Assembly: GCF_014195535.1 (NCBI RefSeq)
Contig: NZ_JACIBY010000003.1
Coordinates: forward strand, 1-64,000
DNA length: 64,000 bases
Source: Runella defluvii
GTDB lineage: Bacteria; Bacteroidota; Bacteroidia; Cytophagales; Spirosomataceae
Direction: 5' to 3'
Shown: positions 1 to 64,000 of the stretch, piece after piece
Numbering within the stretch: the first letter of the stretch is position 1
Layout: every line of letters starts with the position of its first letter
Notes under the pieces: model-generated
Database searches by the model: none
Told to the model about the DNA's origin: nothing
Seen by the model: only the letters and a program-made list of their open reading frames with translations
Translations under genes and position numbers: made by a program

Positions 1-78
1 CTCTACGCTGTGAATCGGTGTATGGCTAATGTAGGTACCCATCTCAATATAAATTTTAGCCCTTTTAATGAAAACTAA
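1..78 (+). CDS. possible C-terminal end of an upstream gene (partial)
   Basis: Frame 1 is open from the window edge to a TAA at 76-78 and gives 25 residues ending in NINFSPFNEN. The other two + frames hit stops within 30 bases. The alternating aromatic and polar residues would suit the last strand of an outer-membrane beta-barrel. An open run of 25 codons can occur by chance, so this is a weak call. Confidence 0.3.
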   Translation, partial: LYAVNRCMANVGTHLNINFSPFNEN

Positions 79-176
79 ATATGGTCAAGTACTTAGTAGC
101 ACTGCTCGTAACTAAGAACAAACTAATTGGCGATTCGGAAAATTCGTCATTCGTAGAACTCGAAATTGTAAAAAAA

Positions 177-1295
177 ATGAACACCAACTACCAATTGCAA
201 GGTACGCCCAATAGCCCTGTTTTGATATTTTCAAACTCGCTAGGGTCAGAAATGATGATGTGGGACGAAGTAGTTCCGTATCTATTGCCCTACTTTCAGG
301 TATTACGATATACGACCAGCCCTCAAGATTTAGATAAGCCCTGCTCAATTGGTGACTTAGGTGAACAAGTTATTCAATTGATGGATGAATTGGGCATTGA
401 AAGCGCCTACTACTGCGGACTCTCGATGGGGGGCTTGATTGGTCAATGGCTGGGGATTCATCATCAGCAACGTTTTCATAAAATAGTTTTGAGCAACACA
501 GGGGCTAAAATCGGGAACGACGAGCGCTGGAATGGCCGAATTGAAACCATTACTAAAAACGGAATGCAGGCCATCGTTGATGATACCATGGAACGGTGGT
601 TTACGGAGGCTTTTAGAGAAGCTAATCCAACCCGAGTTGCTGAAACCAAAGCGATGTTTTTACGAAGTGATATTAAAAGTTATTCTAAGTGCTGCGAAGC
701 AATTCGGGATGCTGATTTTCGGGAACAACTCCACCAATTATCGGTAGAAACGTTGGTCATTACGGGCGACGAAGACCCTGTGACAAACGTAGAACAAGCC
801 CAGTTTTTGGTCAATCACATTCCCAATGCGCAACTCAAAGTTCTGCACGCACGGCATTTGGCAAGTACAGAATTGCCCAAAGAATATGCTGAGGTATTGA
901 TTGATTTTTTGGTAGGGACATCCACTTATGAGCAAGGGATGCACGTTCGTCGCTCCGTTTTAGGCAACGAGCACGTGGATCGCGCCAATGCCAAAATCAA
1001 TGACTTTAATGCTGATTTTCAGGATTTTATTACGCGTTATGCGTGGGGAGAGATTTGGACTCGCCCCGACTTGTCGAAGCATAATCGAAGCCTGATTACG
1101 ATGGCGATGTTGATAGCTCTCAACCGAAAAGCGGAGTTTAAAATGCACGTTAAAGCGGCGCTAAACAACGGCGTGACTGTGACCGAAATCAAAGAAGTTA
1201 TTATGCACGCTGCGTTGTACTGTGGCTTGCCCGCTGCCAATGAAGCCTTTCATACAGCCGAAGAAGTATTTAAAGAAATAAATGGCACATTCTAA
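177..1295 (+). CDS. pcaL: fused 3-oxoadipate enol-lactonase / 4-carboxymuconolactone decarboxylase (PcaD-PcaC)
   Basis: Bifunctional enzyme of the protocatechuate branch of the beta-ketoadipate pathway: it decarboxylates 4-carboxymuconolactone and hydrolyses the resulting enol-lactone to 3-oxoadipate in the cytoplasm. The N-terminal part is an alpha/beta hydrolase with SNSLGSEMMMWDE near the oxyanion hole and the nucleophile elbow GLSMGG (codon for Ser at 423). The last ~115 residues are a carboxymuconolactone decarboxylase domain (RRSVLG, WTRPDL, HAALYCG). The reading frame is open back to an ATG at 81. I chose the ATG at 177 because PcaD proteins begin just before the NYQLQG strand and the extra 32 residues look unrelated, though their last part (FVELEI) could belong to the first strand. 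The same fusion, with lactonase first, is known as PcaL in actinobacteria. pobA follows after 47 bp. Confidence 0.9.
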   Translation: MNTNYQLQGTPNSPVLIFSNSLGSEMMMWDEVVPYLLPYFQVLRYTTSPQDLDKPCSIGDLGEQVIQLMDELGIESAYYCGLSMGGLIGQWLGIHHQQRFHKIVLSNTGAKIGNDERWNGRIETITKNGMQAIVDDTMERWFTEAFREANPTRVAETKAMFLRSDIKSYSKCCEAIRDADFREQLHQLSVETLVITGDEDPVTNVEQAQFLVNHIPNAQLKVLHARHLASTELPKEYAEVLIDFLVGTSTYEQGMHVRRSVLGNEHVDRANAKINDFNADFQDFITRYAWGEIWTRPDLSKHNRSLITMAMLIALNRKAEFKMHVKAALNNGVTVTEIKEVIMHAALYCGLPAANEAFHTAEEVFKEINGTF

Positions 1296-1342
1296 AATAT
1301 AAAATCATCCTGCCTCATCAGCTTACTGTAAACATTGATAAA

Positions 1343-2533
1343 ATGAAAGTAATCAAAACCCAAGTCGGTATTATTGGAGCTGGGCCTGCGGGTCTGACGC
1401 TAGCACATTGGCTCCGTAAACATGGTATTGAATCGGTGATTATCGAAAATCGAAGCCGTGAATACGTTCAAGCACGTGTTCGTGCAGGATTGTTGGAACA
1501 AAACACCGTTGATATTTACAAACAGTTGGGCTTGGCCGACCGACTCGTTCGGGAAGGACAAGAGCACCACGGTGTGTATTTAAGTTTTGATGGAAACCGC
1601 ATTCGGGTGCCATTTGGAGAACATACCAATGGACGAAATATTACTATCTATGGCCAACAAGAAGTGGTCAAAGACCTAACCGATGCGTGGTTGGCGGGCG
1701 GAGGAGAACTTTATTTTGAAGCAGCTGCCACTCAAATTGAAGGTTTTGATACTACTTCACCCAAAATCCACTTTGTGCATGAAGAAGCAGCAGGAGTGAT
1801 TGAGTGTGATTTTGTAGCGGCCTGCGATGGTTTCCACGGAGTAGGTCGTAAAACGTTACCAAAAAATACCTTTAATGAGTTTTCTATTACGTATCCATTC
1901 AGTTGGTTAGGGATTTTGGCAAACGTGGCTCCTTCGTCGGAAGAATTGATTTACGCTTACCACCAAAATGGGTTTGCCTTACACAGCCTTCGTTCGGAGA
2001 AAGTAAGCCGTTTGTATATTCAGGTTGACAACAATGACCACGTAGATAACTGGTCGGACGACCGCATTTGGGAAGAACTTTCGCTGCGTTTGGGAACGGA
2101 GGGTTGGACGCTGAAATCGGGACCTATTTTTGAGAAAAGTATCACTCCAATGCGCAGTTTCTTTACCGATAATATGCAAGCGGGAAGATTTTTTTTAGCG
2201 GGTGATGCAGCACACATTGTGCCTCCAACGGGCGGAAAAGGACTTAACTTGGCCGTAGCCGACGTAAAACATTTGGTGGATGGCTTTGTGGATTTTTACA
2301 AAAACAACTCCATGAAACTATTGGATGCTTATTCGGACATTGCGTTGAGAAGAATTTGGAGAGCGCAAGATTTCTCCAACTTTATGACCACGCTTTTTCA
2401 CAAACAAGATGCACACGGGTCGTTTCAGTATCACTTACAAAAGGCGAAGTTTGATTACATCAGTATCTCAAAAGCCTACGCGACTACCATTGCCGAAAAT
2501 TACGTTGGACTGCCTTTTGAGGCGTTTGAGTAA
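1343..2533 (+). CDS. pobA: 4-hydroxybenzoate 3-monooxygenase
   Basis: FAD-dependent hydroxylase that converts 4-hydroxybenzoate to protocatechuate with NAD(P)H and O2. The 396-residue length is normal for PobA. Visible motifs are the dinucleotide-binding GAGPAG at residues 12-17, the RVRAGLLEQNTVD segment typical of PobA, CDGFHGVGRK (DG motif) in the middle, and GDAAHIVPPTGGKGLN from residue 287 for the FAD ribityl contact. It lies directly downstream of the pcaD-pcaC fusion, which acts later in the same route. Its substrate is the expected product of the hydroxycinnamate operon at 45.9-54 kb. Confidence 0.95.
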   Translation: MKVIKTQVGIIGAGPAGLTLAHWLRKHGIESVIIENRSREYVQARVRAGLLEQNTVDIYKQLGLADRLVREGQEHHGVYLSFDGNRIRVPFGEHTNGRNITIYGQQEVVKDLTDAWLAGGGELYFEAAATQIEGFDTTSPKIHFVHEEAAGVIECDFVAACDGFHGVGRKTLPKNTFNEFSITYPFSWLGILANVAPSSEELIYAYHQNGFALHSLRSEKVSRLYIQVDNNDHVDNWSDDRIWEELSLRLGTEGWTLKSGPIFEKSITPMRSFFTDNMQAGRFFLAGDAAHIVPPTGGKGLNLAVADVKHLVDGFVDFYKNNSMKLLDAYSDIALRRIWRAQDFSNFMTTLFHKQDAHGSFQYHLQKAKFDYISISKAYATTIAENYVGLPFEAFE

Positions 2534-2550
2534 ATTGAGTACTTTGAAGT

Positions 2551-2668
2551 TTTACCCGCTGATTGGCGCAGATTGAGAACCGCAGATAAACGCCGATTAG
2601 TTGCATCATTAAGTTCTTTTCAGCGAAAATCTGCGTTTGTATGATTCAGCGAGTTTCTGCGGGTCAAA
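2551..2668. repeat. dispersed palindromic intergenic repeat (CGCAGATT family), copy 1
   Basis: The terminal segments TTTACCCGC and GCGGGTCAAA are inverted, and the interior is built of CGCAGAT/ATCTGCG words. A second copy at 57759-57870 shares GATTGGCGCAGAT and the TCTGCGGGT end. This non-coding element fills the gap between pobA and the CoA-transferase gene. Confidence 0.75.
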
Positions 2669-2739
2669 CAAATGAAATTATTTACTTAATAACGTATCAA
2701 GCGGGTTTGAAATATCCATTCTCCAACTATCATAACAAT

Positions 2740-4083
2740 ATGAAACAAGTACCCATTATAGACCTTCACACTGCCGCTAGTATGGTGAAAGAAGGGGATA
2801 TTTTGCTGCAAGGCGGTTTTGGAATGACGGGTAACCCTGTCCATCTCATGCACGCTTTGGCCGAAATTGGGACTAAAAATCTGACATTTATTGGCAACAA
2901 TACGGGAGAGCCTGGCTTAGGAGGAGGGCGCTTGCTACGCAACGGTCAACTCAAAAAAATGATAGGCTCTTTTTTCACCTCCAACCCCGATGCCGTTAAG
3001 GCGGCACAGTCGGGGGCGGTGGCGTATGAGTTACTTCCGCAAGGAACCTTGGCCGAGGCGCTTCGAGCGGGTGGAGCAGGTATTGGTGGATTTTATACCC
3101 CTACGTCGGCGGGGACGCTTATCGCCCAAGGGCGTGAAACCAAGGTCATTGACGGTGAAGAGCAGGTGTTTATCAAAGCCTTACGGGGAAATGTCGCGTT
3201 TATTCGGGCGTGGCGGGCCGATACCGCAGGAAACTTGCAGTACCGAATGACCGAAAATAATTTCAACAAAGCGATGGCTACTGCTGCCGATTTGGTGATT
3301 GTAGAAGTGGAAGAAGTAGTTCCCGTGGGCGAAATTGCGCCCGAAAACGTACATACGCCAGGCTGTTTTGTCGATTACGTTGTGGTGGCAAAACTTACCT
3401 TGGAAGACTTGGGGACGTCTGCCTCGGTTTCGTCGTCTAAAAAAGTGGATGAAAGCCGTATGAACATGGCCAAACGCGCATTGGCCGAACTCCAGAAAGG
3501 AAACGTTGTCAATTTGGGTATTGGAATACCAACATTGGTGGCCGATTTAATCACCGAAGAACACGGTATCATTTTGCACACCGAAAACGGAATGTTGGGC
3601 GTTGGCCCCGTGCCTACCGACGGCGGCGGTGCGATGGACTACCCTGTCAATGCGGGAAAGATTCCTGTCACAGCCCTAAAAGGAAGTAGCTATTTTGACA
3701 GTGCTGATTCCTTCGCCATGATTCGCGGTGGGCACATCGACGTGGCTATTATGGGAGGGTTAGAAGTGGACGAAGCGGCGAATTTGGCCAACTGGGCCGT
3801 GCCAGGAAAGCCGTTGCTGGGCGTAGGTGGAGCAATGGATTTGGCCAAAGGGGCTAAAAAACTTATCATTACCATGACCCACACCAACCCCGATGGTTCT
3901 TCTAAAATTGTGCCTCAATGCACTTTACCCCTCACAGCATCGGGGGTAGTGGATATGGTAATTACAGAATTGGCGGTGTTTGAATTTCCGAACGGTAAAC
4001 TTACGTTAACGGGCTTAATGCCAAACGTCACCCTCGAAGAAGTAATTGCCAAAACAAGTGCTAACTTTGAGGTAGCATTATAA
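2740..4083 (+). CDS. pcaIJ: fused CoA-transferase alpha-beta subunits, probable 3-oxoadipate CoA-transferase (PcaI-PcaJ)
   Basis: Class I CoA-transferase that would move CoA from succinyl-CoA to 3-oxoadipate. Residues 1-~225 match the alpha subunit ([26 protein letters not shown]). Residues ~240-447 match the beta subunit ([10 protein letters not shown]), with the catalytic glutamate in [11 protein letters not shown] at residue 282. Alpha and beta are usually separate genes and are joined here. The frame runs upstream to 2641, but that part lies in the palindromic repeat; the ATG at 2740 opens MKQVPIID, where alpha-subunit homology begins. A second, distinct fusion lies at 12047-13465. The 3-oxoadipate assignment rests on its place between pobA and pcaF; a related short 3-oxoacid is possible. 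Confidence 0.85.
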
Positions 4084-4092
4084 ATTTCAACC

Positions 4093-4132
4093 GAGGTTTT
4101 GAGAAACCTCAATGTCGGTTATTGTAACCGAC
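4093..4132 (+). promoter_or_regulatory. two hairpins bracketing the start codon of the malonyl-CoA synthetase gene
   Basis: GAGGTTTTGAGAAACCTC (4093-4110) folds as a 7-bp stem ending one base before the ATG at 4112. GTCGGTTATTGTAACCGAC (4114-4132) folds as a second 7-bp stem covering the first codons. The first resembles the GGGTTTCTCAAAACCC hairpin family near the GH3 gene. A role in initiation is inference. Confidence 0.45.
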
Positions 4133-5644
4133 TTCACCCAAACATTTTTATCACAAATGTTGAACATTACGGCCAATGCACTTAAAAACCCTGCCAAAGA
4201 GGCGATTGTTGCAGGAGAAGAAAGTTATAACTACCAAGCATTAATCGACGCCTCAAGGGCTTTTGCACACCAACTTCTTGAAACTTCTGATGACTTGAAG
4301 GAAACTCGCGTGGCCTTTATGGTATCGCCAAGCTTCGATTACGTGCGTGTACAGTGGGGAATCTGGTTGGCGGGAGGCGTTGCGGCGCCCTTGTGCATTA
4401 CGTATCCGCTGCCATCGTTGCAGTATGTTATTGAAGATACCCAAGCCGAAATAGTGGTCGTTGGCCCTGAATATGCCGCTTTGTTAAAAGACTGGGTCTT
4501 GGAAAAAGGCTTGCGTTTTATTGTATTGAGTGAAGAAAAAGAAGCAAATGGTTCACCAGCGGGGCTGCCAACGTTGGAAAAGAGTCGTCGGGCGATGATT
4601 TTATACACCAGTGGAACGACGAGCCTTCCCAAAGGCGTGGTGACGACCCACGCAAACCTCGAAGCCCAAATTTCAACCTTGATAAAATCTTGGAAATGGA
4701 GCGAAAACGACCACATCGTATGTGTGTTGCCGTTGCACCACGTCCATGGGATTATCAATGTCGTTTCGTGTGCATTATGGTCGGGAGCGACGGTGCAATT
4801 TTTGCCGTCATTTTCCGCTGAAGCGTTGTTTGAGCTTTTTTTAGCGGGGAAAGTCAACTTGTTTATGGCTGTCCCGACGATTTATTTTAAACTCATTTCT
4901 TATTGGGAAGGTTTGCCTGCTGAACGTCAACAAGAAATCACCGAAGCGCTATCGAAGTTTCGTTTGATGGTATCGGGTTCGGCGGCATTGCCTGTAACGG
5001 TGATGGAAAAGTGGAAAACAATAAGCACGCACACGCTTTTGGAACGCTACGGTATGACCGAAATCGGAATGGGAATTAGTAATCCGTACGACGGCGAACG
5101 CAAAGCAGGATACATCGGAAAGCCTTTGGCGGGGGTGAAAGTTCGGTTGGTGGACGACGAAGGAAACGAAGTAAAAGGCCGTGCTGCGGGCGAAATTCAA
5201 ATAAAAGGCAATAACGTTTTTCTGGAATATTGGCGTCGTCCCGAAGCGACGCAAAAAGCATTTACCGAAGATGGCTGGTTCAAAACGGGAGACGTAGCCG
5301 TTAAAGAAAAAGGCTATTACCGTATTTTGGGGCGCGATTCGATTGATATTATTAAGTCGGGAGGATATAAAATTTCGGCGCTCGAAATTGAAGAAGTACT
5401 TCGCACTCACCCTGCCATCAAAGATTGTAGCGTGATTGGCATTCCCAATGAAGAATGGGGTGAGTTGGTCGTAGCAGCTATCATCACCGACGGCGTAGCG
5501 GTCGATTTGAAAGAATTGAATACGTGGATTCGGGAAAAAATGCCTGCGTACAAAACCCCGCGTCAGTATAAAATAGTGGATGATTTTCCGCGTAACGCCA
5601 TGGGGAAAGTGACCAAAAATGACTTGAAACCGTTGTTTTTGTGA
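4112..5644 (+). CDS. matB: acyl-CoA synthetase, probable malonyl-CoA synthetase (MatB/ACSF3 type)
   Basis: ANL-superfamily ligase of 510 residues. The P-loop [11 protein letters not shown] is at 165-175. [12 protein letters not shown] and [20 protein letters not shown] (E311 onward) are the segments I associate with MatB and human ACSF3, including the Arg in ERYGMTE. KTGD follows, and the C-terminal lysine is in MGK at 499. It would activate malonate with ATP and CoA. The two downstream genes are MadL and MadM, the two-component malonate transporter, which supports malonate as substrate. No malonyl-CoA decarboxylase or mdc genes are in view, so the fate of malonyl-CoA is unclear. Another short dicarboxylate cannot be excluded. 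Confidence 0.82.
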
Positions 5645-5659
5645 GACCACCTGAATATT

Positions 5660-5693
5660 CCTCTAATTCCAGCCTTTAGGCTGGAATTAGAGG
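5660..5693 (+). terminator. 15-bp perfect hairpin after the malonyl-CoA synthetase gene
   Basis: CCTCTAATTCCAGCC (5660-5674) pairs perfectly with 5679-5693 around a TTTA loop. There is no following T-run, so it may pause or process transcript rather than act as a classical intrinsic terminator. It separates the ligase gene from madL. Confidence 0.55.
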
Positions 5694-5749
5694 AGAATAA
5701 TCATAATTGCCTAATTTTCAAATTCTCAAATTGAATTAATTCCTGCCCC

Positions 5750-6118
5750 ATGGTCATTTACGGTGTCGCCCTTTTAGCATTTTGTTACCTCGTCGGACAA
5801 GTCGTCGGCGAATACCTCGGAAGTTGGTTGGGGGTAGAGGCCAACGTCGGCGGGGTAGGTTTTGCCATGCTTTTGCTGATTGTCGTCAACAGTTGGTTAG
5901 AAAAGCAGGGAAAACTGGATAACTTGACACAATCTGGTATTCAGTTTTGGAATCAGATGTACATCCCGATTATCGTAGCAATGGCCTCTATCCAAAACGT
6001 CAAACTCGCCGTTTCGAGCGGAGCGGTGGCCTTGTTGGCTGGAGCGTTGCCCGTTGCCGTTTGTTACTTTATGATTCCTTATTTGACCAAAGCCTTTAAA
6101 CCTTCAACGGAACAATAA
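5750..6118 (+). CDS. madL: malonate transporter subunit MadL
   Basis: Small inner-membrane subunit (122 aa) of the MadL/MadM malonate:Na+ symporter. About four hydrophobic segments are visible (YGVALLAFCYLVGQVVG, GFAMLLLIVVNS, the MYIPIIVAMASIQNV region, and VALLAGALPVAVCYFMIPY). The ATG at 5750 follows a short gap containing a hairpin. The stop is followed after one base by madM, so the pair is translationally linked. MadL normally works only together with MadM. Confidence 0.9.
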   Translation: MVIYGVALLAFCYLVGQVVGEYLGSWLGVEANVGGVGFAMLLLIVVNSWLEKQGKLDNLTQSGIQFWNQMYIPIIVAMASIQNVKLAVSSGAVALLAGALPVAVCYFMIPYLTKAFKPSTEQ

Positions 6119-6119
6119 G

Positions 6120-6878
6120 ATGGAAATACTTCTCAAGTTTTTGGAAAAAAATGGGTTAGTTGTTGCGTTTTTGGTGGTTGGGTTAATGATTTTAGTGGCT
6201 GATACCGTATCCAAGCGATTGCTTAATAAAAAAGTGCCAACCCCAGCGGTGGCCATCGTTTTTGGATTACTATTAGCGTATGTAGGAGGTACGATTTCGG
6301 GAGGGGAAAAGGGCATTGCCGATGTGAAACTTTTTTCGGGGATGGGTCAATTGGGTGGTTCCATGTTTCGCGACTTTGCGATTGTTTCCACGGCGTTTGG
6401 AGCAAGTATTTTGCTGATGCGCAAATCGGGGATAGTCGGAGCTATTTCGTTGATAATAGGAATTATCGTTGCGTTTTCCGTTGGGTTGAGTGTCGCGTGG
6501 GTCATGGGCTACCACGACGCCGTCAGCCTCACTACCATTGGGGCAGGTGCCTGTACGTATATCGTAGGCCCTGTGACGGGGGCTGCCATTGGAGCGAGTT
6601 CGGAAGTGATTGCGTTGAGTATCGCCACGGGTGTCGTAAAAGCGACAGTAGTAGCTATTGCCACCCCTTTGCTCGCCAAGCGTATAGGCTTAGACAATCC
6701 GCACACAGCCATGGTATTTGGGGGAATTATGGGAACAAACGCAGGCGTAATGGCTGGATTAGCCGCTACTGACCCCAAATTAGTGCCTTATGGCGCACTT
6801 ACAGCTACTTTTTATACGGGACTTGGATGCTTACTGTGTCCTTCCGTTTTTTATCTCATCATAAGAACAATCGTATAG
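6120..6878 (+). CDS. madM: malonate transporter subunit MadM
   Basis: Large integral subunit (252 aa) of the malonate uptake system, with about eight membrane segments. Family-typical stretches include GLLLAYVGGTISGG, FRDFAIVSTAFGAS, GAGACTYIVGPVTGAAIGAS and GGIMGTNAGVMAGLAATDP. Its last codon is five bases before the pcaF start, so malonate uptake and thiolase genes are probably on one transcript. Confidence 0.92.
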   Translation: MEILLKFLEKNGLVVAFLVVGLMILVADTVSKRLLNKKVPTPAVAIVFGLLLAYVGGTISGGEKGIADVKLFSGMGQLGGSMFRDFAIVSTAFGASILLMRKSGIVGAISLIIGIIVAFSVGLSVAWVMGYHDAVSLTTIGAGACTYIVGPVTGAAIGASSEVIALSIATGVVKATVVAIATPLLAKRIGLDNPHTAMVFGGIMGTNAGVMAGLAATDPKLVPYGALTATFYTGLGCLLCPSVFYLIIRTIV

Positions 6879-6883
6879 TTACT

Positions 6884-8092
6884 ATGAAAGACGCATTTAT
6901 CATAGATGCCATTCGTACTCCGATTGGTAGCTTTGGTGGCAGTTTGTCACCCGTAAGAGCCGATGATTTAGCGGCCTTGCCCATCATTGAATTGATAAAA
7001 AGAAACCCTTCGATTCCAACGGAGGTGATTGAAGATGTCATTTTGGGTTGTCACAATCAAGCAGGGGAGGACAATCGCAACGTAGCGCGAATGGCTTTGC
7101 TTCTTGCGGGACTTCCCTACACAATTCCAGGCGAAACCGTCAACCGACTGTGTTCGTCAGGAATGTCGGCGGTAGTGCACGCCAACCGCGCCATCAAAGC
7201 AGGTGACGGTGAGGTGTTTATTGCTGGAGGAATGGAACACATGACGCGTGGGCCTTGGGTCATTTCAAAGACCTCAAAACCCTTTGGGAATGATGCTCAA
7301 ATGTTTGATTCGAGTTTTGGCTGGCGTTTTGTTAACCCCAAAATGCAAAAAATGTACGGAACCGATGCCATGGGCGTAACGGCCGAAAACTTGGCTGAAA
7401 TGTACAACATTAGCCGCGAAGACCAAGATTTGTTTGCGTTGCGTTCTCAGCAAAAAGCAACAGCCGCACAGCAAAATGGGATTTTAGCGGAAGAAATCAT
7501 TCCCGTTGAAATGACTGACCGCAAAGGCAATGTAACGGTTTTTGCCAAAGACGAATTTATCAAGCCAAACACTACTTTGGAAGGATTAGCCAAACTAAAA
7601 CCTGCCTTCAAAAAAGAAGGTGGAACGGTTACGGCGGGGAATGCTTCGGGCTTAAACGACGGGGCAGCGGCCATGTTTATTGCGTCGGAAGAGGCTGTAA
7701 AAAGCTATAATCTCAGCCCCAAAGCGCGTATTGTTAGCTCGGCGGTGGTGGGAGTTGAGCCTCGGATTATGGGAATTGGGCCCGTGGGTGCTTCGCAAAA
7801 AGCCCTTCAAAAAGCAGGATTGACGCTCGATGACATGGCGGTCATTGAGTTTAATGAAGCGTTTTCGGCTCAATGTTTGGCCGTTTCGCGCAACCTCGGA
7901 TTGGCCGATGACGACGCCCGTATCAATCCCAACGGAGGAGCCATTGCCCTTGGGCATCCGCTTGGTATGTCGGGGACGCGTATTGTGCAAGCGGCAGTAA
8001 ATCAGCTTGTTCGTACTAATCAGCGTTATGCCTTGGCTTCCATGTGCGTAGGCGTCGGCATGGGTTATGCCGTAGTGATTGAGCGGGTGTAG
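6884..8092 (+). CDS. pcaF: 3-oxoadipyl-CoA thiolase
   Basis: Thiolase-superfamily enzyme of 402 residues that cleaves 3-oxoadipyl-CoA into succinyl-CoA and acetyl-CoA, the last step of the beta-ketoadipate pathway. The acylated cysteine is C90 in NRLCSSGMSA; the catalytic histidine is H358 in GHPLGMSG; the second cysteine is C388 in CVGVGMG. The GCHNQAGEDNRNVARMALL segment is typical of PcaF/PaaJ. The frame opens further upstream inside madM; the ATG at 6884 (MKDAFIIDAIRTP) is the family start. It could also act on 3-oxoacyl-CoA from other routes. Confidence 0.93.
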   Translation: MKDAFIIDAIRTPIGSFGGSLSPVRADDLAALPIIELIKRNPSIPTEVIEDVILGCHNQAGEDNRNVARMALLLAGLPYTIPGETVNRLCSSGMSAVVHANRAIKAGDGEVFIAGGMEHMTRGPWVISKTSKPFGNDAQMFDSSFGWRFVNPKMQKMYGTDAMGVTAENLAEMYNISREDQDLFALRSQQKATAAQQNGILAEEIIPVEMTDRKGNVTVFAKDEFIKPNTTLEGLAKLKPAFKKEGGTVTAGNASGLNDGAAAMFIASEEAVKSYNLSPKARIVSSAVVGVEPRIMGIGPVGASQKALQKAGLTLDDMAVIEFNEAFSAQCLAVSRNLGLADDDARINPNGGAIALGHPLGMSGTRIVQAAVNQLVRTNQRYALASMCVGVGMGYAVVIERV

Positions 8093-8109
8093 TGGGGGGA
8101 ATGTGAGGC

Positions 8110-8139
8110 TTGAATTGTTGAATTTGTTTGTTAACTTTG
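8110..8139 (+). promoter_or_regulatory. Bacteroidota-type promoter of the toxin-antitoxin pair
   Basis: A TTG at 8110-8112, 19 bases, then TAACTTTG at 8132-8139 match the TTTG/TAnnTTTG promoter pattern known for Bacteroidota. The antitoxin start is 21 bases downstream. Confidence 0.65.
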
Positions 8140-8159
8140 AAAATTAACATTCAAAAATC

Positions 8160-8372
8160 ATGTCACAAGCACACGCCTTATACGAACTTTACACACATTT
8201 GCCTGAGAAAGAAAAAAAGCGTTTCAAACAGCTCATAGATAAAAATGAGAAAGTAGAAGTGTTTTTAGAAGGGGTTGAGCAGGGGTTAAAAGAAGTAAAG
8301 CTCATTCAAGAGGGGAAATTACCTCGCCGAACATTTGCAGATTTAAAAAGGGAAATAGCGAATGAAAAATGA
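8160..8372 (+). CDS. putative antitoxin of a RelE-type toxin-antitoxin pair
   Basis: Small charged protein (70 aa), mostly helical by composition (LPEKEKKRFKQLIDKN) and ending in LPRRTFADLKREIANEK. It overlaps the downstream RelE-like gene by 11 bp and has its own promoter, as type II antitoxin genes do. I see no named DNA-binding fold; the antitoxin assignment comes from size and partner. Confidence 0.65.
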   Translation: MSQAHALYELYTHLPEKEKKRFKQLIDKNEKVEVFLEGVEQGLKEVKLIQEGKLPRRTFADLKREIANEK

Positions 8373-8700
8373 GGTTTTTACAACTCCTTATTTTGACAAT
8401 CGTTTTAAGAGGCTTGTTAAAAAGTTTAATTCTCTTGATCAAGATGTAGAGCAGCTGGTTAATGCACTTCTTGAAAATCCCAAAATTGGTGAGGCACTGG
8501 GGGCTGGGCTTTATAAAATTCGATTGGCAGTAAAAAGTAAAGGAAAGGGAAAAAGTGGCGGATTTAGGGTGATTTCATACCTTTTTGAAGAAACTGAGCA
8601 GGGATGTATCATTTTTCTGGTAGCGATTTATGATAAATCAGAGGAAAGTACCGTCACTAAAAAGGCCCTACTTGAAATCGTAAAGGATGCATTTGAGTAA
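8362..8700 (+). CDS. RelE/ParE-superfamily toxin
   Basis: 112-residue protein with the RelE-like core: FDNRFKRLVKKF at the N-terminus, then GLYKIRLAVKSKGKGKSGG followed by FRVISYLFE, and a C-terminal strand IIFLVAIYDKSEEST before a final helix. RelE relatives cleave mRNA at the ribosome; this subgroup (YKIR..SKGKGKSGG) is commonly annotated as a RelE addiction-module toxin. It overlaps the antitoxin gene and is followed by a strong hairpin. Confidence 0.8.
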   Translation: MKNEVFTTPYFDNRFKRLVKKFNSLDQDVEQLVNALLENPKIGEALGAGLYKIRLAVKSKGKGKSGGFRVISYLFEETEQGCIIFLVAIYDKSEESTVTKKALLEIVKDAFE

Positions 8701-8751
8701 ATTGCTGATTGATTCTGCATAAAATAAAGCGTATTTCGCCTAACCATTTTT

Positions 8752-8793
8752 TGACTAATTATTGGAAATTTGCACTATTCCAATAATTAGTCA
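8752..8793. terminator. 15-bp perfect inverted repeat after the toxin gene
   Basis: TGACTAATTATTGGA (8752-8766) is the exact reverse complement of 8779-8793; TTTTT follows the right arm and TTTTTT precedes the left arm, so it could terminate in both directions. Confidence 0.65.
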
Positions 8794-8807
8794 TTTTTGG
8801 TTTAATT

Positions 8808-8855
8808 AAACCTATGAGGTTTCTGATTCGGACGATTACAAAACCTCATAGGTTT
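8808..8855. repeat. 15-bp perfect inverted repeat before the Bcr/CflA gene
   Basis: AAACCTATGAGGTTT (8808-8822) and its exact reverse complement (8841-8855) flank 18 bases. It ends 14 bases before the transporter start at 8870, so it could be an operator or a dispersed hairpin element. Confidence 0.6.
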
Positions 8856-8869
8856 ACAACCCCCTCTCC

Positions 8870-10096
8870 ATGACAAAAAAACAAGAACAAAACATCATTT
8901 TATTATTAGGAGCGCTGCAAGGAATTGGCCCATTCTCGACCGATATGTACTTGGCGGCTTTTCCTACCATTGCCCAAGAATTGAACGTAACCATCGCCGA
9001 AGTCGCTTATTCGATGAGTAGCTACTTCGTTGGAATTTGTTTGGGACAACTTCTCAATGGTCCGTTAGTTGACCGTTTTGGGCGTAAAAACCCATTATTG
9101 CTGATGTTAGGCGTTTATATCATAGCGAGTATTGGCTGTTCGATGGTCAATTCCGTTGAAGGATTAATTGTACTCCGCTTTTTTCAAGCCATTGGAGGAA
9201 GCATGGGAATGGTGGCCAATCGCGCCATTGTTCGGGACGTGTTTCCTGCCAACCGCTTGGCACAGGTTTTCTCTACCATGACGTTGGTGATGGGAATTGC
9301 CCCCATCATTGCGCCTTCGGTGGGTGGATTTGTCGTGGTTTGTTTGGGGTGGCGGGCTATTTTCTGGGTATTGGCGGCATTTGCTAGTCTCATTTTGGTT
9401 TTGGTTTATTACTTTTTGCCCGAATCACGCGGAAAGGACCGAAGTGTATCACTGAAACCCAAAGCTGTTCTAACGGACTTTTATTCCATTTTACAAAACC
9501 GCGCGTTTTTAGGTTTCACCTTAATGGCTGCTATGAACACGGCGGGAATCTTTGCCTTTATTGCCAATGCACCTTTTGTTTATATGAAATTGCTGGGGCT
9601 CAACGAACAGACCTTTGGCTGGGTATTTGGTCTTAATGCCGCTTCTTTTGTTGTTGGAAGCCAGCTTAATCGTTGGTTATTGAAATACCATTCCAGCGAA
9701 ACCATTGCTAAAAGAGGCTTGCTGGTACAAGCGGTAATGGGCGTTTTTTTGGTGATAGTTGTGGCATTTTCGTACCTTTCGTTGGGTTCGTTGATGAGTC
9801 TAGTGGCCGTTTATACGTTCTGTTTAGGCATGATAGGAGCCAATGCGATGGCCTTGGCAATTCTCCCTTTTTCCAAAAATGTAGGTTCGGCCACGGCATT
9901 GTTGGGGAGTTTTCAAATGGGAGCGGGGGCGGTTGCCTCGGCTATTTGTAGCTATTTTGATGACGGTACGGCCATGCCTATGGTGAGTGTCATGGCAGGA
10001 GTGGCATTCATTGGGTTAGCTGGATTAGGGTTTGGTTCTAATTATAGTCAACCATTCGACAAAAATGACGAAGCGGTTTTCGCGGGAGACCATTGA
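8870..10096 (+). CDS. MFS transporter, Bcr/CflA family
   Basis: Integral membrane drug:H+ antiporter-type protein (408 aa, 12 predicted segments). The N-terminus has the Bcr/CflA signature (GIGPFSTDMYLAAFPTIA). The loop GPLVDRFGRKNPLL is the MFS motif A, and RFFQAIGGSMGMVANRAIVRD is the motif typical of the family. Located between the pca/malonate block and a flavin monooxygenase, it may export an aromatic compound; that role is inference. Confidence 0.85.
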   Translation: MTKKQEQNIILLLGALQGIGPFSTDMYLAAFPTIAQELNVTIAEVAYSMSSYFVGICLGQLLNGPLVDRFGRKNPLLLMLGVYIIASIGCSMVNSVEGLIVLRFFQAIGGSMGMVANRAIVRDVFPANRLAQVFSTMTLVMGIAPIIAPSVGGFVVVCLGWRAIFWVLAAFASLILVLVYYFLPESRGKDRSVSLKPKAVLTDFYSILQNRAFLGFTLMAAMNTAGIFAFIANAPFVYMKLLGLNEQTFGWVFGLNAASFVVGSQLNRWLLKYHSSETIAKRGLLVQAVMGVFLVIVVAFSYLSLGSLMSLVAVYTFCLGMIGANAMALAILPFSKNVGSATALLGSFQMGAGAVASAICSYFDDGTAMPMVSVMAGVAFIGLAGLGFGSNYSQPFDKNDEAVFAGDH

Positions 10097-10119
10097 TTTT
10101 TTATGCTTTTCAAAAATCA
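10094..10119 (+). terminator. weak hairpin after the Bcr/CflA gene
   Basis: TGATTTTT (10094-10101) pairs with AAAAATCA (10112-10119) around a 10-base loop, overlapping the stop codon. It is a short AT-rich stem and only a possible terminator. Confidence 0.3.
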
Positions 10120-10145
10120 GACTGCCTTATTTTAAAGATTAATTC

Positions 10146-11381
10146 ATGAAAATTATTATTATCGGCGGAGGAATTGGAGGACTTACCACCGCGCTTTGCT
10201 TGCACAAAGCTGGTTTTGATGTTAACGTTTTTGAATCGGTCAAAGAGGTAAAACCCCTTGGCGTCGGCATCAACACGCTGCCTCATTCGGTACGAGTACT
10301 CACTCACCTTGGTTTGCAAGAAAGGATGGCAAAAAATGCCATTGAAACCACCGATTTGGTGTATTTCAATAAGTTTGGGCAGCAGTTTTGGACGGAGCCT
10401 CGCGGACGTTTTGCGGGCTATAAATGGCCGCAATTCTCCATTCACCGTGGTACGTTACAAATGCTTTTGTGGGAAGAAGCAAAACGGGTTATCGGTGAGG
10501 ATAAGCTCATTTCAAACCACCATTTGTCTCATTTTGAACAGGATGAAAAAGAGGTAAGGGCGATTTTTACCAACCGTGAAACGGGAGAGATTATTCGCCA
10601 AGAAACGGGTGATGTTCTGATTGGTGCTGACGGAATCAACTCCGTTGTTCGTCAACAACTGTACCCCAACGAAGGCCCGCCTGTTTATTCCGAAAACGTC
10701 CTTTACCGAGGTACGACTCGTATGAAACCATTTTTGAATGGCACGTCGATGGCGATGATTGGAAGTATGCAGCAAAAAATGGTCGTGTATCCCATTGACC
10801 CTACGCCCGACGAAAATGGAGATTTGCTCATCAATTGGGTGGGAAATTTGAAAGAAGGAAAATCGAAACTCACCGCACGCGACTGGAACCGCGAAGCTGA
10901 CAAAGCACGATTGGTGGAAATTTACAAAGATTGGACGTTTGATTGGCTAGATGTTCCTGCGATGATTAACGGTGCTAAAGCCGTGTATGAGTTTCCGATG
11001 AGCGACCGTAACCCGCTCGACCGCTGGACGTTTGGGCGTGTAACCCTTTTGGGAGATGCGGCCCACCCGATGTACCCAATTGGTTCAAACGGAGCATCGC
11101 AAGCGATTTTAGATGCTGATTATCTGATGGAATGTTTGCTCAAATTTGAAAATCCATTGGAGGCGTTAGAGGCTTACGACCAAGAGCGAGTTCCTGCCGC
11201 CGCAAAAGTGGTGCTGCAAAACCGCGCCAAAGGCCCCGACCAAATTATGGATATGATGGAAGAGCGTTTTCCACAAGGGTTTACCCCCGATGAAGTCCCG
11301 CATGAGGAACTGGAGCAAGTCATGGATCACTACAAAAAAATAGCGGGTTTTGATGTTCAGACACTAAATCGGAAAGGATAA
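10146..11381 (+). CDS. FAD-dependent monooxygenase (PhzS/salicylate-hydroxylase-like)
   Basis: Group A flavoprotein monooxygenase of 411 residues. IIIIGGGIGG at 3-12 binds the ADP part of FAD, VLIGADGINSVVR is the DG motif, and GDAAHPMYPIGSNGASQAI from 303 contacts the flavin. The MYPIGSNGASQAILDADYL form is that of PhzS-like enzymes rather than PobA. It should hydroxylate an aromatic acid or heteroaromatic, but the sequence does not reveal which. A DUF3237 gene follows after 89 bp and a CoA-transferase beyond it, consistent with a catabolic role. Confidence 0.82.
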   Translation: MKIIIIGGGIGGLTTALCLHKAGFDVNVFESVKEVKPLGVGINTLPHSVRVLTHLGLQERMAKNAIETTDLVYFNKFGQQFWTEPRGRFAGYKWPQFSIHRGTLQMLLWEEAKRVIGEDKLISNHHLSHFEQDEKEVRAIFTNRETGEIIRQETGDVLIGADGINSVVRQQLYPNEGPPVYSENVLYRGTTRMKPFLNGTSMAMIGSMQQKMVVYPIDPTPDENGDLLINWVGNLKEGKSKLTARDWNREADKARLVEIYKDWTFDWLDVPAMINGAKAVYEFPMSDRNPLDRWTFGRVTLLGDAAHPMYPIGSNGASQAILDADYLMECLLKFENPLEALEAYDQERVPAAAKVVLQNRAKGPDQIMDMMEERFPQGFTPDEVPHEELEQVMDHYKKIAGFDVQTLNRKG

Positions 11382-11470
11382 TGGAACCGCAAAACTGTAA
11401 AACCGAGAAATTTAAAACTGAAAAAGTGAATGAATACAAGGGTGAATAGGACTTTGAACAAAAAATAAAG

Positions 11471-11920
11471 ATGGAATTAGAATTTGCATTTGAGTTGCGG
11501 GTAGAGGTTGCAGATATACAGTTTATGGGCGATACCCACCGTGGCAATCGTCGTATGATTCCAATTACGGGTGGAACGTTTGAGGGCCCTGCCATCAAAG
11601 GAAAGGTTCAAGCAGGAGGATACGATTGGCAGGTAATTCGTACGGATGGGGTAGCGGAGTTGGATGCCCGTTATGTGCTTCAAACCGATGATGGTGCCTT
11701 GATTACGATTGTTAACCAAGGACTTCGGCGAGGGCCTGCGGAGGTGATGAAACGTTTGTCGGAAGGAAAGGAAGTTGATCCGTCGGAGTATTATTTTCGC
11801 TCCATTCCCGTATTTGAAACCGCCGACCCCAAGTATGTATGGCTGTCTCAATCGGTGTTTGTAGCAACGGGAATTCGTAAGCCCGATAAAGTGCTGATTC
11901 AGGTCTATAAAATAAACTAA
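11471..11920 (+). CDS. DUF3237 (UPF0311) family protein
   Basis: 149-residue cytoplasmic protein that appears to be one DUF3237 beta-barrel domain: GGTFEGPAIKGKVQAGGYDWQ, DARYVLQTDDGALI and YYFRSIPVFETADPKYVWL are the recognisable segments. The biochemical role of the family is not established to my knowledge. The gene follows a flavin monooxygenase and is closed by a strong hairpin, which suggests an accessory step in the same route. Confidence 0.8.
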   Translation: MELEFAFELRVEVADIQFMGDTHRGNRRMIPITGGTFEGPAIKGKVQAGGYDWQVIRTDGVAELDARYVLQTDDGALITIVNQGLRRGPAEVMKRLSEGKEVDPSEYYFRSIPVFETADPKYVWLSQSVFVATGIRKPDKVLIQVYKIN

Positions 11921-11955
11921 CGCCATTCGTGGGTCGTTTAACAATCAATGGTATC

Positions 11956-12009
11956 GGTCTGACTACCGTCTGACCGTGAGCCAAAACAGGGTCAGACGAT
12001 AGTCAGACC
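11956..12009. terminator. 20-bp hairpin between the DUF3237 and SCOT genes
   Basis: GGTCTGACTACCGTCTGACC (11956-11975) pairs with 11990-12009 with a single mismatch around a 14-base loop. It is GC-rich and lies 35 bases after the stop codon at 11918-11920, so it probably separates the two transcripts. Confidence 0.6.
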
Positions 12010-12046
12010 CAATTGTATCCATAAACAGATTAACAAAGACTAAACC

Positions 12047-13465
12047 ATGATAAATAAAGTAGTAAGTGGCGCGGCTGAGGCCGTGGCAGATATAAAAGAT
12101 GGGGCCATACTAATGCTTGGAGGATTTGGTCTGTGCGGTATTCCCGAAAACTGCATCTCAGCATTGGTAGAGAAAGGAGTGAAAGAACTGACCTGCATTT
12201 CCAACAATGCGGGAGTTGATACCTTTGGAATTGGCTTGATGCTTCAGCAGCGACAGATTAAAAAGATGATTTCGTCGTATGTCGGTGAAAATAAGGAATT
12301 TGAACGGCAATTGCTTTCAGGTGAGTTGGAAGTGGAACTGATTCCCCAAGGAACATTGGCCGAACGTGTACGGGCAGGGGGGGCAGGAATTCCTGCGTTT
12401 TTTACCCCCGCAGGTGTAGGCACCGAAGTAGCCGAAGGCAAAGAAGTACGAGAGTTTAACGGAAAAAAATACTTGCTGGAATCGTGGTTACGCGCCGATT
12501 TTTCGATTGTGAAGGCTTGGAAAGGAGATACCTCTGGGAATTTGGTCTTTAGAGGCACTGCTCGCAATTTCAACCCCATGATGGCCGCAGCGGGGAGTAT
12601 TTGCATTGCCGAAGTGGAAGAGCTTGTTCTTGCGGGTGAACTTGACCCCAACGAAATTCACGTTCCAGGGATTTATGTGCAGCGGATTTTTGAAGGGAAA
12701 AATTACGAAAAACGGATAGAGCAACGGATCGTCAGTATTCCAACTTCTGAAAAGGAAGCTCTAACTCCCTCCCTACAGGGCGGTTCGCCGGTGCGAAGGG
12801 AAGGGGTGGGGTTAGACAAATTTGGCATCGCCAAACGCATTGCCAAAGAACTCCGCGATGGCTATTACGTCAATTTAGGCATTGGAATCCCCACGTTAGT
12901 TGCCAATTATATCCCCGAAGGAATCAATGTAGTACTTCAATCCGAAAATGGTTTGCTCGGTATTGGCCCATTCCCGACGGAAGAAAACGTGGATGCAGAC
13001 CTCATCAACGCAGGCAAACAAACTGTGACCATGCAAGCAGGTTCGTCGTTATTCAGTTCGGCGGAGAGTTTTGCCATGATTCGCGGCGAGCACGTGGACT
13101 TGACGATTTTGGGTGCCATGGAAGTGGCCGAAAACGGAGACATCGCCAACTGGAAAATTCCTGGTAAAATGGTAAAAGGGATGGGTGGCGCGATGGACTT
13201 GGTAGCTTCGGCCAAAAACATCATTGTAGCCATGCAGCACGTCAATAAAGCAGGAGAGTCTAAATTGTTGAAACGCTGCACGTTGCCACTGACGGGCATC
13301 GGCTGCGTCAAAAAAATTGTGACCGAACTCGGGGTTTTTGAAGTAGTGCCTGAGGGAGGCTTCAAATTGCTCGAAATAGCCCCTGGCATTACGGTCGAAT
13401 ACATTCAATCAGTCACGGAAGGCAAGCTAATCGTTGAAGGCGAAGTGCCTGTGATTGAGGTGTAG
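12047..13465 (+). CDS. fused succinyl-CoA:3-oxoacid CoA-transferase (ScoA-ScoB) with a repeat-derived linker
   Basis: Class I CoA-transferase of 472 residues. The alpha part (1-~228) carries GGFGLCGIPENCI and IPQGTLAERVRAGGAGIPAF, typical of SCOT. The beta part (~258-472) carries [15 protein letters not shown] and the catalytic glutamate E300 in SENGLLGIGP. It would interconvert acetoacetate and acetoacetyl-CoA using succinyl-CoA. The linker (about residues 239-256, LTPSLQGG onward) is the in-frame translation of a GC-rich repeat at 12761-12815. A 3-oxoadipate role is also conceivable given the pca block, but the PcaIJ-like fusion at 2740 fits that better. Confidence 0.88.
   Translation: MINKVVSGAAEAVADIKDGAILMLGGFGLCGIPENCISALVEKGVKELTCISNNAGVDTFGIGLMLQQRQIKKMISSYVGENKEFERQLLSGELEVELIPQGTLAERVRAGGAGIPAFFTPAGVGTEVAEGKEVREFNGKKYLLESWLRADFSIVKAWKGDTSGNLVFRGTARNFNPMMAAAGSICIAEVEELVLAGELDPNEIHVPGIYVQRIFEGKNYEKRIEQRIVSIPTSEKEALTPSLQGGSPVRREGVGLDKFGIAKRIAKELRDGYYVNLGIGIPTLVANYIPEGINVVLQSENGLLGIGPFPTEENVDADLINAGKQTVTMQAGSSLFSSAESFAMIRGEHVDLTILGAMEVAENGDIANWKIPGKMVKGMGGAMDLVASAKNIIVAMQHVNKAGESKLLKRCTLPLTGIGCVKKIVTELGVFEVVPEGGFKLLEIAPGITVEYIQSVTEGKLIVEGEVPVIEV
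12761..12815. repeat. GC-rich palindromic repeat inserted in frame in the SCOT linker
   Basis: The element starts CTAACTCCCTCC, ends GGGGTGGGGTTAG (imperfect inverted ends), and has CGGTTCGCCG as an internal mini-hairpin. Its composition breaks sharply from the flanking coding sequence. Similar CTCCCTCC/GGGGTGGGG elements are common between genes in Bacteroidota; here it is translated as LTPSLQGGSPVRREGVGL. Confidence 0.75.
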
Positions 13466-13476
13466 CGAGATTTTTA

Positions 13477-13530
13477 TGCACGCAAAGGCGCAAAGCCGCA
13501 GAGGTTGGCGCTGTGACTTTGCGCTGTGCG
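13477..13530. repeat. CGCAAAGGCGCAAAG-type intergenic repeat
   Basis: CGCAAAGGCGCAAAG on the left and CTTTGCGCTGTGCG on the right form an imperfect palindrome starting 12 bases after the SCOT stop codon. This word family is widespread in Bacteroidota intergenic DNA. Confidence 0.65.
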
Positions 13531-13583
13531 ATTAAAAAATTGAGTAAAAATTTGTGGATATTTGAAACCTAACTTGGAGTTGT

Positions 13584-13638
13584 TTTCATTATAGTGAAAA
13601 TTAATTTACTTTTACAGTAAAGTTTTATTATAATGAAA
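13584..13638 (+). promoter_or_regulatory. inverted repeat over the AAA_14 gene start
   Basis: TTTCATTATA (13584-13593) and TATAATGAAA (13629-13638) are exact reverse complements 35 bases apart, and the right arm includes the ATG at 13633. It could be an operator or a structure that controls initiation. Confidence 0.4.
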
Positions 13639-14826
13639 GTACTTAGACGAGAAAAATACCTCCAGCAAATTAGACCTTATATCAATAAGCCGCTTATAAA
13701 GGTGCTGTTAGGTCAGCGGCGGGTAGGGAAGAGTTTTTTGCTACAAATGATTGCCGACGAACTTTCGGCAAGTGGTGTGCAGGTGATTTATATTGACAAA
13801 GAAAACTATGAATTTGATGCCATTATTGACTACCGATCCCTCAACGATTACATCATAGCCAACACAACTCAATCAAACGTAGCTATTATTATTGATGAGG
13901 TGCAAGAGATAAAAGATTTTGAGAAATCGCTACGTAATTTTTACAAAAGACCCAATGTTGATATTTATGTCACAGGAAGTAATGCTAATCTGCTTTCGAG
14001 CGAATTGGCTACCCTACTCAGTGGTCGCCTTATTGAAATAGAAGTGTTTCCGTTGGACTATCGAGAGTTTTTAGAACTCAATGAAGCCGAAAACAATGAA
14101 ATTAATTTTGAGAAATTCTTACAATTTGGGGGATTGGCAGGTCTTTCAATACTACCAGAAGATAGCAGAATAAAGCGTGAATACTTACAAAATATCTATA
14201 ATTCGATTTTGTACAGAGACATCATCAAACGTAATCAAATACGAAATGTGGCTTTTTTGGAAAACTTGGTCAACTACATTGCCGACAACGTAGGGAGTCA
14301 ACTTTCTGCAAAAAAAATCAGTGACTATCTCAAATCACAGCAAATACAAATATCCATCAATACGGTAATTGATTATCTCAAATTTTTGGTAGATGCGTTT
14401 ATTGTACGTAAAGTAAAAAGACAAGATATAAATGGTAAACGAATCTTTGAAGTGGGCGAAAAGTACTACTTTGAGGATATCGGTATCCGAAACAATATTG
14501 TTGGTTTCTCCCCAAAAGATATTCAAAAGGTGTATGAAAATGTAGTGTTTAATCACTTAAAATCAAGTGGTTATGACGTAAAAACAGGGGCCTGGACCGA
14601 TAAAGAAATAGATTTTATCGCCACTAAAAATCAGGAAATAAGTTATTTTCAAGTTGCGTACTTACTCCACGAACAAGCTACTATTGACCGAGAATTTGGT
14701 AACCTACTGCTTATCAATGATAACTACCCAAAATACGTTATTAGTCAAAATAGCTTTGCTACGACCAATACCTACAAAGGGATTCATCACCTCACGTTGC
14801 GGCAGTTTTTATTTGACTTTAGCTAA
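13633..14826 (+). CDS. ATP-binding protein (AAA_14 + DUF4143)
   Basis: 397-residue P-loop ATPase. Walker A is GQRRVGKS at 27-34 and Walker B is VAIIIDEVQ with D88/E89. The sensor region YVTGSNANLLSSELATLLSGR and FPLDYREFL are typical of AAA_14. The C-terminal third is DUF4143, a winged-helix plus restriction-endonuclease-like fold (KISDYLKSQQI, KEIDFIATKN). The family is abundant and mobile in Bacteroidota, with no agreed function; links to defence or addiction are suspected. It is a stand-alone gene with AT-rich neighbours. Confidence 0.85.
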   Translation: MKVLRREKYLQQIRPYINKPLIKVLLGQRRVGKSFLLQMIADELSASGVQVIYIDKENYEFDAIIDYRSLNDYIIANTTQSNVAIIIDEVQEIKDFEKSLRNFYKRPNVDIYVTGSNANLLSSELATLLSGRLIEIEVFPLDYREFLELNEAENNEINFEKFLQFGGLAGLSILPEDSRIKREYLQNIYNSILYRDIIKRNQIRNVAFLENLVNYIADNVGSQLSAKKISDYLKSQQIQISINTVIDYLKFLVDAFIVRKVKRQDINGKRIFEVGEKYYFEDIGIRNNIVGFSPKDIQKVYENVVFNHLKSSGYDVKTGAWTDKEIDFIATKNQEISYFQVAYLLHEQATIDREFGNLLLINDNYPKYVISQNSFATTNTYKGIHHLTLRQFLFDFS

Positions 14827-14828
14827 CT

Positions 14829-15716
14829 TTAATTCAACCCTCGATACTCCACAGGACTTACCCCCACTTTTTGCTTAAAAAATCGGGTAAAATGCTGCGG
14901 ATATTTGAAACCCAATTCGTAGGCTATTTCGCTCACCGATTTGCTGTTGTCGAAGATGCGTTCTTTGGCTAAATCTATCAAGCGAAGCTGTATGTATTCT
15001 AAAGCTGTTTTACCCGTTTGTTTTTTTACCAAATCACCAAAATAATTGGCAGAGAGATGTAATTCATTGGCAAAGTATGCCACCGAAGGTAAGCCGTTGA
15101 ATTTTAGTTCTTCACCTTGAAAATATTCATTTAGTTTTTGCTCAAATTGTTCGATAATTCCGTGATTTACGTGTTTCCGCGTGATGAATTGGCGGTCGTA
15201 GAAACGGCTACAATATTTCAATAACAATTCAATGTTGGCCACGATGAGTTTTTTGCTGTGGGCATCCATATTTTGCTTGATTTCCAATTCAATATTTGCA
15301 AAACAAATATCCACCAAGTTTCTTTCTTTCTCCGAAACGTGCAGTGCTTCGTAAGAATCGTAGTTAAAAAAGGTGTATTCGTGAATTTGCTTGCCTAAGC
15401 TCGTTCCTTTGATTAAATCGGGATGAAAAATAAGGGCAAGGCCATAGGGTTGATGCCATTCGCCTTCGGGTTCGGAGGTAGTAATTTGCCCTGGAGCAAA
15501 AAAAATAATGCTTCCTTCGTCATAATCATAGTACCTCAAGCCATATCGTAAGTCGCCACATTTGCTGTCTTTGATGATGATGGCATAGAAATCCATTCGA
15601 AATTTGTCTCGCTTCAAAGGGTTGCCTTTGCTCAAATCCAGCACACTGATGAGCGGGTGTAAAGTAGGGTGATTGAAGGTTTCATTATAGGTTTTTATGC
15701 TATCATAAATAATCAT
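14829..15716 (-). CDS. AraC family transcriptional regulator
   Basis: 295-residue regulator with an N-terminal cupin-like sensor (DFYAIIIKD, SIIFFAPGQITTSEP) and a C-terminal pair of helix-turn-helix motifs (SVAYFANELHLSANYFGDLVK and SVSEIAYELGFKYPQHFTRFFKQ, ending VSPVEYR). It is convergent with the AAA_14 gene (2 bp apart) and divergent from the outer-membrane protein gene at 15863, which is its likeliest target. A TAGATTTG -7 box lies on the minus strand at 15736-15743. Confidence 0.88.
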   Translation of the reverse strand: MIIYDSIKTYNETFNHPTLHPLISVLDLSKGNPLKRDKFRMDFYAIIIKDSKCGDLRYGLRYYDYDEGSIIFFAPGQITTSEPEGEWHQPYGLALIFHPDLIKGTSLGKQIHEYTFFNYDSYEALHVSEKERNLVDICFANIELEIKQNMDAHSKKLIVANIELLLKYCSRFYDRQFITRKHVNHGIIEQFEQKLNEYFQGEELKFNGLPSVAYFANELHLSANYFGDLVKKQTGKTALEYIQLRLIDLAKERIFDNSKSVSEIAYELGFKYPQHFTRFFKQKVGVSPVEYRGLN

Positions 15717-15830
15717 CGGCTTGGTATTTTTTTACCAAATCTACATCCTTAAATGTTGAATTGGAATACCATCGGTAAAATTGGTAGGTAAAACAGTGAA
15801 ATGTATAAAAGTTATCCTAAATGCTCACGC

Positions 15831-15838
15831 TAACTTTG
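15831..15838 (+). promoter_or_regulatory. TAACTTTG promoter -7 box
   Basis: TAACTTTG matches the Bacteroidota TAnnTTTG -7 consensus, 24 bases before the ATG at 15863. I see no clear -33 TTTG. The same box occurs at 62581 and 8132. Confidence 0.5.
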
Positions 15839-15862
15839 CAAAAAATAAATAAATACCTGTCA

Positions 15863-16633
15863 ATGAATTGTTTAACGAATTTTCTTTTTCTGTTTCTATT
15901 TATTTTAACCTCTTTACTTAGCATCGGACAAACGCCCGATAGCCCTAACAAGACCGCTACTTTTTCGGGATCGGTGGGTTTAACCAACAATGGATTTTCT
16001 ATCATTCCCTCGTTTTCTCTGAATAGCCCAGCCATTGTAAGTACGTTATCGTTTCGCAAAAAAAGATTTAGTTTCGACCCTGACATTCGGGTGGCTTTGG
16101 ATGCCAAAAATGGCGGTTTTCTCTGGTGGTTTCGCTATAAATTGATTGACCAGAAAAAGTTTGGTTTTAGGGTAGGAACACATCCCGCTTTTACGTTTAT
16201 AAAACGACTAGACACCGAAAACGGCAAAACTACCGAAATAACCGAAATGCTACGATTTCTTGCGTTTGAGGTTGTGCCGAGTTACCAAATCACGCCCCAC
16301 GTTGGGGTAAGTGCTACGTATTTACAAGGAAACGCTTTACAAAAGCATGGGCCACAGCTCACGAGGGTATTGTTTCTGAATACCAGTTTTACTAATCTCA
16401 AATTGAGCCAAAACTTTCGATTAAACCTATTCCCTACCATCTTTTTCTTGCATACCGATGGCTATCGAGGTGATTACTTTACCCTCACGGTAAGTGTGTC
16501 GCACCAAAAGTCGCCTATTAGTTTACAATCTACCATCAACCAAACATTCAAATCAAATGTCCCAGGTAATAAGGATTTTATGTGGAACGTAACGTTGAAT
16601 TATAATTTCAAACGATTTATCAAAAGAAACTGA
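15863..16633 (+). CDS. hypothetical outer-membrane beta-barrel protein
   Basis: 256-residue exported protein I do not recognise by name. A signal peptide is clear (NFLFLFLFILTSLLSIGQ, cleaved near GQTPD). The mature part alternates aromatic and polar residues in strand-like runs (FLWWFRYKLIDQKKFGFRVG, FLNTSFTNLKLSQNFRLNLFP) and ends YNFKRFIKRN, as expected for an outer-membrane barrel. The frame is open to 15821, but the ATG at 15863 gives a proper signal peptide and sits 24 bases after a promoter box. It is followed after 5 bp by a cyclophilin-like lipoprotein, so the two are probably co-transcribed. Confidence 0.7.
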   Translation: MNCLTNFLFLFLFILTSLLSIGQTPDSPNKTATFSGSVGLTNNGFSIIPSFSLNSPAIVSTLSFRKKRFSFDPDIRVALDAKNGGFLWWFRYKLIDQKKFGFRVGTHPAFTFIKRLDTENGKTTEITEMLRFLAFEVVPSYQITPHVGVSATYLQGNALQKHGPQLTRVLFLNTSFTNLKLSQNFRLNLFPTIFFLHTDGYRGDYFTLTVSVSHQKSPISLQSTINQTFKSNVPGNKDFMWNVTLNYNFKRFIKRN

Positions 16634-16638
16634 CCTCT

Positions 16639-17097
16639 ATGATAAAATTTAATCCTTTCTTGTTATTGACAATGAGCCTATTGTTGGCCTTTTGTCAAAA
16701 AGAAAATCAATCTACAATCAGCCCCTCAATTGAGTTGAATATGAAGAATAAAATCAATGTAAAAATCGGTAATAAAACCTTCACGGCAACCCTTGCAGAT
16801 AATGCCACGTCCAAGGCTTTTGTTGCTCAATTGCCGTTGGCTATTAATATGTTAGAGTTGAATAATAACGAAAAATACGCCGATTTGCCAACGACCTTGC
16901 CAACCAACGCCTCTGTTCCGTCGAGTATTCAGGTAGGTGATTTGATGCTGTACGGTTCTCGTACGTTAGTGTTGTTCTACAAAGGATTTTCTACCTCTTA
17001 CAGTTACACCAAAATCGGTAAAATTGACGATACCATAGGACTGCAAGCGGCTCTTGGAGCGGGGGAGGTGAAGGTGAGTTTTGAGGTGAAGGAATGA
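16639..17097 (+). CDS. cyclophilin-like fold lipoprotein
   Basis: 152-residue protein with a lipoprotein-like N-terminus (LLLTMSLLLAFCQKE, Cys at 19). The domain from about residue 38 (INVKIGNKTFTATLADN, AFVAQLPLAINMLELN, KYADLPTTLPTNA, GDLMLYGSRTLVLFYK, SYSYTKIGKID) matches the cyclophilin-like-2 family (PF18050 as I recall it). Those proteins share the cyclophilin fold but lack a proven isomerase role. It is co-oriented with the preceding barrel protein. Confidence 0.8.
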   Translation: MIKFNPFLLLTMSLLLAFCQKENQSTISPSIELNMKNKINVKIGNKTFTATLADNATSKAFVAQLPLAINMLELNNNEKYADLPTTLPTNASVPSSIQVGDLMLYGSRTLVLFYKGFSTSYSYTKIGKIDDTIGLQAALGAGEVKVSFEVKE

Positions 17098-17208
17098 TTG
17101 AAATCGTATAATTTCCCTCCTTTCTAATCACTAAATCAAACAAGCTCGTCGTTACTTTCGTTAATATACCAAAACATGATTCTGGTTTTACTCTTAAAAT
17201 TAACGAAC

Positions 17209-18459
17209 ATGAAAACCACCACACCACTCGCTATCATTGTTGTAGCTCTCGGTTTATTAAGTGCTTGTACGGAAAAACAAAACGATGACGGAACCACGGC
17301 GAACGTGCCTGAGCCCGAACTTCCCGTCGCTTCGCAACCCGTTGAAACCAATCCTGCCAATACGAGCTATCAACCCGCTTTTTCGGGACAAACTCGGGCT
17401 GGAGGAGTGAAAACCACCACGCCATATAAAGTTACCCTTTTCACGTCTGCGCTTAGTGCGCCTTGGGGCATTACTCCGCTGCCCGATGGTCGATTGTTGG
17501 TCACCGAAAAATCGGGAATGATGCGAATCGTTACGACTTCGGGAACGGTCAGCGCGCCTATCACGGGTATCCCAGCCGTCAACGCAGGCGGGCAAGGGGG
17601 CTTGCTTGGGGTATGCGTTTCGCCGTCGTTTGCCACCGACCGAATGGTTTATTGGGTATTCTCGGAAAATGTAACGGGGGGAACTGTCACCGCTGTGGCA
17701 AAAGGAAAATTAGCAGCGGGCGAGACGGCCATCGAAAATGCAACCATCATTTACCGAGCAAATCCTGCGGCAAACAGTACCTTGCATTATGGTGGCCGCA
17801 TTTTGTTTGATAAAACGGGACATTTACTGGTCAGTACGGGCGAACGCTCTAACTTAGCTACCCGTCCGCTGTCGCAATCGGTTTCGGGGGCGTTGGGGAA
17901 AATCGTTCGCATCACAACCGATGGTGCAGCTGCCTCGGGCAATCCAACATTTAACGGAACAGGGGCTTTGCCTGAACTATTTAGCATTGGTCACCGAAAT
18001 CCGCAAGGCATTGCGCTGCATCCAACGACGGGAGAGTTGTGGCAAAGCGAACATGGACCACGGGGCGGGGATGAAATTAATCGGGTGCTGCCAGGTGCAA
18101 ATTACGGTTGGCCTACCATTACGTACGGTATCGAATACGGTGGACAAACCATTGGTTCGGGCATTCAACAACAAAATGGAATGGAACAGCCCGTTTATTA
18201 TTGGGATCCTGTTATCTCTCCCAGCGGCATGACTTTCTACCAAGGCAATCGCATTCCCGAATGGCAAAACAACCTTTTTGTAGGTGCGTTGAGTGGTCAA
18301 CACATTGCCAGACTGGTCATTGCCAACAATAAAGTCACGGGTGAAGAGCGTCTTCTTACTTCTGAAGGACAACGGTTTCGGGACCTTACCCAAGGAACGG
18401 ATGGTGCGCTTTATGCGATTACCGACGGGGGAAGAATGTATAAAATTGACAAAGAATGA
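17209..18459 (+). CDS. PQQ-dependent sugar dehydrogenase (aldose dehydrogenase-like lipoprotein), paralogue 1
   Basis: 416-residue exported enzyme of the soluble glucose/aldose dehydrogenase (GSDH) six-bladed propeller family, which oxidises sugars with PQQ. The lipobox LLSAC puts it on a lipid anchor. Motifs in order: PWGITPLPDGRLLVTEK, GGQGGLLGVCVSPSF, LHYGGRILFDKTGHLLVSTG, GHRNPQGIA, SEHGPRGGDEINRV, NYGWPTITYGIEY. The ATG at 17209 starts the signal peptide; the frame opens 33 bases earlier. A close paralogue lies at 33308-34498. PQQ synthesis genes are not in view. Confidence 0.87.
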   Translation: MKTTTPLAIIVVALGLLSACTEKQNDDGTTANVPEPELPVASQPVETNPANTSYQPAFSGQTRAGGVKTTTPYKVTLFTSALSAPWGITPLPDGRLLVTEKSGMMRIVTTSGTVSAPITGIPAVNAGGQGGLLGVCVSPSFATDRMVYWVFSENVTGGTVTAVAKGKLAAGETAIENATIIYRANPAANSTLHYGGRILFDKTGHLLVSTGERSNLATRPLSQSVSGALGKIVRITTDGAAASGNPTFNGTGALPELFSIGHRNPQGIALHPTTGELWQSEHGPRGGDEINRVLPGANYGWPTITYGIEYGGQTIGSGIQQQNGMEQPVYYWDPVISPSGMTFYQGNRIPEWQNNLFVGALSGQHIARLVIANNKVTGEERLLTSEGQRFRDLTQGTDGALYAITDGGRMYKIDKE

Positions 18460-18507
18460 TGGAATATAACCGTTGTTTACTTAAAATTCAGTCTAAAACT
18501 CCCCCTC

Positions 18508-19266
18508 TTACAACACCTTCAATTTGCTATTTTGGTACGCCGCCATCATAGCCGCATCGGCGGGAAGTTCGGTGATGAGGAAGTCAATTTCGTCCAAATC
18601 GGCGATTTTCATCTTCATTACCGAGTTTAATTTTTCTGAAATTGCCAAAATCGCCACCTTGTCAGAGGCTTTCATCATGGCTTTCTTCACCTGTACGGTT
18701 TCCCAGTCAGAATCCGTTAAACCCGTTTGTACATCAATGGCGTTGGTACCAATAATACATAGGTCGGCTTTCATCTCCGAAAGTCGGTGATGTACTTCAC
18801 CTCCCACCGACATCTGGCTGTAGCGCGACAATTGACCCCCAATCAGGATAATTTCAAGGTTAGGTTTGTCCAGCAACTCCACAGCAGTGAGCGGGTTAAC
18901 CGTCATGAACGTTGCCGAAAAATCATCGGGAATGAGCTTGACAAATTCGCGAATGGTGGTTCCGCCGCCAATGATGACCAACATTCCTTCCTTCAGTAAA
19001 TTGAGCGTTTTGCGGCCAATAATTTCCTTCTGAGAATGTGCGTAGGTCTCTTTGAGATTGGAGGTATGGTGGTATGCCTTGGACATGGCACCTCCCCGAA
19101 TCTTAATAATTTCTCCCTCTTCCGAAAGCTCATTGATGTCTCTTCTAACAGTATCCTCCGAGACATTGAGTTTATCCACTAACTCATTTAACGAAATACG
19201 CGTATGGACGTTGATTTCTTTCAAAATCAGGTCCTTCCGCTCTTTTTTAAGCAGATTGACAGGCAT
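18508..19266 (-). CDS. DeoR family transcriptional regulator
   Basis: 252-residue regulator with an N-terminal DeoR helix-turn-helix (RISLNELVDKLNVSEDTVRRD, IIKIRGGA) and a C-terminal sugar-phosphate sensor of the ribose-5-phosphate-isomerase-like fold (MLVIIGGGTTIREF, IILIGGQLS, ADLCIIGTNAID). DeoR proteins usually repress sugar genes. It is divergent from the SusC/SusD pair at 19524, its likely target. The frame extends 48 bases upstream, but the ATG at 19266 opens the normal DeoR N-terminus. Confidence 0.88.
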   Translation of the reverse strand: MPVNLLKKERKDLILKEINVHTRISLNELVDKLNVSEDTVRRDINELSEEGEIIKIRGGAMSKAYHHTSNLKETYAHSQKEIIGRKTLNLLKEGMLVIIGGGTTIREFVKLIPDDFSATFMTVNPLTAVELLDKPNLEIILIGGQLSRYSQMSVGGEVHHRLSEMKADLCIIGTNAIDVQTGLTDSDWETVQVKKAMMKASDKVAILAISEKLNSVMKMKIADLDEIDFLITELPADAAMMAAYQNSKLKVL

Positions 19267-19301
19267 TTTATTGCAAAAAATTAACAAACGATTGTACGAT
19301 A

Positions 19302-19309
19302 CAAAGATA
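19302..19309 (-). promoter_or_regulatory. TATCTTTG promoter -7 box of the DeoR gene
   Basis: Minus-strand TATCTTTG matches TAnnTTTG, 35 bases upstream of the DeoR start. Confidence 0.45.
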
Positions 19310-19523
19310 GGCAAAATTCTAAATGGCTACTAAAGCTTTAACTAGAATATTGCAAAAACAGCAAAAATAGTAAGTAAAAATACGCACTATGCGGGATTTG
19401 GTAAAATTTAATTGCAAATTTTGCGGTAAATAAATAATAATCTTTTAACATTGTGCAAATATTGCGAATATTTAACGCTATTACTACTAACACCTTGTTC
19501 TTATCAAACTGTTTTAACTCTAT

Positions 19524-22500
19524 ATGAAAAAAAATCGACTTATGAAGCAAAATCAACGCTATCTGTGGCTTTCGCTGGCAGGGTGCTTGACTTTTAGCCC
19601 TTTTGTCCCTTCCGAAGCGCATGGGACTGGAAGGGAGAATTTGCAAAATGCTGCAAAATTTGCGGCTATTGGTGAGCTAAAGGGCACTGTAGTGTCCGCA
19701 AAAGACGCAACGCCCGTGGTGGGTGCTTCGGTAATTGTGAAAGGAAATCAGCGAATTGGTACAAGTACCGATGCAGAGGGTAACTTTAAATTAACCCTTC
19801 CCGAAGCACTAAATACCACAAACGTAACTATTGTGGTGAGTTTTATTGGTTATGAACCCTACGAACTAACCCTTAGCCCCTCGCAAACGTCTGTTACAGT
19901 GCAACTTAAAGAAAGTGCGCAAGAGCTCGCCGAAGTAGTTGTCACTGCCCTTGGTATTAAAAAGGATAAAAAAGCGGTGTCGTATTCGGTCACCGAGATT
20001 GCGGGGACGGGTTTTACGCAAGCCCGAGAAAACAACGTTGCCAATGCCCTGACGGGTAAAATTGCGGGGGTCAATGCCACAGGTTTATCGACGGGGCCAG
20101 GCGGATCTAGTCGTGTCGTAATTCGTGGAAATGGTTCATTGACAGGCAATAGCCAGCCTCTGTACGTAATCAACGGGATGCCGATTGACAACAGCGTACC
20201 AGGTGGAAGCTCGTTGGTCAATGGTTTAGGGACAAAAGCAGGTACCGACCGTGGGGATGGGATTGCCGCCATCAATCCCGACGATATTGAGTCGATGACG
20301 GTGCTCAAAGGCGGCGCTGCGGCAGCACTGTATGGTTCTCGGGGAGCCAATGGGGTTATCTTGATTACCACCAAAAAAGGGAAATCTCAAAAGGGAGTTG
20401 GGGTAGAATACAACGGTACTTTTACGATGGAAAACGTATCGGTATTCCCTGATTTTCAGTACGAATACGGCCAAGGCGACGGTGGCGTAAAACCTACCAC
20501 ACTCGCTCAGGCACAGGCTACGGGTCGTCGTTCGTTTGGGTCAAAAATTGATGGGTCAACGGATTATGTAGCCGCCGACGGAAAAACGCACCCTTATGTT
20601 GCCCAAAAGAATAATTTAAAAAATTTCTACCAAACGGGCATTAATCTTACCAACTCAATTGCGCTGTCGGGTGGAAACGATGCCGTAGTGTATCGTTTAT
20701 CTGTGTCTGATTTGGATGCTAAAAGTGTGTTGCCGTCCAATACGTATAACCGTAAATCGGCCAACTTGAGCATCTCTGCCAATTTGAGTAGCCGACTCCG
20801 CGCAGAGGCCGTGATGCAATATAACCGCGAACAGGGCCATAACCGCCCGATTGCGGGGGATGCTCTCGGAAACCCCAACTGGATGGCTTATGAAGTGGCC
20901 AATACGGTGGACGTTCGCTGGCTGAATCCAGGTCATGATGCCAACGGAAACGAAATTTTCTGGAATGACGCAGGAATTGTGACCAACGGGTATTTCTTTA
21001 TCAATAAGTTCAAACAGACCGATACCAAAGATCGCTTTATTGGGCAAGCGTCGGTGTCGTACGATCTCTTAAAAAACCTCACGCTGAAGGCAACGACTAC
21101 GCGCGATTTTTACAATTATAATTTCACGAGTATCATGCCAACGGGCGGACAGTACATTCCGCAAGGGCAGTACGACGGCATCAAGTCGGATGTATCCGAG
21201 ACCAACAGCATGGTTACGGCATCGTATAATACCCGTTTTGGGGAGTCGATTGGTTTGTCGGCGTTGGCAGGAGCCAATACGCGCCAATTTGAAAACAATC
21301 AGTTTGATTTCTTTGGCCAAGGTTATACCATTCCGTATTTCTACAGTTATTCAAACTTAGCAACGTCCATTGCTACACCTGTTGCCAGTAAAATAAAGAC
21401 CAATTCGGTGTTTGGGTCGGTGGATTTGGATTTGAAAAATAGCTGGTTTGTGACATTGTCGGGTCGTCAAGACTGGTTTTCGACTTTGAGTCCAAAAAAT
21501 AACCGTATTTTTTACCCAAGTGTTGGGACAAGTTTGATGCTCTCGGATATTGTTAAAATGCCAGATGCCGTGGATTTCTTAAAATTGCGGGCTTCGTGGG
21601 CGCAAGTAGGTGGTGGAGGTCCTGATCCTTACGCTATCAACCTTGCCTATAGTAGCGTGCCAAGTGCTAGTTCGGTGCCATTGCAAAACGTAAGCTCCAA
21701 TTCTATCACCAATGCCGAGCTTAAACCCTTTACTTCTACCACGACTGAGTTTGGTTTTACAACGCGTTTGTTTGGCGGACGAATCAACATCGACGCGGCT
21801 GTTTACAACAAAAAATCAACCAACGACATCGTAAGTGTGCCTATTTCGGGGGCTTCGGGTTATACGAGTGCGATTTTGAACTCAGGAGAGTTGAGCAACA
21901 AAGGGATTGAGTTGTTGATTGAAGGAACTCCGATCAAATCAGCCAACTTTTCGTGGAATACAAGCTTCAATTTTGCCTATAACAAAAGTGAAGTCTTAAA
22001 ATTGGCCGACGGGATTTCGACCTTCTCCATTGGAAACTCAGCAAACGGTAATGCGTTTATCAACAACCAAGTAGGAATGCCTTTTGGCGGAATTTATGGA
22101 TACCGCATGAAGAAGGATGCGGCAGGGAATATCATTTACGATATCAACTCAAACCTTCCGTTGCAAACCGACAACAACCAGTACTTAGGAAATGGCGTAC
22201 ATCCTTATACGATGGGCTTGACCAATACCTTTAAGTATAAAAACTTTACGTTCGATGCCTTAGTGGACGGAAAATTTGGCGGTAGTATTTTCTCCGTGAT
22301 GGAGGTGTATGCTACGCGTTTGGGTTTGATGAAATCTACCTTGCCAGGACGAGAAAATGGATTGGCTTTGAAAGGGGTAACGGCCAAAGGCGATGCGTAT
22401 GCCTACACCGTTCCTGTGGCTAACTTACGCAGTGCTTACTACAACAACTTGAACCGTTATACGGAGCTATTTGTCCACGACGCAAGTTTTGTTAAGCTAC

Positions 22501-22724
22501 GCCAAATCATCGTTTCGTACAACTTGCCTGCGGGGCTACTGAAAGCAGTTGGCGTAAAATCGGCAAGTGTGTCGTTGGTGGGTCGTAATTTGTTGATTCT
22601 CTTTAAGAAGACTGACAACTTTGACCCAGAACAAGGACTGACCAACGGTTCTGCTCAAGGAATTGAGTCGATTGGCTTGCCGCGTACACGCTCGTACGGG
22701 ATTAACTTGAACCTGAAATTTTAA
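19524..22724 (+). CDS. SusC/RagA-type TonB-linked outer-membrane transporter
   Basis: 1066-residue transporter importing oligomers through the outer membrane with TonB energy. After the signal peptide comes a carboxypeptidase-D regulatory-like domain (GELKGTVVSAKD to about residue 135). The plug follows (NALTGKIAGVNATG, VVIRGNGSLTGNSQPLYVIN, MTVLKGGAAAALYGSRGANG), then a long beta-barrel ending in RSYGINLNLKF. The start could also be the ATG at 19542. SusD follows after 15 bp. The divergent DeoR gene suggests a sugar inducer. No glycosidase is linked, so the ligand is unknown. Confidence 0.93.
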   Translation: MKKNRLMKQNQRYLWLSLAGCLTFSPFVPSEAHGTGRENLQNAAKFAAIGELKGTVVSAKDATPVVGASVIVKGNQRIGTSTDAEGNFKLTLPEALNTTNVTIVVSFIGYEPYELTLSPSQTSVTVQLKESAQELAEVVVTALGIKKDKKAVSYSVTEIAGTGFTQARENNVANALTGKIAGVNATGLSTGPGGSSRVVIRGNGSLTGNSQPLYVINGMPIDNSVPGGSSLVNGLGTKAGTDRGDGIAAINPDDIESMTVLKGGAAAALYGSRGANGVILITTKKGKSQKGVGVEYNGTFTMENVSVFPDFQYEYGQGDGGVKPTTLAQAQATGRRSFGSKIDGSTDYVAADGKTHPYVAQKNNLKNFYQTGINLTNSIALSGGNDAVVYRLSVSDLDAKSVLPSNTYNRKSANLSISANLSSRLRAEAVMQYNREQGHNRPIAGDALGNPNWMAYEVANTVDVRWLNPGHDANGNEIFWNDAGIVTNGYFFINKFKQTDTKDRFIGQASVSYDLLKNLTLKATTTRDFYNYNFTSIMPTGGQYIPQGQYDGIKSDVSETNSMVTASYNTRFGESIGLSALAGANTRQFENNQFDFFGQGYTIPYFYSYSNLATSIATPVASKIKTNSVFGSVDLDLKNSWFVTLSGRQDWFSTLSPKNNRIFYPSVGTSLMLSDIVKMPDAVDFLKLRASWAQVGGGGPDPYAINLAYSSVPSASSVPLQNVSSNSITNAELKPFTSTTTEFGFTTRLFGGRINIDAAVYNKKSTNDIVSVPISGASGYTSAILNSGELSNKGIELLIEGTPIKSANFSWNTSFNFAYNKSEVLKLADGISTFSIGNSANGNAFINNQVGMPFGGIYGYRMKKDAAGNIIYDINSNLPLQTDNNQYLGNGVHPYTMGLTNTFKYKNFTFDALVDGKFGGSIFSVMEVYATRLGLMKSTLPGRENGLALKGVTAKGDAYAYTVPVANLRSAYYNNLNRYTELFVHDASFVKLRQIIVSYNLPAGLLKAVGVKSASVSLVGRNLLILFKKTDNFDPEQGLTNGSAQGIESIGLPRTRSYGINLNLKF

Positions 22725-22739
22725 CCCAAGTACAAGAAA

Positions 22740-24287
22740 ATGAAACAGTTATTGTCAAGATATAAACTCCCCATTTTCGCATTGAGTAGCATGGTTCTCC
22801 TTGCTTCGTGCGATAAAGATTTTGTCGAAATCAACACTAACCCCAATGCGGTTTCGGTGCCGACGACCCCTTACATTTTTAGCAAAGCTATCTACGACGG
22901 AGCTGCCAACAGCGGAAACAAAGGCAGTTTGTTGTTTGGATTGATGCAATACACCACCAGCTACAACGACGTGGAAGGCTTTGGTTCAAAATACACTGCT
23001 TCGCAAGTTAATGCCACGGGTGGTGTTTTTTCCAATTCTTACCCTACTCAAATCAACCAAATCGGTGAGGTCATCAAGGCAGTAAAAGATGACCCCACCA
23101 AGGTAAATCTTTATGCCGCAGCGCGTATTTGGCGCGTGTTTTGTTACAGCCGCCTGACTGACTTGTACGGCGATATTCCGTACTCGGAAGCAGCACAGGG
23201 CTACAACCTTTCGATATTCCAGCCCAAATACGACGCTCAAAGTGCGATTTATGCCGATATGTTGAAAGAGTTGGAAACGGCAGCCAATTCATTTGATGCT
23301 TCAAACACCACAACCTTCGGTAATTCAGATTTGATTTATCAAGGCAATAGTACGAAATGGAAAAAGTTTGCGTATTCGCTCATGTTACGTTTGGGAATGC
23401 GTTTGTCGAAAGTGGACGCGGCTGCCTCGCAGAGCTGGGTGACAAAAGCCATCGCGGGCGGAGTGATTCGTGACTATGCCGACATTGCGAAAGTGAGTTA
23501 CTTGGCTTCGGGTCAAAATATCAACAAAAACCCAATCGCATGGCAATTGCTGAACGACAACTACCTCCGTGCCGATGGAACAAACAACACCGAAGGCGGA
23601 AAATACCAAGATGTATTTATTAACTCCTTGAAAACCAATAAAGATCCGCGTCTAGGCGTGTTGTCGGTCGTATATGTCAATGGAGCTGCCAGTTCGGATG
23701 AGAGCATTCAAAAAGGACTACCTGCTACCATCAATGGTACCAAGCCTTCCGATTTTATAACGTATTCTGAACCGAAGCAAACGACGGTGTTGAAAGTAGA
23801 TGCGCCTTTGTTGTTGTTTACCGTCGCAGAGTCTAACTTTTTGTTGGCGGAGGCAGCTATCAAAGGTTGGTATAAAACCGAAACGGCTTCTGCCTTATAC
23901 GAGACAGGTATTCGTGCCGCCATGCAGCAGTGGGATTTAATCAGTGGTGTCACCAACGTCATCGACAAAGCCCGCATTGACAGCTATATCACGGCTCATG
24001 CCTTGAAAACATCGGGAACGGTGGCCGAACAAACTGAGCAAATTTATTACCAGTTCTGGGCGGGTATTTTCCCCGATGCTCAGGAGGTTTACAACAACTA
24101 CCGTCGTACGGGCTACCCTGCGTTGGTACCAAACGTATATCCAGGAAATGCCACGGGTGGTAAGATTTTCCGTCGTTTCTTGTACCCAGTTTTAGAACAA
24201 ACATTAAACAGAGCTTCGTACAATGAGGCCGTTCAACGCCAAGGAGCGGACGATTTGTTGACGCGCGTTTGGTGGGATAAACAGTAA
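22740..24287 (+). CDS. SusD/RagB-type outer-membrane lipoprotein
   Basis: 515-residue surface lipoprotein that caps the SusC barrel and binds the ligand. The lipobox VLLASC places the acylated Cys at 24. Helical SusD/TPR-like segments are visible (RVFCYSRLTDLYGDIPYSEA, YADMLKELETAANSFD, KKFAYSLMLRLGMRLS). LLLFTVAESNFLLAEAAIKGW and the C-terminal RFLYPVLEQTLNRASYNEA are typical of the SusD-like-2 group. Its partner is the SusC gene 15 bp upstream. Confidence 0.92.
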   Translation: MKQLLSRYKLPIFALSSMVLLASCDKDFVEINTNPNAVSVPTTPYIFSKAIYDGAANSGNKGSLLFGLMQYTTSYNDVEGFGSKYTASQVNATGGVFSNSYPTQINQIGEVIKAVKDDPTKVNLYAAARIWRVFCYSRLTDLYGDIPYSEAAQGYNLSIFQPKYDAQSAIYADMLKELETAANSFDASNTTTFGNSDLIYQGNSTKWKKFAYSLMLRLGMRLSKVDAAASQSWVTKAIAGGVIRDYADIAKVSYLASGQNINKNPIAWQLLNDNYLRADGTNNTEGGKYQDVFINSLKTNKDPRLGVLSVVYVNGAASSDESIQKGLPATINGTKPSDFITYSEPKQTTVLKVDAPLLLFTVAESNFLLAEAAIKGWYKTETASALYETGIRAAMQQWDLISGVTNVIDKARIDSYITAHALKTSGTVAEQTEQIYYQFWAGIFPDAQEVYNNYRRTGYPALVPNVYPGNATGGKIFRRFLYPVLEQTLNRASYNEAVQRQGADDLLTRVWWDKQ

Positions 24288-24308
24288 TTCAAAAAAGTAA
24301 TCAACAAC

Positions 24309-24791
24309 ATGACAGTGATTGAAACATTGAGCCCCGAAGAGGCGTTTGCAGCCCTCGAATTATCGTTACCACCAGCACCCGCACCGCTGGGCGTCTATAA
24401 GCCTTATTTGATTGATGGAAAGTACTTGTTTCTCTCGGGACACGGGCCAGTACAAGACGATAAAAGCTTGATAATCGGGCGGGTAGGTGAGGAGTTAGAC
24501 ATGGAACAAGCCAAATTAGCCGCCCGTCAAGTGGGGCTCACCATGCTTTCAACCATCAAAACGCACGTGGGTTCATTGAACCGTGTAAAACGGGTAATGA
24601 AAGTATTGGGAATGGTGAACTGCACGTCCGATTTTTTGCGCCATCCGTACGTCATCAATGGATGCAGTGAGTTATTTGCCCAAGTGTGGGGCACCGAACA
24701 CGGCATTGGTGTAAGGAGCGCGGTTGGAATGGGCACGTTACCCGACAACATTCCCGTAGAAATTGAAGCAATGTTTGAATTATACGAATAA
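24309..24791 (+). CDS. RidA/YjgF family protein
   Basis: 160-residue Rid-family protein (PAPAPLGVYKPYLIDGKYLFLSGHGP, then VGLTMLSTIKTHVGSLNRVKRV). RidA members hydrolyse reactive enamine/imine intermediates; this longer form with GVRSAVGMGTLPDNIPVEIEA belongs to the YjgF/YER057c/UK114 set whose substrates vary. It lies 21 bp after susD and ahead of an intrinsic terminator, so it looks like the last gene of the susCD transcript. That is an unusual partner for a transporter and may hint at an amino-sugar or amino-acid derived ligand (inference). Confidence 0.88.
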   Translation: MTVIETLSPEEAFAALELSLPPAPAPLGVYKPYLIDGKYLFLSGHGPVQDDKSLIIGRVGEELDMEQAKLAARQVGLTMLSTIKTHVGSLNRVKRVMKVLGMVNCTSDFLRHPYVINGCSELFAQVWGTEHGIGVRSAVGMGTLPDNIPVEIEAMFELYE

Positions 24792-24829
24792 CCGACAAGC
24801 CAAACGCCTTCACGTAACCCCGATTTATT

Positions 24830-24876
24830 TCCCTTGTAGGAGCTTGTCTCTTGCAAGGGATTTTTTTTAATTTTTT
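24830..24876 (+). terminator. intrinsic terminator after the susC-susD-ridA operon
   Basis: The stem TCCCTTGTAGGAG (24830-24842) pairs with CTCTTGCAAGGGA (24848-24860), 11 of 13 positions, and is followed by eight T and then AATTTTTT. Confidence 0.8.
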
Positions 24877-24941
24877 GATGAGAAAAAAATTACGTACTTT
24901 TTCATACCTAAACTCTATTTTTCGTCAAACGTTCATAACCC

Positions 24942-26264
24942 ATGGAAAAACTCACGCCTTCCAGCGTTGCTGCACCTGTGCCAGAAACCAGCCGTATTTC
25001 CCTCATTGATATGTTACGAGGCTTTGCGTTGTTGGGTATTTTAATGATGAATATTCCAGGCTTTTCGATGGCCGATTATTCTTTTGAGGCATTCAAAAAT
25101 GACCCTGATAGTTTCAATTTTTGGCTTTATCAATTCATTGGAGTGTTCTTTGAAGGCAAGATGCGAGCCATGTTTGGGATGGTTTTTGGAGCGGGTGTCT
25201 TGCTTTTTGTTGCTAACAAAAGCGGTAAAGGTACGTCAGTGCATTGGCTGTATTACCGTCGCATGTTTTGGTTGTTGATTTTTGGCCTAATTCATTCACA
25301 CCTCATATTATGGATTGGCGAGATTTTGTACCTCTACGCCGTTTGTGGAATGATTTTGTATTTGTTTCGCAACGTGCCACCCCGATACTTGGTGTGGGCA
25401 GTGCCCATTGTGGCAGTGGCTAGTTTTGTGGCGGGTACCATTCAGTACCAAGACATTCGTGAAAAACGCATCGCCTACTCCGAAGCCACCAAAGCCAAAA
25501 GTGAGAACAAAACCCTGACCGCTACTCAAACAAAAGCGCTGACCGAATGGCGTGAGATTGAGAAAACGATGATTCCTAATCGCGAAGATGCGAAAGCCAA
25601 CACCAAAAAGATGAAGTCAGATTACAGTACCGTTGCGGGTTATTTGCGGCCCATTGCGCTGGATATTCAGACAAAGTACTTGCCTTTTGAAATTTGGGAT
25701 TCGCTGGCATTAATGCTGTTGGGTTTAGCACTTTTCAAATGGGGTTTTCTGACGGGAGCGTGGTCAAACAAAGAATATTGGACAGTTGCCAAAATTGGCT
25801 ACGGGTTTGGGTTACCCTTGGTGATTTATAGCAATTATTATGCGTTTCATCATTTCTCTACGCTTGAAGCCAATCTTGCTCGTATGGAAGAAGTACCCAT
25901 CAACTGGGTTAATTTAATTTACCCTTTTCAGCGGATTTTGCTGGTGATGGCTCATGCCGCAGCGCTAATTTTGCTCTACAAATCGGGTGTGATACAAGGC
26001 TTGATGAACCGTTTGGTGGCGGTAGGGCGTATGGCATTTACCAATTACATTTCGCATTCGGTGATTTGTACACTTTTCTTTTTTGGATACGGCCTGAATT
26101 ACTACGCTGAATTGGCGTTTTATCAAATTTACATCGTGGTACTTGCTATTTGGGCTTTTCAGTTGATTATCAGTCCAATTTGTCTAAAATACTTTCTTTT
26201 TGGCCCACTCGAATGGCTGTGGCGGAGTCTGACGTATTGGAAGGTCCAGCCGCTGAAGCGGTGA
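24942..26264 (+). CDS. DUF418 family membrane protein
   Basis: 440-residue polytopic inner-membrane protein. ISLIDMLRGFALLGILMMNIPGF is the DUF418 N-terminal signature, and the C-terminal half has NRLVAVGRMAFTNYISHSVICTL and YFLFGPLEWLWRSLTYWK. A cytoplasmic charged loop lies around residues 180-225. DUF418 proteins are related to acyltransferase-like membrane proteins and are of unknown function. It stands alone between a terminator and convergent genes. Confidence 0.87.
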   Translation: MEKLTPSSVAAPVPETSRISLIDMLRGFALLGILMMNIPGFSMADYSFEAFKNDPDSFNFWLYQFIGVFFEGKMRAMFGMVFGAGVLLFVANKSGKGTSVHWLYYRRMFWLLIFGLIHSHLILWIGEILYLYAVCGMILYLFRNVPPRYLVWAVPIVAVASFVAGTIQYQDIREKRIAYSEATKAKSENKTLTATQTKALTEWREIEKTMIPNREDAKANTKKMKSDYSTVAGYLRPIALDIQTKYLPFEIWDSLALMLLGLALFKWGFLTGAWSNKEYWTVAKIGYGFGLPLVIYSNYYAFHHFSTLEANLARMEEVPINWVNLIYPFQRILLVMAHAAALILLYKSGVIQGLMNRLVAVGRMAFTNYISHSVICTLFFFGYGLNYYAELAFYQIYIVVLAIWAFQLIISPICLKYFLFGPLEWLWRSLTYWKVQPLKR

Positions 26265-26267
26265 ATA

Positions 26268-26446
26268 TCAAAAGGTTGAAAGTTGTTCTTCTAATTCTTG
26301 CAAATCATTTTGTATGATATACCAAAGAATCTCATAATCAACCCCAAAATACCCGTGGATCAGTCTATTACGAAAACTAATAACGCCATGCCAAGCAATT
26401 TTAGGAGCATATCGGCTATCAGTAATTTGGGGTTACGCTTAGACAT
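26268..26446 (-). pseudogene. HEPN (DUF86-type) toxin gene with an internal deletion
   Basis: The minus strand keeps both ends of a HEPN protein but in different frames. From the ATG at 26446 it reads MSKRNPKLLIADML, the usual DUF86 start. From 26411 a different frame reads YAPKIAWHGVISFRNRLIHG and continues YFGVDYEILW to a TGA at 26268; it carries the RNxxxxH active-site motif. About 55-60 middle codons of the usual ~115 are missing. The junction lies at ATATGCT, a word that could belong to either side, suggesting deletion between short direct repeats. The result is a frameshifted, non-functional toxin gene that still overlaps the stop of its antitoxin gene. Confidence 0.8.
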
Positions 26447-26729
26447 ACATCAAGTCGGGTTCAATCTCGGCAAAATAAGAAGGTTTTATGCCATTACGAG
26501 AAACCAAATCAACGGGCATTTGGAGATAATTTTCAAGTTCTTTTGCCAAATTAAAAAACTGAAAGCCAATGGGTTTGTTAAACTCAACTAAAATATCAAC
26601 ATCACTTAATGGCGTTGTTTCGTTGCGAGCTACCGACCCAAAAATAGCCAAACGACTAATTGGGTAGCGTTTGAATAGCTCAGGCTTGATAGCGAACAAA
26701 AGCTCTTTTATTTTTTGAGATTCAATCAT
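26439..26729 (-). CDS. MNT-domain nucleotidyltransferase (antitoxin), orphaned
   Basis: 96-residue minimal nucleotidyltransferase. The GS...DxD signature is visible (LAIFGSVARNETTPLSDVDI), followed by LVEFNKPIGFQFFNLAKELE and a C-terminal PVDLVSRNGIKP. MNT proteins neutralise HEPN toxins, in known cases by AMPylating them. Its HEPN partner gene, overlapping at the 3' end, has a large internal deletion, so this antitoxin is intact without a working toxin. The frame extends upstream to 26921, but the ATG at 26729 gives the family start. Confidence 0.82.
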   Translation of the reverse strand: MIESQKIKELLFAIKPELFKRYPISRLAIFGSVARNETTPLSDVDILVEFNKPIGFQFFNLAKELENYLQMPVDLVSRNGIKPSYFAEIEPDLMYV

Positions 26730-26853
26730 ACCCGTTTTAATTTTTTTATTTAATACAAAACTATTCAATTTATCCCAAACCCAAAAACTATACGTTTCTC
26801 TAAGGAGTTCCCTCTCTTTCTTCAATTTTTCAACCAAACTATCAACTTTTAAA

Positions 26854-28167
26854 ATGAAAAAATTAACCTTCTTCATCATTGCATTGTTCAATGTCTTTTT
26901 TGCGTCAGGACAGTCAAGCAATTATAGCGAACTCATTGCCAAAAGCGCCGACAAAGTTGAGCAAAAAGTCATTGCTTGGCGACACGATATTCACCAAAAT
27001 CCCGAATTGGGAAACCGAGAGGTTCGTACTGCCGAACTCATTGCCAAGCATTTACAATCACTGGGCATAGAAGTAAAAACAAAAGTGGGTGTTACAGGCG
27101 TGGTAGGTATTTTAAAAGGCGATAAAGCGGGTCCTGTAATTGCATTGAGAGCGGATATGGATGCCCTACCCGTAGAAGAAAAAAACGGGTTGCCCTTTGC
27201 CTCCAAAGTAAAAACCATGTATAACGGAAAAGAAACCAGTGTCATGCACGCCTGCGGACATGACGCTCACGTAGCCATATTGATGGGTGTCGCTGAAGTA
27301 TTGGCCAGCATGAAAAAGGACTTAAAAGGCACCGTCAAATTCATTTTTCAGCCAGCAGAAGAAGGTGCACCAAACGGTGAAGAAGGCGGGGCCTACTTGA
27401 TGGTGAAAGAAGGTGTGCTGGAAAACCCAAAAGTAGAGGCAATTTTTGGCTTGCATATAAACTCCCAATTGGAAGTCGGTAGTCTTTCTTATCGTCCCGC
27501 TGGATTTATGGCAGGAGCTTCTGATTTTAAAATTACGGTAAAAGGCAAACCCAGTCATGGAGCTTATCCATGGCTTTCTGTTGACCCCATTTTGGTAGCT
27601 TCTCAAATCGTGGTCAGTCTTCAACAGATTGTCAGTCGAAACATAAAACTTACCGACAATGCCGCAGTAGTTACGATTGGTGCTATCAATGGGGGAAATA
27701 GGGGGAATATTATTCCAGAACAAGTGGAGATGTTGGGTACAGTTAGAACTTTAAGCAACGAAGACGAGGAGTTGATTTTTAACCGTGTTAGGCAAGTAGC
27801 CGAGAAAACTGCCGAAGCAGCAGGTGCAACAGCAGTGGTGGAACTACCTTATACGATTCGTTATCCTGTTACCTTTAACGATGTAGCACTGACAAAATCT
27901 ATGTTAGCTTCCTTACAAAAATCGGCAGGAGTAGAAAATGTACTTTTGATTCCATCGGTTACGGGCTCAGAGGATTTTTCGTTTTATGCCCAAAAAGTGC
28001 CTGGCTTGTTCTTTCGCTTAGGTGGTATGTCCAAAGGAAAAGACCCCAAAACGGCAGGGCCTCATCATACACCCCAGTTTATGATTGATGATACTGCCTT
28101 TAAATTAGGCGTGATTACTTTTTGCAATTTGGTGTTTGATTATGCAGAGGAGAGTAAGAAACAGTGA
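26854..28167 (+). CDS. exported M20 family amidohydrolase
   Basis: 437-residue zinc-type hydrolase of the M20D group (N-acyl-amino-acid/IAA-amino-acid hydrolases and related carboxypeptidases). A signal peptide (LTFFIIALFNVFFASGQ) exports it to the periplasm. RRDIHQNPELG-like WRHDIHQNPELGNRE, ALRADMDALPV, and the metal site HACGHDAHVA with H132, C134 and H136 are present. The PAEEG glutamates are E169/E170, and GSEDFSFYA holds later ligands. The dimerisation domain starts near GASDFKITVKGKPSHGAYP. It is a single gene. Confidence 0.9.
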   Translation: MKKLTFFIIALFNVFFASGQSSNYSELIAKSADKVEQKVIAWRHDIHQNPELGNREVRTAELIAKHLQSLGIEVKTKVGVTGVVGILKGDKAGPVIALRADMDALPVEEKNGLPFASKVKTMYNGKETSVMHACGHDAHVAILMGVAEVLASMKKDLKGTVKFIFQPAEEGAPNGEEGGAYLMVKEGVLENPKVEAIFGLHINSQLEVGSLSYRPAGFMAGASDFKITVKGKPSHGAYPWLSVDPILVASQIVVSLQQIVSRNIKLTDNAAVVTIGAINGGNRGNIIPEQVEMLGTVRTLSNEDEELIFNRVRQVAEKTAEAAGATAVVELPYTIRYPVTFNDVALTKSMLASLQKSAGVENVLLIPSVTGSEDFSFYAQKVPGLFFRLGGMSKGKDPKTAGPHHTPQFMIDDTAFKLGVITFCNLVFDYAEESKKQ

Positions 28168-28183
28168 AATGCTCCCATGATAT

Positions 28184-28210
28184 TTTTACTATCTTTAATC
28201 TAAAAATCAA
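28184..28210 (+). repeat. 27-nt duplicated leader/promoter segment, copy 1
   Basis: 27 bases starting TTTTACTATCTTTAATC are identical to 29178-29204. Both copies lie 8 bases before an ATG that opens a signal-peptide-like sequence. TATCTTTA resembles the -7 box TAnnTTTG. The two copies bracket the two-gene minus-strand module. Confidence 0.75.
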
Positions 28211-28218
28211 TTTCAAAA

Positions 28219-28314
28219 ATGAAAATCAAACAAACTGCACTTCTAACAGTCTTTGTGCTACACGATGCAACGCATCTTGTACCCGCAAGGCTTGTTCGCG
28301 CGAGGGGTGTTTAA
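28219..28314 (+). pseudogene. truncated 5' end of an exported protein gene
   Basis: An ATG 8 bases after the duplicated leader reads MKIKQTALLTVFVL, a plausible signal-peptide start, then runs into the tail of the minus-strand HTH gene and stops at 28312. It looks like a gene whose body was displaced by the 28226-29109 module. A chance small ORF is possible. Confidence 0.4.
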
Positions 28315-28744
28315 TGCCCGATAAATATTGTCGTAATAATGTGGGATTCATGCCTGCTTCCTTGGCAACTGCGCTCACTTTTACAACGTCAAAAGTTTCA
28401 GGGCGCAAAGGGTTTGAATAAGGTAAAAACGCGTTAGGCATTGGCAACCACTCAGTCGGTATTTTTTCGGTTGAAGGCATGGCCTGAGCTAAAATTTCAT
28501 TTTTGTCGGTTAAATTGACGCGAAACCAAGCATCTAACTCGGGTTGTGCAAAAACGCTGTAAAGGTCAATTTTGCTCAATTTTAAATCTTGTAATCGATT
28601 CACCGATAAGGCAACTGAAATATATTGTGGCGTATCGTCTATGGCAATACACAATTGAAGTCCACCAATTTTATCTTTTGCTACAAACAAATGTGGGTAG
28701 TCGTGCCAAATTAAAGTTTCTTGAACAGTAAGTGAGATTTTCAT
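28226..28744 (-). CDS. putative HTH-containing antitoxin-like protein
   Basis: 172-residue protein. The N-terminal ~100 residues (LTVQETLIWHDYPHLFVAKD, GGLQLCIAIDDTPQYISVAL) are of a kind I cannot name. The C-terminal ~55 residues are a small helix-turn-helix (VSAVAKEAGMNPTLLRQYLS, SREQALRVQDALHRVAQRL) like those in XRE/HigA regulators. Its start overlaps the stop of 28741-29109 by 4 bp (ATGA), so the pair is translationally coupled. The pattern of a small unknown protein followed by an HTH protein suggests a toxin-antitoxin-like or sensor module, which is inference. Confidence 0.6.
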   Translation of the reverse strand: MKISLTVQETLIWHDYPHLFVAKDKIGGLQLCIAIDDTPQYISVALSVNRLQDLKLSKIDLYSVFAQPELDAWFRVNLTDKNEILAQAMPSTEKIPTEWLPMPNAFLPYSNPLRPETFDVVKVSAVAKEAGMNPTLLRQYLSGIKHPSREQALRVQDALHRVAQRLLEVQFV

Positions 28745-29109
28745 ATTTCTAAAATTTTAATGGTTTCTATGTCAAATTCTGTGCTGCGCCACCATGAAAA
28801 ATGATGTAAATTGTTGCCCGTTTGTTGGACTAAACCATCCTTGTCAAGTAAGTCTATTTTAAAAATAGGTTTTAGTCGCATCGCTGGCAATAATCGTTTT
28901 AGTTGTTCAGCCGCATCTTGGTTATCAAAAATTGACAATGATCGTGCAACACATTCAGTGACGTGAAACTTTTTATGCGGGAATCGCCTCCGATGCGACC
29001 AAAAGTCACTGTCATCGGGTGGAATACTGCCCAAACGAAAGTAAGTGGCTTTTGGCGTACTTGCTTCTTCAGGCGGACAATTAGGCGGAAGTTGTTCGTA
29101 CCAATTCAT
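28741..29109 (-). CDS. hypothetical protein, first gene of a two-gene module
   Basis: 122 residues, soluble, no recognised family. It begins MNWYEQLPPNCPPEEAS and has many His/Arg/Trp residues (DDSDFWSHRRRFPHKKFHVT), then SLSIFDNQDAAEQLKRLLPA and FKIDLLDKDGLVQQTGN. Histidine-rich composition and the coupled HTH partner would suit a toxin or a ligand-binding effector, but nothing visible proves this. The module is enclosed by a duplicated 27-nt leader. Confidence 0.6.
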   Translation of the reverse strand: MNWYEQLPPNCPPEEASTPKATYFRLGSIPPDDSDFWSHRRRFPHKKFHVTECVARSLSIFDNQDAAEQLKRLLPAMRLKPIFKIDLLDKDGLVQQTGNNLHHFSWWRSTEFDIETIKILEI

Positions 29110-29177
29110 TTCGCAAAGGTACTATTTTTGTTACTTTTTTGTAGTAAAAATAATACTTACTGAGACTTAAAATTATC

Positions 29178-29204
29178 TTTTACTATCTTTAATCTAAAAA
29201 TCAA
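29178..29204 (+). promoter_or_regulatory. 27-nt duplicated leader/promoter segment, copy 2
   Basis: Identical to 28184-28210. Here it precedes the intact NTF2-like gene at 29213 by 8 bases, so this copy probably drives transcription and includes the untranslated leader. Confidence 0.6.
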
Positions 29205-29212
29205 CCCTGACA

Positions 29213-29728
29213 ATGAACAAAAATATCCTTTTGCTGACAACCCTGCTTTTAACTTTCCTGACAGTCACCAAAACGATTGCCCAATCGACAGCAGACCAGC
29301 TTCGCATATCAGAAATAGACAAGAGCTATTGGACAGAAATATCCCGAACGGTGAAAGAAGGTGATTTTGAAGGCTACAAAGCCACTTGCCACGAAAATGC
29401 CGTCTTGGTAACGACCTCGGGTAAAAATAAGCAGTCTTATCCGATGACTAAGGCATTGGCTGGCTGGAAACAGGGTTTTCTCAATACCAAACAAGGAAAG
29501 CAGCTGGATAATGTGCAGTTTCGCTTTTCCCAACGAATAGGTGACGCAACCACCGCGCACGAAACGGGCATTTTTTATTTCACTTCCCATGATAGCACGG
29601 GTAAGCTCATTTCGGAGGGCTACACGCATTTGGAAGCCTTACTGGTAAAGCGCGATGGCAAGTGGCTATGTTTGATGGAATACCAAAAAGCCAAAGCTTC
29701 CAAGGAAGAGTGGGAGGCGTTGAAGTGA
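29213..29728 (+). CDS. exported NTF2-like (DUF4440/SnoaL-type) protein
   Basis: 171 residues with a signal peptide (NILLLTTLLLTFLTVTKTIAQ). The mature part looks like an NTF2-like cone fold: ISEIDKSYWTEISRTVKEGD with FEGYKATCHENAVLVTTSGK, a middle strand HETGIFYFTSHD, and a final LLVKRDGKWLCLMEYQKA. Such proteins bind small ligands or act as isomerase-like enzymes; no catalytic set can be assigned. The following TPR gene starts 23 bp later, so they probably form an operon. Confidence 0.72.
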   Translation: MNKNILLLTTLLLTFLTVTKTIAQSTADQLRISEIDKSYWTEISRTVKEGDFEGYKATCHENAVLVTTSGKNKQSYPMTKALAGWKQGFLNTKQGKQLDNVQFRFSQRIGDATTAHETGIFYFTSHDSTGKLISEGYTHLEALLVKRDGKWLCLMEYQKAKASKEEWEALK

Positions 29729-29751
29729 TTACCCTTTTAACAAAACTCAAA

Positions 29752-31470
29752 ATGAAAAAACTGTTTCTTCTCATCTTTGTCGTTGGCGGTGTCCTCGCCG
29801 CTCATACAAACGCCTACGCCCAGCACGACCACCACGTGGACGACACGAAAAACAGCCACAATCACCTCGCCCATATCCAAGCCTCACGAACGCAAAATTT
29901 CTATATCCACAACCTGCCGTCGCCCAAATTGATGACGGGAATTGGACAATCAAAAATGAAGATTGAAACCAAATCCGACAAAACGCAGGCGTATTTTAAT
30001 CAAGGGCTGAATCTACTGCACGATTTTTGGGATTTTGAAGCCTACCGAGCTTTCAAAGAGGCCATTCGACACGATTCTACGGCGATAATGCCCTATTGGG
30101 GGCTGCTACAAGCCCCTGGTCCCGAAGAGGATAGCGTACTGACAAGCCAGAAAAAAATGGCGTTGAAACAGTTAAGAAAATTACTTAAAACTGCCAACGA
30201 ACACGAAAAACTATATGCCGAATTAGCACTTTTGGCCGATTCACTCAAAGAAAAAGCCTATCCAGAAATAGCCAGAAAGTATGAATTGATTATCCACAAA
30301 TTCCCTGATGATATTGATGCCAAGTTGTTTTTGGCCTTGATGCAAATGAGTGGCTTTGATACCGACATGAAGCCCAGAGAAGGACAAATGTACAGCGAGT
30401 TTTTGCTTAAAGATGTACAACGCATCGAACCCAACAACCATGCTTTTCATCATTATTGGATTCACATTATGGAGCATTGCTGCCCCGAACGGGCCTTGGC
30501 AAGTGCCGATATGTTGACTTCGCTTGCCCCGACATCAGGCCATATCGTCCACATGCCAGGGCATATTTACAACCGCGTGGGCGATTACAAAAAAGCCCAC
30601 GATTCGTTTGTGGCAGCCGTAAAAGTGGATTCGGCTTACATGAAAAACGAAGGGGTTCAGGAAGTAGATAACTGGAATTACATTCACAATATCAATTACT
30701 TAATCAATAATTGCGTGCATGACGGACGGCACAAGGAAGCGTTGTGGTATGCCGAAAAATTGAAAAATATGCCCACCACCAAAGACCGTAAAAAGATATA
30801 CGACGGTACATTTTTCAACCAAGGCATTTTAGCGCCTGCCAAAATGGAAATGGCGTTTGGGCATTGGGACAAAGCCGCCGCCCAGTTGGAATTGATACAA
30901 GACAAAGACTCGGTTTACGGCCTGTCGAACATGGATTTTAAAAGTGGCTTGTTGTTTTTTGTAAAAGGTATGGATGCCGTTGCTAAAAATAAACTGGACG
31001 AAGCTATAACCTATTCAAACAGCCTCGATGCCTTTCTTTGGCGTAACGAAAAACAGACAGGCAAAGACAGCACCATGCAAAAATGGCTACAAAATATGCT
31101 CAATACGGCCAGTTTGGAACTTCAAGGCTGTATAAAAAGCGAACAAGGTAAACAGGAAGAAGCCCTGAAAATCTTGGAACAAGCCCACAAAAACGAAACA
31201 GAATTGGGCTATGGTGAGCCGCCTCTATACGCCCGTCCTGTGACAATGAGTATGGCAAAAGCATACGAAAAGGAAGGGAAATCAGAAAAAGCCATTGAAA
31301 AATACCATGATTTGCTCAAAAGATTTCCCCAGAGTGCGTATGTCTTGCATGCTTTGGCGATGGTCTATGCTCAAAAAGGAGACGCAGAAAAGTCCAAAGA
31401 GTTTGAACGTAAACTAAAAGAAGCGACCCTATATGCCGACAAAGGAATATATGCGCTGAAAAAGAAGTAG
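29752..31470 (+). CDS. exported tetratricopeptide-repeat protein with His-rich N-terminus
   Basis: 572 residues. A signal peptide (LFLLIFVVGGVLAAHTNAYAQ) precedes a His/Asp-rich segment (HDHHVDDTKNSHNH), which may bind metal. The rest is helical repeats: YFNQGLNLLHDFWDFEAYRAF, AIMPYWGLLQAPGPEED, HIVHMPGHIYNRVGDYKKAHDSF and C-terminal TPRs (YEKEGKSEKAIEKYHDLLKR). HHYWIHIMEHC is a conserved-looking stretch of unknown role. The ATG at 29752 is chosen for the signal peptide; the frame extends 90 bases into the previous gene. Confidence 0.82.
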   Translation: MKKLFLLIFVVGGVLAAHTNAYAQHDHHVDDTKNSHNHLAHIQASRTQNFYIHNLPSPKLMTGIGQSKMKIETKSDKTQAYFNQGLNLLHDFWDFEAYRAFKEAIRHDSTAIMPYWGLLQAPGPEEDSVLTSQKKMALKQLRKLLKTANEHEKLYAELALLADSLKEKAYPEIARKYELIIHKFPDDIDAKLFLALMQMSGFDTDMKPREGQMYSEFLLKDVQRIEPNNHAFHHYWIHIMEHCCPERALASADMLTSLAPTSGHIVHMPGHIYNRVGDYKKAHDSFVAAVKVDSAYMKNEGVQEVDNWNYIHNINYLINNCVHDGRHKEALWYAEKLKNMPTTKDRKKIYDGTFFNQGILAPAKMEMAFGHWDKAAAQLELIQDKDSVYGLSNMDFKSGLLFFVKGMDAVAKNKLDEAITYSNSLDAFLWRNEKQTGKDSTMQKWLQNMLNTASLELQGCIKSEQGKQEEALKILEQAHKNETELGYGEPPLYARPVTMSMAKAYEKEGKSEKAIEKYHDLLKRFPQSAYVLHALAMVYAQKGDAEKSKEFERKLKEATLYADKGIYALKKK

Positions 31471-31508
31471 TTTTGGCTATTCGTGTTGCTGTAGTGGGGG
31501 GGCTGTTG

Positions 31509-32093
31509 TTAGTTTTTACCCGTCATTTGTCGCTTTCGCAACTTGCTCAAAAACTCGGGTGTAATTCCCAAATACGACGCAATGTACTGCTGTGGCACGC
31601 GGTTGGGTAGGGTTGGGTAGCGTTTCAAAAATTCCTCTAATTGTTCCATGGCCGAATAAGATACCGTGCGGAGCAATCGGGCTTGAATAACGGCCAAGTG
31701 GCGTTGAATCATCAGGCGAAACATACGTTCTAGTTTAGGGACGCGCTGGAGCAATTCGTCTTTAGATTCCCGAGAAAGTACCAACAACTCGCAGTCTTCG
31801 AGCGCCTCAATCGTCATTTGGCTGGGGGTTTGGTACTCAAAACTGCTAATATCGCTCACCCACCAATCTTCAACGGCAAACTCCAAGGTGAGTTCGGTGC
31901 CGTCTTTGTCAGTAAAATATTCTCGAATACACCCTTTAATGACATAGGCTTCAAAATGGCAGACATCGCCTGCTTGCAGTAGCACCGTTTTTTTGGGATA
32001 AGTTTTCCATTTCAAACAGTCGGCGACCACTTGGGCTTCTTCTTCCGTAAGCTGAACAAAGCGGGAAATATATTGATGAAGTTGTGAGTGCAT
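31509..32093 (-). CDS. Crp/Fnr family transcriptional regulator
   Basis: 194-residue regulator: an N-terminal cyclic-nucleotide-binding-like barrel (KTVLLQAGDVCHFEAYVIKGCIREYF, ELTLEFAVEDWW), a long dimer helix, and a short C-terminal helix-turn-helix (VPQQYIASYLGITPEFLSKLRK). The degenerate effector pocket is typical of Bacteroidota Crp/Fnr proteins of this length. It is divergent from the aldo/keto reductase gene 100 bp away, which may be its target. Confidence 0.87.
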   Translation of the reverse strand: MHSQLHQYISRFVQLTEEEAQVVADCLKWKTYPKKTVLLQAGDVCHFEAYVIKGCIREYFTDKDGTELTLEFAVEDWWVSDISSFEYQTPSQMTIEALEDCELLVLSRESKDELLQRVPKLERMFRLMIQRHLAVIQARLLRTVSYSAMEQLEEFLKRYPTLPNRVPQQYIASYLGITPEFLSKLRKRQMTGKN

Positions 32094-32193
32094 TTTTTCT
32101 TTAAAGAATTTCTTGTTCTAGTTCAATTTTTATTTGATTGATAAACCCGACTTTTGCGCATCGTTTTTAAAATCAACGCAAAAATAACACACT

Positions 32194-33189
32194 ATGGCTT
32201 TTTTACCTTCTCCGCAGCGTTACGACGCCATGGAATACCGCCGATGCGGCAAAAGTGGCATCAAACTTCCTGCCCTTTCGTTGGGCTTGTGGCACAATTT
32301 CGGTGGAATCGACCAGTTCGAAAATGCCCGAAACATAATCACACTAGCGTTTGATAAAGGCATTACCCATTTTGATTTGGCCAACAATTATGGCCCGCCT
32401 GCGGGATCAGCAGAGGAAACGTTCGGTCGAGTTTTGAAAAAAGACCTGATGCCTTACCGCGACGAAATGATTATTACCACCAAAGCAGGCTATTATATGT
32501 GGCAAGGCCCGTACGGCGAATGGGGTTCTAAAAAATACTTGGTATCGAGCCTCGACCAAAGCCTGAAGCGCATGGGCTTGGACTACGTGGATATTTTTTA
32601 TCACCACCGCCCCGACCCCGAAACACCTTTGGAAGAAACCATGGCAGCCTTGGATTTGATTGTTCGTCAGGGGAAGGCGCTTTACGTGGGTATCTCAAAT
32701 TACAACGCCGCCGAAACCGAAAGGGCTGTAAAGATGTTACGTGAAATGGGTACACCTTGCTTGGTGCACCAACCGAAATATTCGATGTTTGAACGTTGGG
32801 TGGAAGGTGGCCTCCTCGATGTATTGGAACAAAACGGCGCGGGTTGCGTTGCGTTTTCGCCCTTGGCTCAAGGATTGTTGTCCAATAAGTACTTGAAGGG
32901 CATTCCGTCTGACTCAAGAGCGGCTTCGGGACGTGGAAATGGAGCGTTGGAAAGTGGCCGTATCACGGAAGATAAACTTAATCAGGTGCTTCAATTGAAC
33001 GAAATTGCCCAACAAAGAGGCCAAAACTTAGCCCAAATGGCGTTGGCATGGATACTAAAAGACCCGCGCATTACTTCGGTAATTTTGGGCGTTAGTAAAC
33101 CCGAACAGCTCACAGATTCGTTGAAATGCCTTGAGAATAAGGAGTTTTCGGCGGAGGAGTTGCAGAAGATTAATCAAATTTTAGGCTAA
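32194..33189 (+). CDS. aldo/keto reductase (YghZ/Gpr-like)
   Basis: 331-residue NADPH-dependent reductase of the AKR fold. The N-terminus YRRCGKSGIKLPALSLGLWHNFG is that of the YghZ/L-glyceraldehyde-3-phosphate reductase group. The catalytic tetrad is visible as D and Y in FDLANNYGPPAGSAEE, K in TTKAGYYMW and H in IFYHHRPDPETP. Cofactor contacts are in FSPLAQGLLSNKYL and VILGVSKPEQL. A Crp-type regulator is divergent upstream. Confidence 0.9.
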   Translation: MAFLPSPQRYDAMEYRRCGKSGIKLPALSLGLWHNFGGIDQFENARNIITLAFDKGITHFDLANNYGPPAGSAEETFGRVLKKDLMPYRDEMIITTKAGYYMWQGPYGEWGSKKYLVSSLDQSLKRMGLDYVDIFYHHRPDPETPLEETMAALDLIVRQGKALYVGISNYNAAETERAVKMLREMGTPCLVHQPKYSMFERWVEGGLLDVLEQNGAGCVAFSPLAQGLLSNKYLKGIPSDSRAASGRGNGALESGRITEDKLNQVLQLNEIAQQRGQNLAQMALAWILKDPRITSVILGVSKPEQLTDSLKCLENKEFSAEELQKINQILG

Positions 33190-33198
33190 TATTTAATG

Positions 33199-33268
33199 GA
33201 ACACAGATTGAACGGATAAAACGGATTTTTATCAGTAGTTATCTGTTCAATCCGTTAAATCAGTGTTC
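33199..33268. repeat. palindromic intergenic repeat (AACACTGATTTAACGGATT type)
   Basis: GAACACAGATTGAACGGAT at the left and ATCCGTTAAATCAGTGTTC at the right are near-perfect reverse complements. This word family is frequent between genes in Bacteroidota. It fills the gap between the reductase and the sugar dehydrogenase gene. Confidence 0.7.
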
Positions 33269-33307
33269 TAATTTTAACTTATTAAACAAAAGAAAAACAA
33301 CTTACAA

Positions 33308-34498
33308 ATGAAAAAAACAGCACTTTTTTCAATGGTATTTGGCACATTGGCGTACGCTTCGTGGGGTCAAACTGAACCAGTTGAAACAAAAGCTCCCAAT
33401 TCTACCTACAAATCGGCCTTTGCTGGACAAACCCGAATTGGTGGCGTAAAAACCCAAACACCGTATGAGTTCAAGGTACTTTCGGAAGGCTTGACGTTTC
33501 CTTGGGGCGTAAAAAGCTTGCCAGACGGACGTTTGATTATCACCGAAAAAGCGGGGAATTTACGTATTGCCAAAGCCAACGGCGAATTGAGCAAGCCGAT
33601 TACGGGACTTCCTGCCGTAAATACCAGTGGTCAGGGTGGACTTTTGGGAATTACCATCGACCCTAATTTTGACAAAAACCGAATGATCTATTGGACGTTC
33701 GCCGAAAATTTTGACGGTGGCACGCTTACTTCGGTAGCGAAAGGAAAACTTTCAGCCGATGAGACAAAAATTGAAGGGGCAACGGTCATTTACCGTGCCA
33801 CGCCTGCCCACAAGGGAAATCTTCACTACGGAGGCCGTATTTTGTTTGATAAAAAAGGCGATTTGTTTGTGAGTACAGGCGAGCGCTCCGACATGGTAAC
33901 CCGCCCTCAAGCGCAACAATTGAACTCTAGTTTAGGAAAAATTGTCCACATTACTACCGACGGAAAACCCGTTGCCAATGGCCCATTCGCCAGCACGTCG
34001 GGAGCCAAACCAGAGTTGTATTCGTACGGACACCGCAACGTGCAAGGGCTTACATTTAACCCTGTTTCGGGCGATTTGTGGTCAAATGAGTTTGGCCCAA
34101 GGGGCGGCGACGAAATCAACCGTGTGCAGTCGGGTAAGAACTACGGTTGGCCTGTGATTACTTACGGAATCGAATACAGTGGGAAGCAGATTGGAGAGGT
34201 GATTCAGCAAAAAGAAGGGATGGAGCAACCTGTTTATTATTGGGACCCATCGGTTTCGCCAAGCGGAATGACGTTTTACAGCGGTGACATGATGCCTGAG
34301 TGGAAAAATAACCTATTTGTGGGTTGTTTGAGCGGGATGCACATTGCGCGTTTGGTGATTGAAAACAACAAAGTGGTTGGAGAGGAGCGTCTTCTTTCGC
34401 AAGAATACCAACGTTTCCGTGACGTAACACAAGGCAAAGACGGGGCTATCTACGCCGTGACTGACCAAGGGCGTTTGTATCGTATTTCTAAGAAATAA
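33308..34498 (+). CDS. PQQ-dependent sugar dehydrogenase, paralogue 2
   Basis: 396-residue paralogue of the protein at 17209-18459, with the same order of GSDH motifs: FPWGVKSLPDGRLIITEKAG, GQGGLLGITIDPNF, LHYGGRILFDKKGDLFVSTG, GHRNVQG, NEFGPRGGDEINRV, NYGWPVITYGIEY. Unlike paralogue 1 it has a normal cleaved signal peptide (MKKTALFSMVFGTLAYASWGQ) with no lipobox, so it should be soluble in the periplasm. Both share the start of the mature region (GQTRxGGVKTxTPY). Closed by an AT-rich hairpin. Confidence 0.87.
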   Translation: MKKTALFSMVFGTLAYASWGQTEPVETKAPNSTYKSAFAGQTRIGGVKTQTPYEFKVLSEGLTFPWGVKSLPDGRLIITEKAGNLRIAKANGELSKPITGLPAVNTSGQGGLLGITIDPNFDKNRMIYWTFAENFDGGTLTSVAKGKLSADETKIEGATVIYRATPAHKGNLHYGGRILFDKKGDLFVSTGERSDMVTRPQAQQLNSSLGKIVHITTDGKPVANGPFASTSGAKPELYSYGHRNVQGLTFNPVSGDLWSNEFGPRGGDEINRVQSGKNYGWPVITYGIEYSGKQIGEVIQQKEGMEQPVYYWDPSVSPSGMTFYSGDMMPEWKNNLFVGCLSGMHIARLVIENNKVVGEERLLSQEYQRFRDVTQGKDGAIYAVTDQGRLYRISKK

Positions 34499-34516
34499 TT
34501 TCTTGCCTTTTTGTGC

Positions 34517-34572
34517 AACCATATAAGACCATATAAGTTTTTCTTATAATCCCTTATATGTCTTATATGGTT
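34517..34572. terminator. AT-rich inverted repeat between convergent genes (copy 1)
   Basis: AACCATATAAGACCATATAAG (34517-34537) pairs with 34553-34572 except for one extra base. It sits between the + sugar dehydrogenase and the end of the minus-strand OmpA operon, so it can serve both. A related longer element lies at 45722-45800. Confidence 0.65.
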
Positions 34573-34585
34573 ATTTTTTGTGAAG

Positions 34586-35617
34586 CTAATTGACTTTCAC
34601 AAACTCTACCCGACGGTTTTCAGCTTTTCCTTCAAAAGTAGTGTTAGGCGCAAGCGGCTTGGTTTCGCCGTATCCTCTGGTGCTCAATCGACTGCCGTCG
34701 ATGCCCATTGTAATCAATTGATTCTTGACCGAAAAGGCGCGCGCTTCTGAAAGCTTGAGGTTGCTGGTGTCGTCCCCATCAGCATCTGTATGTCCACCGA
34801 TTTCTACTTTTAGGGCCGAATTTTCTTTCAATATTTTGGCAATGGCGTTCAATTCCCCCATCGAGGTAGGCTTGATGATTGATTTGTTAACGTCGAAATT
34901 GATACCGTGCGAAATGTATTTTCCGTCGGTAAAAGCTTTCCCAATTAAGTTTTGGTCTCCCCCTGCGGCCAATTTGAAATTTTTAAAAGCCATGGGTTTT
35001 CCGTCGCTGTAATCTCCGCTGACCAGCAAGGTAGTAGCTTTAAACTCCACCTCAGGGACGGTCAATACCCGATTTTGGTTGGCATAAACTTTAATTTGTC
35101 CTCCCTTGACCGCAACAGCGTAATGAATCCATTTGTTGAAGAAGTCATCTCCCAATAAGTCCTTTGGATTATCGCCATTGAGCTGGGTACCTGGGCCATA
35201 AAAAGTGGTGTAATCGCGGGAAGTTTCTATTGTTACGCTGGCTTCATCGCCATTCATAAGCATAATGCGAATGCCTGGGTTGCTGTCATAACCCGCATCC
35301 AAATAAGCATCAAATTCGATGGTGTATTCTTTGGGCAAATAAGCGGGCGTCTTTACCCTTGGAGCTAACTTGGTATAAAATTTTGTGATAAAAAATGCTT
35401 TTTCGTCCCCCGATTTGTTGACGACTGCTTGCCCTTCTTTTAGTTTCCAATGAGTACCAAATTCGCCTTCTTGACTATCGGTAAAATCATCTGAAAAAAT
35501 AATTTTATCACCTGCCACAAAATCATAGTTTTGATAGGCGCGCAGGTCTTGAGCGAATAGCCCCCTGCCCCCCATTGGGGGAATTGTTAGGAGTAAGAAA
35601 ATAATTACTTTTTTCAT
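34586..35617 (-). CDS. OmpA-domain envelope protein, last gene of the six-gene operon
   Basis: 343 residues. The signal peptide carries an embedded GC-rich repeat (IPPMGGRGLFA just before the cleavage site). Residues ~25-220 look like a concanavalin/LamG-type beta-sandwich (DFVAGDKIIFSDDFTDSQEG, YTIEFDAYLDAGYDSNPG, WIHYAVAVKGGQIKVYANQN). The C-terminal ~110 residues are an OmpA peptidoglycan-binding domain (LKVEIGGHTDADGDD, LSEARAFSVKNQL, GYGETKP, KAENRRVEFVK). It would sit in the outer membrane or periplasm, gripping the cell wall. Its paralogue, at 40963-42069, is the first gene of the same operon. Confidence 0.82.
   Translation of the reverse strand: MKKVIIFLLLTIPPMGGRGLFAQDLRAYQNYDFVAGDKIIFSDDFTDSQEGEFGTHWKLKEGQAVVNKSGDEKAFFITKFYTKLAPRVKTPAYLPKEYTIEFDAYLDAGYDSNPGIRIMLMNGDEASVTIETSRDYTTFYGPGTQLNGDNPKDLLGDDFFNKWIHYAVAVKGGQIKVYANQNRVLTVPEVEFKATTLLVSGDYSDGKPMAFKNFKLAAGGDQNLIGKAFTDGKYISHGINFDVNKSIIKPTSMGELNAIAKILKENSALKVEIGGHTDADGDDTSNLKLSEARAFSVKNQLITMGIDGSRLSTRGYGETKPLAPNTTFEGKAENRRVEFVKVN
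35561..35583. repeat. 23-nt GC-rich repeat inside the OmpA signal peptide
   Basis: The + strand reads CCCCCTGCCCCCCATTGGGG and onward. Its reverse complement is identical over 23 bases to 61321-61343, which lies in the signal peptide of the HupE-like gene in a different reading frame. Shorter relatives lie at 48508-48526 and 49299-49362. Confidence 0.85.
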
Positions 35618-35665
35618 GTGATTTGATTGTTTTTTGATTTTTAAAACTTGCTAAGAGTTTGGGAA

Positions 35666-36676
35666 TCAATTGGCTTTCATAGCTCTGAATTTTCCATTTA
35701 GGCGTCCTCGGGCTTTTTGACCATTGGCATCCCCTGCATACACAATGGTGTTGATATAGCCTTCTATGTAGGTGCTGTCCTCATGCGTAATCCTAACACC
35801 TCCGTCACAAATCATATCTTCGTTGGTGTCTCCACAACCTACTCCCAGCTGAAGACCAACGACCATATTGACCCCACTTTTTTCGGCGCTTAAATCAAAC
35901 GAACCAGCTCCTAATCCTCGATAGGCAATGGCAAGCAGGTAGTTGCCGTTCACGATGTTTTTACTCCCATTGTCTTCTGTGTCAATAGCTTCAAGGGCTA
36001 AGTTGCTAAAGCGAAGGACTGAGAGGTTTCGATTTGGGTCATAGATGTACATGGCGCTGGCCGTAAGCCCATTGATAGAGTACCCTTTCTGTTTAATGGC
36101 GTTTACCGCTTGTTGGGGTAGCATTTTGCTATCAATACTTGTCAGTTTTGTAACAAACTTGGCATTGATGATGCCCATATCTGGTATGTGTAGCGTAAAA
36201 AAGGTTTCGTTTTGGGAAAAATAAATAGTTTTAAGGAGTTGTACTTTGGGCAAATTGGGCTCTGTTGGGGTTAAATCAACCGATATAATCATTTTTTTGT
36301 TGGCGGGTGCAGCAGCGGGAGCTGTGTAAGAAGCAGTCAGACCGTTTGAAGCGATTCGACCACCTCCTTCCACAATCCGCCAGTTAGTTACCCGATAAGG
36401 ACTTGTTTCTCCGCTCGGTAGTTTAATGGTCTGTCCTTTACGGCGGAGTTCAGGCGTCTCGTCGTCGGGGTTAGCTTTAGGTAGAATAAACAAGTCGATG
36501 CTTAATTGACAAGATTCAGAGGCTTCTAATAGCCCCTTGTCCGAAACCAAGGAAAGCTTAAATGCTTTACTGGCAATGACTTCGTCCCACATTTCTTTGG
36601 TCCAGCCCTCGGGAGTTTGCCCTCTAACTTCCAATAAGGAGATGCTTAAAAGGAGAAAAAAAATCACTCTTTTCAT
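35666..36676 (-). CDS. hypothetical exported protein (operon gene 5)
   Basis: 336 residues; I recognise no family. A signal peptide is clear (RVIFFLLLSISLLEVRGQ). The mature part begins TPEGWTKEMWDEV and is beta-rich, with an immunoglobulin-like stretch near residues 55-135 (YRVTNWRIVEGGGRIASNG, TASYTAPAAAPANKKMIISV). The cysteines GCGDTNEDMIC may form a disulphide. The C-terminus (TYIEGYINTIVY, ARGRLNGKFRAMK) resembles the end of the next upstream protein (FIEGTFEG, IKGHFKVRR), suggesting a shared terminal domain. The gene is 19 bp from 36696 and 48 bp from the OmpA gene. Confidence 0.7.
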   Translation of the reverse strand: MKRVIFFLLLSISLLEVRGQTPEGWTKEMWDEVIASKAFKLSLVSDKGLLEASESCQLSIDLFILPKANPDDETPELRRKGQTIKLPSGETSPYRVTNWRIVEGGGRIASNGLTASYTAPAAAPANKKMIISVDLTPTEPNLPKVQLLKTIYFSQNETFFTLHIPDMGIINAKFVTKLTSIDSKMLPQQAVNAIKQKGYSINGLTASAMYIYDPNRNLSVLRFSNLALEAIDTEDNGSKNIVNGNYLLAIAYRGLGAGSFDLSAEKSGVNMVVGLQLGVGCGDTNEDMICDGGVRITHEDSTYIEGYINTIVYAGDANGQKARGRLNGKFRAMKAN

Positions 36677-36695
36677 AAATATTGATTGTTTTGGA

Positions 36696-37967
36696 TTAAT
36701 ACCTATCTTTTTGCCTTCTTACTTTAAAATGCCCTTTGATATGAGCGTCGGGTCGTTTTTGTTGGTCTGTGCCAATGGGTTCATGGATTTTGTAACCCAC
36801 TTTAACGTCCCCTTCGAATGTACCTTCGATAAAGCCACCTACGGGGTCATAACTGGTGATTTTGATGGTAACTCCGTTGGAGTCAAAGCTATATTCGCAG
36901 CCATTCCAACAATTTATGCCTCCACGAAAAGAAGATTTTTCACTCCCTGGGAAGGTCTCAAACTGCCCCGTTTGTCGAATAAATGGAATCGTAATATCCA
37001 GAAAACCAGCACTGGTATAGGTTTTAAAATCGGAGTCTTCGGAAATTAAAATACGAGTGATGGCATTTTCGGTAATGGCACGATTGGGATGATTGTTTCG
37101 TAAATACCCAAACTGATTATCCACCGATGGCTTTAAACGAACGGTTCGCTGGTTAAAATCTCCGCCGTTGAGCGTGAATTCAATCTCGTTAGTTCCTGCC
37201 AAAGGCTTTGCCAGCGTTTTCTCCATCGGAGGTGCTTGGCTTGGGTTAGGAATAGGGATTTTATTTTCACCCATCAAGTCTTTAAGTGCTTTTAAATCAG
37301 TGTTTTTTAAGAAAAAATCAAGTACTGTCGGTGACCCTTTCACCAAGATTAATATACTTTGGATTTGGGTCATGGGAACGGTAAAACTGGGCGGCATCTC
37401 AAATCGATACAGCGTTTGGCCATCGTCAAGCGGGGTTGTTTTAGCAACTTTCCAACCTTTTCCCATGCACAAGCGAGCGTCGTGCGGACCCACCATCACA
37501 AAGGGAAATGGAGGTATTGGCTTGGGATGAAGGGAACCTTGAGTAGTCAGCTCGTTTTCGAACGCATTTACATAAACGTCTATTTCACATTCCGTTTCGT
37601 CCATCATTTTTTGGATGCCAGCCATGTCAACGGCAATGGTGCGCCACTTGTTCTTTTCATCCTCGCTTACATTTTTACGCACGTATCGAATTTTAAACTC
37701 ATGCGAAAAAAATGAGCTGTAGCCCACGCTACCATTATGAAACCACGTGTCGCCGTCGGTATCTGATTCGCGTTCGATTGCCCAATTTTCCAACTGATGT
37801 GGAAGCGCATTTTTGATAATGCTTTTCACCCGTTGGCTTTCGGCAGTTTCAATGGCCAAAGCGGGGCGGCCTTCTTGGGCATGGGCCTGAAAACAAACGA
37901 AGACTATTCCCCAATGAAAGAGAAAAGACGCTTTAAGCTGAAGAAAACGGTAATAACTCTGAGGCAT
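36696..37967 (-). CDS. hypothetical exported protein (operon gene 4)
   Basis: 423 residues without a recognised family. A signal peptide ends near FQAHAQEGRP. The first half has mixed helix/strand (VKSIIKNALPHQLENWAIER, WRTIAVDMAGIQKMMDETE); a proline-rich joint lies near residue 245 (IPIPNPSQAPPMEKT). The second half is beta-rich with INCWNGCEYSFDSNG and ends FIEGTFEGDVKV...HIKGHFKVRRQK, like its downstream neighbour. The N-terminal half may be a ligand-binding domain and the C-terminal part a surface or assembly domain; both are guesses. Spacing to its neighbours is 21 and 19 bp. Confidence 0.7.
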   Translation of the reverse strand: MPQSYYRFLQLKASFLFHWGIVFVCFQAHAQEGRPALAIETAESQRVKSIIKNALPHQLENWAIERESDTDGDTWFHNGSVGYSSFFSHEFKIRYVRKNVSEDEKNKWRTIAVDMAGIQKMMDETECEIDVYVNAFENELTTQGSLHPKPIPPFPFVMVGPHDARLCMGKGWKVAKTTPLDDGQTLYRFEMPPSFTVPMTQIQSILILVKGSPTVLDFFLKNTDLKALKDLMGENKIPIPNPSQAPPMEKTLAKPLAGTNEIEFTLNGGDFNQRTVRLKPSVDNQFGYLRNNHPNRAITENAITRILISEDSDFKTYTSAGFLDITIPFIRQTGQFETFPGSEKSSFRGGINCWNGCEYSFDSNGVTIKITSYDPVGGFIEGTFEGDVKVGYKIHEPIGTDQQKRPDAHIKGHFKVRRQKDRY

Positions 37968-37988
37968 AGTATTGAAAATAAATAAATG

Positions 37989-40022
37989 TCAATCAACTCC
38001 TGGGGTAAATTTCCAGGCCTGTGAAGGTGTGAGTGGGGCAATTCCTTTGGCGGCAGAGATGCCAAATTCAATTTTCCCCTCGCTTTTTAAGCCCAAATCA
38101 CCGCCGTTAGTCGAAATTTTTCCCGACAATGAAGCCGTAGCTTCCCCCTTTAAACCTGCATCCACAATCCCTTTATTACCAGTGATGGTGATAAATTCGA
38201 CGACCTTTCCACCTACGCTCAAGCCACCTACTTCTTTTTCAGCTTTTAGTCCCGCTTGTAATTCGAGTTCATCTTCGCCCCAATCGTCTCCCCACGTTAG
38301 CTCTAACCCGAGCGTTCCTTTGACCCCTGGGCTGGGGGTATTGATTGAAAAGTTGATTTTTTCGCAATTCGCTTCCGATTCTATCACTCCCGCGTCGATA
38401 TTCCACGTAGGCAGGGGGCATTCGTCGTCATCTTCCCAAAGTTCGAGCTTGTGAGTTCTCATCAATCGTTGTACTTGTTCCGTAATGACTGAGTCCTCCT
38501 CAATTTTCTCTTCTACTTCGCAAAATGTATTGGCGGCATTGCTTGCCCACGCAGCCCAACTGGCATGGGCCAACCCATATTGGTACATCAGTTGGGCGGC
38601 TTCTTTGCGGCGCGTATTGGCCAACTGATGGAGCTGGGGGTTTTTGAGTGCCATCACGTAGCGGTCGGTTTTGGACTCGTACGACCTTATGTCGTTGGTA
38701 GTGTTTTTATACAAACTCAGCCATGCTGAATAAAAATACTGGTGGTGATTATTCAACAACTTTTGAACATTTTGACAGTACTTATTACGCTCTTGCTCTT
38801 GGCAGCCTTCATTATCGCCGCACTTTTGGGCACTGGTTTCGTAAGCTCGTTTGGCAGCCATAAACTTTTCGTTCATTTGCAAGTAAGACCCCTTTGTTTC
38901 GTTGTTAAAACGGCGCGTGAAGGAAATGGAACGATTGCTAAAGAGCTGTTCATAATAGTCAAGGGCTGCCAGCTCTTTGGTATAAGGGTAAGGGACAACG
39001 ATATGATTATCAGTTACTTTTACTTTGGCTTGTTCTTGCCATTGCGTTTCGAGGGTACTCAACGAAGCCATCACGCGCTCAATTCGTTGGTGATTTTCGT
39101 CCACCAACGAAGTGTGAAAGCCTTCAATAATCCGTTCGTTTTGCATCGTTTTGAGCAAGTTACTACTGTATTCGGCGGGAGGTTCAGGAAAATGAAGCCC
39201 ACTGGCGGCGTTTCCTCCAAAAGGCCGCTCTTCGTAATCTATGAGGGGAAGCACGTCGTTTACGGCGGGTAAAGTTGTGCTTTCGTTCATTCCTTCGTTT
39301 TGATTGACTTTCGCTATTTTTTTAGCCTGGTCATCCTTTTTTTGTATGGCACCTGCAAATGTCATTTTTTTAGACCAAGCCAGTTTACGCCAGCGGTCTG
39401 CTTCTGTATTTTGGCCTCGTGCTTCTGCAATCGTCGCTAAACCATTCATCGCATGGTAGAGGTTGGGCGCGATTAACAGTGCATTTTCAAAGTGTTTTTT
39501 CCCCGTTGTAAAATCCCCTACCGAAGTAGCAACCCAACCGAGGTTAGCCAGTAATGTAGGGTTTTGAGGTGTTTGTTTTCGGGCATATAACAAAATTTTG
39601 TACGACAATAAATAGGCGTCGATGTTCTTGAGGCATACGCCTAAATTGCGGTAAATAGTCGTGTCAATTCGGTTTCTTTCGGCAGCCATTGCATACAAGT
39701 AAACGGCGGCATACGAACTTCCTTTCAAGAAAAAAAGAGTGGCTAAATCGGTTAACTCACTGCCATTGGCGCTACTGATGTTTCGGTCTAGCTCTATTCT
39801 AAAATTTCTATTTTTTTTATCTAAAAACGCCACAGCAATCCCTTTAGATTGGAAAATCAATTTGGTGAGAACCTCCTCCGTAGGGGTTTTGATTTGGTCA
39901 TAATGCAAGCTGCTATTTTCTTTGAGCGGGCGTTCTTCGGAATCTTTGACCGCATCCCACACGTACTGTGCTTGTACACTTACTCCAATTAAGGTTAGAT
40001 AAAAGACGAATAAAGTTTTCAT
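37989..40022 (-). CDS. exported TPR protein with beta-rich C-terminal domain (operon gene 3)
   Basis: 677 residues, the largest product of the operon. A signal peptide (TLFVFYLTLIGVSVQAQ) is followed by TPR-like helices at about 90-220 (YRNLGVCLKNIDAYLLSYKI, NPTLLANLGWVATSVGDFTT, GLATIAEARGQNTEADRWRK). A long helical middle contains CGDNEGCQEQERNKYC. The last ~115 residues are a repetitive glycine-rich beta region (GTLGLELTWGDD, GLKAEKEVGGLSVGGKVVEF, ASLSGKISTNGGDLGLKSEG) that resembles half of a barrel or a beta-solenoid. It could be the scaffold of an envelope complex with the two OmpA proteins. No close family is recognised. Confidence 0.72.
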   Translation of the reverse strand: MKTLFVFYLTLIGVSVQAQYVWDAVKDSEERPLKENSSLHYDQIKTPTEEVLTKLIFQSKGIAVAFLDKKNRNFRIELDRNISSANGSELTDLATLFFLKGSSYAAVYLYAMAAERNRIDTTIYRNLGVCLKNIDAYLLSYKILLYARKQTPQNPTLLANLGWVATSVGDFTTGKKHFENALLIAPNLYHAMNGLATIAEARGQNTEADRWRKLAWSKKMTFAGAIQKKDDQAKKIAKVNQNEGMNESTTLPAVNDVLPLIDYEERPFGGNAASGLHFPEPPAEYSSNLLKTMQNERIIEGFHTSLVDENHQRIERVMASLSTLETQWQEQAKVKVTDNHIVVPYPYTKELAALDYYEQLFSNRSISFTRRFNNETKGSYLQMNEKFMAAKRAYETSAQKCGDNEGCQEQERNKYCQNVQKLLNNHHQYFYSAWLSLYKNTTNDIRSYESKTDRYVMALKNPQLHQLANTRRKEAAQLMYQYGLAHASWAAWASNAANTFCEVEEKIEEDSVITEQVQRLMRTHKLELWEDDDECPLPTWNIDAGVIESEANCEKINFSINTPSPGVKGTLGLELTWGDDWGEDELELQAGLKAEKEVGGLSVGGKVVEFITITGNKGIVDAGLKGEATASLSGKISTNGGDLGLKSEGKIEFGISAAKGIAPLTPSQAWKFTPGVD

Positions 40023-40032
40023 AATGAGTGTC

Positions 40033-40947
40033 TTATAGTTCCTTGAGCCAAACTTCGGCTATTTTACGCAATTCCATAGTCGCAGGTTTACCCATACGAA
40101 AGCACTGTTTCCAGATAGAAGATTTGCGGCGATAGTCGTCGTTTACGAATTCACGACGACCATTTTTTTGTTCAACCTTCGCCTCAAAATCAACGTCGGT
40201 CGATTCATCCAAAAACTGCTGAAGCTGTGCTTTGATGTTTGCTTTGTAATTTTTTTTGCCGTCGATTTCGGCATTTTTTTCTACAATAGTACCAATGCGC
40301 TGATTGACCTCTGATTTGGCTCGGATGGTGGCATACTTTTTGGCAAACTCTGTTTTGTTGGTTTGAAACAACGGTTTAATCGCCAGCATTGCTTCCAAAT
40401 CTCCCACCATTTGTTTAATTCCCTTCATTTCGGCGGTGTAAGTGGCTTTTCCTTCGGGGGTGTCACCGTACGGATTGGGCTTTTCTAAGACAGGTTTTAG
40501 TCCATCTAGCATCTGTTGTTGTCCTTTAAAATACTCGTCGTTCAGTATTCCAGCCTTGATCGTCTCGGTGATTTCGCTGAGCGATTCGTTGTATTTTTCG
40601 GCATAGAATTCTTTTAGTTCGGACGAATTAGGGTCGGTACCTTGTTTTTGAGCATCCAAACTTTTTCCTAAATCAGCGACAAAAGCCGAGGAGTTGACGT
40701 ACGTTTTGGCAAACGTTCCTACGACACGGGCCATGGCGGCTTGTTCGGCAGCGGGCAATTTACTGCCAAGGTCTTTCACTTCTTTTGGAATGTAAAATTG
40801 AAAACTGGGAAAGGTATTCATGGCAGCAAGCTCCACAATTTTTTCTTTAAATTCGGGTACGTTGACTTTATATTTTGCCAAATCATCCCAAAAACGAAAG
40901 GCTGAAAAAGTGACTAAAATGATGACTGTATAAGTGGTTTTTTTCAT
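40033..40947 (-). CDS. hypothetical exported helical protein (operon gene 2)
   Basis: 304 residues, unrecognised. An N-terminal hydrophobic stretch (TYTVIILVTFSAF) could be a signal peptide or a membrane anchor. The remainder is Lys/Glu-rich and predicted to be almost all helix (VPEFKEKIVELAAMNTFPSF, LKEFYAEKYNESLSEITETI, NYKANIKAQLQQFLDESTDV). It looks like a periplasmic coiled-coil or helical-bundle component. It is 15 bp from the first OmpA gene and 10 bp from the TPR gene. Confidence 0.68.
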   Translation of the reverse strand: MKKTTYTVIILVTFSAFRFWDDLAKYKVNVPEFKEKIVELAAMNTFPSFQFYIPKEVKDLGSKLPAAEQAAMARVVGTFAKTYVNSSAFVADLGKSLDAQKQGTDPNSSELKEFYAEKYNESLSEITETIKAGILNDEYFKGQQQMLDGLKPVLEKPNPYGDTPEGKATYTAEMKGIKQMVGDLEAMLAIKPLFQTNKTEFAKKYATIRAKSEVNQRIGTIVEKNAEIDGKKNYKANIKAQLQQFLDESTDVDFEAKVEQKNGRREFVNDDYRRKSSIWKQCFRMGKPATMELRKIAEVWLKEL

Positions 40948-40962
40948 GATTAGGGGTGATTT

Positions 40963-42069
40963 TTAGAGTTTTACAAATTCTACGCGACGATTTTCGGCTT
41001 TTCCCTCAAAAGTAGTATTGTCACTAATGGGCTTGGTTTTGCCGTAACCTTTGGTGGTAAGTTTGGTGCCATCTGCTCCGAGCGAAACCAGTTTTTCTTT
41101 CACGGCATCGGCTCTTTCTTGGGATAGTTTTAGATTGGCCGCTTCGTTGCCATCGGCATCGGTATGCCCACCAATTTCAAATTTTAATTCGGGGTGTTCT
41201 TTCATCATCGCGATCATCGTATTGAGCGTTCCCATGCTTTCGGGTTTGATGGTCGCCTTGGCAACGTCAAAATGGATGCCCCGTGCGACAAATTTCCCAT
41301 CGGTCGTTAGTGTTTTATAGGGGTCAACGCCTCCAGCAGCAATGCGAAAATTTTTCAAGAACAACTGCGAACTCATTTCGTACGTACTTCCATCGGCCAC
41401 TATCTCGATGTTAAAGGCTTGTCCACTTTCGATAGGGGCGTTCAAAACGCGTTCGCTGTTTAGATAGACCTTCAATGATTTTTCGGTAACCGCCATCGAA
41501 ACGTGCACCCATTTGTCGCAGAGGTCTTCATAAATATATTCGCTGTCTGCTATTTTTTTGCCACCCTTGTATTGCCCTTTGAAAGATTTAAACTCAACAT
41601 TACCAATGGAATAGAGGTAAATGCTTTCTTCAAAGTCGCCGAGTTTTTCTCGTACGCTGTCCCATTCTTTGTCGGTAGCAAATTGAATCAGTAATTTGTC
41701 GCCATCGCTGTTGCCGTCGCCGATGGCTTGTGCAAAAGGTTTGGTGTTGTGCCGCCACAAATAATCAAACTCGACCGTGAATCGGCTGGTACCGATAAGG
41801 TTTTTATTTTTGGCCATGCGAGGATAAGCTTTGGGGGAAGCATCCAAGAAACCCATGACCAATTCGCCGTTAATTTTGGCGATTTCGATTTTCCCACTGC
41901 TAATCATCCAATGCGATGGAATTTCGTCAGAACTTTCGCCCGTAAAGTTGTCTTCAAACAATACCTTATCCCCTGGGACAAAGTCAAATTTTGCGTACGA
42001 TTTTTCCGAAACTTGGGCAAATAATGGGCTGTAACCAAGGAAAATTGCAAAGAGAAGGTTTTTTTTCAT
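40963..42069 (-). CDS. OmpA-domain envelope protein, first gene of the six-gene operon
   Basis: 368 residues. The signal peptide (NLLFAIFLGYSPLFAQ) precedes a beta-sandwich domain (FDFVPGDKVLFEDNFTGESS, RFTVEFDYLWRHN, DKWVHVSMAVTEKSLKVYLN) and a C-terminal OmpA domain (LKFEIGGHTDADGNE, LSQERADAVKEKL, GYGKTKP, KAENRRVEFVKL). It is clearly paralogous to 34586-35617 across its whole length. The frame is open to 42183, but the ATG at 42069 starts the signal peptide. The PAS-LuxR regulator gene is divergent 121 bp away. Confidence 0.84.
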   Translation of the reverse strand: MKKNLLFAIFLGYSPLFAQVSEKSYAKFDFVPGDKVLFEDNFTGESSDEIPSHWMISSGKIEIAKINGELVMGFLDASPKAYPRMAKNKNLIGTSRFTVEFDYLWRHNTKPFAQAIGDGNSDGDKLLIQFATDKEWDSVREKLGDFEESIYLYSIGNVEFKSFKGQYKGGKKIADSEYIYEDLCDKWVHVSMAVTEKSLKVYLNSERVLNAPIESGQAFNIEIVADGSTYEMSSQLFLKNFRIAAGGVDPYKTLTTDGKFVARGIHFDVAKATIKPESMGTLNTMIAMMKEHPELKFEIGGHTDADGNEAANLKLSQERADAVKEKLVSLGADGTKLTTKGYGKTKPISDNTTFEGKAENRRVEFVKL

Positions 42070-42145
42070 TGTTTTAAAAGTAGGTTTAAACGACGTTCTA
42101 AAACTAGGAAAAGCCCTTGCGCCTGTCAATGGCACATTTGTGCTA

Positions 42146-42173
42146 TTGAATTGCTCGAAAATACCTATATTTC
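42146..42173 (+). promoter_or_regulatory. possible promoter of the PAS-LuxR regulator
   Basis: A TTG at 42146-42148, a 17-base gap and TATATTTC at 42166-42173 are one mismatch from the TAnnTTTG box, 17 bases before the ATG at 42191. The 121-bp divergent gap should also hold the promoter of the OmpA operon, which I could not pinpoint. Confidence 0.35.
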
Positions 42174-42190
42174 GTAAAAACACCTTGACT

Positions 42191-43000
42191 ATGAGCGATT
42201 TGCTACGGTTTCGAAATGAGATTAAACAGATTTATAAAAAGCTGAAAAGCTTTTATGAATATTTGCCGAGAGATTCGGCGTTGGATTCGTACATCGACCA
42301 ATTTTCATTTACCGAAACTATTGAGCGCATCTATGCCGTAGGGCCGTATTGTTGGTTTATTTCGGACATGAAAAGCGCCAAATGGGTGAAAGTCGGAGGA
42401 GCCATTGAGCAAATGACGGGCTATTCAAAAGACGAACTTACCAACGCTTCCTTTATTCAGGCAGCTCGCTTCACTACCCCCGAGCAACTCATGGCGACGG
42501 TTCAATCGGCCGAGCTTTTTTGGCACTATTTTTATTCGCAACCCGTCGATTACCGTAAAAATGTTAAATCGTCGCATACGTATCAGTTTTTGCGTAAAAA
42601 CGGTACTTCATTTCATGCGCTTCAACAAAGCTCCACGTTGTTTTTTGATAACTTGGGCAACGGTGTCTTTCAATTTGACCTCATTACCGACATCTCTCAC
42701 CTGGACCCAATCCCCAAACTTCGTTTTTTTCTACTCGACACGAATAATCCTGAACACATGAAAAATATTCCCATACACGAAGGGATTATTCGTAAAACCC
42801 AATCACTTCCCATTAGCCCTTCCGAAAAACGGGTACTTGAGCTGATTGCCCAAGGAAAAAGTATTAAAGTAATTGCGGCCGAGCTTGGCATTAGTGAAAA
42901 TACGGTCAAGCACCACCGCACCAATATGTTTGTCAAATGTGAGGTCAAAAACATGGCCGAACTGACCGCTAAAGCATTAACAATGGGCTGGTTTGAGTAA
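42191..43000 (+). CDS. PAS-domain LuxR-type transcriptional regulator
   Basis: 269 residues. An N-terminal helical stretch is followed by a PAS-like domain (YCWFISDMKSAKWVKVGGAI with EQMTGYSKDEL, then YQFLRKNGTSFHALQQSSTL), and a C-terminal LuxR/GerE helix-turn-helix (SPSEKRVLELIAQGKSIKVI, ISENTVKHHRTNMFVKCEVK). No receiver domain is present, so it probably senses a ligand or redox state through PAS. It is transcribed divergently from the six-gene envelope operon and is its prime candidate regulator. The ATG at 42191 is favoured over the one at 42140. Confidence 0.83.
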   Translation: MSDLLRFRNEIKQIYKKLKSFYEYLPRDSALDSYIDQFSFTETIERIYAVGPYCWFISDMKSAKWVKVGGAIEQMTGYSKDELTNASFIQAARFTTPEQLMATVQSAELFWHYFYSQPVDYRKNVKSSHTYQFLRKNGTSFHALQQSSTLFFDNLGNGVFQFDLITDISHLDPIPKLRFFLLDTNNPEHMKNIPIHEGIIRKTQSLPISPSEKRVLELIAQGKSIKVIAAELGISENTVKHHRTNMFVKCEVKNMAELTAKALTMGWFE

Positions 43001-43103
43001 CATAATTGATGGAATTTGAGGATGTGTTGATGTTCCAAAAGTAGTGGGTGAAAAAATGTTTTTTCTCCACCAAAAGGGGGAATTTTGTTTGGTAGGTAAT
43101 GCC

Positions 43104-43111
43104 TAATTTTG
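43104..43111 (+). promoter_or_regulatory. TAATTTTG promoter -7 box
   Basis: TAATTTTG matches TAnnTTTG 21 bases before the histidine kinase ATG at 43133; TTTTG at 43083-43087 lies 16 bases upstream as a possible -33 element. Confidence 0.5.
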
Positions 43112-43132
43112 AGCAGCATAAGATGCATCCAT

Positions 43133-45106
43133 ATGAAACAGATTTTGTCGGATTTACACAGAGTTTTACTAGCTTTGATTTTGTTAAATAATATAGCAAA
43201 TGCCCAAACGGGTGATTTAAAGCCACTTTTGGAAAAGTTGAAAGCGTCGAAGCCCGATACCAATAAAGTACGTTTGCTCAATAAAATTGGCGACGAATAT
43301 GCTTACAACGACATCAAAACCGCTCGCCAATATTATAAAGATGCCTATGAGTTGAGTAAAAAACTGGATTATTTGAGAGGAATCATTCGGTACTTTTCGA
43401 GCGAAGGCGAGTTGCTCAATATAGAAGGCAAATACGACCAAACCATGTTGCTTCTGCGTGAAGGAGTGAAGCTGAGTATCGACCGTAAAGACCGTATGCG
43501 CGAGGGGATAATGTACGAAAACATGGGGAACACATTCCAAGAAATGCAACGGCTCGATTCGGCCGCCACGTATTATTTCAAAGCTTTACCCATATTTGAG
43601 GGATTTCAAGACAGTTTGAAAATGGCCAATGTGTACAGCGATTTAGCTAATGTTTTTACGCAAACAGATAAACAAGAAAGAGCATTAAGTTACATCAATC
43701 GAGCTGTTGAAATCAGTAAAAAATTGGAAGATGGGTATTATTTGAGCCATTTGGTCAATAAAGAAAATATTTTGTGGAAACTCAAACGAAGAAATGAGGC
43801 CGAAAAGGTCAATAATCAAATCATTGCTTTGGCTCGAAAACTAAATGATGTGGTTGATATGGCAGATGCCTTGCAAAATCAATGCAATCATGACGTAGAA
43901 AGGAAGCACTACGAAAAATTGCTGAATCATGCTCAAGAACTGGCAAAACTGAATCCTCAACTGCAATCTGCTGAGCGAACCACTTTGGCAGATTATTGGC
44001 TTTCGGTGGCGTACTATTTCAATCGAAACTACCCAAAATCGTATAATTATATTAATGAAGCCGTAATAAAAGCAGAGAAACTGCAAAACACGGAGCACTT
44101 ACAGCAGTATTATACTCACTATGCTAAAGTGATTTTAGCTTATAAAAACGACCCTATTTTAGCCGAAAAATTCAATAATTTGTCGGATTCACTTCGAGAA
44201 GTAAGTTTCAACAAAAACATTTTAAAAACCACCAAAGAGCTCGAAACCAAATATGAAACCGATAAAAAGGAGAGGTCGATTCAGCAACTTTCGATAGAAA
44301 ACCTAAACAAAAAACGACAGATTAGCCTCCTTATTTTTTCTGTCATTTTGCTTTCGGTAGCGCTGATTTTCTTTTGGCTTTGGATGCAAAACCGTAATCG
44401 TATTCGTAAGCAGGAGCAAATCCTACACGAACAAAAGCTCAAGCAACTCGAAAACGAAAAGCAGCTTATGGCCAGCCGAGCAGTTTTGCAAGGGCAAGAC
44501 GAAGAACGAAGCCGCTTGGCAAAAGACTTACACGATGGCTTGGGTGGAATATTATCAAGCGTAAAATATTCATTTCAAAACATGAAACAGTCATTCATTT
44601 TACAATATGAACATGCTTTGGCCTTTGAGCGTAGTATGAATCTACTCGACGAATCGCTAGCAGAATTGCGCCGTGTTTCGCACAATATGATGCCTGAGAG
44701 CTTGGCGAAATTGGGGTTAGAAGACGCCCTAAAAAATTACATTCAAACCTTGGACGAAAACTCAGAAATCAATTTTACGTACCAAAGCTTTGGGTTAGAG
44801 GATGTGGAGCTCGAAAATATCTACAAAACGACGATATTTAGGGTGATTCAAGAGCTAACAACCAATATCATACGGCACTCAAATGCCAAGGAGGCTTTGG
44901 TACAGGTAATGGTAAAGGATAATCAAATTAATATTACGATTGAGGACGATGGTGTTGGGTTTGAACCGCAACAAGTAAATAAACAACCAAGCATGGGTGT
45001 ACAAAATCTGTACAATCGAATCGACTACTTGAAAGGAAAAGTTGATTTGCAAACGGGCTTGGGTAGTGGTTGTTCGTATTATATTGAAATACCGTTGACG
45101 AAATGA
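43133..45106 (+). CDS. TPR-containing sensor histidine kinase (NarL-partner type)
   Basis: 657 residues. A signal peptide (VLLALILLNNIANAQ) leads to a periplasmic TPR array (about 25-370), one membrane segment at ~396-418, a coiled coil, and a HisKA_3 kinase core with the phosphorylated H467 in RSRLAKDLHDGLGG. The HATPase domain has NIIRHSNAKEALVQV (N box) and IEDDGVGFEP (G box). It should sense a periplasmic signal through TPRs and phosphorylate the response regulator whose gene overlaps by 4 bp. The ATG at 43133 gives the signal peptide. Confidence 0.9.
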   Translation: MKQILSDLHRVLLALILLNNIANAQTGDLKPLLEKLKASKPDTNKVRLLNKIGDEYAYNDIKTARQYYKDAYELSKKLDYLRGIIRYFSSEGELLNIEGKYDQTMLLLREGVKLSIDRKDRMREGIMYENMGNTFQEMQRLDSAATYYFKALPIFEGFQDSLKMANVYSDLANVFTQTDKQERALSYINRAVEISKKLEDGYYLSHLVNKENILWKLKRRNEAEKVNNQIIALARKLNDVVDMADALQNQCNHDVERKHYEKLLNHAQELAKLNPQLQSAERTTLADYWLSVAYYFNRNYPKSYNYINEAVIKAEKLQNTEHLQQYYTHYAKVILAYKNDPILAEKFNNLSDSLREVSFNKNILKTTKELETKYETDKKERSIQQLSIENLNKKRQISLLIFSVILLSVALIFFWLWMQNRNRIRKQEQILHEQKLKQLENEKQLMASRAVLQGQDEERSRLAKDLHDGLGGILSSVKYSFQNMKQSFILQYEHALAFERSMNLLDESLAELRRVSHNMMPESLAKLGLEDALKNYIQTLDENSEINFTYQSFGLEDVELENIYKTTIFRVIQELTTNIIRHSNAKEALVQVMVKDNQINITIEDDGVGFEPQQVNKQPSMGVQNLYNRIDYLKGKVDLQTGLGSGCSYYIEIPLTK

Positions 45107-45717
45107 TTGAAATATATTTGGTAGAAGACCATCCATTGGTTACAGAAGGTATCAAAGCCATTTTCGAAAAAGAAAGTGGGATGAATTGCACCCAAAGTTT
45201 TGAACTGGGTAACGATTTACTGGCGAGATTGCCATTTCACCAGCCTAATGTCATTGTGATGGATATTAATCTGCCTGACGTTAACGGTATTGACCTTTGT
45301 AAAATGGTTAAAGAAAAATACCCACGGATTTATATCATTGCGCTGAGCATTAATAATGAGAAAGGAATCATTAAGAAAATGATGGAAAACGGAGCTAGTG
45401 GCTATATTTTGAAAGACGCAGCCAAATATGAAATTGTCGATGCCGTAAAAACTGTCCTTCAACGGAAAACCTATTTTAGTGTATCCGCTTCGAATACCCT
45501 CAAAAAACCTGATGAACGAAAAATTCCTGCGCTGACTCGCCGAGAAAAAGAGATATTAATCAAAATTGCGGATGGGTTAACAAATCAGCAAATAGCTGAA
45601 TTACTGTTTGTTGATGTTAGTACGGTGAATAGCCACCGAAAAAACATGCTTTCCAAGTACGATGTGCAAAACACGGCTCAATTGATAAAATTGGCGATTA
45701 CTGAAAAGCTGATATGA
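45103..45717 (+). CDS. NarL/FixJ-type response regulator
   Basis: 204 residues: receiver domain with phospho-acceptor D54 (VIVMDINLPDVNG), acidic pair in VEDHPLV, conserved K in YILKDA, then a LuxR-type helix-turn-helix (LTRREKEILIKIADGLTNQQ, VDVSTVNSHRKNMLSKYDVQ). It is translationally coupled to the histidine kinase (ATGA overlap). Adjacent target candidates are the envelope operon at 34.6-42 kb or the downstream catabolic operon. Confidence 0.93.
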   Translation: MIEIYLVEDHPLVTEGIKAIFEKESGMNCTQSFELGNDLLARLPFHQPNVIVMDINLPDVNGIDLCKMVKEKYPRIYIIALSINNEKGIIKKMMENGASGYILKDAAKYEIVDAVKTVLQRKTYFSVSASNTLKKPDERKIPALTRREKEILIKIADGLTNQQIAELLFVDVSTVNSHRKNMLSKYDVQNTAQLIKLAITEKLI

Positions 45718-45721
45718 GTTT

Positions 45722-45800
45722 TTTTGCAACCATATAAGACATATAAGGCCATATAAGTTGTTTTCTTATAATCTCTTATATGACTTATATGGTTGCAAAA
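45722..45800. terminator. AT-rich inverted repeat after the response regulator (copy 2)
   Basis: TTTTGCAACCATATAAG (45722-45738) is the exact reverse complement of 45784-45800, and inner CATATAAG/CTTATAT words extend the pairing. It shares AACCATATAAG and CTTATATGGTT with 34517-34572. It lies 4 bases after the stop codon and probably ends the two-component transcript. Confidence 0.65.
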
Positions 45801-45862
45801 TTAAAAAATGATTGATATTGCGCACTAATGCCCACATTTTTCCTATTTTAACTTCTTTTTAT

Positions 45863-45904
45863 TATTCAATTTTGTGTTGAAATAAATCAATTCAAAATTG
45901 AATA
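45863..45904. promoter_or_regulatory. palindromic operator before the hydroxycinnamate operon
   Basis: TATTCAATTTTG (45863-45874) is exactly inverted at 45893-45904, and the inner TGTTGA/TCAATT extend the symmetry. The right arm ends on the base before the ATG at 45905. A 42-base palindrome at that position suits a repressor that blocks both transcription and initiation; MarR-type repressors control the analogous Cou and Fer clusters, but no marR gene is in view. Confidence 0.6.
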
Positions 45905-46690
45905 ATGATTGACTTCCCATCTCCCTCAGAATTTCTTAAAATAACCGTACTCGAAAGCACCCTTTTGGTAGGACTCAATCGACCCGAGAAACGGAATGCT
46001 TTCAACGATGCCCTGCTGCTAGACTTAGAAAAAGTAATGGATGCGTTACCTGCTTCCATTCGGTGCATGGTTATTTATGGCGAAGGGAAACATTTTTCCG
46101 CAGGGCTTGATTTATCCGAATTAACAGAAAGAAATGCTTCAGAAGGAGTGTATCATTCCCGTATGTGGCATCGGGTGTTGGACAAGGTGCAGTATGGCCG
46201 AGTGCCCGTGATTGCAGCCTTGCACGGTGCCGTGGTAGGCGGAGGCTTGGAACTTGCGAGTGCTTGTCATATTAGAGTTGCGGATGCTACAACCATGTAT
46301 GCCTTGCCTGAGGGACAGCGGGGGATATTTGTTGGGGGAGGGGCGTCGGTGCGTGTACCCAAACTGATTGGATTGGCACGTATGACCGACATGATGTTCA
46401 CAGGGCGGGTGTATAAAGCCGAGGAAGGCGAGCGAATTGGACTTGCTCAATATTTAGTAGAAACAGGAAAAAGCCTAGAAAAAGCCCTTGAACTGGCAGA
46501 AAAAGTCGCTTCCAACGCAGGAATGACCAATTTTGCCTTGGTACAGGTGCTGCCAAGAATTGTGGATGCTTCGCCAGAACAAGGGCTGCTGATGGAATCA
46601 CTGATGGCTGCCATTGCCCAAAGTGCCCCCGAAGCCAAAGAAAGATTGCGTGATTTTTTGGAAGGACGAGCTAAAAAAGTGGGGGAATGA
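45905..46690 (+). CDS. crotonase-family hydratase (hydroxycinnamoyl-CoA hydratase)
   Basis: 261-residue enoyl-CoA hydratase/isomerase. The oxyanion-hole segments are GKHFSAGLDLSEL and ALHGAVVGGGLELASACHIR; the second acidic region is ALPEGQRGIFVGGGASVRVP. It should hydrate the side-chain double bond of a hydroxycinnamoyl-CoA. A lyase activity giving an aldehyde (as in Ech) is possible, but the neighbouring dehydrogenase and amidohydrolase favour hydration only. First gene of the operon behind a palindromic operator; it overlaps the CoA ligase gene by 4 bp. Confidence 0.85.
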   Translation: MIDFPSPSEFLKITVLESTLLVGLNRPEKRNAFNDALLLDLEKVMDALPASIRCMVIYGEGKHFSAGLDLSELTERNASEGVYHSRMWHRVLDKVQYGRVPVIAALHGAVVGGGLELASACHIRVADATTMYALPEGQRGIFVGGGASVRVPKLIGLARMTDMMFTGRVYKAEEGERIGLAQYLVETGKSLEKALELAEKVASNAGMTNFALVQVLPRIVDASPEQGLLMESLMAAIAQSAPEAKERLRDFLEGRAKKVGE

Positions 46691-48489
46691 TGCTTTTCAA
46701 AAACGTTCATTTTGGCCCTACTCAAACTCAAAAAAACGTTCATCCAGACGGCACAATTGAGTTTGAGCTTTTGGCACCCTTAGAAGAATATCCTGTAAAA
46801 CTAACGGAGAAATTGCGCTATTGGGCGATGGAAAAACCTGAGTCGGTCTTCATCGCAAGGCGAAACGAAGACGGAATTTGGGTAAAATTGACCTATGCCG
46901 AAACCCTCCAAAAAGTGGAGCGAATAGCGCAGTACTTACTGAATTTAGAACTTTCGGAAGAAAAAACCTTGGTGATTTTGTCTGAAAATAGCCTTGAACA
47001 TGCACTTTTGGCCTTAGCAGCCGTCCATATAGGAATTCCTTATTCGCCAATTTCTCCCCCTTATTCGTTGGTGTCGGATGATTCGGGAAAACTCCGTCAT
47101 ACGCTCCAATTGATGACCCCAGGGCTGATTTTTGCTCAAAACGGACGAATTTATGCCAAGGCTTTGGAGTTGGCAGAGGCTCTTTTTTCTGAGGCTACTT
47201 TTGTGACAGCCGATGGGGGTAAAGGAGTTGATTTTGCACAGATGCTTTCCATTGAACCAACTTCTCAAGTTGAGGAAGCTTTTGAAAAGGTAAATGCTGA
47301 TACTGTAGCTAAAGTTCTTTTTACCTCAGGGTCAACGGGCTTGCCCAAAGGGGTGATTAATACCCAACGAATGTGGTGCGCCAATTTGCAGCAGATAACG
47401 CAGGCATTTCCTTTTTTGAAAACCGAACCGCCCGTGTTTATTGATTGGCTACCGTGGAACCATACATTTGGAGGAAATCATAATTTTGGATTGGCTCTCT
47501 ACAACGGAGGGACACTGTATATTGACGATGGAAAACCAACGCCCCAGGGTATCGAAACGACGGTTCAAAACCTTCGGGAAATTTCCCCAACGGCCTATTT
47601 CAACGTGCCAAAAGGGTTTGAAATGTTGATCCCATATTTTGATCGTGAGCCTCAGCTTCGAGAGACCTTTTTTAAGAAGTTACAAATTCTGTTTTATGCG
47701 GGGGCTTCGCTGGCACAGCCTGTTTGGAACCGTTGGGAGGAATTGGCCGTCGAAAACACGGGCGAAATAGTCCCTATCATTACGGGATTGGGCTGTACCG
47801 AATCGGGGCCTTCGGCGATGTTTGCCAATTGGGGAGGAAGTTTCTCGGGCTTGTTGGGCGTACCCGTCGCAGGGATGAAAGTGAAATTAGTACCCGATGG
47901 CGACAAACTAGAGGCTCGCTACAAAGCCCCCAACGTAACGCCAGGATATTGGCGAAATCCCGAAGTGACAGCGAAGTCTTTTGACGAAGAGGGGTATTAC
48001 AAAACGGGGGATGCCGTCAAATTTTTAGACGAAAATAATCCCGATAAAGGACTCATTTTTGACGGACGCATCGCCGAGGATTTCAAGCTCTCGACGGGAA
48101 CGTGGGTGAATGTGGGTGTCTTAAAAGCAAAGGTGTTGACGGCAGGCTCGCCTATTGTTCAGGACGTGGTTCTGACAGGGTTGGACAAAGAGTACGTAGG
48201 GGCGATTTTGTTCTTAAACGTCGAAGCTTGCCGAGTTCATGCAGGTTTAGAATCCGAAACGAGCCACGAAAAGGTGTTTACACATTTTAAAGTGATAAAC
48301 TACTTGGATGAAATGCTGGTACAGCTTGAAAATCAGGCAACTGGTAGTGCAAGTCGGGTGGCAAAATACATCGTTGCGCTAGAACCACCTTCCATTGATT
48401 TAGGAGAAATTACGGATAAAGGCTCGCTGAATCAGCGTGCAGTTTTGAAATATAGAGCTAACTTGGTGGAAAAATTGTACGGCCTTTAG
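46687..48489 (+). CDS. fcs: feruloyl/p-coumaroyl-CoA synthetase (Fcs family)
   Basis: 600-residue ANL ligase that activates ferulate, p-coumarate or caffeate with ATP and CoA. The Fcs-specific stretches are SPPYSLVSDDSGKLRHTLQL and IDWLPWNHTFGGNHNFGLAL. The phosphate loop TSGSTGLPKG is at 213-222, GLGCTESGPS replaces the usual YGxTE motif, and YYKTGDAVKF plus the C-terminal domain complete the fold. It is translationally coupled to the hydratase gene. The exact hydroxycinnamate preferred cannot be told from sequence. Confidence 0.88.
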   Translation: MMLFKNVHFGPTQTQKNVHPDGTIEFELLAPLEEYPVKLTEKLRYWAMEKPESVFIARRNEDGIWVKLTYAETLQKVERIAQYLLNLELSEEKTLVILSENSLEHALLALAAVHIGIPYSPISPPYSLVSDDSGKLRHTLQLMTPGLIFAQNGRIYAKALELAEALFSEATFVTADGGKGVDFAQMLSIEPTSQVEEAFEKVNADTVAKVLFTSGSTGLPKGVINTQRMWCANLQQITQAFPFLKTEPPVFIDWLPWNHTFGGNHNFGLALYNGGTLYIDDGKPTPQGIETTVQNLREISPTAYFNVPKGFEMLIPYFDREPQLRETFFKKLQILFYAGASLAQPVWNRWEELAVENTGEIVPIITGLGCTESGPSAMFANWGGSFSGLLGVPVAGMKVKLVPDGDKLEARYKAPNVTPGYWRNPEVTAKSFDEEGYYKTGDAVKFLDENNPDKGLIFDGRIAEDFKLSTGTWVNVGVLKAKVLTAGSPIVQDVVLTGLDKEYVGAILFLNVEACRVHAGLESETSHEKVFTHFKVINYLDEMLVQLENQATGSASRVAKYIVALEPPSIDLGEITDKGSLNQRAVLKYRANLVEKLYGL

Positions 48490-48507
48490 GGGCTTTTAAC
48501 TTTAAAT

Positions 48508-48526
48508 TTCCCCATTGGGGCAGGGA
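48508..48526. repeat. GC-rich repeat upstream of the SDR start
   Basis: TTCCCCATTGGGGCAGGGA is a shorter relative of the 23-nt repeat found in two signal peptides. It ends 3 bases before the SDR ATG and supplies a purine-rich GGGAG close to the start. Confidence 0.7.
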
Positions 48527-48529
48527 GCT

Positions 48530-49297
48530 ATGAACATACAACAAAAAACTTTTCTCGTAACAGGTGGTGCTTCGGGACTTGGACTGGCAACGGCCAAAAT
48601 GATTGTCGAAAATGGTGGAAATGCCGTATTACTCGACGTAAATGAGGAAGCAGGACAAAAAGCTGAAGAACAACTAGGTGGCAGTGCTCGCTTTGTGAAA
48701 ACGGACGTCAGCAACGAAGAACACGTACAAGTGGCCATTGAATTGGCTATTACGACTTTCGGAAGTATTAATGGAGTAGCGAACTGCGCGGGGATTGGTC
48801 CAGCCCAGCGGGTCGTAGGAAAAAACGGACCACATACACTTGATCTATTTTCAAAAGTTATTCAAATCAACCTAGTTGGCACCTTCAATGTCATCCGATT
48901 GGCGGCGGCGGCGATGCAACAAAACGAACCTGGCGAAAGCGGTGAGCGGGGAGTCATTATCAATACGGCTTCCGTCGCTGCTTTCGATGGGCAAATCGGG
49001 CAAGCAGCGTATTCGGCTTCCAAGGGTGGCATTGTCGGAATGACTTTGCCCATTGCCCGTGAGTTTGCCAAAATGGGCATTCGCGTGATGACCATTGCGC
49101 CAGGAATTTTTGAAACGCCACTGTTGATGGGAATGCCCGACGATGTAAAAGCTTCATTGGGGCAACAAGTGCCGTTCCCGTCGCGGTTGGGACAGCCGCA
49201 CGAGTATGCGGCTTTGGCAAAACACATTATTGAAAATCAAATGCTTAACGGAGAGGTGATTCGCCTCGACGGTGCCATCCGTATGGCAGCGAAATAA
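48530..49297 (+). CDS. short-chain dehydrogenase, 3-hydroxyacyl-CoA dehydrogenase type-2-like
   Basis: 255-residue classical SDR. The NAD-binding motif TGGASGLG is at 11-18, NCAG follows, and the catalytic YSASK has Y161 and K165, with the Ser in [10 protein letters not shown]. The whole C-terminal half ([44 protein letters not shown]) is that of type-2 3-hydroxyacyl-CoA dehydrogenases. It should oxidise the 3-hydroxy-3-aryl-propanoyl-CoA made by the hydratase. A TTG start 15 bases upstream would lie in the GC-rich repeat; the ATG at 48530 is preferred. Confidence 0.88.
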
Positions 49298-49298
49298 C

Positions 49299-49362
49299 AA
49301 GCCCCCTTCCCCCAACGGGGGCTATTTTCAACAAAAAACTCCCCCATTGGGGGCGGGGGCTT
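49299..49362. repeat. paired GC-rich inverted repeat between SDR and MetE-like genes
   Basis: The left part AAGCCCCCTTCCCCCAACGG and the right part CCCCCATTGGGGGCGGGGGC (49341-49360) plus TT are near reverse complements around an AT-rich middle. The right part is the same family as 35561 and 61321. It ends 7 bases before the next ATG. Confidence 0.8.
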
Positions 49363-49369
49363 TACTACT

Positions 49370-50476
49370 ATGAACCCTCCTTTCAGAGCCGACCACGTCG
49401 GTAGTTTGTTGCGTACGCCAGCAGTAAAAGAAAACCGCTTAAAGTGGAAAAAAGGCGAAATCTCGGCCGAAGAACTCCGTGCTATTGAAGATGCAGGGAT
49501 TGCCGAAACCGTAAAAAAATTGGAAGCGACGGGGATGAAAGCCATCACCGATGGCGAATTTCGTCGGGATTATTTTCACCTCGATTTTTTGAAAGAACTA
49601 GACGGTGTTACTGTAACGGGTGGAATTGAAGCCAATCCAAACGCCAAAGTAGCCGAAGATGGTTTTACCCCGCCAAAGTTGAGTGTCACGGGCAAATTGA
49701 AGCACGTTAGAGACATCCAAGTGGCGGATTTTAACTACCTTAAATCGGTCGTAAGTCAGACGCCAAAAGTATCCATCCCTTCACCAACGATGGTGCATTT
49801 TCGCGGTGGACGCAAATCCATTGACATCAATTCGTATCCAGATATGGACGAATTCTTCCATGATTTGTCAGTGGCCTATCGCCAAGAAATCGACCATTTG
49901 TACAAAGCAGGTTTGCGGTATTTGCAGTTGGATGATACAAACTTGGCATACCTCTGCGACCCCAAAATGCGGGCAGCGGCCGTCGAACGTGGTGAAGACC
50001 CGAACGAACTACCGCGAACCTATGCGGCTTTGATTAATTCGGTGATTGATGACCGCCCCAAAGACCTCACCGTTGGGATTCACCTTTGCCGTGGTAATTA
50101 TCGCAGTACATGGTTTGCCGAAGGAGGCTATGAGCCTGTGGCCGATATTTTATTTAATAGTATCAACGTGGACGCCTATTTCTTGGAGTACGACGACGAG
50201 CGTTCGGGCGATTTTGCCCCGTTGCGTTTTGTTCCCAAAGATAAAATGGTGGTGCTCGGCATCATTTCTTCCAAAGTAAAAGCCCTGGAAAGCATTGATG
50301 ACCTTGCCAAACGCATCGACGAAGCGGCGCAATACATGCCGTTGGAGCAGATGTGCGTGAGTCCACAGTGTGGTTTTTCATCGACCCACCACGGCAATGA
50401 CATGACCCACGACGACCAATGGCGTAAAATGGAACTGGTCGTAAACACTGCCATCAAAGTGTGGGGGACGGCGTAG
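49370..50476 (+). CDS. cobalamin-independent methionine-synthase-II-like methyltransferase
   Basis: 368-residue protein of the MetE C-terminal (UROD/MetE-like) barrel family. It starts FRADHVGSLLRTP; zinc ligands are visible as H238 and C240 in GIHLCRGNYR and C334 in SPQCGFSS, with a glutamate in YFLEYDDERSGD as the probable fourth. MetE transfers a methyl group from methyl-folate to homocysteine; these short stand-alone forms lack the N-terminal half and their acceptor is often unknown. Inside a hydroxycinnamate operon, a role in handling the methoxy group of ferulate is attractive but unproven. A plain methionine-synthase role is the alternative. Confidence 0.8.
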   Translation: MNPPFRADHVGSLLRTPAVKENRLKWKKGEISAEELRAIEDAGIAETVKKLEATGMKAITDGEFRRDYFHLDFLKELDGVTVTGGIEANPNAKVAEDGFTPPKLSVTGKLKHVRDIQVADFNYLKSVVSQTPKVSIPSPTMVHFRGGRKSIDINSYPDMDEFFHDLSVAYRQEIDHLYKAGLRYLQLDDTNLAYLCDPKMRAAAVERGEDPNELPRTYAALINSVIDDRPKDLTVGIHLCRGNYRSTWFAEGGYEPVADILFNSINVDAYFLEYDDERSGDFAPLRFVPKDKMVVLGIISSKVKALESIDDLAKRIDEAAQYMPLEQMCVSPQCGFSSTHHGNDMTHDDQWRKMELVVNTAIKVWGTA

Positions 50477-50486
50477 AAAGTGTAGT

Positions 50487-50548
50487 TTTAGTGATTTGAT
50501 TCACTAAATAGTATGATTTTTTGTGAATCAAATCACTAAATAGTATGA
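50487..50548. repeat. 18-bp inverted repeat combined with a 16-bp direct repeat
   Basis: TTTAGTGATTTGATTCAC (50487-50504) is exactly inverted at 50523-50540. In addition TCACTAAATAGTATGA occurs at 50501-50516 and again at 50533-50548. It ends 30 bases before the amidohydrolase ATG, so it may be an internal operator or promoter region. Confidence 0.65.
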
Positions 50549-50577
50549 AAAGAAAGCACATTAGGTAAAGCATCACA

Positions 50578-51453
50578 ATGATAGACATCGAAAAAGTAAT
50601 AGCCATCGACGTACATACGCACGCCGAAGTGTCGTGTTGTCAGCCGCACGACGATTACCGACCAGAATTGGACGAGGCGTTTGCCAAGTATTTTAAGTCC
50701 GATAAACGTCCCACCATTCAGGAAACGGCTGATTTTTATCGGGATAATAATCTAGCGTTTGTGATGTTTACGGTTGATTCAGAGCATAATGTGGGCAAAC
50801 GGCGCATTCCAAATGTAGAAGTGGCCGAATGTGCCTTAAAAAATGACGATGTAATGATTGCTTTTGCGAGTATCGACCCGCACAAAGGGCGTATGGGTGC
50901 TCGCGAAGCCCGCGATTTAATCGAAAATTACGGGGTTAAAGGCTTTAAATTTCACCCAACGGTGCAGGGCTTTTATCCGCAAGATAAAATGGCGTACCAT
51001 TTGTACGAAGTGATTGCCGAATATAAACTCCCCATGCTTTTTCACAGCGGTCATTCAGGCTTTGGGAGTGGCGTGCGTGGAGGTGGAGGGCTTCGATTAG
51101 AATATTCAAACCCCATGCACCTCGACGACGTGGCCATTGATTTTCCTGATTGTCCCATTATCATTGCCCATCCGAGCTGGCCTTGGCAAGACGAAGCCTT
51201 GTCGGTAGCCATGCACAAACCCAATGTGTATATCGACTTGAGCGGTTGGTCGCCCAAATATTTCCCCAAACAACTCATTCAGTACGCCAATACGTTATTG
51301 AAAGACCGAATGTTGTTCGGAACAGATTTTCCATTGATTACGCCCGAACGTTGGATGAAAGACTTTGCAGAAGCGGGTTTTAAAGAAGAAGTAAAGCCGT
51401 TGATTTTGAAAGAAAATGCGATTAAAATGTTGGGGTTGAAACCAATCAAATAA
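50578..51453 (+). CDS. amidohydrolase-2 family protein, probable aryl-beta-ketoacyl-CoA hydrolase
   Basis: 291-residue TIM-barrel metal hydrolase. HTH in IDVHTHAEVS (H13, H15), FKFHPTVQGFYP, LFHSGHSGFGSG, IIAHPSWPWQDEA and the acid in LFGTDFPLITPERW are the metal and catalytic positions. The closest named roles for this type are ACMSD-like decarboxylases and the amidohydrolase CouO/PhdB, assigned to cut 4-hydroxyphenyl-beta-ketoacyl-CoA to 4-hydroxybenzoate and acetyl-CoA in actinobacteria. Its place after ligase, hydratase and dehydrogenase genes fits the latter. Confidence 0.78.
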   Translation: MIDIEKVIAIDVHTHAEVSCCQPHDDYRPELDEAFAKYFKSDKRPTIQETADFYRDNNLAFVMFTVDSEHNVGKRRIPNVEVAECALKNDDVMIAFASIDPHKGRMGAREARDLIENYGVKGFKFHPTVQGFYPQDKMAYHLYEVIAEYKLPMLFHSGHSGFGSGVRGGGGLRLEYSNPMHLDDVAIDFPDCPIIIAHPSWPWQDEALSVAMHKPNVYIDLSGWSPKYFPKQLIQYANTLLKDRMLFGTDFPLITPERWMKDFAEAGFKEEVKPLILKENAIKMLGLKPIK

Positions 51454-51456
51454 ACA

Positions 51457-51539
51457 GGACATAGAGTAGCACAAAGTTTGACACGGAGTTCCACAGAAGA
51501 GATGGAGCTTTGAGAAAAACTCAGTGCTACTCCGTGTCC
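51457..51539. repeat. palindromic intergenic repeat (ACACAGAGTAACAC type)
   Basis: GGACATAGAGTAGCAC (51457-51472) and GTGCTACTCCGTGTCC (51524-51539) pair at 14 of 16 positions. This is another dispersed Bacteroidota-style element; it starts 3 bases after the amidohydrolase stop. Confidence 0.65.
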
Positions 51540-51556
51540 CAAAAAGTACTTGCCAA

Positions 51557-52675
51557 ATGAAAAAACTATTCCTGCCTTTACTACTTCTATCTGGAGTGTT
51601 GGGGGCCCAAAACGTCTCCAAAATCGACTCAGGTGCCATTGACGGGGCGCGTTACCGCATTCTTTTTCCCGAAAATTGGAAAGGAAAACTCGTCATGTAC
51701 GCCCACGGCTACGAATTTATGGGTTCAAAGCCGCGCCAAAGTCAAGACCCTGCTTGGCTCAAGCGAATGACTCCTTTTTTGGAACGGGGCTATGCCGTAG
51801 CCGCTTCGGATTATAAAATTCAGGGGTTGGCGTTGGTGCAAGGAGTGGACGATACCGAAGCTTTGCGCCAGTATTTTGTCAAAACGTACGGACAACCTGA
51901 TTCCACCTTTATGGCGGGGCATTCGATGGGAGGAGGAATTACGTTAGCGACCCTCGAAAATTTTGGTCAAAACTACCAAGGCGGGTTGCCCATGTGCCCG
52001 TTGGCGGGAAGAATTTACCTCCAAACCCGCAAGGAGTTTGATATGTTTGCGACGTTCAACGGCCTTTTTCCTGGCATTGCGACCTCATTGCACGAGATTT
52101 TTGATGTCTCAAAATCGAAGGAGCCTATGCCCATGTTTGCGGCATTTCGAAAAGCAGCCATCATGAAAAAAGCCATTTTTGCTAAGGATTCATTACTTGC
52201 CGTGGAATTTGCCAAACACTTTGACATGAAGCCCGACGACCTTGCCTTTGCGTTGGCATTTGGTGAGGGAGTTTTGCGGGACGTTGCTCAAAAAGCAGGA
52301 GGAAATCCGTACGACAATACCAATACCGTTTATGGCCGTTTTCCTAATGCGCTAGAAGTCAATCAAAAAGCTGAACGATTAGCAGCTACCGTTAGTCAGA
52401 ATACGTTATTTGATAAATACGACCGCACGGGCAACATCAACAAACCTGCGTTGGCATTGCATACCATGTACGACCAGTTGATTCCTGCCGATTTGGCGAT
52501 TGCGAGTTACGAAAATATGCTTCAAAAACAGGGAAAACAGGCTTATTTTACCGTAAAATATACCAATGGACAAGGCCATTGCAATTTTACCGATAAGCAA
52601 ACGGGACAAGCGTTTGACGAGTTAAGAGCTTGGGTGAAATCAGGGCAAAAAGCAAAAGCGGGCTTTGTGGAGTAG
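51557..52675 (+). CDS. exported alpha/beta hydrolase, possible feruloyl/cinnamoyl esterase
   Basis: 372 residues. A signal peptide (LFLPLLLLSGVLGAQ) exports it. YRILFPENWKGKLVMYAHGY is the first strand and oxyanion region; the nucleophile is S123 in GHSMGG; the acid is probably in HTMYDQLIPADLA and the histidine in GQGHCNFT. The insertion between them (IYLQTRKEFDMFATFNGLFP and onward) forms a helical lid. In this operon it could release hydroxycinnamates from plant esters before uptake; sequence alone does not prove that. The ATG at 51557 gives the signal peptide. Confidence 0.72.
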   Translation: MKKLFLPLLLLSGVLGAQNVSKIDSGAIDGARYRILFPENWKGKLVMYAHGYEFMGSKPRQSQDPAWLKRMTPFLERGYAVAASDYKIQGLALVQGVDDTEALRQYFVKTYGQPDSTFMAGHSMGGGITLATLENFGQNYQGGLPMCPLAGRIYLQTRKEFDMFATFNGLFPGIATSLHEIFDVSKSKEPMPMFAAFRKAAIMKKAIFAKDSLLAVEFAKHFDMKPDDLAFALAFGEGVLRDVAQKAGGNPYDNTNTVYGRFPNALEVNQKAERLAATVSQNTLFDKYDRTGNINKPALALHTMYDQLIPADLAIASYENMLQKQGKQAYFTVKYTNGQGHCNFTDKQTGQAFDELRAWVKSGQKAKAGFVE

Positions 52676-52741
52676 CGTTATTTGTTAATCATTACTGAAT
52701 TATCAGTGATTGATATTCAGAGGTTTTTGGCCTAATTATGT

Positions 52742-54034
52742 ATGAACCCAAATCAGGAACTTTTATTACGCCCTATGTCACGTTTTCAGTGGCTGATGGT
52801 AGCGATTTGTTTTATTTTAAATTTCAATGATGGCATCGACGTACTGATTGTCTCCTTTTCCAGCACCGAAATCATCAAAGAATGGGGACTTTCCAAGGTC
52901 GAAATGGGCTATATTTTCAGTGCGGGCTTGGCGGGGATGACGTTAGGCTGTTTTTTGATTGCACCCTTGGCCGACAAACACGGACGCCGACGAATTTTCC
53001 TCATTTCAGTTGGGATGATTACGATTGGTATGTTTGGGGTTGGTTTTGGGCATCAATATAACTTGATGCTCCTGTTTCGCTTCATAACGGGGCTGGGCAT
53101 TGGCGGTATTTTACCTACCATGGCGGCAACCGCTGCCGAGTTTTCTAATCAAAAATACCGAGATTTCAACGTAGGATTAGTACAAGCAGGCTGGCCGATT
53201 GGGGCAATCTTGACGGGGCTTTTTTGTGCAAAATACATTCCTGTGTACGGCTGGCATACGGCCTTTTTGGTGGCAGGGGGCATTTCATTGCTGATGTGGT
53301 TATTGGTGTATTTTTACATGACCGATTCCATTGACTACATGCTACAAAATCCAACTACGGATACGTTACCTTCCGTTAATCGACTGCTGAAACGAATGGG
53401 GCTTCCGAACTTAGAAGCGCTGCCTGTTGTCGTCAAAAATCAAGAAAACGTGGGTGTAAAAGCGTTGTTTTTGCCTCATTATAAGGATAGTACCATCAAA
53501 GTGTGGGTGGCGGCATTCTTTGGTTTTCTAACACTTTATACCCTGATGAGTTGGGTGCCGACCATCGCCAAAGATTCAGGTTTGCCGTTTGAATTGGCAA
53601 CTTGGGTGGGAATTATGCTCAACATTGGGGCCGCTTTTGGGTCGGCCTCGGTAGGTGGGATTGGTAGCCGATTGGGACTTCGTCAAACCATCTTGATGTT
53701 TATGCTAATCGCCTTTGGGGTAATGCAAGTCTATGCGTTTTCAACCCTTACGACGGGGTTGATTTTTGGTTTGGTACTCCTGATTGGCTTTTTTGTGCAA
53801 GGTGGTTTCAACGGCATTTGGCCAACGCTATCCCGCCTCTACGACACTCACCTTCGCGCCACAGGTGTCGGATATACCGTTGGAATAGGCCGAGTAGGTG
53901 CCATTTTGGGGCCACTTCTTTTTGGCTATTTTTCCGACGCTGGCATGAGCATTAATGCCTTGTTTGTGGCATTTTCTATTCCATTGCTGGTCATGGGTGG
54001 GTGTATTTGGTCTATAAAGTCTGATAAGCTATAA
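52742..54034 (+). CDS. MFS aromatic acid:H+ symporter (AAHS family)
   Basis: 430-residue 12-segment permease. FNDGIDVLIVSFSSTEIIKE carries the charged residue in the first membrane segment typical of AAHS; APLADKHGRRRIFL is motif A; GLGIGGILPTMAATAAEFS is the family signature after segment 4. PcaK and CouT, which import aromatic acids, are of this family. In this operon it probably imports hydroxycinnamate. An 11-bp gap separates it from the alcohol dehydrogenase gene. Confidence 0.87.
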   Translation: MNPNQELLLRPMSRFQWLMVAICFILNFNDGIDVLIVSFSSTEIIKEWGLSKVEMGYIFSAGLAGMTLGCFLIAPLADKHGRRRIFLISVGMITIGMFGVGFGHQYNLMLLFRFITGLGIGGILPTMAATAAEFSNQKYRDFNVGLVQAGWPIGAILTGLFCAKYIPVYGWHTAFLVAGGISLLMWLLVYFYMTDSIDYMLQNPTTDTLPSVNRLLKRMGLPNLEALPVVVKNQENVGVKALFLPHYKDSTIKVWVAAFFGFLTLYTLMSWVPTIAKDSGLPFELATWVGIMLNIGAAFGSASVGGIGSRLGLRQTILMFMLIAFGVMQVYAFSTLTTGLIFGLVLLIGFFVQGGFNGIWPTLSRLYDTHLRATGVGYTVGIGRVGAILGPLLFGYFSDAGMSINALFVAFSIPLLVMGGCIWSIKSDKL

Positions 54035-54045
54035 TTGAAATACAA

Positions 54046-55041
54046 ATGCAAGCAGCATTTTTAGAAGAACCGAGAAAAATTGTTCATCGCGCCATTGATA
54101 CTCCCGAGCCCAAAGCGGGTGAGGTTCGGATAAAACTCACCAACGTAGGGATTTGTGGGTCTGACGTTCATTTGTTTATGGGGCATCGAACGCTAGCCAA
54201 ACCTACCGTAATTGGGCACGAGGGGCTGGGATATATTGATAAAATTGGAGAAAAAGTGGAGGGCAGACAAGTAGGAGAACGGGTGGTAGTGGAACCCAAC
54301 ATTCCGTGCCATCGATGTAGATACTGCCAAAGTGGACGAGGAAATATTTGTGTCAATAAGCGGGTTGTTGGACTACTTGAACATGGTTGTTTTGCCGAAT
54401 ATGTGTGCATTCCTTCGGAGTTTGCGTGGGCCGTTCCCGACGATATTTCAGACCTTGACGCCGTTTGTATTGAGCCCATGGCCGTGGGGGTTCACGCCTT
54501 GTTTACTTCTTCTGCTAAGCCAGGCGATGCCATTGCCATTATCGGGTTAGGAGCGATAGGATTGTTGCTTAATCATTTAGCACTTCGATTGGGTTATCGG
54601 GTTCTGGTTACTGAAATTAACCCACAAAAATTACAAAAAGCTACGCAAGAGGGGGCAATTCCTATCAATGGTAATGCCGAAAAATTGCTTTCGATGTGGG
54701 TTGAAAATGAGGTAGTTGCGGTATTTGAATGTGCAGGTTCGGCTGCTACAGCGACGTTGGCGGCGTCGGCAGCACCGCGTGGTTCGGAAGTGGTGTTGGT
54801 GGGGTTATCAGAACGCCCTGCGGAGTTTACACCTCTACGGATAGCGCGCGAAGGAATTACGTTTGTCCCTTCGATTATATACCATCATCCCACTGATTTT
54901 AAACGAACTATCCGATTGATTCAGCGAAAAGTGGTTACTCCCAGCAACATCATTTCAAGTTTTGCTCCGCTGAATGAACTCCAAAAAGCGTTGGAAAAAG
55001 CTGCTAGCGGGGACGAAAGCAAGATTGTAGTAACCGTGTGA
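54046..55041 (+). CDS. zinc-dependent alcohol dehydrogenase family protein
   Basis: 331-residue medium-chain dehydrogenase. Catalytic zinc ligands are C in VGICGSDVH and H/E in IGHEGLGY; the structural zinc site is CHRCRYCQSGRGNIC. The NAD(P) fold begins IAIIGLGAIGLLLNHLALRL. The overall form is that of threonine/sorbitol-type dehydrogenases. Co-transcribed with the aromatic permease, it may oxidise an aryl alcohol such as coniferyl or p-coumaryl alcohol, feeding the pathway from above (inference). Confidence 0.85.
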   Translation: MQAAFLEEPRKIVHRAIDTPEPKAGEVRIKLTNVGICGSDVHLFMGHRTLAKPTVIGHEGLGYIDKIGEKVEGRQVGERVVVEPNIPCHRCRYCQSGRGNICVNKRVVGLLEHGCFAEYVCIPSEFAWAVPDDISDLDAVCIEPMAVGVHALFTSSAKPGDAIAIIGLGAIGLLLNHLALRLGYRVLVTEINPQKLQKATQEGAIPINGNAEKLLSMWVENEVVAVFECAGSAATATLAASAAPRGSEVVLVGLSERPAEFTPLRIAREGITFVPSIIYHHPTDFKRTIRLIQRKVVTPSNIISSFAPLNELQKALEKAASGDESKIVVTV

Positions 55042-55042
55042 C

Positions 55043-55167
55043 CGTGCTGAGGGTTTCTCATAGCTCGATAAGTTAGTGTCGAATGTAGAGTGCAGAGTGT
55101 CGAATTCTCGTGCAAAGGGTTTCTCAAAACCCGATTTTATCGTGCAGAGGGTTGCTTACAACCCGAC
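55043..55167. repeat. three 27-nt hairpin repeats upstream of the GH3 gene
   Basis: Units at 55043-55069, 55109-55135 and 55141-55167 share the plan CGTGCnnAGGGTTnCTnnn then ACCCGAn. Units 2 and 3 fold as GGGTTT/AAACCC-like stems; unit 1 is degenerate in its right arm. Two more copies follow the GH3 gene. The rest of the gap to 55316 is AT-rich with a small palindrome at 55280. Confidence 0.75.
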
Positions 55168-55279
55168 TTTTTAGTAGAATAAACTCGTCGAGCCGATTGC
55201 CCCATCTGCCGATTCTTCCCCCCGAATCATGGATTTACCAACTACAAAATTGTGCTTTTTGGAGAATATAAACTATCAT

Positions 55280-55296
55280 TGTATCGAAATGATACA
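55280..55296. promoter_or_regulatory. small palindrome before the GH3 gene
   Basis: TGTATCGAAATGATACA is a 6-bp inverted repeat around GAAAT, 20 bases before the ATG at 55317; it is a plausible operator. Confidence 0.4.
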
Positions 55297-55316
55297 TTCA
55301 AATTGACCTAACAACA

Positions 55317-57614
55317 ATGAATAAAATTACCCTTTCAGGTTGCTTATTTTTAGGCATCATTACCACTGCTTTTACCCAACAAAAATGGACTGAAACTACA
55401 CAAGGCGGAGTAACGATTGTAAAAAATCAGGGTGGTCAAACCCTTGGTTATTCCCCAATGTCTGGGGTAAAGCTGTTGACAGTTAATGGCTTTGCTTTTA
55501 AAGATTTAAACAAAAACGGTAAGCTAGATGCTTACGAAGACTGGCGGTTATCCTACGCCGAACGGGCCAAAGATTTGGCCTCAAAATTGACCGTAGAGCA
55601 AATCGCTGGATTGATGCTGTACTCTTCGCATCAGTCGATTCCTGCCCGCGCTGGTGGGTATTTTTCGGGGACGTACAACGGAAAGCCGTTTAAAACGGGA
55701 GAAACTGACCCAACGGACCTGACCGACCAGCAAAAGAAATTTTTGGCCGACGATAACCTCCGACACGTGTTGATTACGACCGTTCAAAGTCCTGAAATTG
55801 CGGCCAAATGGAACAACAAAATGCAGGCGTTTTGTGAAAGTGTCGGACTGGGTATTCCTGCCAACAACAGTTCTGACCCGCGCCATGGTACGCGTTCGCG
55901 TGCTGAGTACGACGCGGCATCGGGAGGTGAGATTTCGATGTGGCCAAGTTCGTTAGGAATGGCAGCTACATTTGACCCCATGCTGGTTGAAAAATTCGGC
56001 AAAATCGCGGCGGCTGAATACCGCGCTTTGGGTATCACCACCGCACTTTCGCCCCAAGTTGATATTGCTACCGAGCCTCGCTGGTCGCGTTTCAATGGTA
56101 CTTTTGGCGAAAGTCCGCTACTTTCTGCTGCTTTGGGACAAGCCTACTGTGAAGGTTTTCAGTCGGCCGATTGGGGCTTGATGAGCGTCAATGCCATGGT
56201 AAAGCACTGGCCAGGAGGCGGTTCGGGCGAGGCGGGTAGAGATGCCCACTACGCCAATGGAAAATTTGCGGTGTATCCTGGCAATAATTTCGACGCCCAT
56301 TTGATACCGTTTACCGAGGGAGCGTTTAAGTTGAAAGGAAAAACCAAAATGGCGTCGGCGGTCATGCCTTACTACACCATCTCGTGGAACCAAGACAAGA
56401 AAAACCACGAGAACGTGGCCAATAATTACAATAAATACCTCATTACGGACTTGCTTCGTACCAAATACGGCTACGACGGCGTGGTGTGTACCGACTGGAA
56501 TGTAACCAAACTGCACACGTCGATGGACTCGTTTATGGACGGAAAATCGTGGGGTGTTGAAAACCTAACGTTGGCCGAACTACACTATAAAGCCTTGATG
56601 GCGGGGGTTGATCAATATGGGGGCGTCAATGATATGAAACCTATTTTGGACGCGTATCAATTGGGCATAAAAGAACACGGGGAGGCCAAAATCAGGGCAC
56701 GGATGGAGCAATCGGCAGTGCGTTTGTTGAAAAATATACTCCAAGTGGGGGTGTTCGAAAACCCTTATCTAAACCCAGAAGAGACGAAAGCAACAGTCGG
56801 TAAGCCTGAGTTTATGAAAGCAGGCTACGAAGCACAATTGAAGTCAATTGTGTTGTTGAAAAACCACGGACAAGCCTTGCCGATTACCTCCAAAAAGACA
56901 GTGTACGTACCCAAACGTTTTGTGGCCGCAAGCCGCAATTTCTTAGGAATGGAAACGCCCGCTTCAGAAGATTATCCTGTGAATATGGAGATAGTCAAAA
57001 AGTACTTTAATGTCACCGATAATGCCGACGAGGCCGATTTTGCCCTTGTTTTTATCGAAAATCCAAAGGCAAACATTGGGTATGACAAAGAAGATGTAAC
57101 CAAAGGAGGAAATGGCTACATCCCCATTAGTTTGCAGTACAATGACTATACGGCTACCGATGCCCGCGAAGTGAGTATTGCGGGAGGCGATGCGTTAGAA
57201 AACTTTACGAATCGTTCGTACAAGGGAAAAACGGTAAAAACGCCCAACAACACTGATATGAAATTGGTACAAGATACCAAAACGAAGATGAAAGGAAAAC
57301 CTGTGATTGTGTCGGTAAATACTACCAATCCGATGTTGTTTTCGGAGATTGAGCCTGCGGCAAGTGCCATCTTGTTGAGTTTTGGAGTGCAAGACCAAGC
57401 CATCATTGAAACCATTGCGGGCAAATCAGAGCCGTCGGCGTTGTTGCCAATGCAAATGCCGTTGGACATGAAGACCGTCGAAAAACAGGCAGAAGACGTT
57501 CCGTACGATTTGACTTGCCACAAAGATACCGATGGAAACGTCTATAATTTTGGTTTTGGATTAAATTGGAAAGGGGTAATGAAAGATACCCGCGTGACGA
57601 AGTTTAGAAAATAG
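55317..57614 (+). CDS. exported glycoside hydrolase family 3 protein
   Basis: 765-residue GH3 enzyme (beta-glucosidase/beta-xylosidase type) with a signal peptide ending near TTAFTQQ. The N-terminal barrel holds PANNSSDPRHGTRSRAEYDA, LSPQVDIATEPRWSRFNGTF, MVKHWPGGGSGEAGRDAHY and the nucleophile aspartate in GVVCTDWNV. The second sandwich domain starts near SIVLLKNHGQALP. It also has LLTVNGFAFKDLNKNGKLDAYEDW at the N-terminus, which matches a calcium-type DxNxNGxxDxxED loop. It acts on beta-linked sugars in the periplasm or outside. Flanked on both sides by the same hairpin repeats. Confidence 0.9.
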   Translation: MNKITLSGCLFLGIITTAFTQQKWTETTQGGVTIVKNQGGQTLGYSPMSGVKLLTVNGFAFKDLNKNGKLDAYEDWRLSYAERAKDLASKLTVEQIAGLMLYSSHQSIPARAGGYFSGTYNGKPFKTGETDPTDLTDQQKKFLADDNLRHVLITTVQSPEIAAKWNNKMQAFCESVGLGIPANNSSDPRHGTRSRAEYDAASGGEISMWPSSLGMAATFDPMLVEKFGKIAAAEYRALGITTALSPQVDIATEPRWSRFNGTFGESPLLSAALGQAYCEGFQSADWGLMSVNAMVKHWPGGGSGEAGRDAHYANGKFAVYPGNNFDAHLIPFTEGAFKLKGKTKMASAVMPYYTISWNQDKKNHENVANNYNKYLITDLLRTKYGYDGVVCTDWNVTKLHTSMDSFMDGKSWGVENLTLAELHYKALMAGVDQYGGVNDMKPILDAYQLGIKEHGEAKIRARMEQSAVRLLKNILQVGVFENPYLNPEETKATVGKPEFMKAGYEAQLKSIVLLKNHGQALPITSKKTVYVPKRFVAASRNFLGMETPASEDYPVNMEIVKKYFNVTDNADEADFALVFIENPKANIGYDKEDVTKGGNGYIPISLQYNDYTATDAREVSIAGGDALENFTNRSYKGKTVKTPNNTDMKLVQDTKTKMKGKPVIVSVNTTNPMLFSEIEPAASAILLSFGVQDQAIIETIAGKSEPSALLPMQMPLDMKTVEKQAEDVPYDLTCHKDTDGNVYNFGFGLNWKGVMKDTRVTKFRK

Positions 57615-57629
57615 CCCTTCGTGCACCTT

Positions 57630-57689
57630 CGTGCCAAGGGTTGCTCACAACCCGCTTGAAGTGTGTAGCGGGTTGCTCAACAACCCGCC
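57630..57689. repeat. two hairpin repeats downstream of the GH3 gene
   Basis: 57630-57656 begins CGTGCCAAGGGTTGCTCACA, matching the units at 55043-55167. 57669-57687 (CGGGTTGCTCAACAACCCG) is a second, tighter hairpin of the same family. Confidence 0.75.
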
Positions 57690-57758
57690 CAATACGAAAA
57701 AGTAAAAAGCAAACGATTTTACAAAAAGCGTTCAGTACCTTGTTTAAAAAGGAGTATA

Positions 57759-57870
57759 ACGCAGATTAAAATTCAACGCGGATTGGCGCAGATAAGCTCA
57801 TTAGCCGAATTAATCACCCAAAATCTGCGGTTATCTGCGGTTTTAGAATCAGCGTAAATCTGCGGGTAAA
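57759..57870. repeat. dispersed palindromic intergenic repeat (CGCAGATT family), copy 2
   Basis: It begins AACGCAGATTAAAATTC and ends AATCTGCGGGTAAA, with GATTGGCGCAGAT and several ATCTGCGG words inside. It matches the element at 2551-2668 in plan and in shared words. Confidence 0.75.
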
Positions 57871-58041
57871 TTATAAAGAAACTTAATAAACAACGTATTC
57901 CGTTTGAAATGAATTTCAGGCTGAACGCTTTTTGCCTATTAGATTCACTGGCCATTTTTTCCTTTTCACGTTTATTTACCTTCGTGGTTTGAATAAGAAA
58001 TGACACATTTCAGTTATTAGCGTAAAGCTTGATATTTCACA

Positions 58042-59016
58042 ATGACGAAAAAAAGATTTGTGTGGGGAATCGCCTTGTTTGTGGCATCGTTTGTCAATTT
58101 CCCCATCGTTTTTATCAACCTTCCTCGATTGAACCGTCCCATTGTTCAATTGGATATTTTTTTGCAGGTAGCGTTCAGTGTTGCCTTTGCAATGGGTTTT
58201 ATTCAATGGATTTATGAAGCAACGAAGAAAAACGAAGGGCTAACTAAGCAGTGGGTAGGAGCGGGGGCTATACTAGTGGCATATAGTGTTGGGTTGACAT
58301 TAGCCAATTATTTTATCATTGGTTTGCCCCTCAAAACGGGAGGGACGGTCGTGGTTCGCGGCGTATTGATGGCAATTATTGCTTACTTTTTTAGCCGTTT
58401 TATGACCGAAGCGGAGAAAAAAAATGAGGTTTTGCTGGAAAACGAACAGCTTAAACACGAAAATGTATTGGTTCAACTTAACTCCCTTAAAAACCAACTC
58501 AACCCGCATTTTTTGTTTAATTCTCTCAATACCCTCAGCTGGCTTATCAACGAAGACAAAGCCAAAAGTCAGCGTTATTTACAGAAACTTTCGCAAGTAC
58601 TTCGGTATTCGTTGACGATGCAAGAGCAGTCGCTGGTGAGCCTCAAAGAAGAAATGGATTTGGTGGATAGCTACATTTTTCTCTTACAAATGCGGTTTGG
58701 TGATAACCTCAAAATTTGTAAGAACGTGGATGAGCAGGCTTCCGTCAAAATCCCACCTCTTTCGATTCAACTTTTGATTGAAAATGCCATCAAACACAAC
58801 GTCATTTCGTCGGCGTTGCCCTTGAGTATTTTTGTTGATTATCAGTCGGATAGTAAGAGTTTGTTGGTGCGAAATTCGTTGAATCTGAGGCCAAATTCGG
58901 CGGGGACGGGTATTGGGCTAGCTAACCTCAACCAACGGTTTAAATTGTTGACTCACCGTGAAATCGAAATCAAACAAGGGGAGGAATTTTGTGTTGTTTT
59001 ACCATTAATACCATGA
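58042..59016 (+). CDS. LytS/YehU-type sensor histidine kinase
   Basis: 324 residues. About four membrane segments lie in residues 1-125, then a coiled coil and the His_kinase domain with phosphorylated H156 in NQLNPHFLFNSLNTL and a C-terminal HATPase (LLIENAIKHNV, GIGLANLNQRF). It senses through its membrane part and pairs with the LytTR regulator that overlaps it by 4 bp. Confidence 0.9.
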   Translation: MTKKRFVWGIALFVASFVNFPIVFINLPRLNRPIVQLDIFLQVAFSVAFAMGFIQWIYEATKKNEGLTKQWVGAGAILVAYSVGLTLANYFIIGLPLKTGGTVVVRGVLMAIIAYFFSRFMTEAEKKNEVLLENEQLKHENVLVQLNSLKNQLNPHFLFNSLNTLSWLINEDKAKSQRYLQKLSQVLRYSLTMQEQSLVSLKEEMDLVDSYIFLLQMRFGDNLKICKNVDEQASVKIPPLSIQLLIENAIKHNVISSALPLSIFVDYQSDSKSLLVRNSLNLRPNSAGTGIGLANLNQRFKLLTHREIEIKQGEEFCVVLPLIP

Positions 59017-59768
59017 AGATAGTCATTGTGGAAGATGAGCCAGCGGCGGCAAGTCAATTGAAGTTTTTGTTACGAGAAATAGGCGTGGAAGACCCCGTCG
59101 AAATTGTCATTGAAAGCGTAGAAGAAGGTATCAAATGGTTTACGTCCCATCCCAGTCCCGACTTAGTTTTCTCGGACATTCAGCTAGCCGATGGAATTTC
59201 GTTTGACATCTATGAGCAAGTGCAGCTCAACACGCCTATCATTTTTACGACGGCCTTTGATGAATACGCCATTCGGGCATTTAAGCACAACAGTGTAGAT
59301 TATTTGTTGAAACCTATCGACGAAGACTCGTTGCGTTTTTCGATTGAGAAGTTTCAAAACCAGCAGTTGATGCAACAAGAACGCCTGAACGAACTGATTC
59401 AGAAGCAAGTGTTTATGCCCAAAGCCTATCGCAAAAGCTTTTTAGTAAAATTTAGAGATAAGCTCTTGCCCATTAAGACCGAAGAATTTGCTTACTTTTT
59501 TATTGACAATGGACTGGTGTACGGTCAATTGTATGACGGACGTAAACTGGTGGTTGACTTTAAATTGGAGGATTTGGAAGGGCAGCTTGACCCCGCAGAA
59601 TTTACCCGCGCCAATCGTCAATACATTCTCTCGCGGGAAAGTATAATCGAAATTGAATCGCACTTTAATAGCCGAGTCAACGTAAAAGTTCAACCCGAAG
59701 CGAGTTTTTCGATTATCATCAGCAAAGAAAAAGTGACGCCTTTTAAGCGATGGTTTGAACAAAATTAA
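59013..59768 (+). CDS. LytTR-type response regulator
   Basis: 251 residues: a receiver domain (KIVIVEDEPAAASQL, phospho-acceptor D55 in VFSDIQLADG, K in YLLKPI) and a C-terminal LytTR DNA-binding domain (AYFFIDNGLVYGQLYDGRKL, FTRANRQYILSRESIIEIES, TPFKRWFEQN). It is translationally coupled to the LytS-type kinase (ATGA). The ATG at 59013 is the family start; the frame opens 24 bases earlier. The downstream DUF3500/HupE/TonB genes are possible targets. Confidence 0.92.
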   Translation: MKIVIVEDEPAAASQLKFLLREIGVEDPVEIVIESVEEGIKWFTSHPSPDLVFSDIQLADGISFDIYEQVQLNTPIIFTTAFDEYAIRAFKHNSVDYLLKPIDEDSLRFSIEKFQNQQLMQQERLNELIQKQVFMPKAYRKSFLVKFRDKLLPIKTEEFAYFFIDNGLVYGQLYDGRKLVVDFKLEDLEGQLDPAEFTRANRQYILSRESIIEIESHFNSRVNVKVQPEASFSIIISKEKVTPFKRWFEQN

Positions 59769-59882
59769 AGAACGACGATTCACCTCCATTTTTTTCCTTT
59801 TCACTTCCAAACCACCCATTTTTTTCAACATAGATTCCAAAACTTGCGTCTAACTAATTGAAACCAAATTCAATAAGTTAGT

Positions 59883-61283
59883 ATGAAAATCAATCATTTT
59901 CTCGCAAGTGTATTTGTAGGAACAATTGTACTGTTGATTGCCTGCAATAAGTCAACTGATGACCCGACACCTACGACTTCAACGGCGACGGTTACTACCC
60001 TTACCTGTGCTTCGGTGACTTTCTCAGGAACGCCACAAGCCAACGCGGCTTTTACTGGAACGGCCACCGTGCCCTATACGGGTGGCAATGGCGTGGCATA
60101 TTCGGCAGGTTCGGGAATTGCCTCTACGGGCGTCACGGGCTTGACCGCCACGTTAGCAGCAGGAACTTTGGCGTCGGGGGCAGGTTCAGTGACCTATGCC
60201 ATTTCAGGAACTCCTTCAGCCAGCGGGACGGCTGCTTTTGCCATTTCATTAGGTGGCCAATCGTGTACGTTGTCGCTTACAGTATCGGCTGCAAGTTCGT
60301 CGTCGGGCACAGGTACGGTATGGTCAATGGAGACCAATATTGCGGCGATTGTGGTAGCTTCTGAGGCGTTTAAAGCTACTTTGACCTCTTCGCAGGTGGC
60401 CTCGGCACAATATACCTACACCGTCGCGCAGGCCAAACTTTGGAGTAATTTGCCCCAATCGTTGTACAAAGGACGTGTTGGGTTGGCGTCAAGTACGTTT
60501 TCAACTGCGCAATGGACGGCCTTTTACAACTTAGTGAAAGCAGCCACGGGAACAGGTGCCAACGAAGGCAGCGAAGAATATGCAGGGATTATTGATGCAG
60601 ATGATTACCTAAGAGCCAACGGAGGCGATAGTGGCTATGGTTCAGGTAATTACTACATTGGGTTTTTAGGAACGCCAAGCACAACGGGTTTGTGGTGTTT
60701 GCAAATCGGAGGACACCACGGAACCATCATTTATACCTACAGTGGCGGCAAAATGACTGGAGGAACGCCATCGTTCCGCTCAACAGAACCCTACCCAACT
60801 TGGACATCGACCAATACTGGAAAAACAGTACAGCCTTTGGTGCAAGAAACAGCAGCATTTGCTAATTTTATGAAAAGCCTAAGTACGACCGAACTAGCCA
60901 CGGCAAAACGTTCGGCGGCGCAAAATGATTTGATTGTTGGCCCTCAAAAAGATGGTAGTTTCCCGACCACAAAAACGGGGGTAAAGGCTGGAAACTTGAC
61001 CACCGCTCAGAAAGATTTATTGTTGGCCGCGATTAAAACCTACGTCGATGATTTGGATGATAAAGCGGCTGCGGCGGTATTAGCCAAATACAAATCGGAG
61101 TTAGACGAAACCTATGTTTCTTACTACGGAGGTATAACCATGGCAGCCCAAGGTGATTATTTGTTGATAGATGGCCCAAGTGTATGGATTGAATGGTCGA
61201 TGCAAAGTGGAATTATCATCAAAAATGGCGTTCACCCTCACTCAGTTTGGAGAGATAGAAAATCAGATTATGGTGGCAACTAA
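59883..61283 (+). CDS. DUF3500 domain lipoprotein with Thr/Ser/Gly-rich N-terminal region
   Basis: 466 residues. The lipobox VLLIAC gives a lipid-anchored protein. Residues ~35-140 are a low-complexity Thr/Ser/Gly/Ala beta region (TFSGTPQANAAFTGTATVPY). The main domain from about 150 is DUF3500: LASSTFSTAQWTAFYNLVKA, EYAGIIDADDYL, NYYIGFLGTPSTTGLWCLQI with GGHHG, and WIEWSMQSGIIIKNGVHPHS near the end. The HH pair and C-terminal HPHSVWRD may bind metal. Function unknown; in my recollection the family often accompanies HupE-like proteins, as here, where the next gene overlaps by 14 bp. Confidence 0.82.
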   Translation: MKINHFLASVFVGTIVLLIACNKSTDDPTPTTSTATVTTLTCASVTFSGTPQANAAFTGTATVPYTGGNGVAYSAGSGIASTGVTGLTATLAAGTLASGAGSVTYAISGTPSASGTAAFAISLGGQSCTLSLTVSAASSSSGTGTVWSMETNIAAIVVASEAFKATLTSSQVASAQYTYTVAQAKLWSNLPQSLYKGRVGLASSTFSTAQWTAFYNLVKAATGTGANEGSEEYAGIIDADDYLRANGGDSGYGSGNYYIGFLGTPSTTGLWCLQIGGHHGTIIYTYSGGKMTGGTPSFRSTEPYPTWTSTNTGKTVQPLVQETAAFANFMKSLSTTELATAKRSAAQNDLIVGPQKDGSFPTTKTGVKAGNLTTAQKDLLLAAIKTYVDDLDDKAAAAVLAKYKSELDETYVSYYGGITMAAQGDYLLIDGPSVWIEWSMQSGIIIKNGVHPHSVWRDRKSDYGGN

Positions 61284-62499
61284 AGCGTGGGTCAGGGGGC
61301 TATTACTATTCGTATTTTTGTTCCCCCAATGGGGGGCAGGGGGGTATCTCTTTGCCCATCCCATGCCCAGTTCTATGGTCGTATTGAACATTCACGAAAA
61401 GCACATTTCAGGTGAGGTTTTGTTGCCTTTAAGCGAGCTTCAATCGGCCATTGGAATGAGTGTCAGCGACCATTCCGAGCGCCTGGTAGAGCGTTTGGGG
61501 GACTCGCTTCGGAGGTATTTAGTGAAACATATCCGTCCCAAGAGTTTTGAGGGAATGCCGTGGAAGGTTACGGTGGGGGAGATGCAGCTATTGGAAAGTA
61601 ACGACCCCATCGTAGGAATGTACAAAGAGTTGGTCGTTCAGTTTGACATGGTGCCTCCGTCTGGCTACGACTTGCGCAATTTTTTCTTTGATTATGATGT
61701 CATCTTGCACCAAGTGGCAAGCCACAAAGCCCTAATCCACGTCAAGCAAGATTGGGCGCAAGGGTTGGTGCGGGAAGATACCCTGACCCAACAGATTGGG
61801 GTCATTGAGTGGGATGTGGTCAATAACAAACTGAATCCGTTTTTGGTAAGTTTACAACAAGGAAGCCGCTGGAAAGGATTTACCAACATGGTGCATTTGG
61901 GCATCGACCACATCGCCGAAGGCACTGACCACCTTTTGTTTGTTCTGACGCTTCTTTTTCCTGCGATGCTGGTTGTTTCGGAGGGTCGTTGGCGCAAAAG
62001 CTTGGAGTTGAAAGCCAGTTTATTGAACCTTCTGAAAATTATCACGGCGTTTACCGTTGGGCATTCGCTGACTCTACTCATTGGGGCGCTTCAATGGTTG
62101 CATTTTCCTGCGAAGCCCATTGAAGTGCTTATCGCGATTACGATTTTGGTGTCGGCGTTTCATGCGTTGAAACCGATTTATCCTAAACGTGAAGTCATCA
62201 TTGCAGGTTTGTTTGGCTTGGTTCATGGGTTGGCCTTTGCCGAAACCCTTACTAATCTTGATTTATCAACCACCCAAATGGTACTGAGTATTTTAGGGTT
62301 TAACGTAGGCATCGAACTAATGCAATTGACCCTCCTCGCTGTGGCATTTCCCCTGTTGTTTTTATTGGCCAAAACCTCCTTTTACGGCCCTATACGTACC
62401 GCAGGAGCAGTGATGATGATGTTGTTGGCATTGGCCTGGATGGTAGAACGAATACAGGAAAGTCCCAATTTTGTGACCGAATGGTTGGCTCGTTTGTAG
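61270..62499 (+). CDS. HupE/UreJ-like membrane protein with extracytoplasmic N-terminal domain
   Basis: 409 residues. A signal peptide carries a GC-rich repeat (FPQWGAGGY before LFAHPMPSS). Residues ~30-190 form an exported domain. The C-terminal half is a HupE/UreJ-2 membrane domain: MVHLGIDHIAEGTDHLLFVL, FTVGHSLTLLIGAL and GLVHGLAFAETLTNL carry the histidines thought to handle metal in HupE/UreJ nickel permeases. It overlaps the DUF3500 gene, and a TonB-dependent receptor follows, so this looks like a metal (Ni/Co/Cu) uptake unit (inference). The ATG at 61270 gives the signal peptide. Confidence 0.85.
   Translation: MVATKAWVRGLLLFVFLFPQWGAGGYLFAHPMPSSMVVLNIHEKHISGEVLLPLSELQSAIGMSVSDHSERLVERLGDSLRRYLVKHIRPKSFEGMPWKVTVGEMQLLESNDPIVGMYKELVVQFDMVPPSGYDLRNFFFDYDVILHQVASHKALIHVKQDWAQGLVREDTLTQQIGVIEWDVVNNKLNPFLVSLQQGSRWKGFTNMVHLGIDHIAEGTDHLLFVLTLLFPAMLVVSEGRWRKSLELKASLLNLLKIITAFTVGHSLTLLIGALQWLHFPAKPIEVLIAITILVSAFHALKPIYPKREVIIAGLFGLVHGLAFAETLTNLDLSTTQMVLSILGFNVGIELMQLTLLAVAFPLLFLLAKTSFYGPIRTAGAVMMMLLALAWMVERIQESPNFVTEWLARL
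61321..61343. repeat. 23-nt GC-rich repeat inside the HupE-like signal peptide
   Basis: It starts TTCCCCCAATGGGGGGCAGG and is identical over 23 bases to the reverse complement of 35561-35583. It encodes FPQWGAGG here, versus PPMGGRG in the OmpA gene, because the frame differs by one base. Confidence 0.85.
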
Positions 62500-62509
62500 A
62501 GTTGGGTCA

Positions 62510-62557
62510 TAACTAGCATTGTTTTTAGAAAATGTTTTCTAAAAACAATGCTAGTTA
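62510..62557. terminator. 23-bp perfect inverted repeat after the HupE-like gene
   Basis: TAACTAGCATTGTTTTTAGA and AAA (62510-62532) are exactly inverted at 62535-62557 with only two bases between. It begins 10 bases after the stop codon and precedes the promoter box of the TonB receptor gene. Confidence 0.65.
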
Positions 62558-62580
62558 TAAAAAGTAACATCTTCAGTCGC

Positions 62581-62588
62581 TAACTTTG
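62581..62588 (+). promoter_or_regulatory. TAACTTTG promoter -7 box
   Basis: Matches TAnnTTTG, 32 bases before the ATG at 62621. The preceding GTCGC and following GC context resembles the box at 15831. Confidence 0.55.
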
Positions 62589-62620
62589 CCGAACGTATTT
62601 ACAAACACTATTTCAAATTC

Positions 62621-64000
62621 ATGAAAAAATTTATTTCCACACTATTCATTCTTCATTTAAGTATGTATGTTGCCTTCGCCCACCTTGGAAGCGTGGTCGG
62701 GAGGGTCATTGATAAATCGACCAAACAACCGATTGTAGGAGCTACCATCGTGGTGGCGGATTCTAAAAAAGGAGCAACGACGGATGCGACAGGTTTTTTT
62801 CAAATCAACAATTTAGAACCCAATACGTATCGAATTGAGGTGTCGTTTGTGGGGTATTCGGCTCAAAATCAGCTAGTAATAGTAAAAGAAGATGAGAGTG
62901 TAAACCTAGAGTTTGGACTGTCAGAATCGCAAGTTCAATTGAGTGAAGTAAAGGTTTCGGCCTCGAATCCGCAGCACCAACAAGTGATTTCAAGCCTTGA
63001 CATTAAAACACGTCCCATCAACAATTCCCAAGAAGTGCTTCGGATTGTGCCTGGGCTGGTCATTGGTCAACACGCGGGCGGAGGCAAAGCCGAACAAATC
63101 TTCTTGCGCGGATTTGACATCGACCACGGAACGGATATTCGTCTGACGGTGGACGGCGTACCCATCAACATGGTGTCGCACGCGCACGGCCAAGGGTATG
63201 CCGATGCGCACTTTATCATTCCCGAATTGATTGAAGGGGTGGATTTTAAAAAGGGACTATACGACACCGACAAAGGAAATTTTGCCACGGCGGGCTGGGC
63301 TAATTTTCGTACTAAAACAACCTTGGAACACAGTTTTGCCAAAGCCGAAGTAGGGCAGTTTAATACTTATCGGTTGGTGTCGGGGGTTAATGTGCTGAAA
63401 ACAAAGCAACACAATGTTTATCTTGCGGGTGAATACAACTACTCGGATGCGTATTTTGAAGCTCCTCAGAATTTCAACCGAATCAATTTGTTGGGAAAAT
63501 ACCACGGGCATTTAACCCAAAATACCAACCTGACGCTGACGGCTTCGACTTTTTGGAGCAAGTGGAATGCTTCGGGGCAAATCCCTGACCGCTCAGTGGC
63601 CGATGGCTCCATTGGTTTTTATGGGGCAATTGACCCCAACGAAGGGGGTGAGACCAGCCGTACCAACGTCAACGCGGAATTGGTGACATTGACCAAGCGC
63701 AACCACGTCTGGAAGAATCAATTCTTTTACTCGAACTACAATTTTGAACTGTATTCTAACTTTACCTTTTTCTTGGTTGACCCCGTAAATGGTGACCAAA
63801 TTCGCCAAAAGGAAGGTAGAAATTTGTGGGGTTATAACTCCAATTATTCAATAGGTCATGCCATTGGCGACAAACAAGCAACTTTTAACACGGGTCTTAA
63901 TTACCGCCACGACCTTACCAACGGTTCGGAATTGTCGCGGACCAAAGACCGCACGCAATTATTGGAAGCCATCAAATTGGGCGATGTCAACGAAGCCAAT
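62621..64000 (+). CDS. TonB-dependent receptor (partial, cut by window end)
   Basis: 460 codons are visible and the frame is open at the window edge. After a signal peptide (FISTLFILHLSMYVAFA) comes a carboxypeptidase-like domain (GSVVGRVIDKSTKQPIVGAT, TTDATGFFQINNLEP) and then a plug (LSEVKVSASNPQQ, EVLRIVPGLVIGQHAGGGKA, IFLRGFDIDHGTDIRLTVDG, VDFKKGLYDTDKGNFATAGW). It lacks SusC features and looks like a siderophore/metal receptor. The SHAHGQGYADAHF loop in the plug is histidine-rich. It follows the DUF3500-HupE pair, so a metal ligand is plausible. Confidence 0.9.
   Translation, partial: MKKFISTLFILHLSMYVAFAHLGSVVGRVIDKSTKQPIVGATIVVADSKKGATTDATGFFQINNLEPNTYRIEVSFVGYSAQNQLVIVKEDESVNLEFGLSESQVQLSEVKVSASNPQHQQVISSLDIKTRPINNSQEVLRIVPGLVIGQHAGGGKAEQIFLRGFDIDHGTDIRLTVDGVPINMVSHAHGQGYADAHFIIPELIEGVDFKKGLYDTDKGNFATAGWANFRTKTTLEHSFAKAEVGQFNTYRLVSGVNVLKTKQHNVYLAGEYNYSDAYFEAPQNFNRINLLGKYHGHLTQNTNLTLTASTFWSKWNASGQIPDRSVADGSIGFYGAIDPNEGGETSRTNVNAELVTLTKRNHVWKNQFFYSNYNFELYSNFTFFLVDPVNGDQIRQKEGRNLWGYNSNYSIGHAIGDKQATFNTGLNYRHDLTNGSELSRTKDRTQLLEAIKLGDVNEAN

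Follow-up and report, generated by a model that had tools for sequence, protein, structure and literature searches.

A nine-gene island of Runella defluvii that may join two regulated envelope modules in one operon

Proteins that end in an OmpA domain (PF00691) with a conserved aspartate and arginine, such as the outer-membrane integrity protein CHU_0125, YiaD (NCBIfam) and the OmpA/Pal type, are expected to act as envelope anchors, and in T9SS PorE and other components this domain goes together with TPRs. The window analysed here, a stretch of 64,000 nt from Runella defluvii (contig NZ_JACIBY010000003.1, positions 1 to 64,000), encodes two proteins with the same C-terminal domain, A and F, for which the same anchor role is expected. 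They differ from the CHU_0125/YiaD/Pal type by a jelly-roll-like N-terminal half and by scores far below the equivalog cut-offs, and from the OmpA/Pal type by being encoded with unnamed exported proteins beside transcription regulators. Here, too, TPR and OmpA domains occur in one Bacteroidota envelope module, though unlike in PorE they lie on separate proteins.

A nine-gene island with a six-gene operon as its larger part

Six minus-strand genes fill positions 34586-42069, correctly located by an earlier note on this DNA, and the gaps between them indeed span 10-48 bp (A-B 15, B-C 10, C-D 21, D-E 19, E-F 48 bp):

40963-42069, minus strand: A, exported jelly-roll + OmpA protein, 368 aa, paralogue of F (Pfam, alignment)
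40033-40947, minus strand: B, exported helical protein with conserved C-terminus, 304 aa, unnamed family (alignment)
37989-40022, minus strand: C, exported protein with TPR, helical and Gly-rich beta tail parts, 677 aa (profiles, searches)
36696-37967, minus strand: D, exported two-domain protein, 423 aa (19-member alignment including the window copy)
35666-36676, minus strand: E, exported protein with Ig-like stretch, 336 aa, no named family (profile comparison)
34586-35617, minus strand: F, exported jelly-roll + OmpA protein, 343 aa (PF00691 82.2 bits; orthologues beside H-type kinases)

While the earlier note was right that this operon exists, the real unit is larger, a nine-gene island of which the operon is only the larger part and to which three regulator genes up to 45717 belong. 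The island (34573-45718, 11.1 kb) holds exactly F-E-D-C-B-A, the PAS-LuxR regulator G and the kinase/response regulator pair H-I, and all nine reading frames are open in the window. Its edges are placed at these positions because G165, a genome of the same genus, lacks the block at that place, window positions 31510-34572 and 45719 onward being contiguous there. A repeat stands at both island edges in the window and in a single copy in G165; an empty site with a single repeat copy in a close relative is the mark of a genomic island. The added features are:

34515..34572, strandless: left edge repeat, imperfect palindromic (aligned with the right copy and the single G165 copy)
42191..43000, plus strand: G, PAS + LuxR-type regulator (GerE 57.7 bits; PAS_3 below cut-off)
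43133..45106, plus strand: H, histidine kinase with HisKA_3 + HATPase_c, TPRs and one membrane segment (profiles, hydropathy)
45103..45717, plus strand: I, response regulator with LuxR-type DNA-binding domain (Response_reg 88.6, GerE 58.7 bits)
45726..45796, strandless: right edge repeat copy (repeat alignment)

The one clean empty site seen, that of G165, fits an insertion in the window or a loss in G165. At the same site, genome G162 carries C-A, a palindrome termed op1 and G, plus an F remnant of about 35 codons; B, E, D, a second palindrome (op2), H and I are all absent there, which for B, H and I may reflect a loss in G162 or a gain elsewhere. G167 has the left flank, with the right flank absent from the stretch fetched. 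None of the nine island genes is an integrase or transposase, neither the island DNA nor B or D matched any of 72,556 plasmids, and Rfam gave nothing at gathering scores over 34000-46500.

The exported proteins

All six proteins begin with a short charged and then hydrophobic, export-type stretch, as the earlier note had it; judged by eye and not by a signal-peptide program, B has the weakest such start, and no N-terminus carries a lipobox cysteine. The description of the outer two as full-length paralogues holds as well (36.8% identity over 375 columns, E 4e-73), and so does that of two peptidoglycan-type OmpA domains. PF00691 scores 82.2 and 77.1 bits in A and F against a cut-off of 27.2, and D278 and R293, which we take to be the diaminopimelate-binding Asp/Arg by equivalence to Acinetobacter baumannii OmpA, occur in 20 of 20 aligned members including A and F. 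For the N-terminal halves of the A/F family, there are hits to two jelly-roll models, PF06439 (best E 7e-7) and Laminin_G_3 (best E 3e-5), either of which reaches 12 of 20 members with E-values up to 0.1; A and F themselves match marginally, below the Pfam cut-off (LamG / 3-keto-disaccharide hydrolase-like). Two named families were rejected: the Pal lipoprotein (TIGR02802; 68.9 and 72.1 bits versus an equivalog cut-off of 125.35, with no Cys at the signal end) and T9SS PorE (NF052230; 65.4 and 73.1 bits versus a 600-bit cut-off, over the OmpA part only).

B, C, D and E match no Pfam or NCBIfam family above its curated cut-off, in line with the earlier failure to name one. The B family is found in 35 of 390 genomes of the order, its own genome counted, and a single-sequence AlphaFold2 model (mean pLDDT 51.6) was used only to call B helical. 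Back-translated pattern scans of genome contigs returned 29 stretches for B and 31 for E, with no relative among them. Sequence comparison with the PDB yielded no helpful match to B, D or E and linked C to TPR proteins. The TPRs of C are sub-threshold. Searches with C, whole or as residues 400-677, found three close proteins each time, the whole-C search having scored only the 7999 candidates sharing most words; distant C-type proteins were reached through one weak match, a search with which had hits in 12 of 241 genomes, chiefly along the TPR region.

The D family has an invariant NCW..CE motif in the 19-member alignment. Its closest relatives include three proteins, P0005, P0006 and P0007, with 77-83% identity to D. 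Its model (mean pLDDT 79.4) predicts a beta-barrel for the C-terminal domain, and structure comparisons, including one with a TbpB-type beta-barrel, yielded no clear known fold and barely covered the N-terminal domain. All 19 alignment members weakly match the Riean_0653 family (NF052634); membership of D was rejected at 18.5 bits against a cut-off of 57. A C-terminal motif common to D and E, claimed before, finds some support in profile comparison at E 9e-5, yet with a probability of 59% over 134 columns, and E probably shares its C-terminal domain with D.

Regulators and candidate control sites

HisKA_3 (34.3 bits) and HATPase_c (36.4 bits) are over cut-off in H, as are Response_reg and GerE in I. 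G starts at ATG 42191 and H at ATG 43133; the searches used frames from 42185 and 43124, the latter three residues longer than H. By eye, H has an export-type N-terminus, its membrane segment covers residues 400-418 (counted from 43124), and its TPRs seem to be located outside the membrane. Two palindromes and three promoter-like boxes accompany the regulators:

42099..42106, minus strand: -7-type box TAGTTTTA, one mismatch to TANNTTTG, 22 nt from op1
42129..42146, strandless: op1, the A-G intergenic palindrome ATGGCACATTTGTGCTAT, in all 4 A-G loci seen
43036..43043, minus strand: box TACTTTTG, 23 nt from op2 on the side of the relatives' cargo promoter; faces into G, antisense
43067..43086, strandless: op2, CCACCAAAAGGGGGAATTTT, present with at most 2 mismatches at all 7 orthologous kinase loci
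43104..43111, plus strand: box TAATTTTG, 17 nt from op2

The accessible part of PMC9723704 describes TAnnTTTG as the sigma-A -7 box of a flavobacterium. A link of the operon to the PAS-LuxR gene, suggested earlier, keeps its footing because all four A-G loci seen carry the 18-bp op1 between the two genes, but that suggestion had overlooked the H-I two-component system. We consider op1 the probable operator of G and the box at 42099..42106 the probable A-F promoter. An exact TANNTTTG is absent within 160 bp upstream of A, but there is one within the A gene, 67 nt before B. Towards G, even a one-mismatch box accompanies op1 in just 2 of 4 loci. The exact op1 sequence is unique in its own genome, where places with 1-2 mismatches lie inside an enzyme gene, beside another kinase-regulator pair and between other genes.

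For op2, the probable operator of the response regulator, a search with up to 2 mismatches found two sites in the 8-Mb genome itself, both at H-type kinases. With up to 1 mismatch, 222 genomes gave 13 sites, 8 at H-type kinases and 5 elsewhere, against one control hit; the G202 site (2 mismatches) fell outside this search. Matches with at most 4 mismatches stand upstream of 18 of 36 H-type kinases, compared to 19 of 2000 random stretches from the same loci. The cargo-side TANNTTTG is exact in all seven op2 loci, 23 nt away in six and 24 nt in one, where chance would place an exact box in a 16-nt span in 0.7% of cases. On the other side, a box lies 17 nt from op2 in all seven (four exact, three with one mismatch), and its copy at 43104..43111 is probably the H-I promoter. 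Four more distant H loci have the cargo box at 25 nt (three) or 46 nt (one), and an exact kinase-side box is missing from all four.

Relatives, rival readings and meaning

Among the 222 family genomes searched, including its own, pieces of the island recur: D-E-F, or just F, pointing away from H-I; A pointing away from G; A-C; and A-B. H-I is the usual partner of D-E-F. Seven of the 61 H-type places are full length with at least 44% identity; an F-type gene belongs to the locus of all seven, while D and E vary. In 20 loci fetched by H alone, hand-picked from the 61 places and about half from one genus, the immediate divergent neighbour has an export-like start in 16, versus 128 of 330 divergent genes in the control. 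B shares one run with an A/F-type gene at three loci (L113, L122, L125) and at L110 is separated from such a gene by 3 kb, which makes 4 of 20 loci; the two also occur together in L070, a locus fetched by B. Elsewhere B adjoins A (G147), lies near F-type genes, or stands alone with kinases or with none.

These patterns make it more probable than the contrary that the island, with A-F as cargo, arose when two envelope modules, each under its own regulation, were joined and their cargo fused into one operon; that only sub-blocks are kept among relatives fits such a fusion. One module would be A, perhaps with C, divergent from G around op1. The other would be D-E-F, in relatives divergent from H-I around one shared op2, probably with B, whose module is unsure. 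With A-B-C, op1 and G now between D-E-F and op2, D-E-F would therefore trail A-B-C within a single operon, whose probable start is the op1 promoter, leaving op2 with H-I. We order these events by parsimony, no D-E-F|op2|H-I locus having been seen at this chromosomal place.

H may sense the state of the envelope through its periplasmic TPR domain, with I at op2 setting the level of H-I and, in relatives, of the cargo; G would act likewise at op1 in response to a signal read in the cytoplasm by its PAS domain. The cargo products would enter the periplasm, where A and F could grip peptidoglycan with their OmpA domains and display their jelly-roll domains. Their partners there, in maintaining the envelope or in surface attachment, would be B, C, D and E, which would contribute helical, TPR-scaffold and beta-domain parts. 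The sequence itself shows the gene order, the edges of the island, the conserved sites, the spacing of the boxes and the domains; from these we infer the pairing of regulators with sites and the co-regulation, and a physical complex, with its task, is conjecture.

The earlier note had proposed a single envelope machine of six proteins held to peptidoglycan at two points. One tight operon, export-type starts throughout, two peptidoglycan-type anchors and the presence or absence of the island as a block between the window and G165 all speak for it, but by the note's own check, conserved gene order, the other 221 family genomes searched all lack the complete A-B-C-D-E-F, so that one obligatory complex is unsupported; sub-blocks occur separately with different regulators and G162 keeps just A and C whole, and we hold such a machine to be rather improbable. 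That the exported proteins are instead sensory partners of H, as periplasmic ligand-binding proteins or inhibitors of its TPR domain and not output machinery, is unlikely, if worth keeping in mind. It would suit the apparent TPRs of H outside the membrane, the divergent exported neighbour of varying sequence that H-type kinases usually have, and the signalling genes around B (38 of 207 neighbours within 3 genes versus 25 of 297 further out, related loci counted apart and 4 of 39 loci, including G162 without B, unscored). Such a partner should be kept, yet the cargo differs between closely related H loci, and a mere accessory to a sensor would hardly be expected to need two peptidoglycan anchors plus a TPR protein of 677 aa.

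Window F groups with three g33 genomes (100/98) and window H with two g9 genomes (95/98), a conflict which suggests a mosaic origin; the tree of I did not place the window. With presence and absence among sister species and the broken F of G162, this could reflect a decaying patchwork gathered at a recombination hot spot without joint function, but nine open frames, operon-like spacing and the presence of operators and promoter boxes make that quite improbable. We give even less credit to op2 being a hairpin in the kinase leader RNA, a terminator or attenuator and not a DNA operator. A simple scan does list it as terminator-like, with a short G+C stem followed by T, but op2 lies upstream of the kinase promoter box, between two divergent boxes, and is reversed relative to the kinase in L163 and L164.

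What had been an envelope operon of unnamed purpose is now a unit with exact edges and two candidate regulator-operator pairs, with natural variants for testing in G165 (no island), G162 (part) and the window (full). It also points to a recurring class in the family, a TPR-sensor kinase and regulator with one palindromic operator and divergent exported cargo that varies between relatives. Should I indeed bind at op2, sequence would suffice to recognise the cargo in many systems of this kind. The island may also illustrate how two regulated envelope modules can merge into one operon with both control sites retained.

Excludons, a concept from Listeria, have a long leader antisense to a neighbour gene, and the minus-strand box at 43036-43043 likewise points across G to A-F, which lie on its strand, a likeness that makes the island at most a candidate excludon. 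Operon fusion might have made a two-input switch of this type, though this is a doubtful proposal: activated by H-I, the op2 box, as the former D-E-F promoter, would still fire leftwards, its leader of nearly 1 kb would run antisense to the whole of G before reading A-B-C-D-E-F, and H-I would turn on the operon and silence G, otherwise its driver at op1. A simple scan listed no minus-strand terminator-like site at 42069-43030. If true, either of two mutually exclusive signals would lead to production of one and the same envelope set. The accessible part of PMC8757827 reports antisense RNA under a response regulator in Porphyromonas, in an arrangement different from the island's; with an open-access library as the scope of the literature search, we do not claim that the island's arrangement is absent from print.

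Compared to HisKA_3/LuxR-type two-component systems with a shared divergent promoter, H and I have the same domains, and their relatives show the same divergent promoter pair around one central palindrome. What sets them apart is the predicted periplasmic TPR sensor of H, their membership of a recurring class with exported cargo and, in the window, the displacement of that cargo behind a second regulator.

The operon and its two OmpA proteins

The six minus-strand genes indeed form a tightly spaced operon that spans 42069 to 34586 in reading direction, successive genes being 15, 10, 21, 19 and 48 bp apart, and the genes rightward of it on the plus strand encode regulators.

Genes and sites of the region
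A, minus, first gene of 42069 to 34586: OmpA protein
B, minus, 40033-40947: helical protein
C, minus: TPR protein
D, minus: unnamed exported protein
E, minus: unnamed exported protein
F, minus, last gene: OmpA protein
op1, 42129..42146: palindrome between A and G
G, plus: PAS and LuxR-type domains
op2, 43067..43086: palindrome upstream of H
H, plus: TPR histidine kinase
I, plus: response regulator with LuxR-type domain

That A and F are full-length paralogues also held (36.8% identity across the entire length), and the OmpA domains of both score above the Pfam cut-off. All 20 aligned members, A and F among them, carry Asp278 and Arg293, the pair through which OmpA binds diaminopimelate. Each of two jelly-roll models hits the N-terminal half in 12 of the 20 at E up to 0.1, with marginal scores for A and F themselves. 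Export signals were assigned by visual inspection and a hydropathy rule. It is very likely that A and F hold peptidoglycan and are located in the periplasm or outer membrane.

Probable operators, promoter boxes and start of the operon

The palindrome op2, CCNCCAAAAGGNGGAATTTT, lies between the kinase and the exported-protein genes facing it (here called cargo), and is kept with at most two mismatches in 7/7 orthologous loci. It is flanked on both sides by TANNTTTG, the Bacteroidota -7 box (PMC9723704). On the kinase side this box stands at 17 nt in all seven loci (four exact, three with one mismatch), and on the cargo side an exact box stands at 23 nt in six and at 24 nt in the seventh, the chance of an exact box within a 16-nt span being 0.7%. 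Four more distant loci have the cargo box at 25 nt (three) or 46 nt (one); on the kinase side none of the four showed an exact box. Allowing two mismatches, the window's own genome holds two op2 sites, at 43067 and C6:346446, each just upstream of an H-type kinase (one match for the reversed control); allowing one, 222 genomes hold 13, of which eight are at H-type kinases, three within one kind of frame of ~750 aa and two in frames of other kinds (control, one match). Among 36 H-type kinases, 18 have an upstream best match with at most four mismatches, versus 19 of 2000 random stretches, and many distant H-type kinases carry a relaxed version resembling CCNNNAAAANNNGGATTTT around -110. The second system of the same genome (C6:344403-346465) comprises an H-type kinase, a regulator, an op2 site with one mismatch and its own divergent exported run (151, 149 and 307 aa); with nearly identical operators, cross-talk between the two may occur.

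The other palindrome, op1 or ATRGCACWTTTGTGCYAT, is present in each of the four A-G loci seen. All four have a box on the A side at 22 nt (two exact, two with one mismatch), and two have a one-mismatch box on the G side. Elsewhere in the window's own genome (C4:127857), an op1-like site with two mismatches precedes two genes for exported proteins that lie downstream of a different kinase-regulator pair. Judged by position, op1 and op2 would each be served by the regulator beside them.

The op1 promoter is the probable start of the operon; an exact box also lies within A, 67 nt upstream of B. The old cargo box of op2, TACTTTTG, remains intact at 43036-43043 and points antisense through G toward A, on A's strand, and a terminator scan listed no terminator-like site on the minus strand at 42069-43030. 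The boldest reading, which we consider rather unlikely, is that this box still fires, in which case H-I would drive all six genes and silence G simultaneously.

Recurring sub-blocks and a probable fused origin

Parts of the region recur separately in relatives, where genes were called as mechanical open frames. H-I is divergent from D-E-F in G101 and G102 (two small genes intervene in G101); it occurs with one small gene, D and F in G202, accompanied by F in G181 and G195, and by F and a partial D in G147, which has A-B elsewhere in its genome. A is divergent from G in G064 and G097, as is C-A in G162; G106 has E-F and G153 has F-D. One set of loci was chosen for holding A, D, E or F and the other for B (one for C), while the list of H-type places, both op2 site lists and 20 loci fetched through H are free of cargo-based choice. 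With up to five candidates scored per genome, H-type places number at least 61 in at least 55 of the 222 genomes; among the 61 listed, seven (window included) are full length at ≥44% identity, and all seven loci have an F-type gene. One further place, with 44% identity over residues 362-656 only, was left out of the fetched set. The immediate divergent neighbour has an export-like start in 16 of the 20 loci, which were additional places picked for spread, about half from one genus; among the other divergent genes of the loci, 128 of 330 have one. For all 36 H-type loci the count is 30, but most of these had been selected through B, C, D, E or F. The window does not follow the pattern, since G occupies that position.

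In G146 and G413, too, pairs of the H-I type are faced by loci encoding C-type proteins. In two genomes other than that of the window, a cargo run (L141 7410-17992, L142 6632-14973) interleaves two C-type TPR proteins with other exported proteins and faces such a pair. In another genus, a 772-aa sensor kinase, an F-type OmpA protein, a small exported protein and B form a single run (L122 8417-13570, L125 6416-11516), which independently links B with F-type proteins and with a different type of kinase. Three D homologues (P0020, P0021, P0022) have ~40% identity, and one, from a Vicinamibacterales MAG, would mean cross-phylum transfer if the MAG is sound.

These loci and the state of G162 favour assigning D, E and F, probably B too, to H-I, whereas A and C would pair with G. 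In the window op2 still precedes H, D-E-F now follow A-B-C, and G and op1 intervene; on the simplest account, A-B-C, op1 and G would have come to sit inside D-E-F, op2 and H-I, between op2 and D. In the tree of F the window joins three genomes of genus g33 (support 100/98), in that of H two of genus g9 (95/98), a conflict that suggests a mosaic make-up even for the second module; the window is unplaced in the tree of I and on its own branch in that of D.

The nine-gene island and its likely role

The six genes stood as a unit, but the whole unit comprises nine, as an empty site in G165 of the same genus shows: window 31510-34572 aligns and 45719 onward resumes at the same point, without the nine genes. 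A palindromic repeat is single in G165 and present at each edge in the window (34515-34572, 45726-45796), so the island is 34573-45718, precisely F-E-D-C-B-A, G, H, I. The repeat is an imperfect palindrome built of CATATAAG/CTTATATG units. Either gain in the window or loss in G165 accounts for the difference; the island contains no integrase, and a plasmid search found no match for it. G167 has the left flank, and the right is absent from its fetched stretch. In G162 both flanks are present and C, A, op1 and G have been retained, with F reduced to ~35 codons of its 3' end and no counterpart of B (window 40026-40929), E, D, op2, H or I; the remnant implies that its ancestor had F there, and joint loss of B, D, E, H and I with F would be the simpler reading. 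At the left edge of the island's place G162 has a 248-aa frame (L038 7253-7999) matching nothing in the window set.

H has an export-type N-terminus (by eye), TPRs and a single membrane segment (400-418), a layout that should point its sensor toward the compartment in which A-F work. Signalling genes make up 38 of 207 genes near B versus 25 of 297 of the more distant genes in these loci (Fisher p 0.0015; 19 of 35 scored loci), with related loci counted separately and four of 39 unscored (three in which mechanical gene calling masked B, plus G162, which lacks it). The sub-blocks in other loci and the G162 state speak against one obligatory six-protein machine, and a physical complex of the A-F products, as the earlier note had pictured it, is a conjecture. 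We take A-F and their regulators to be a signal-controlled envelope module with peptidoglycan anchors, for envelope upkeep or attachment.
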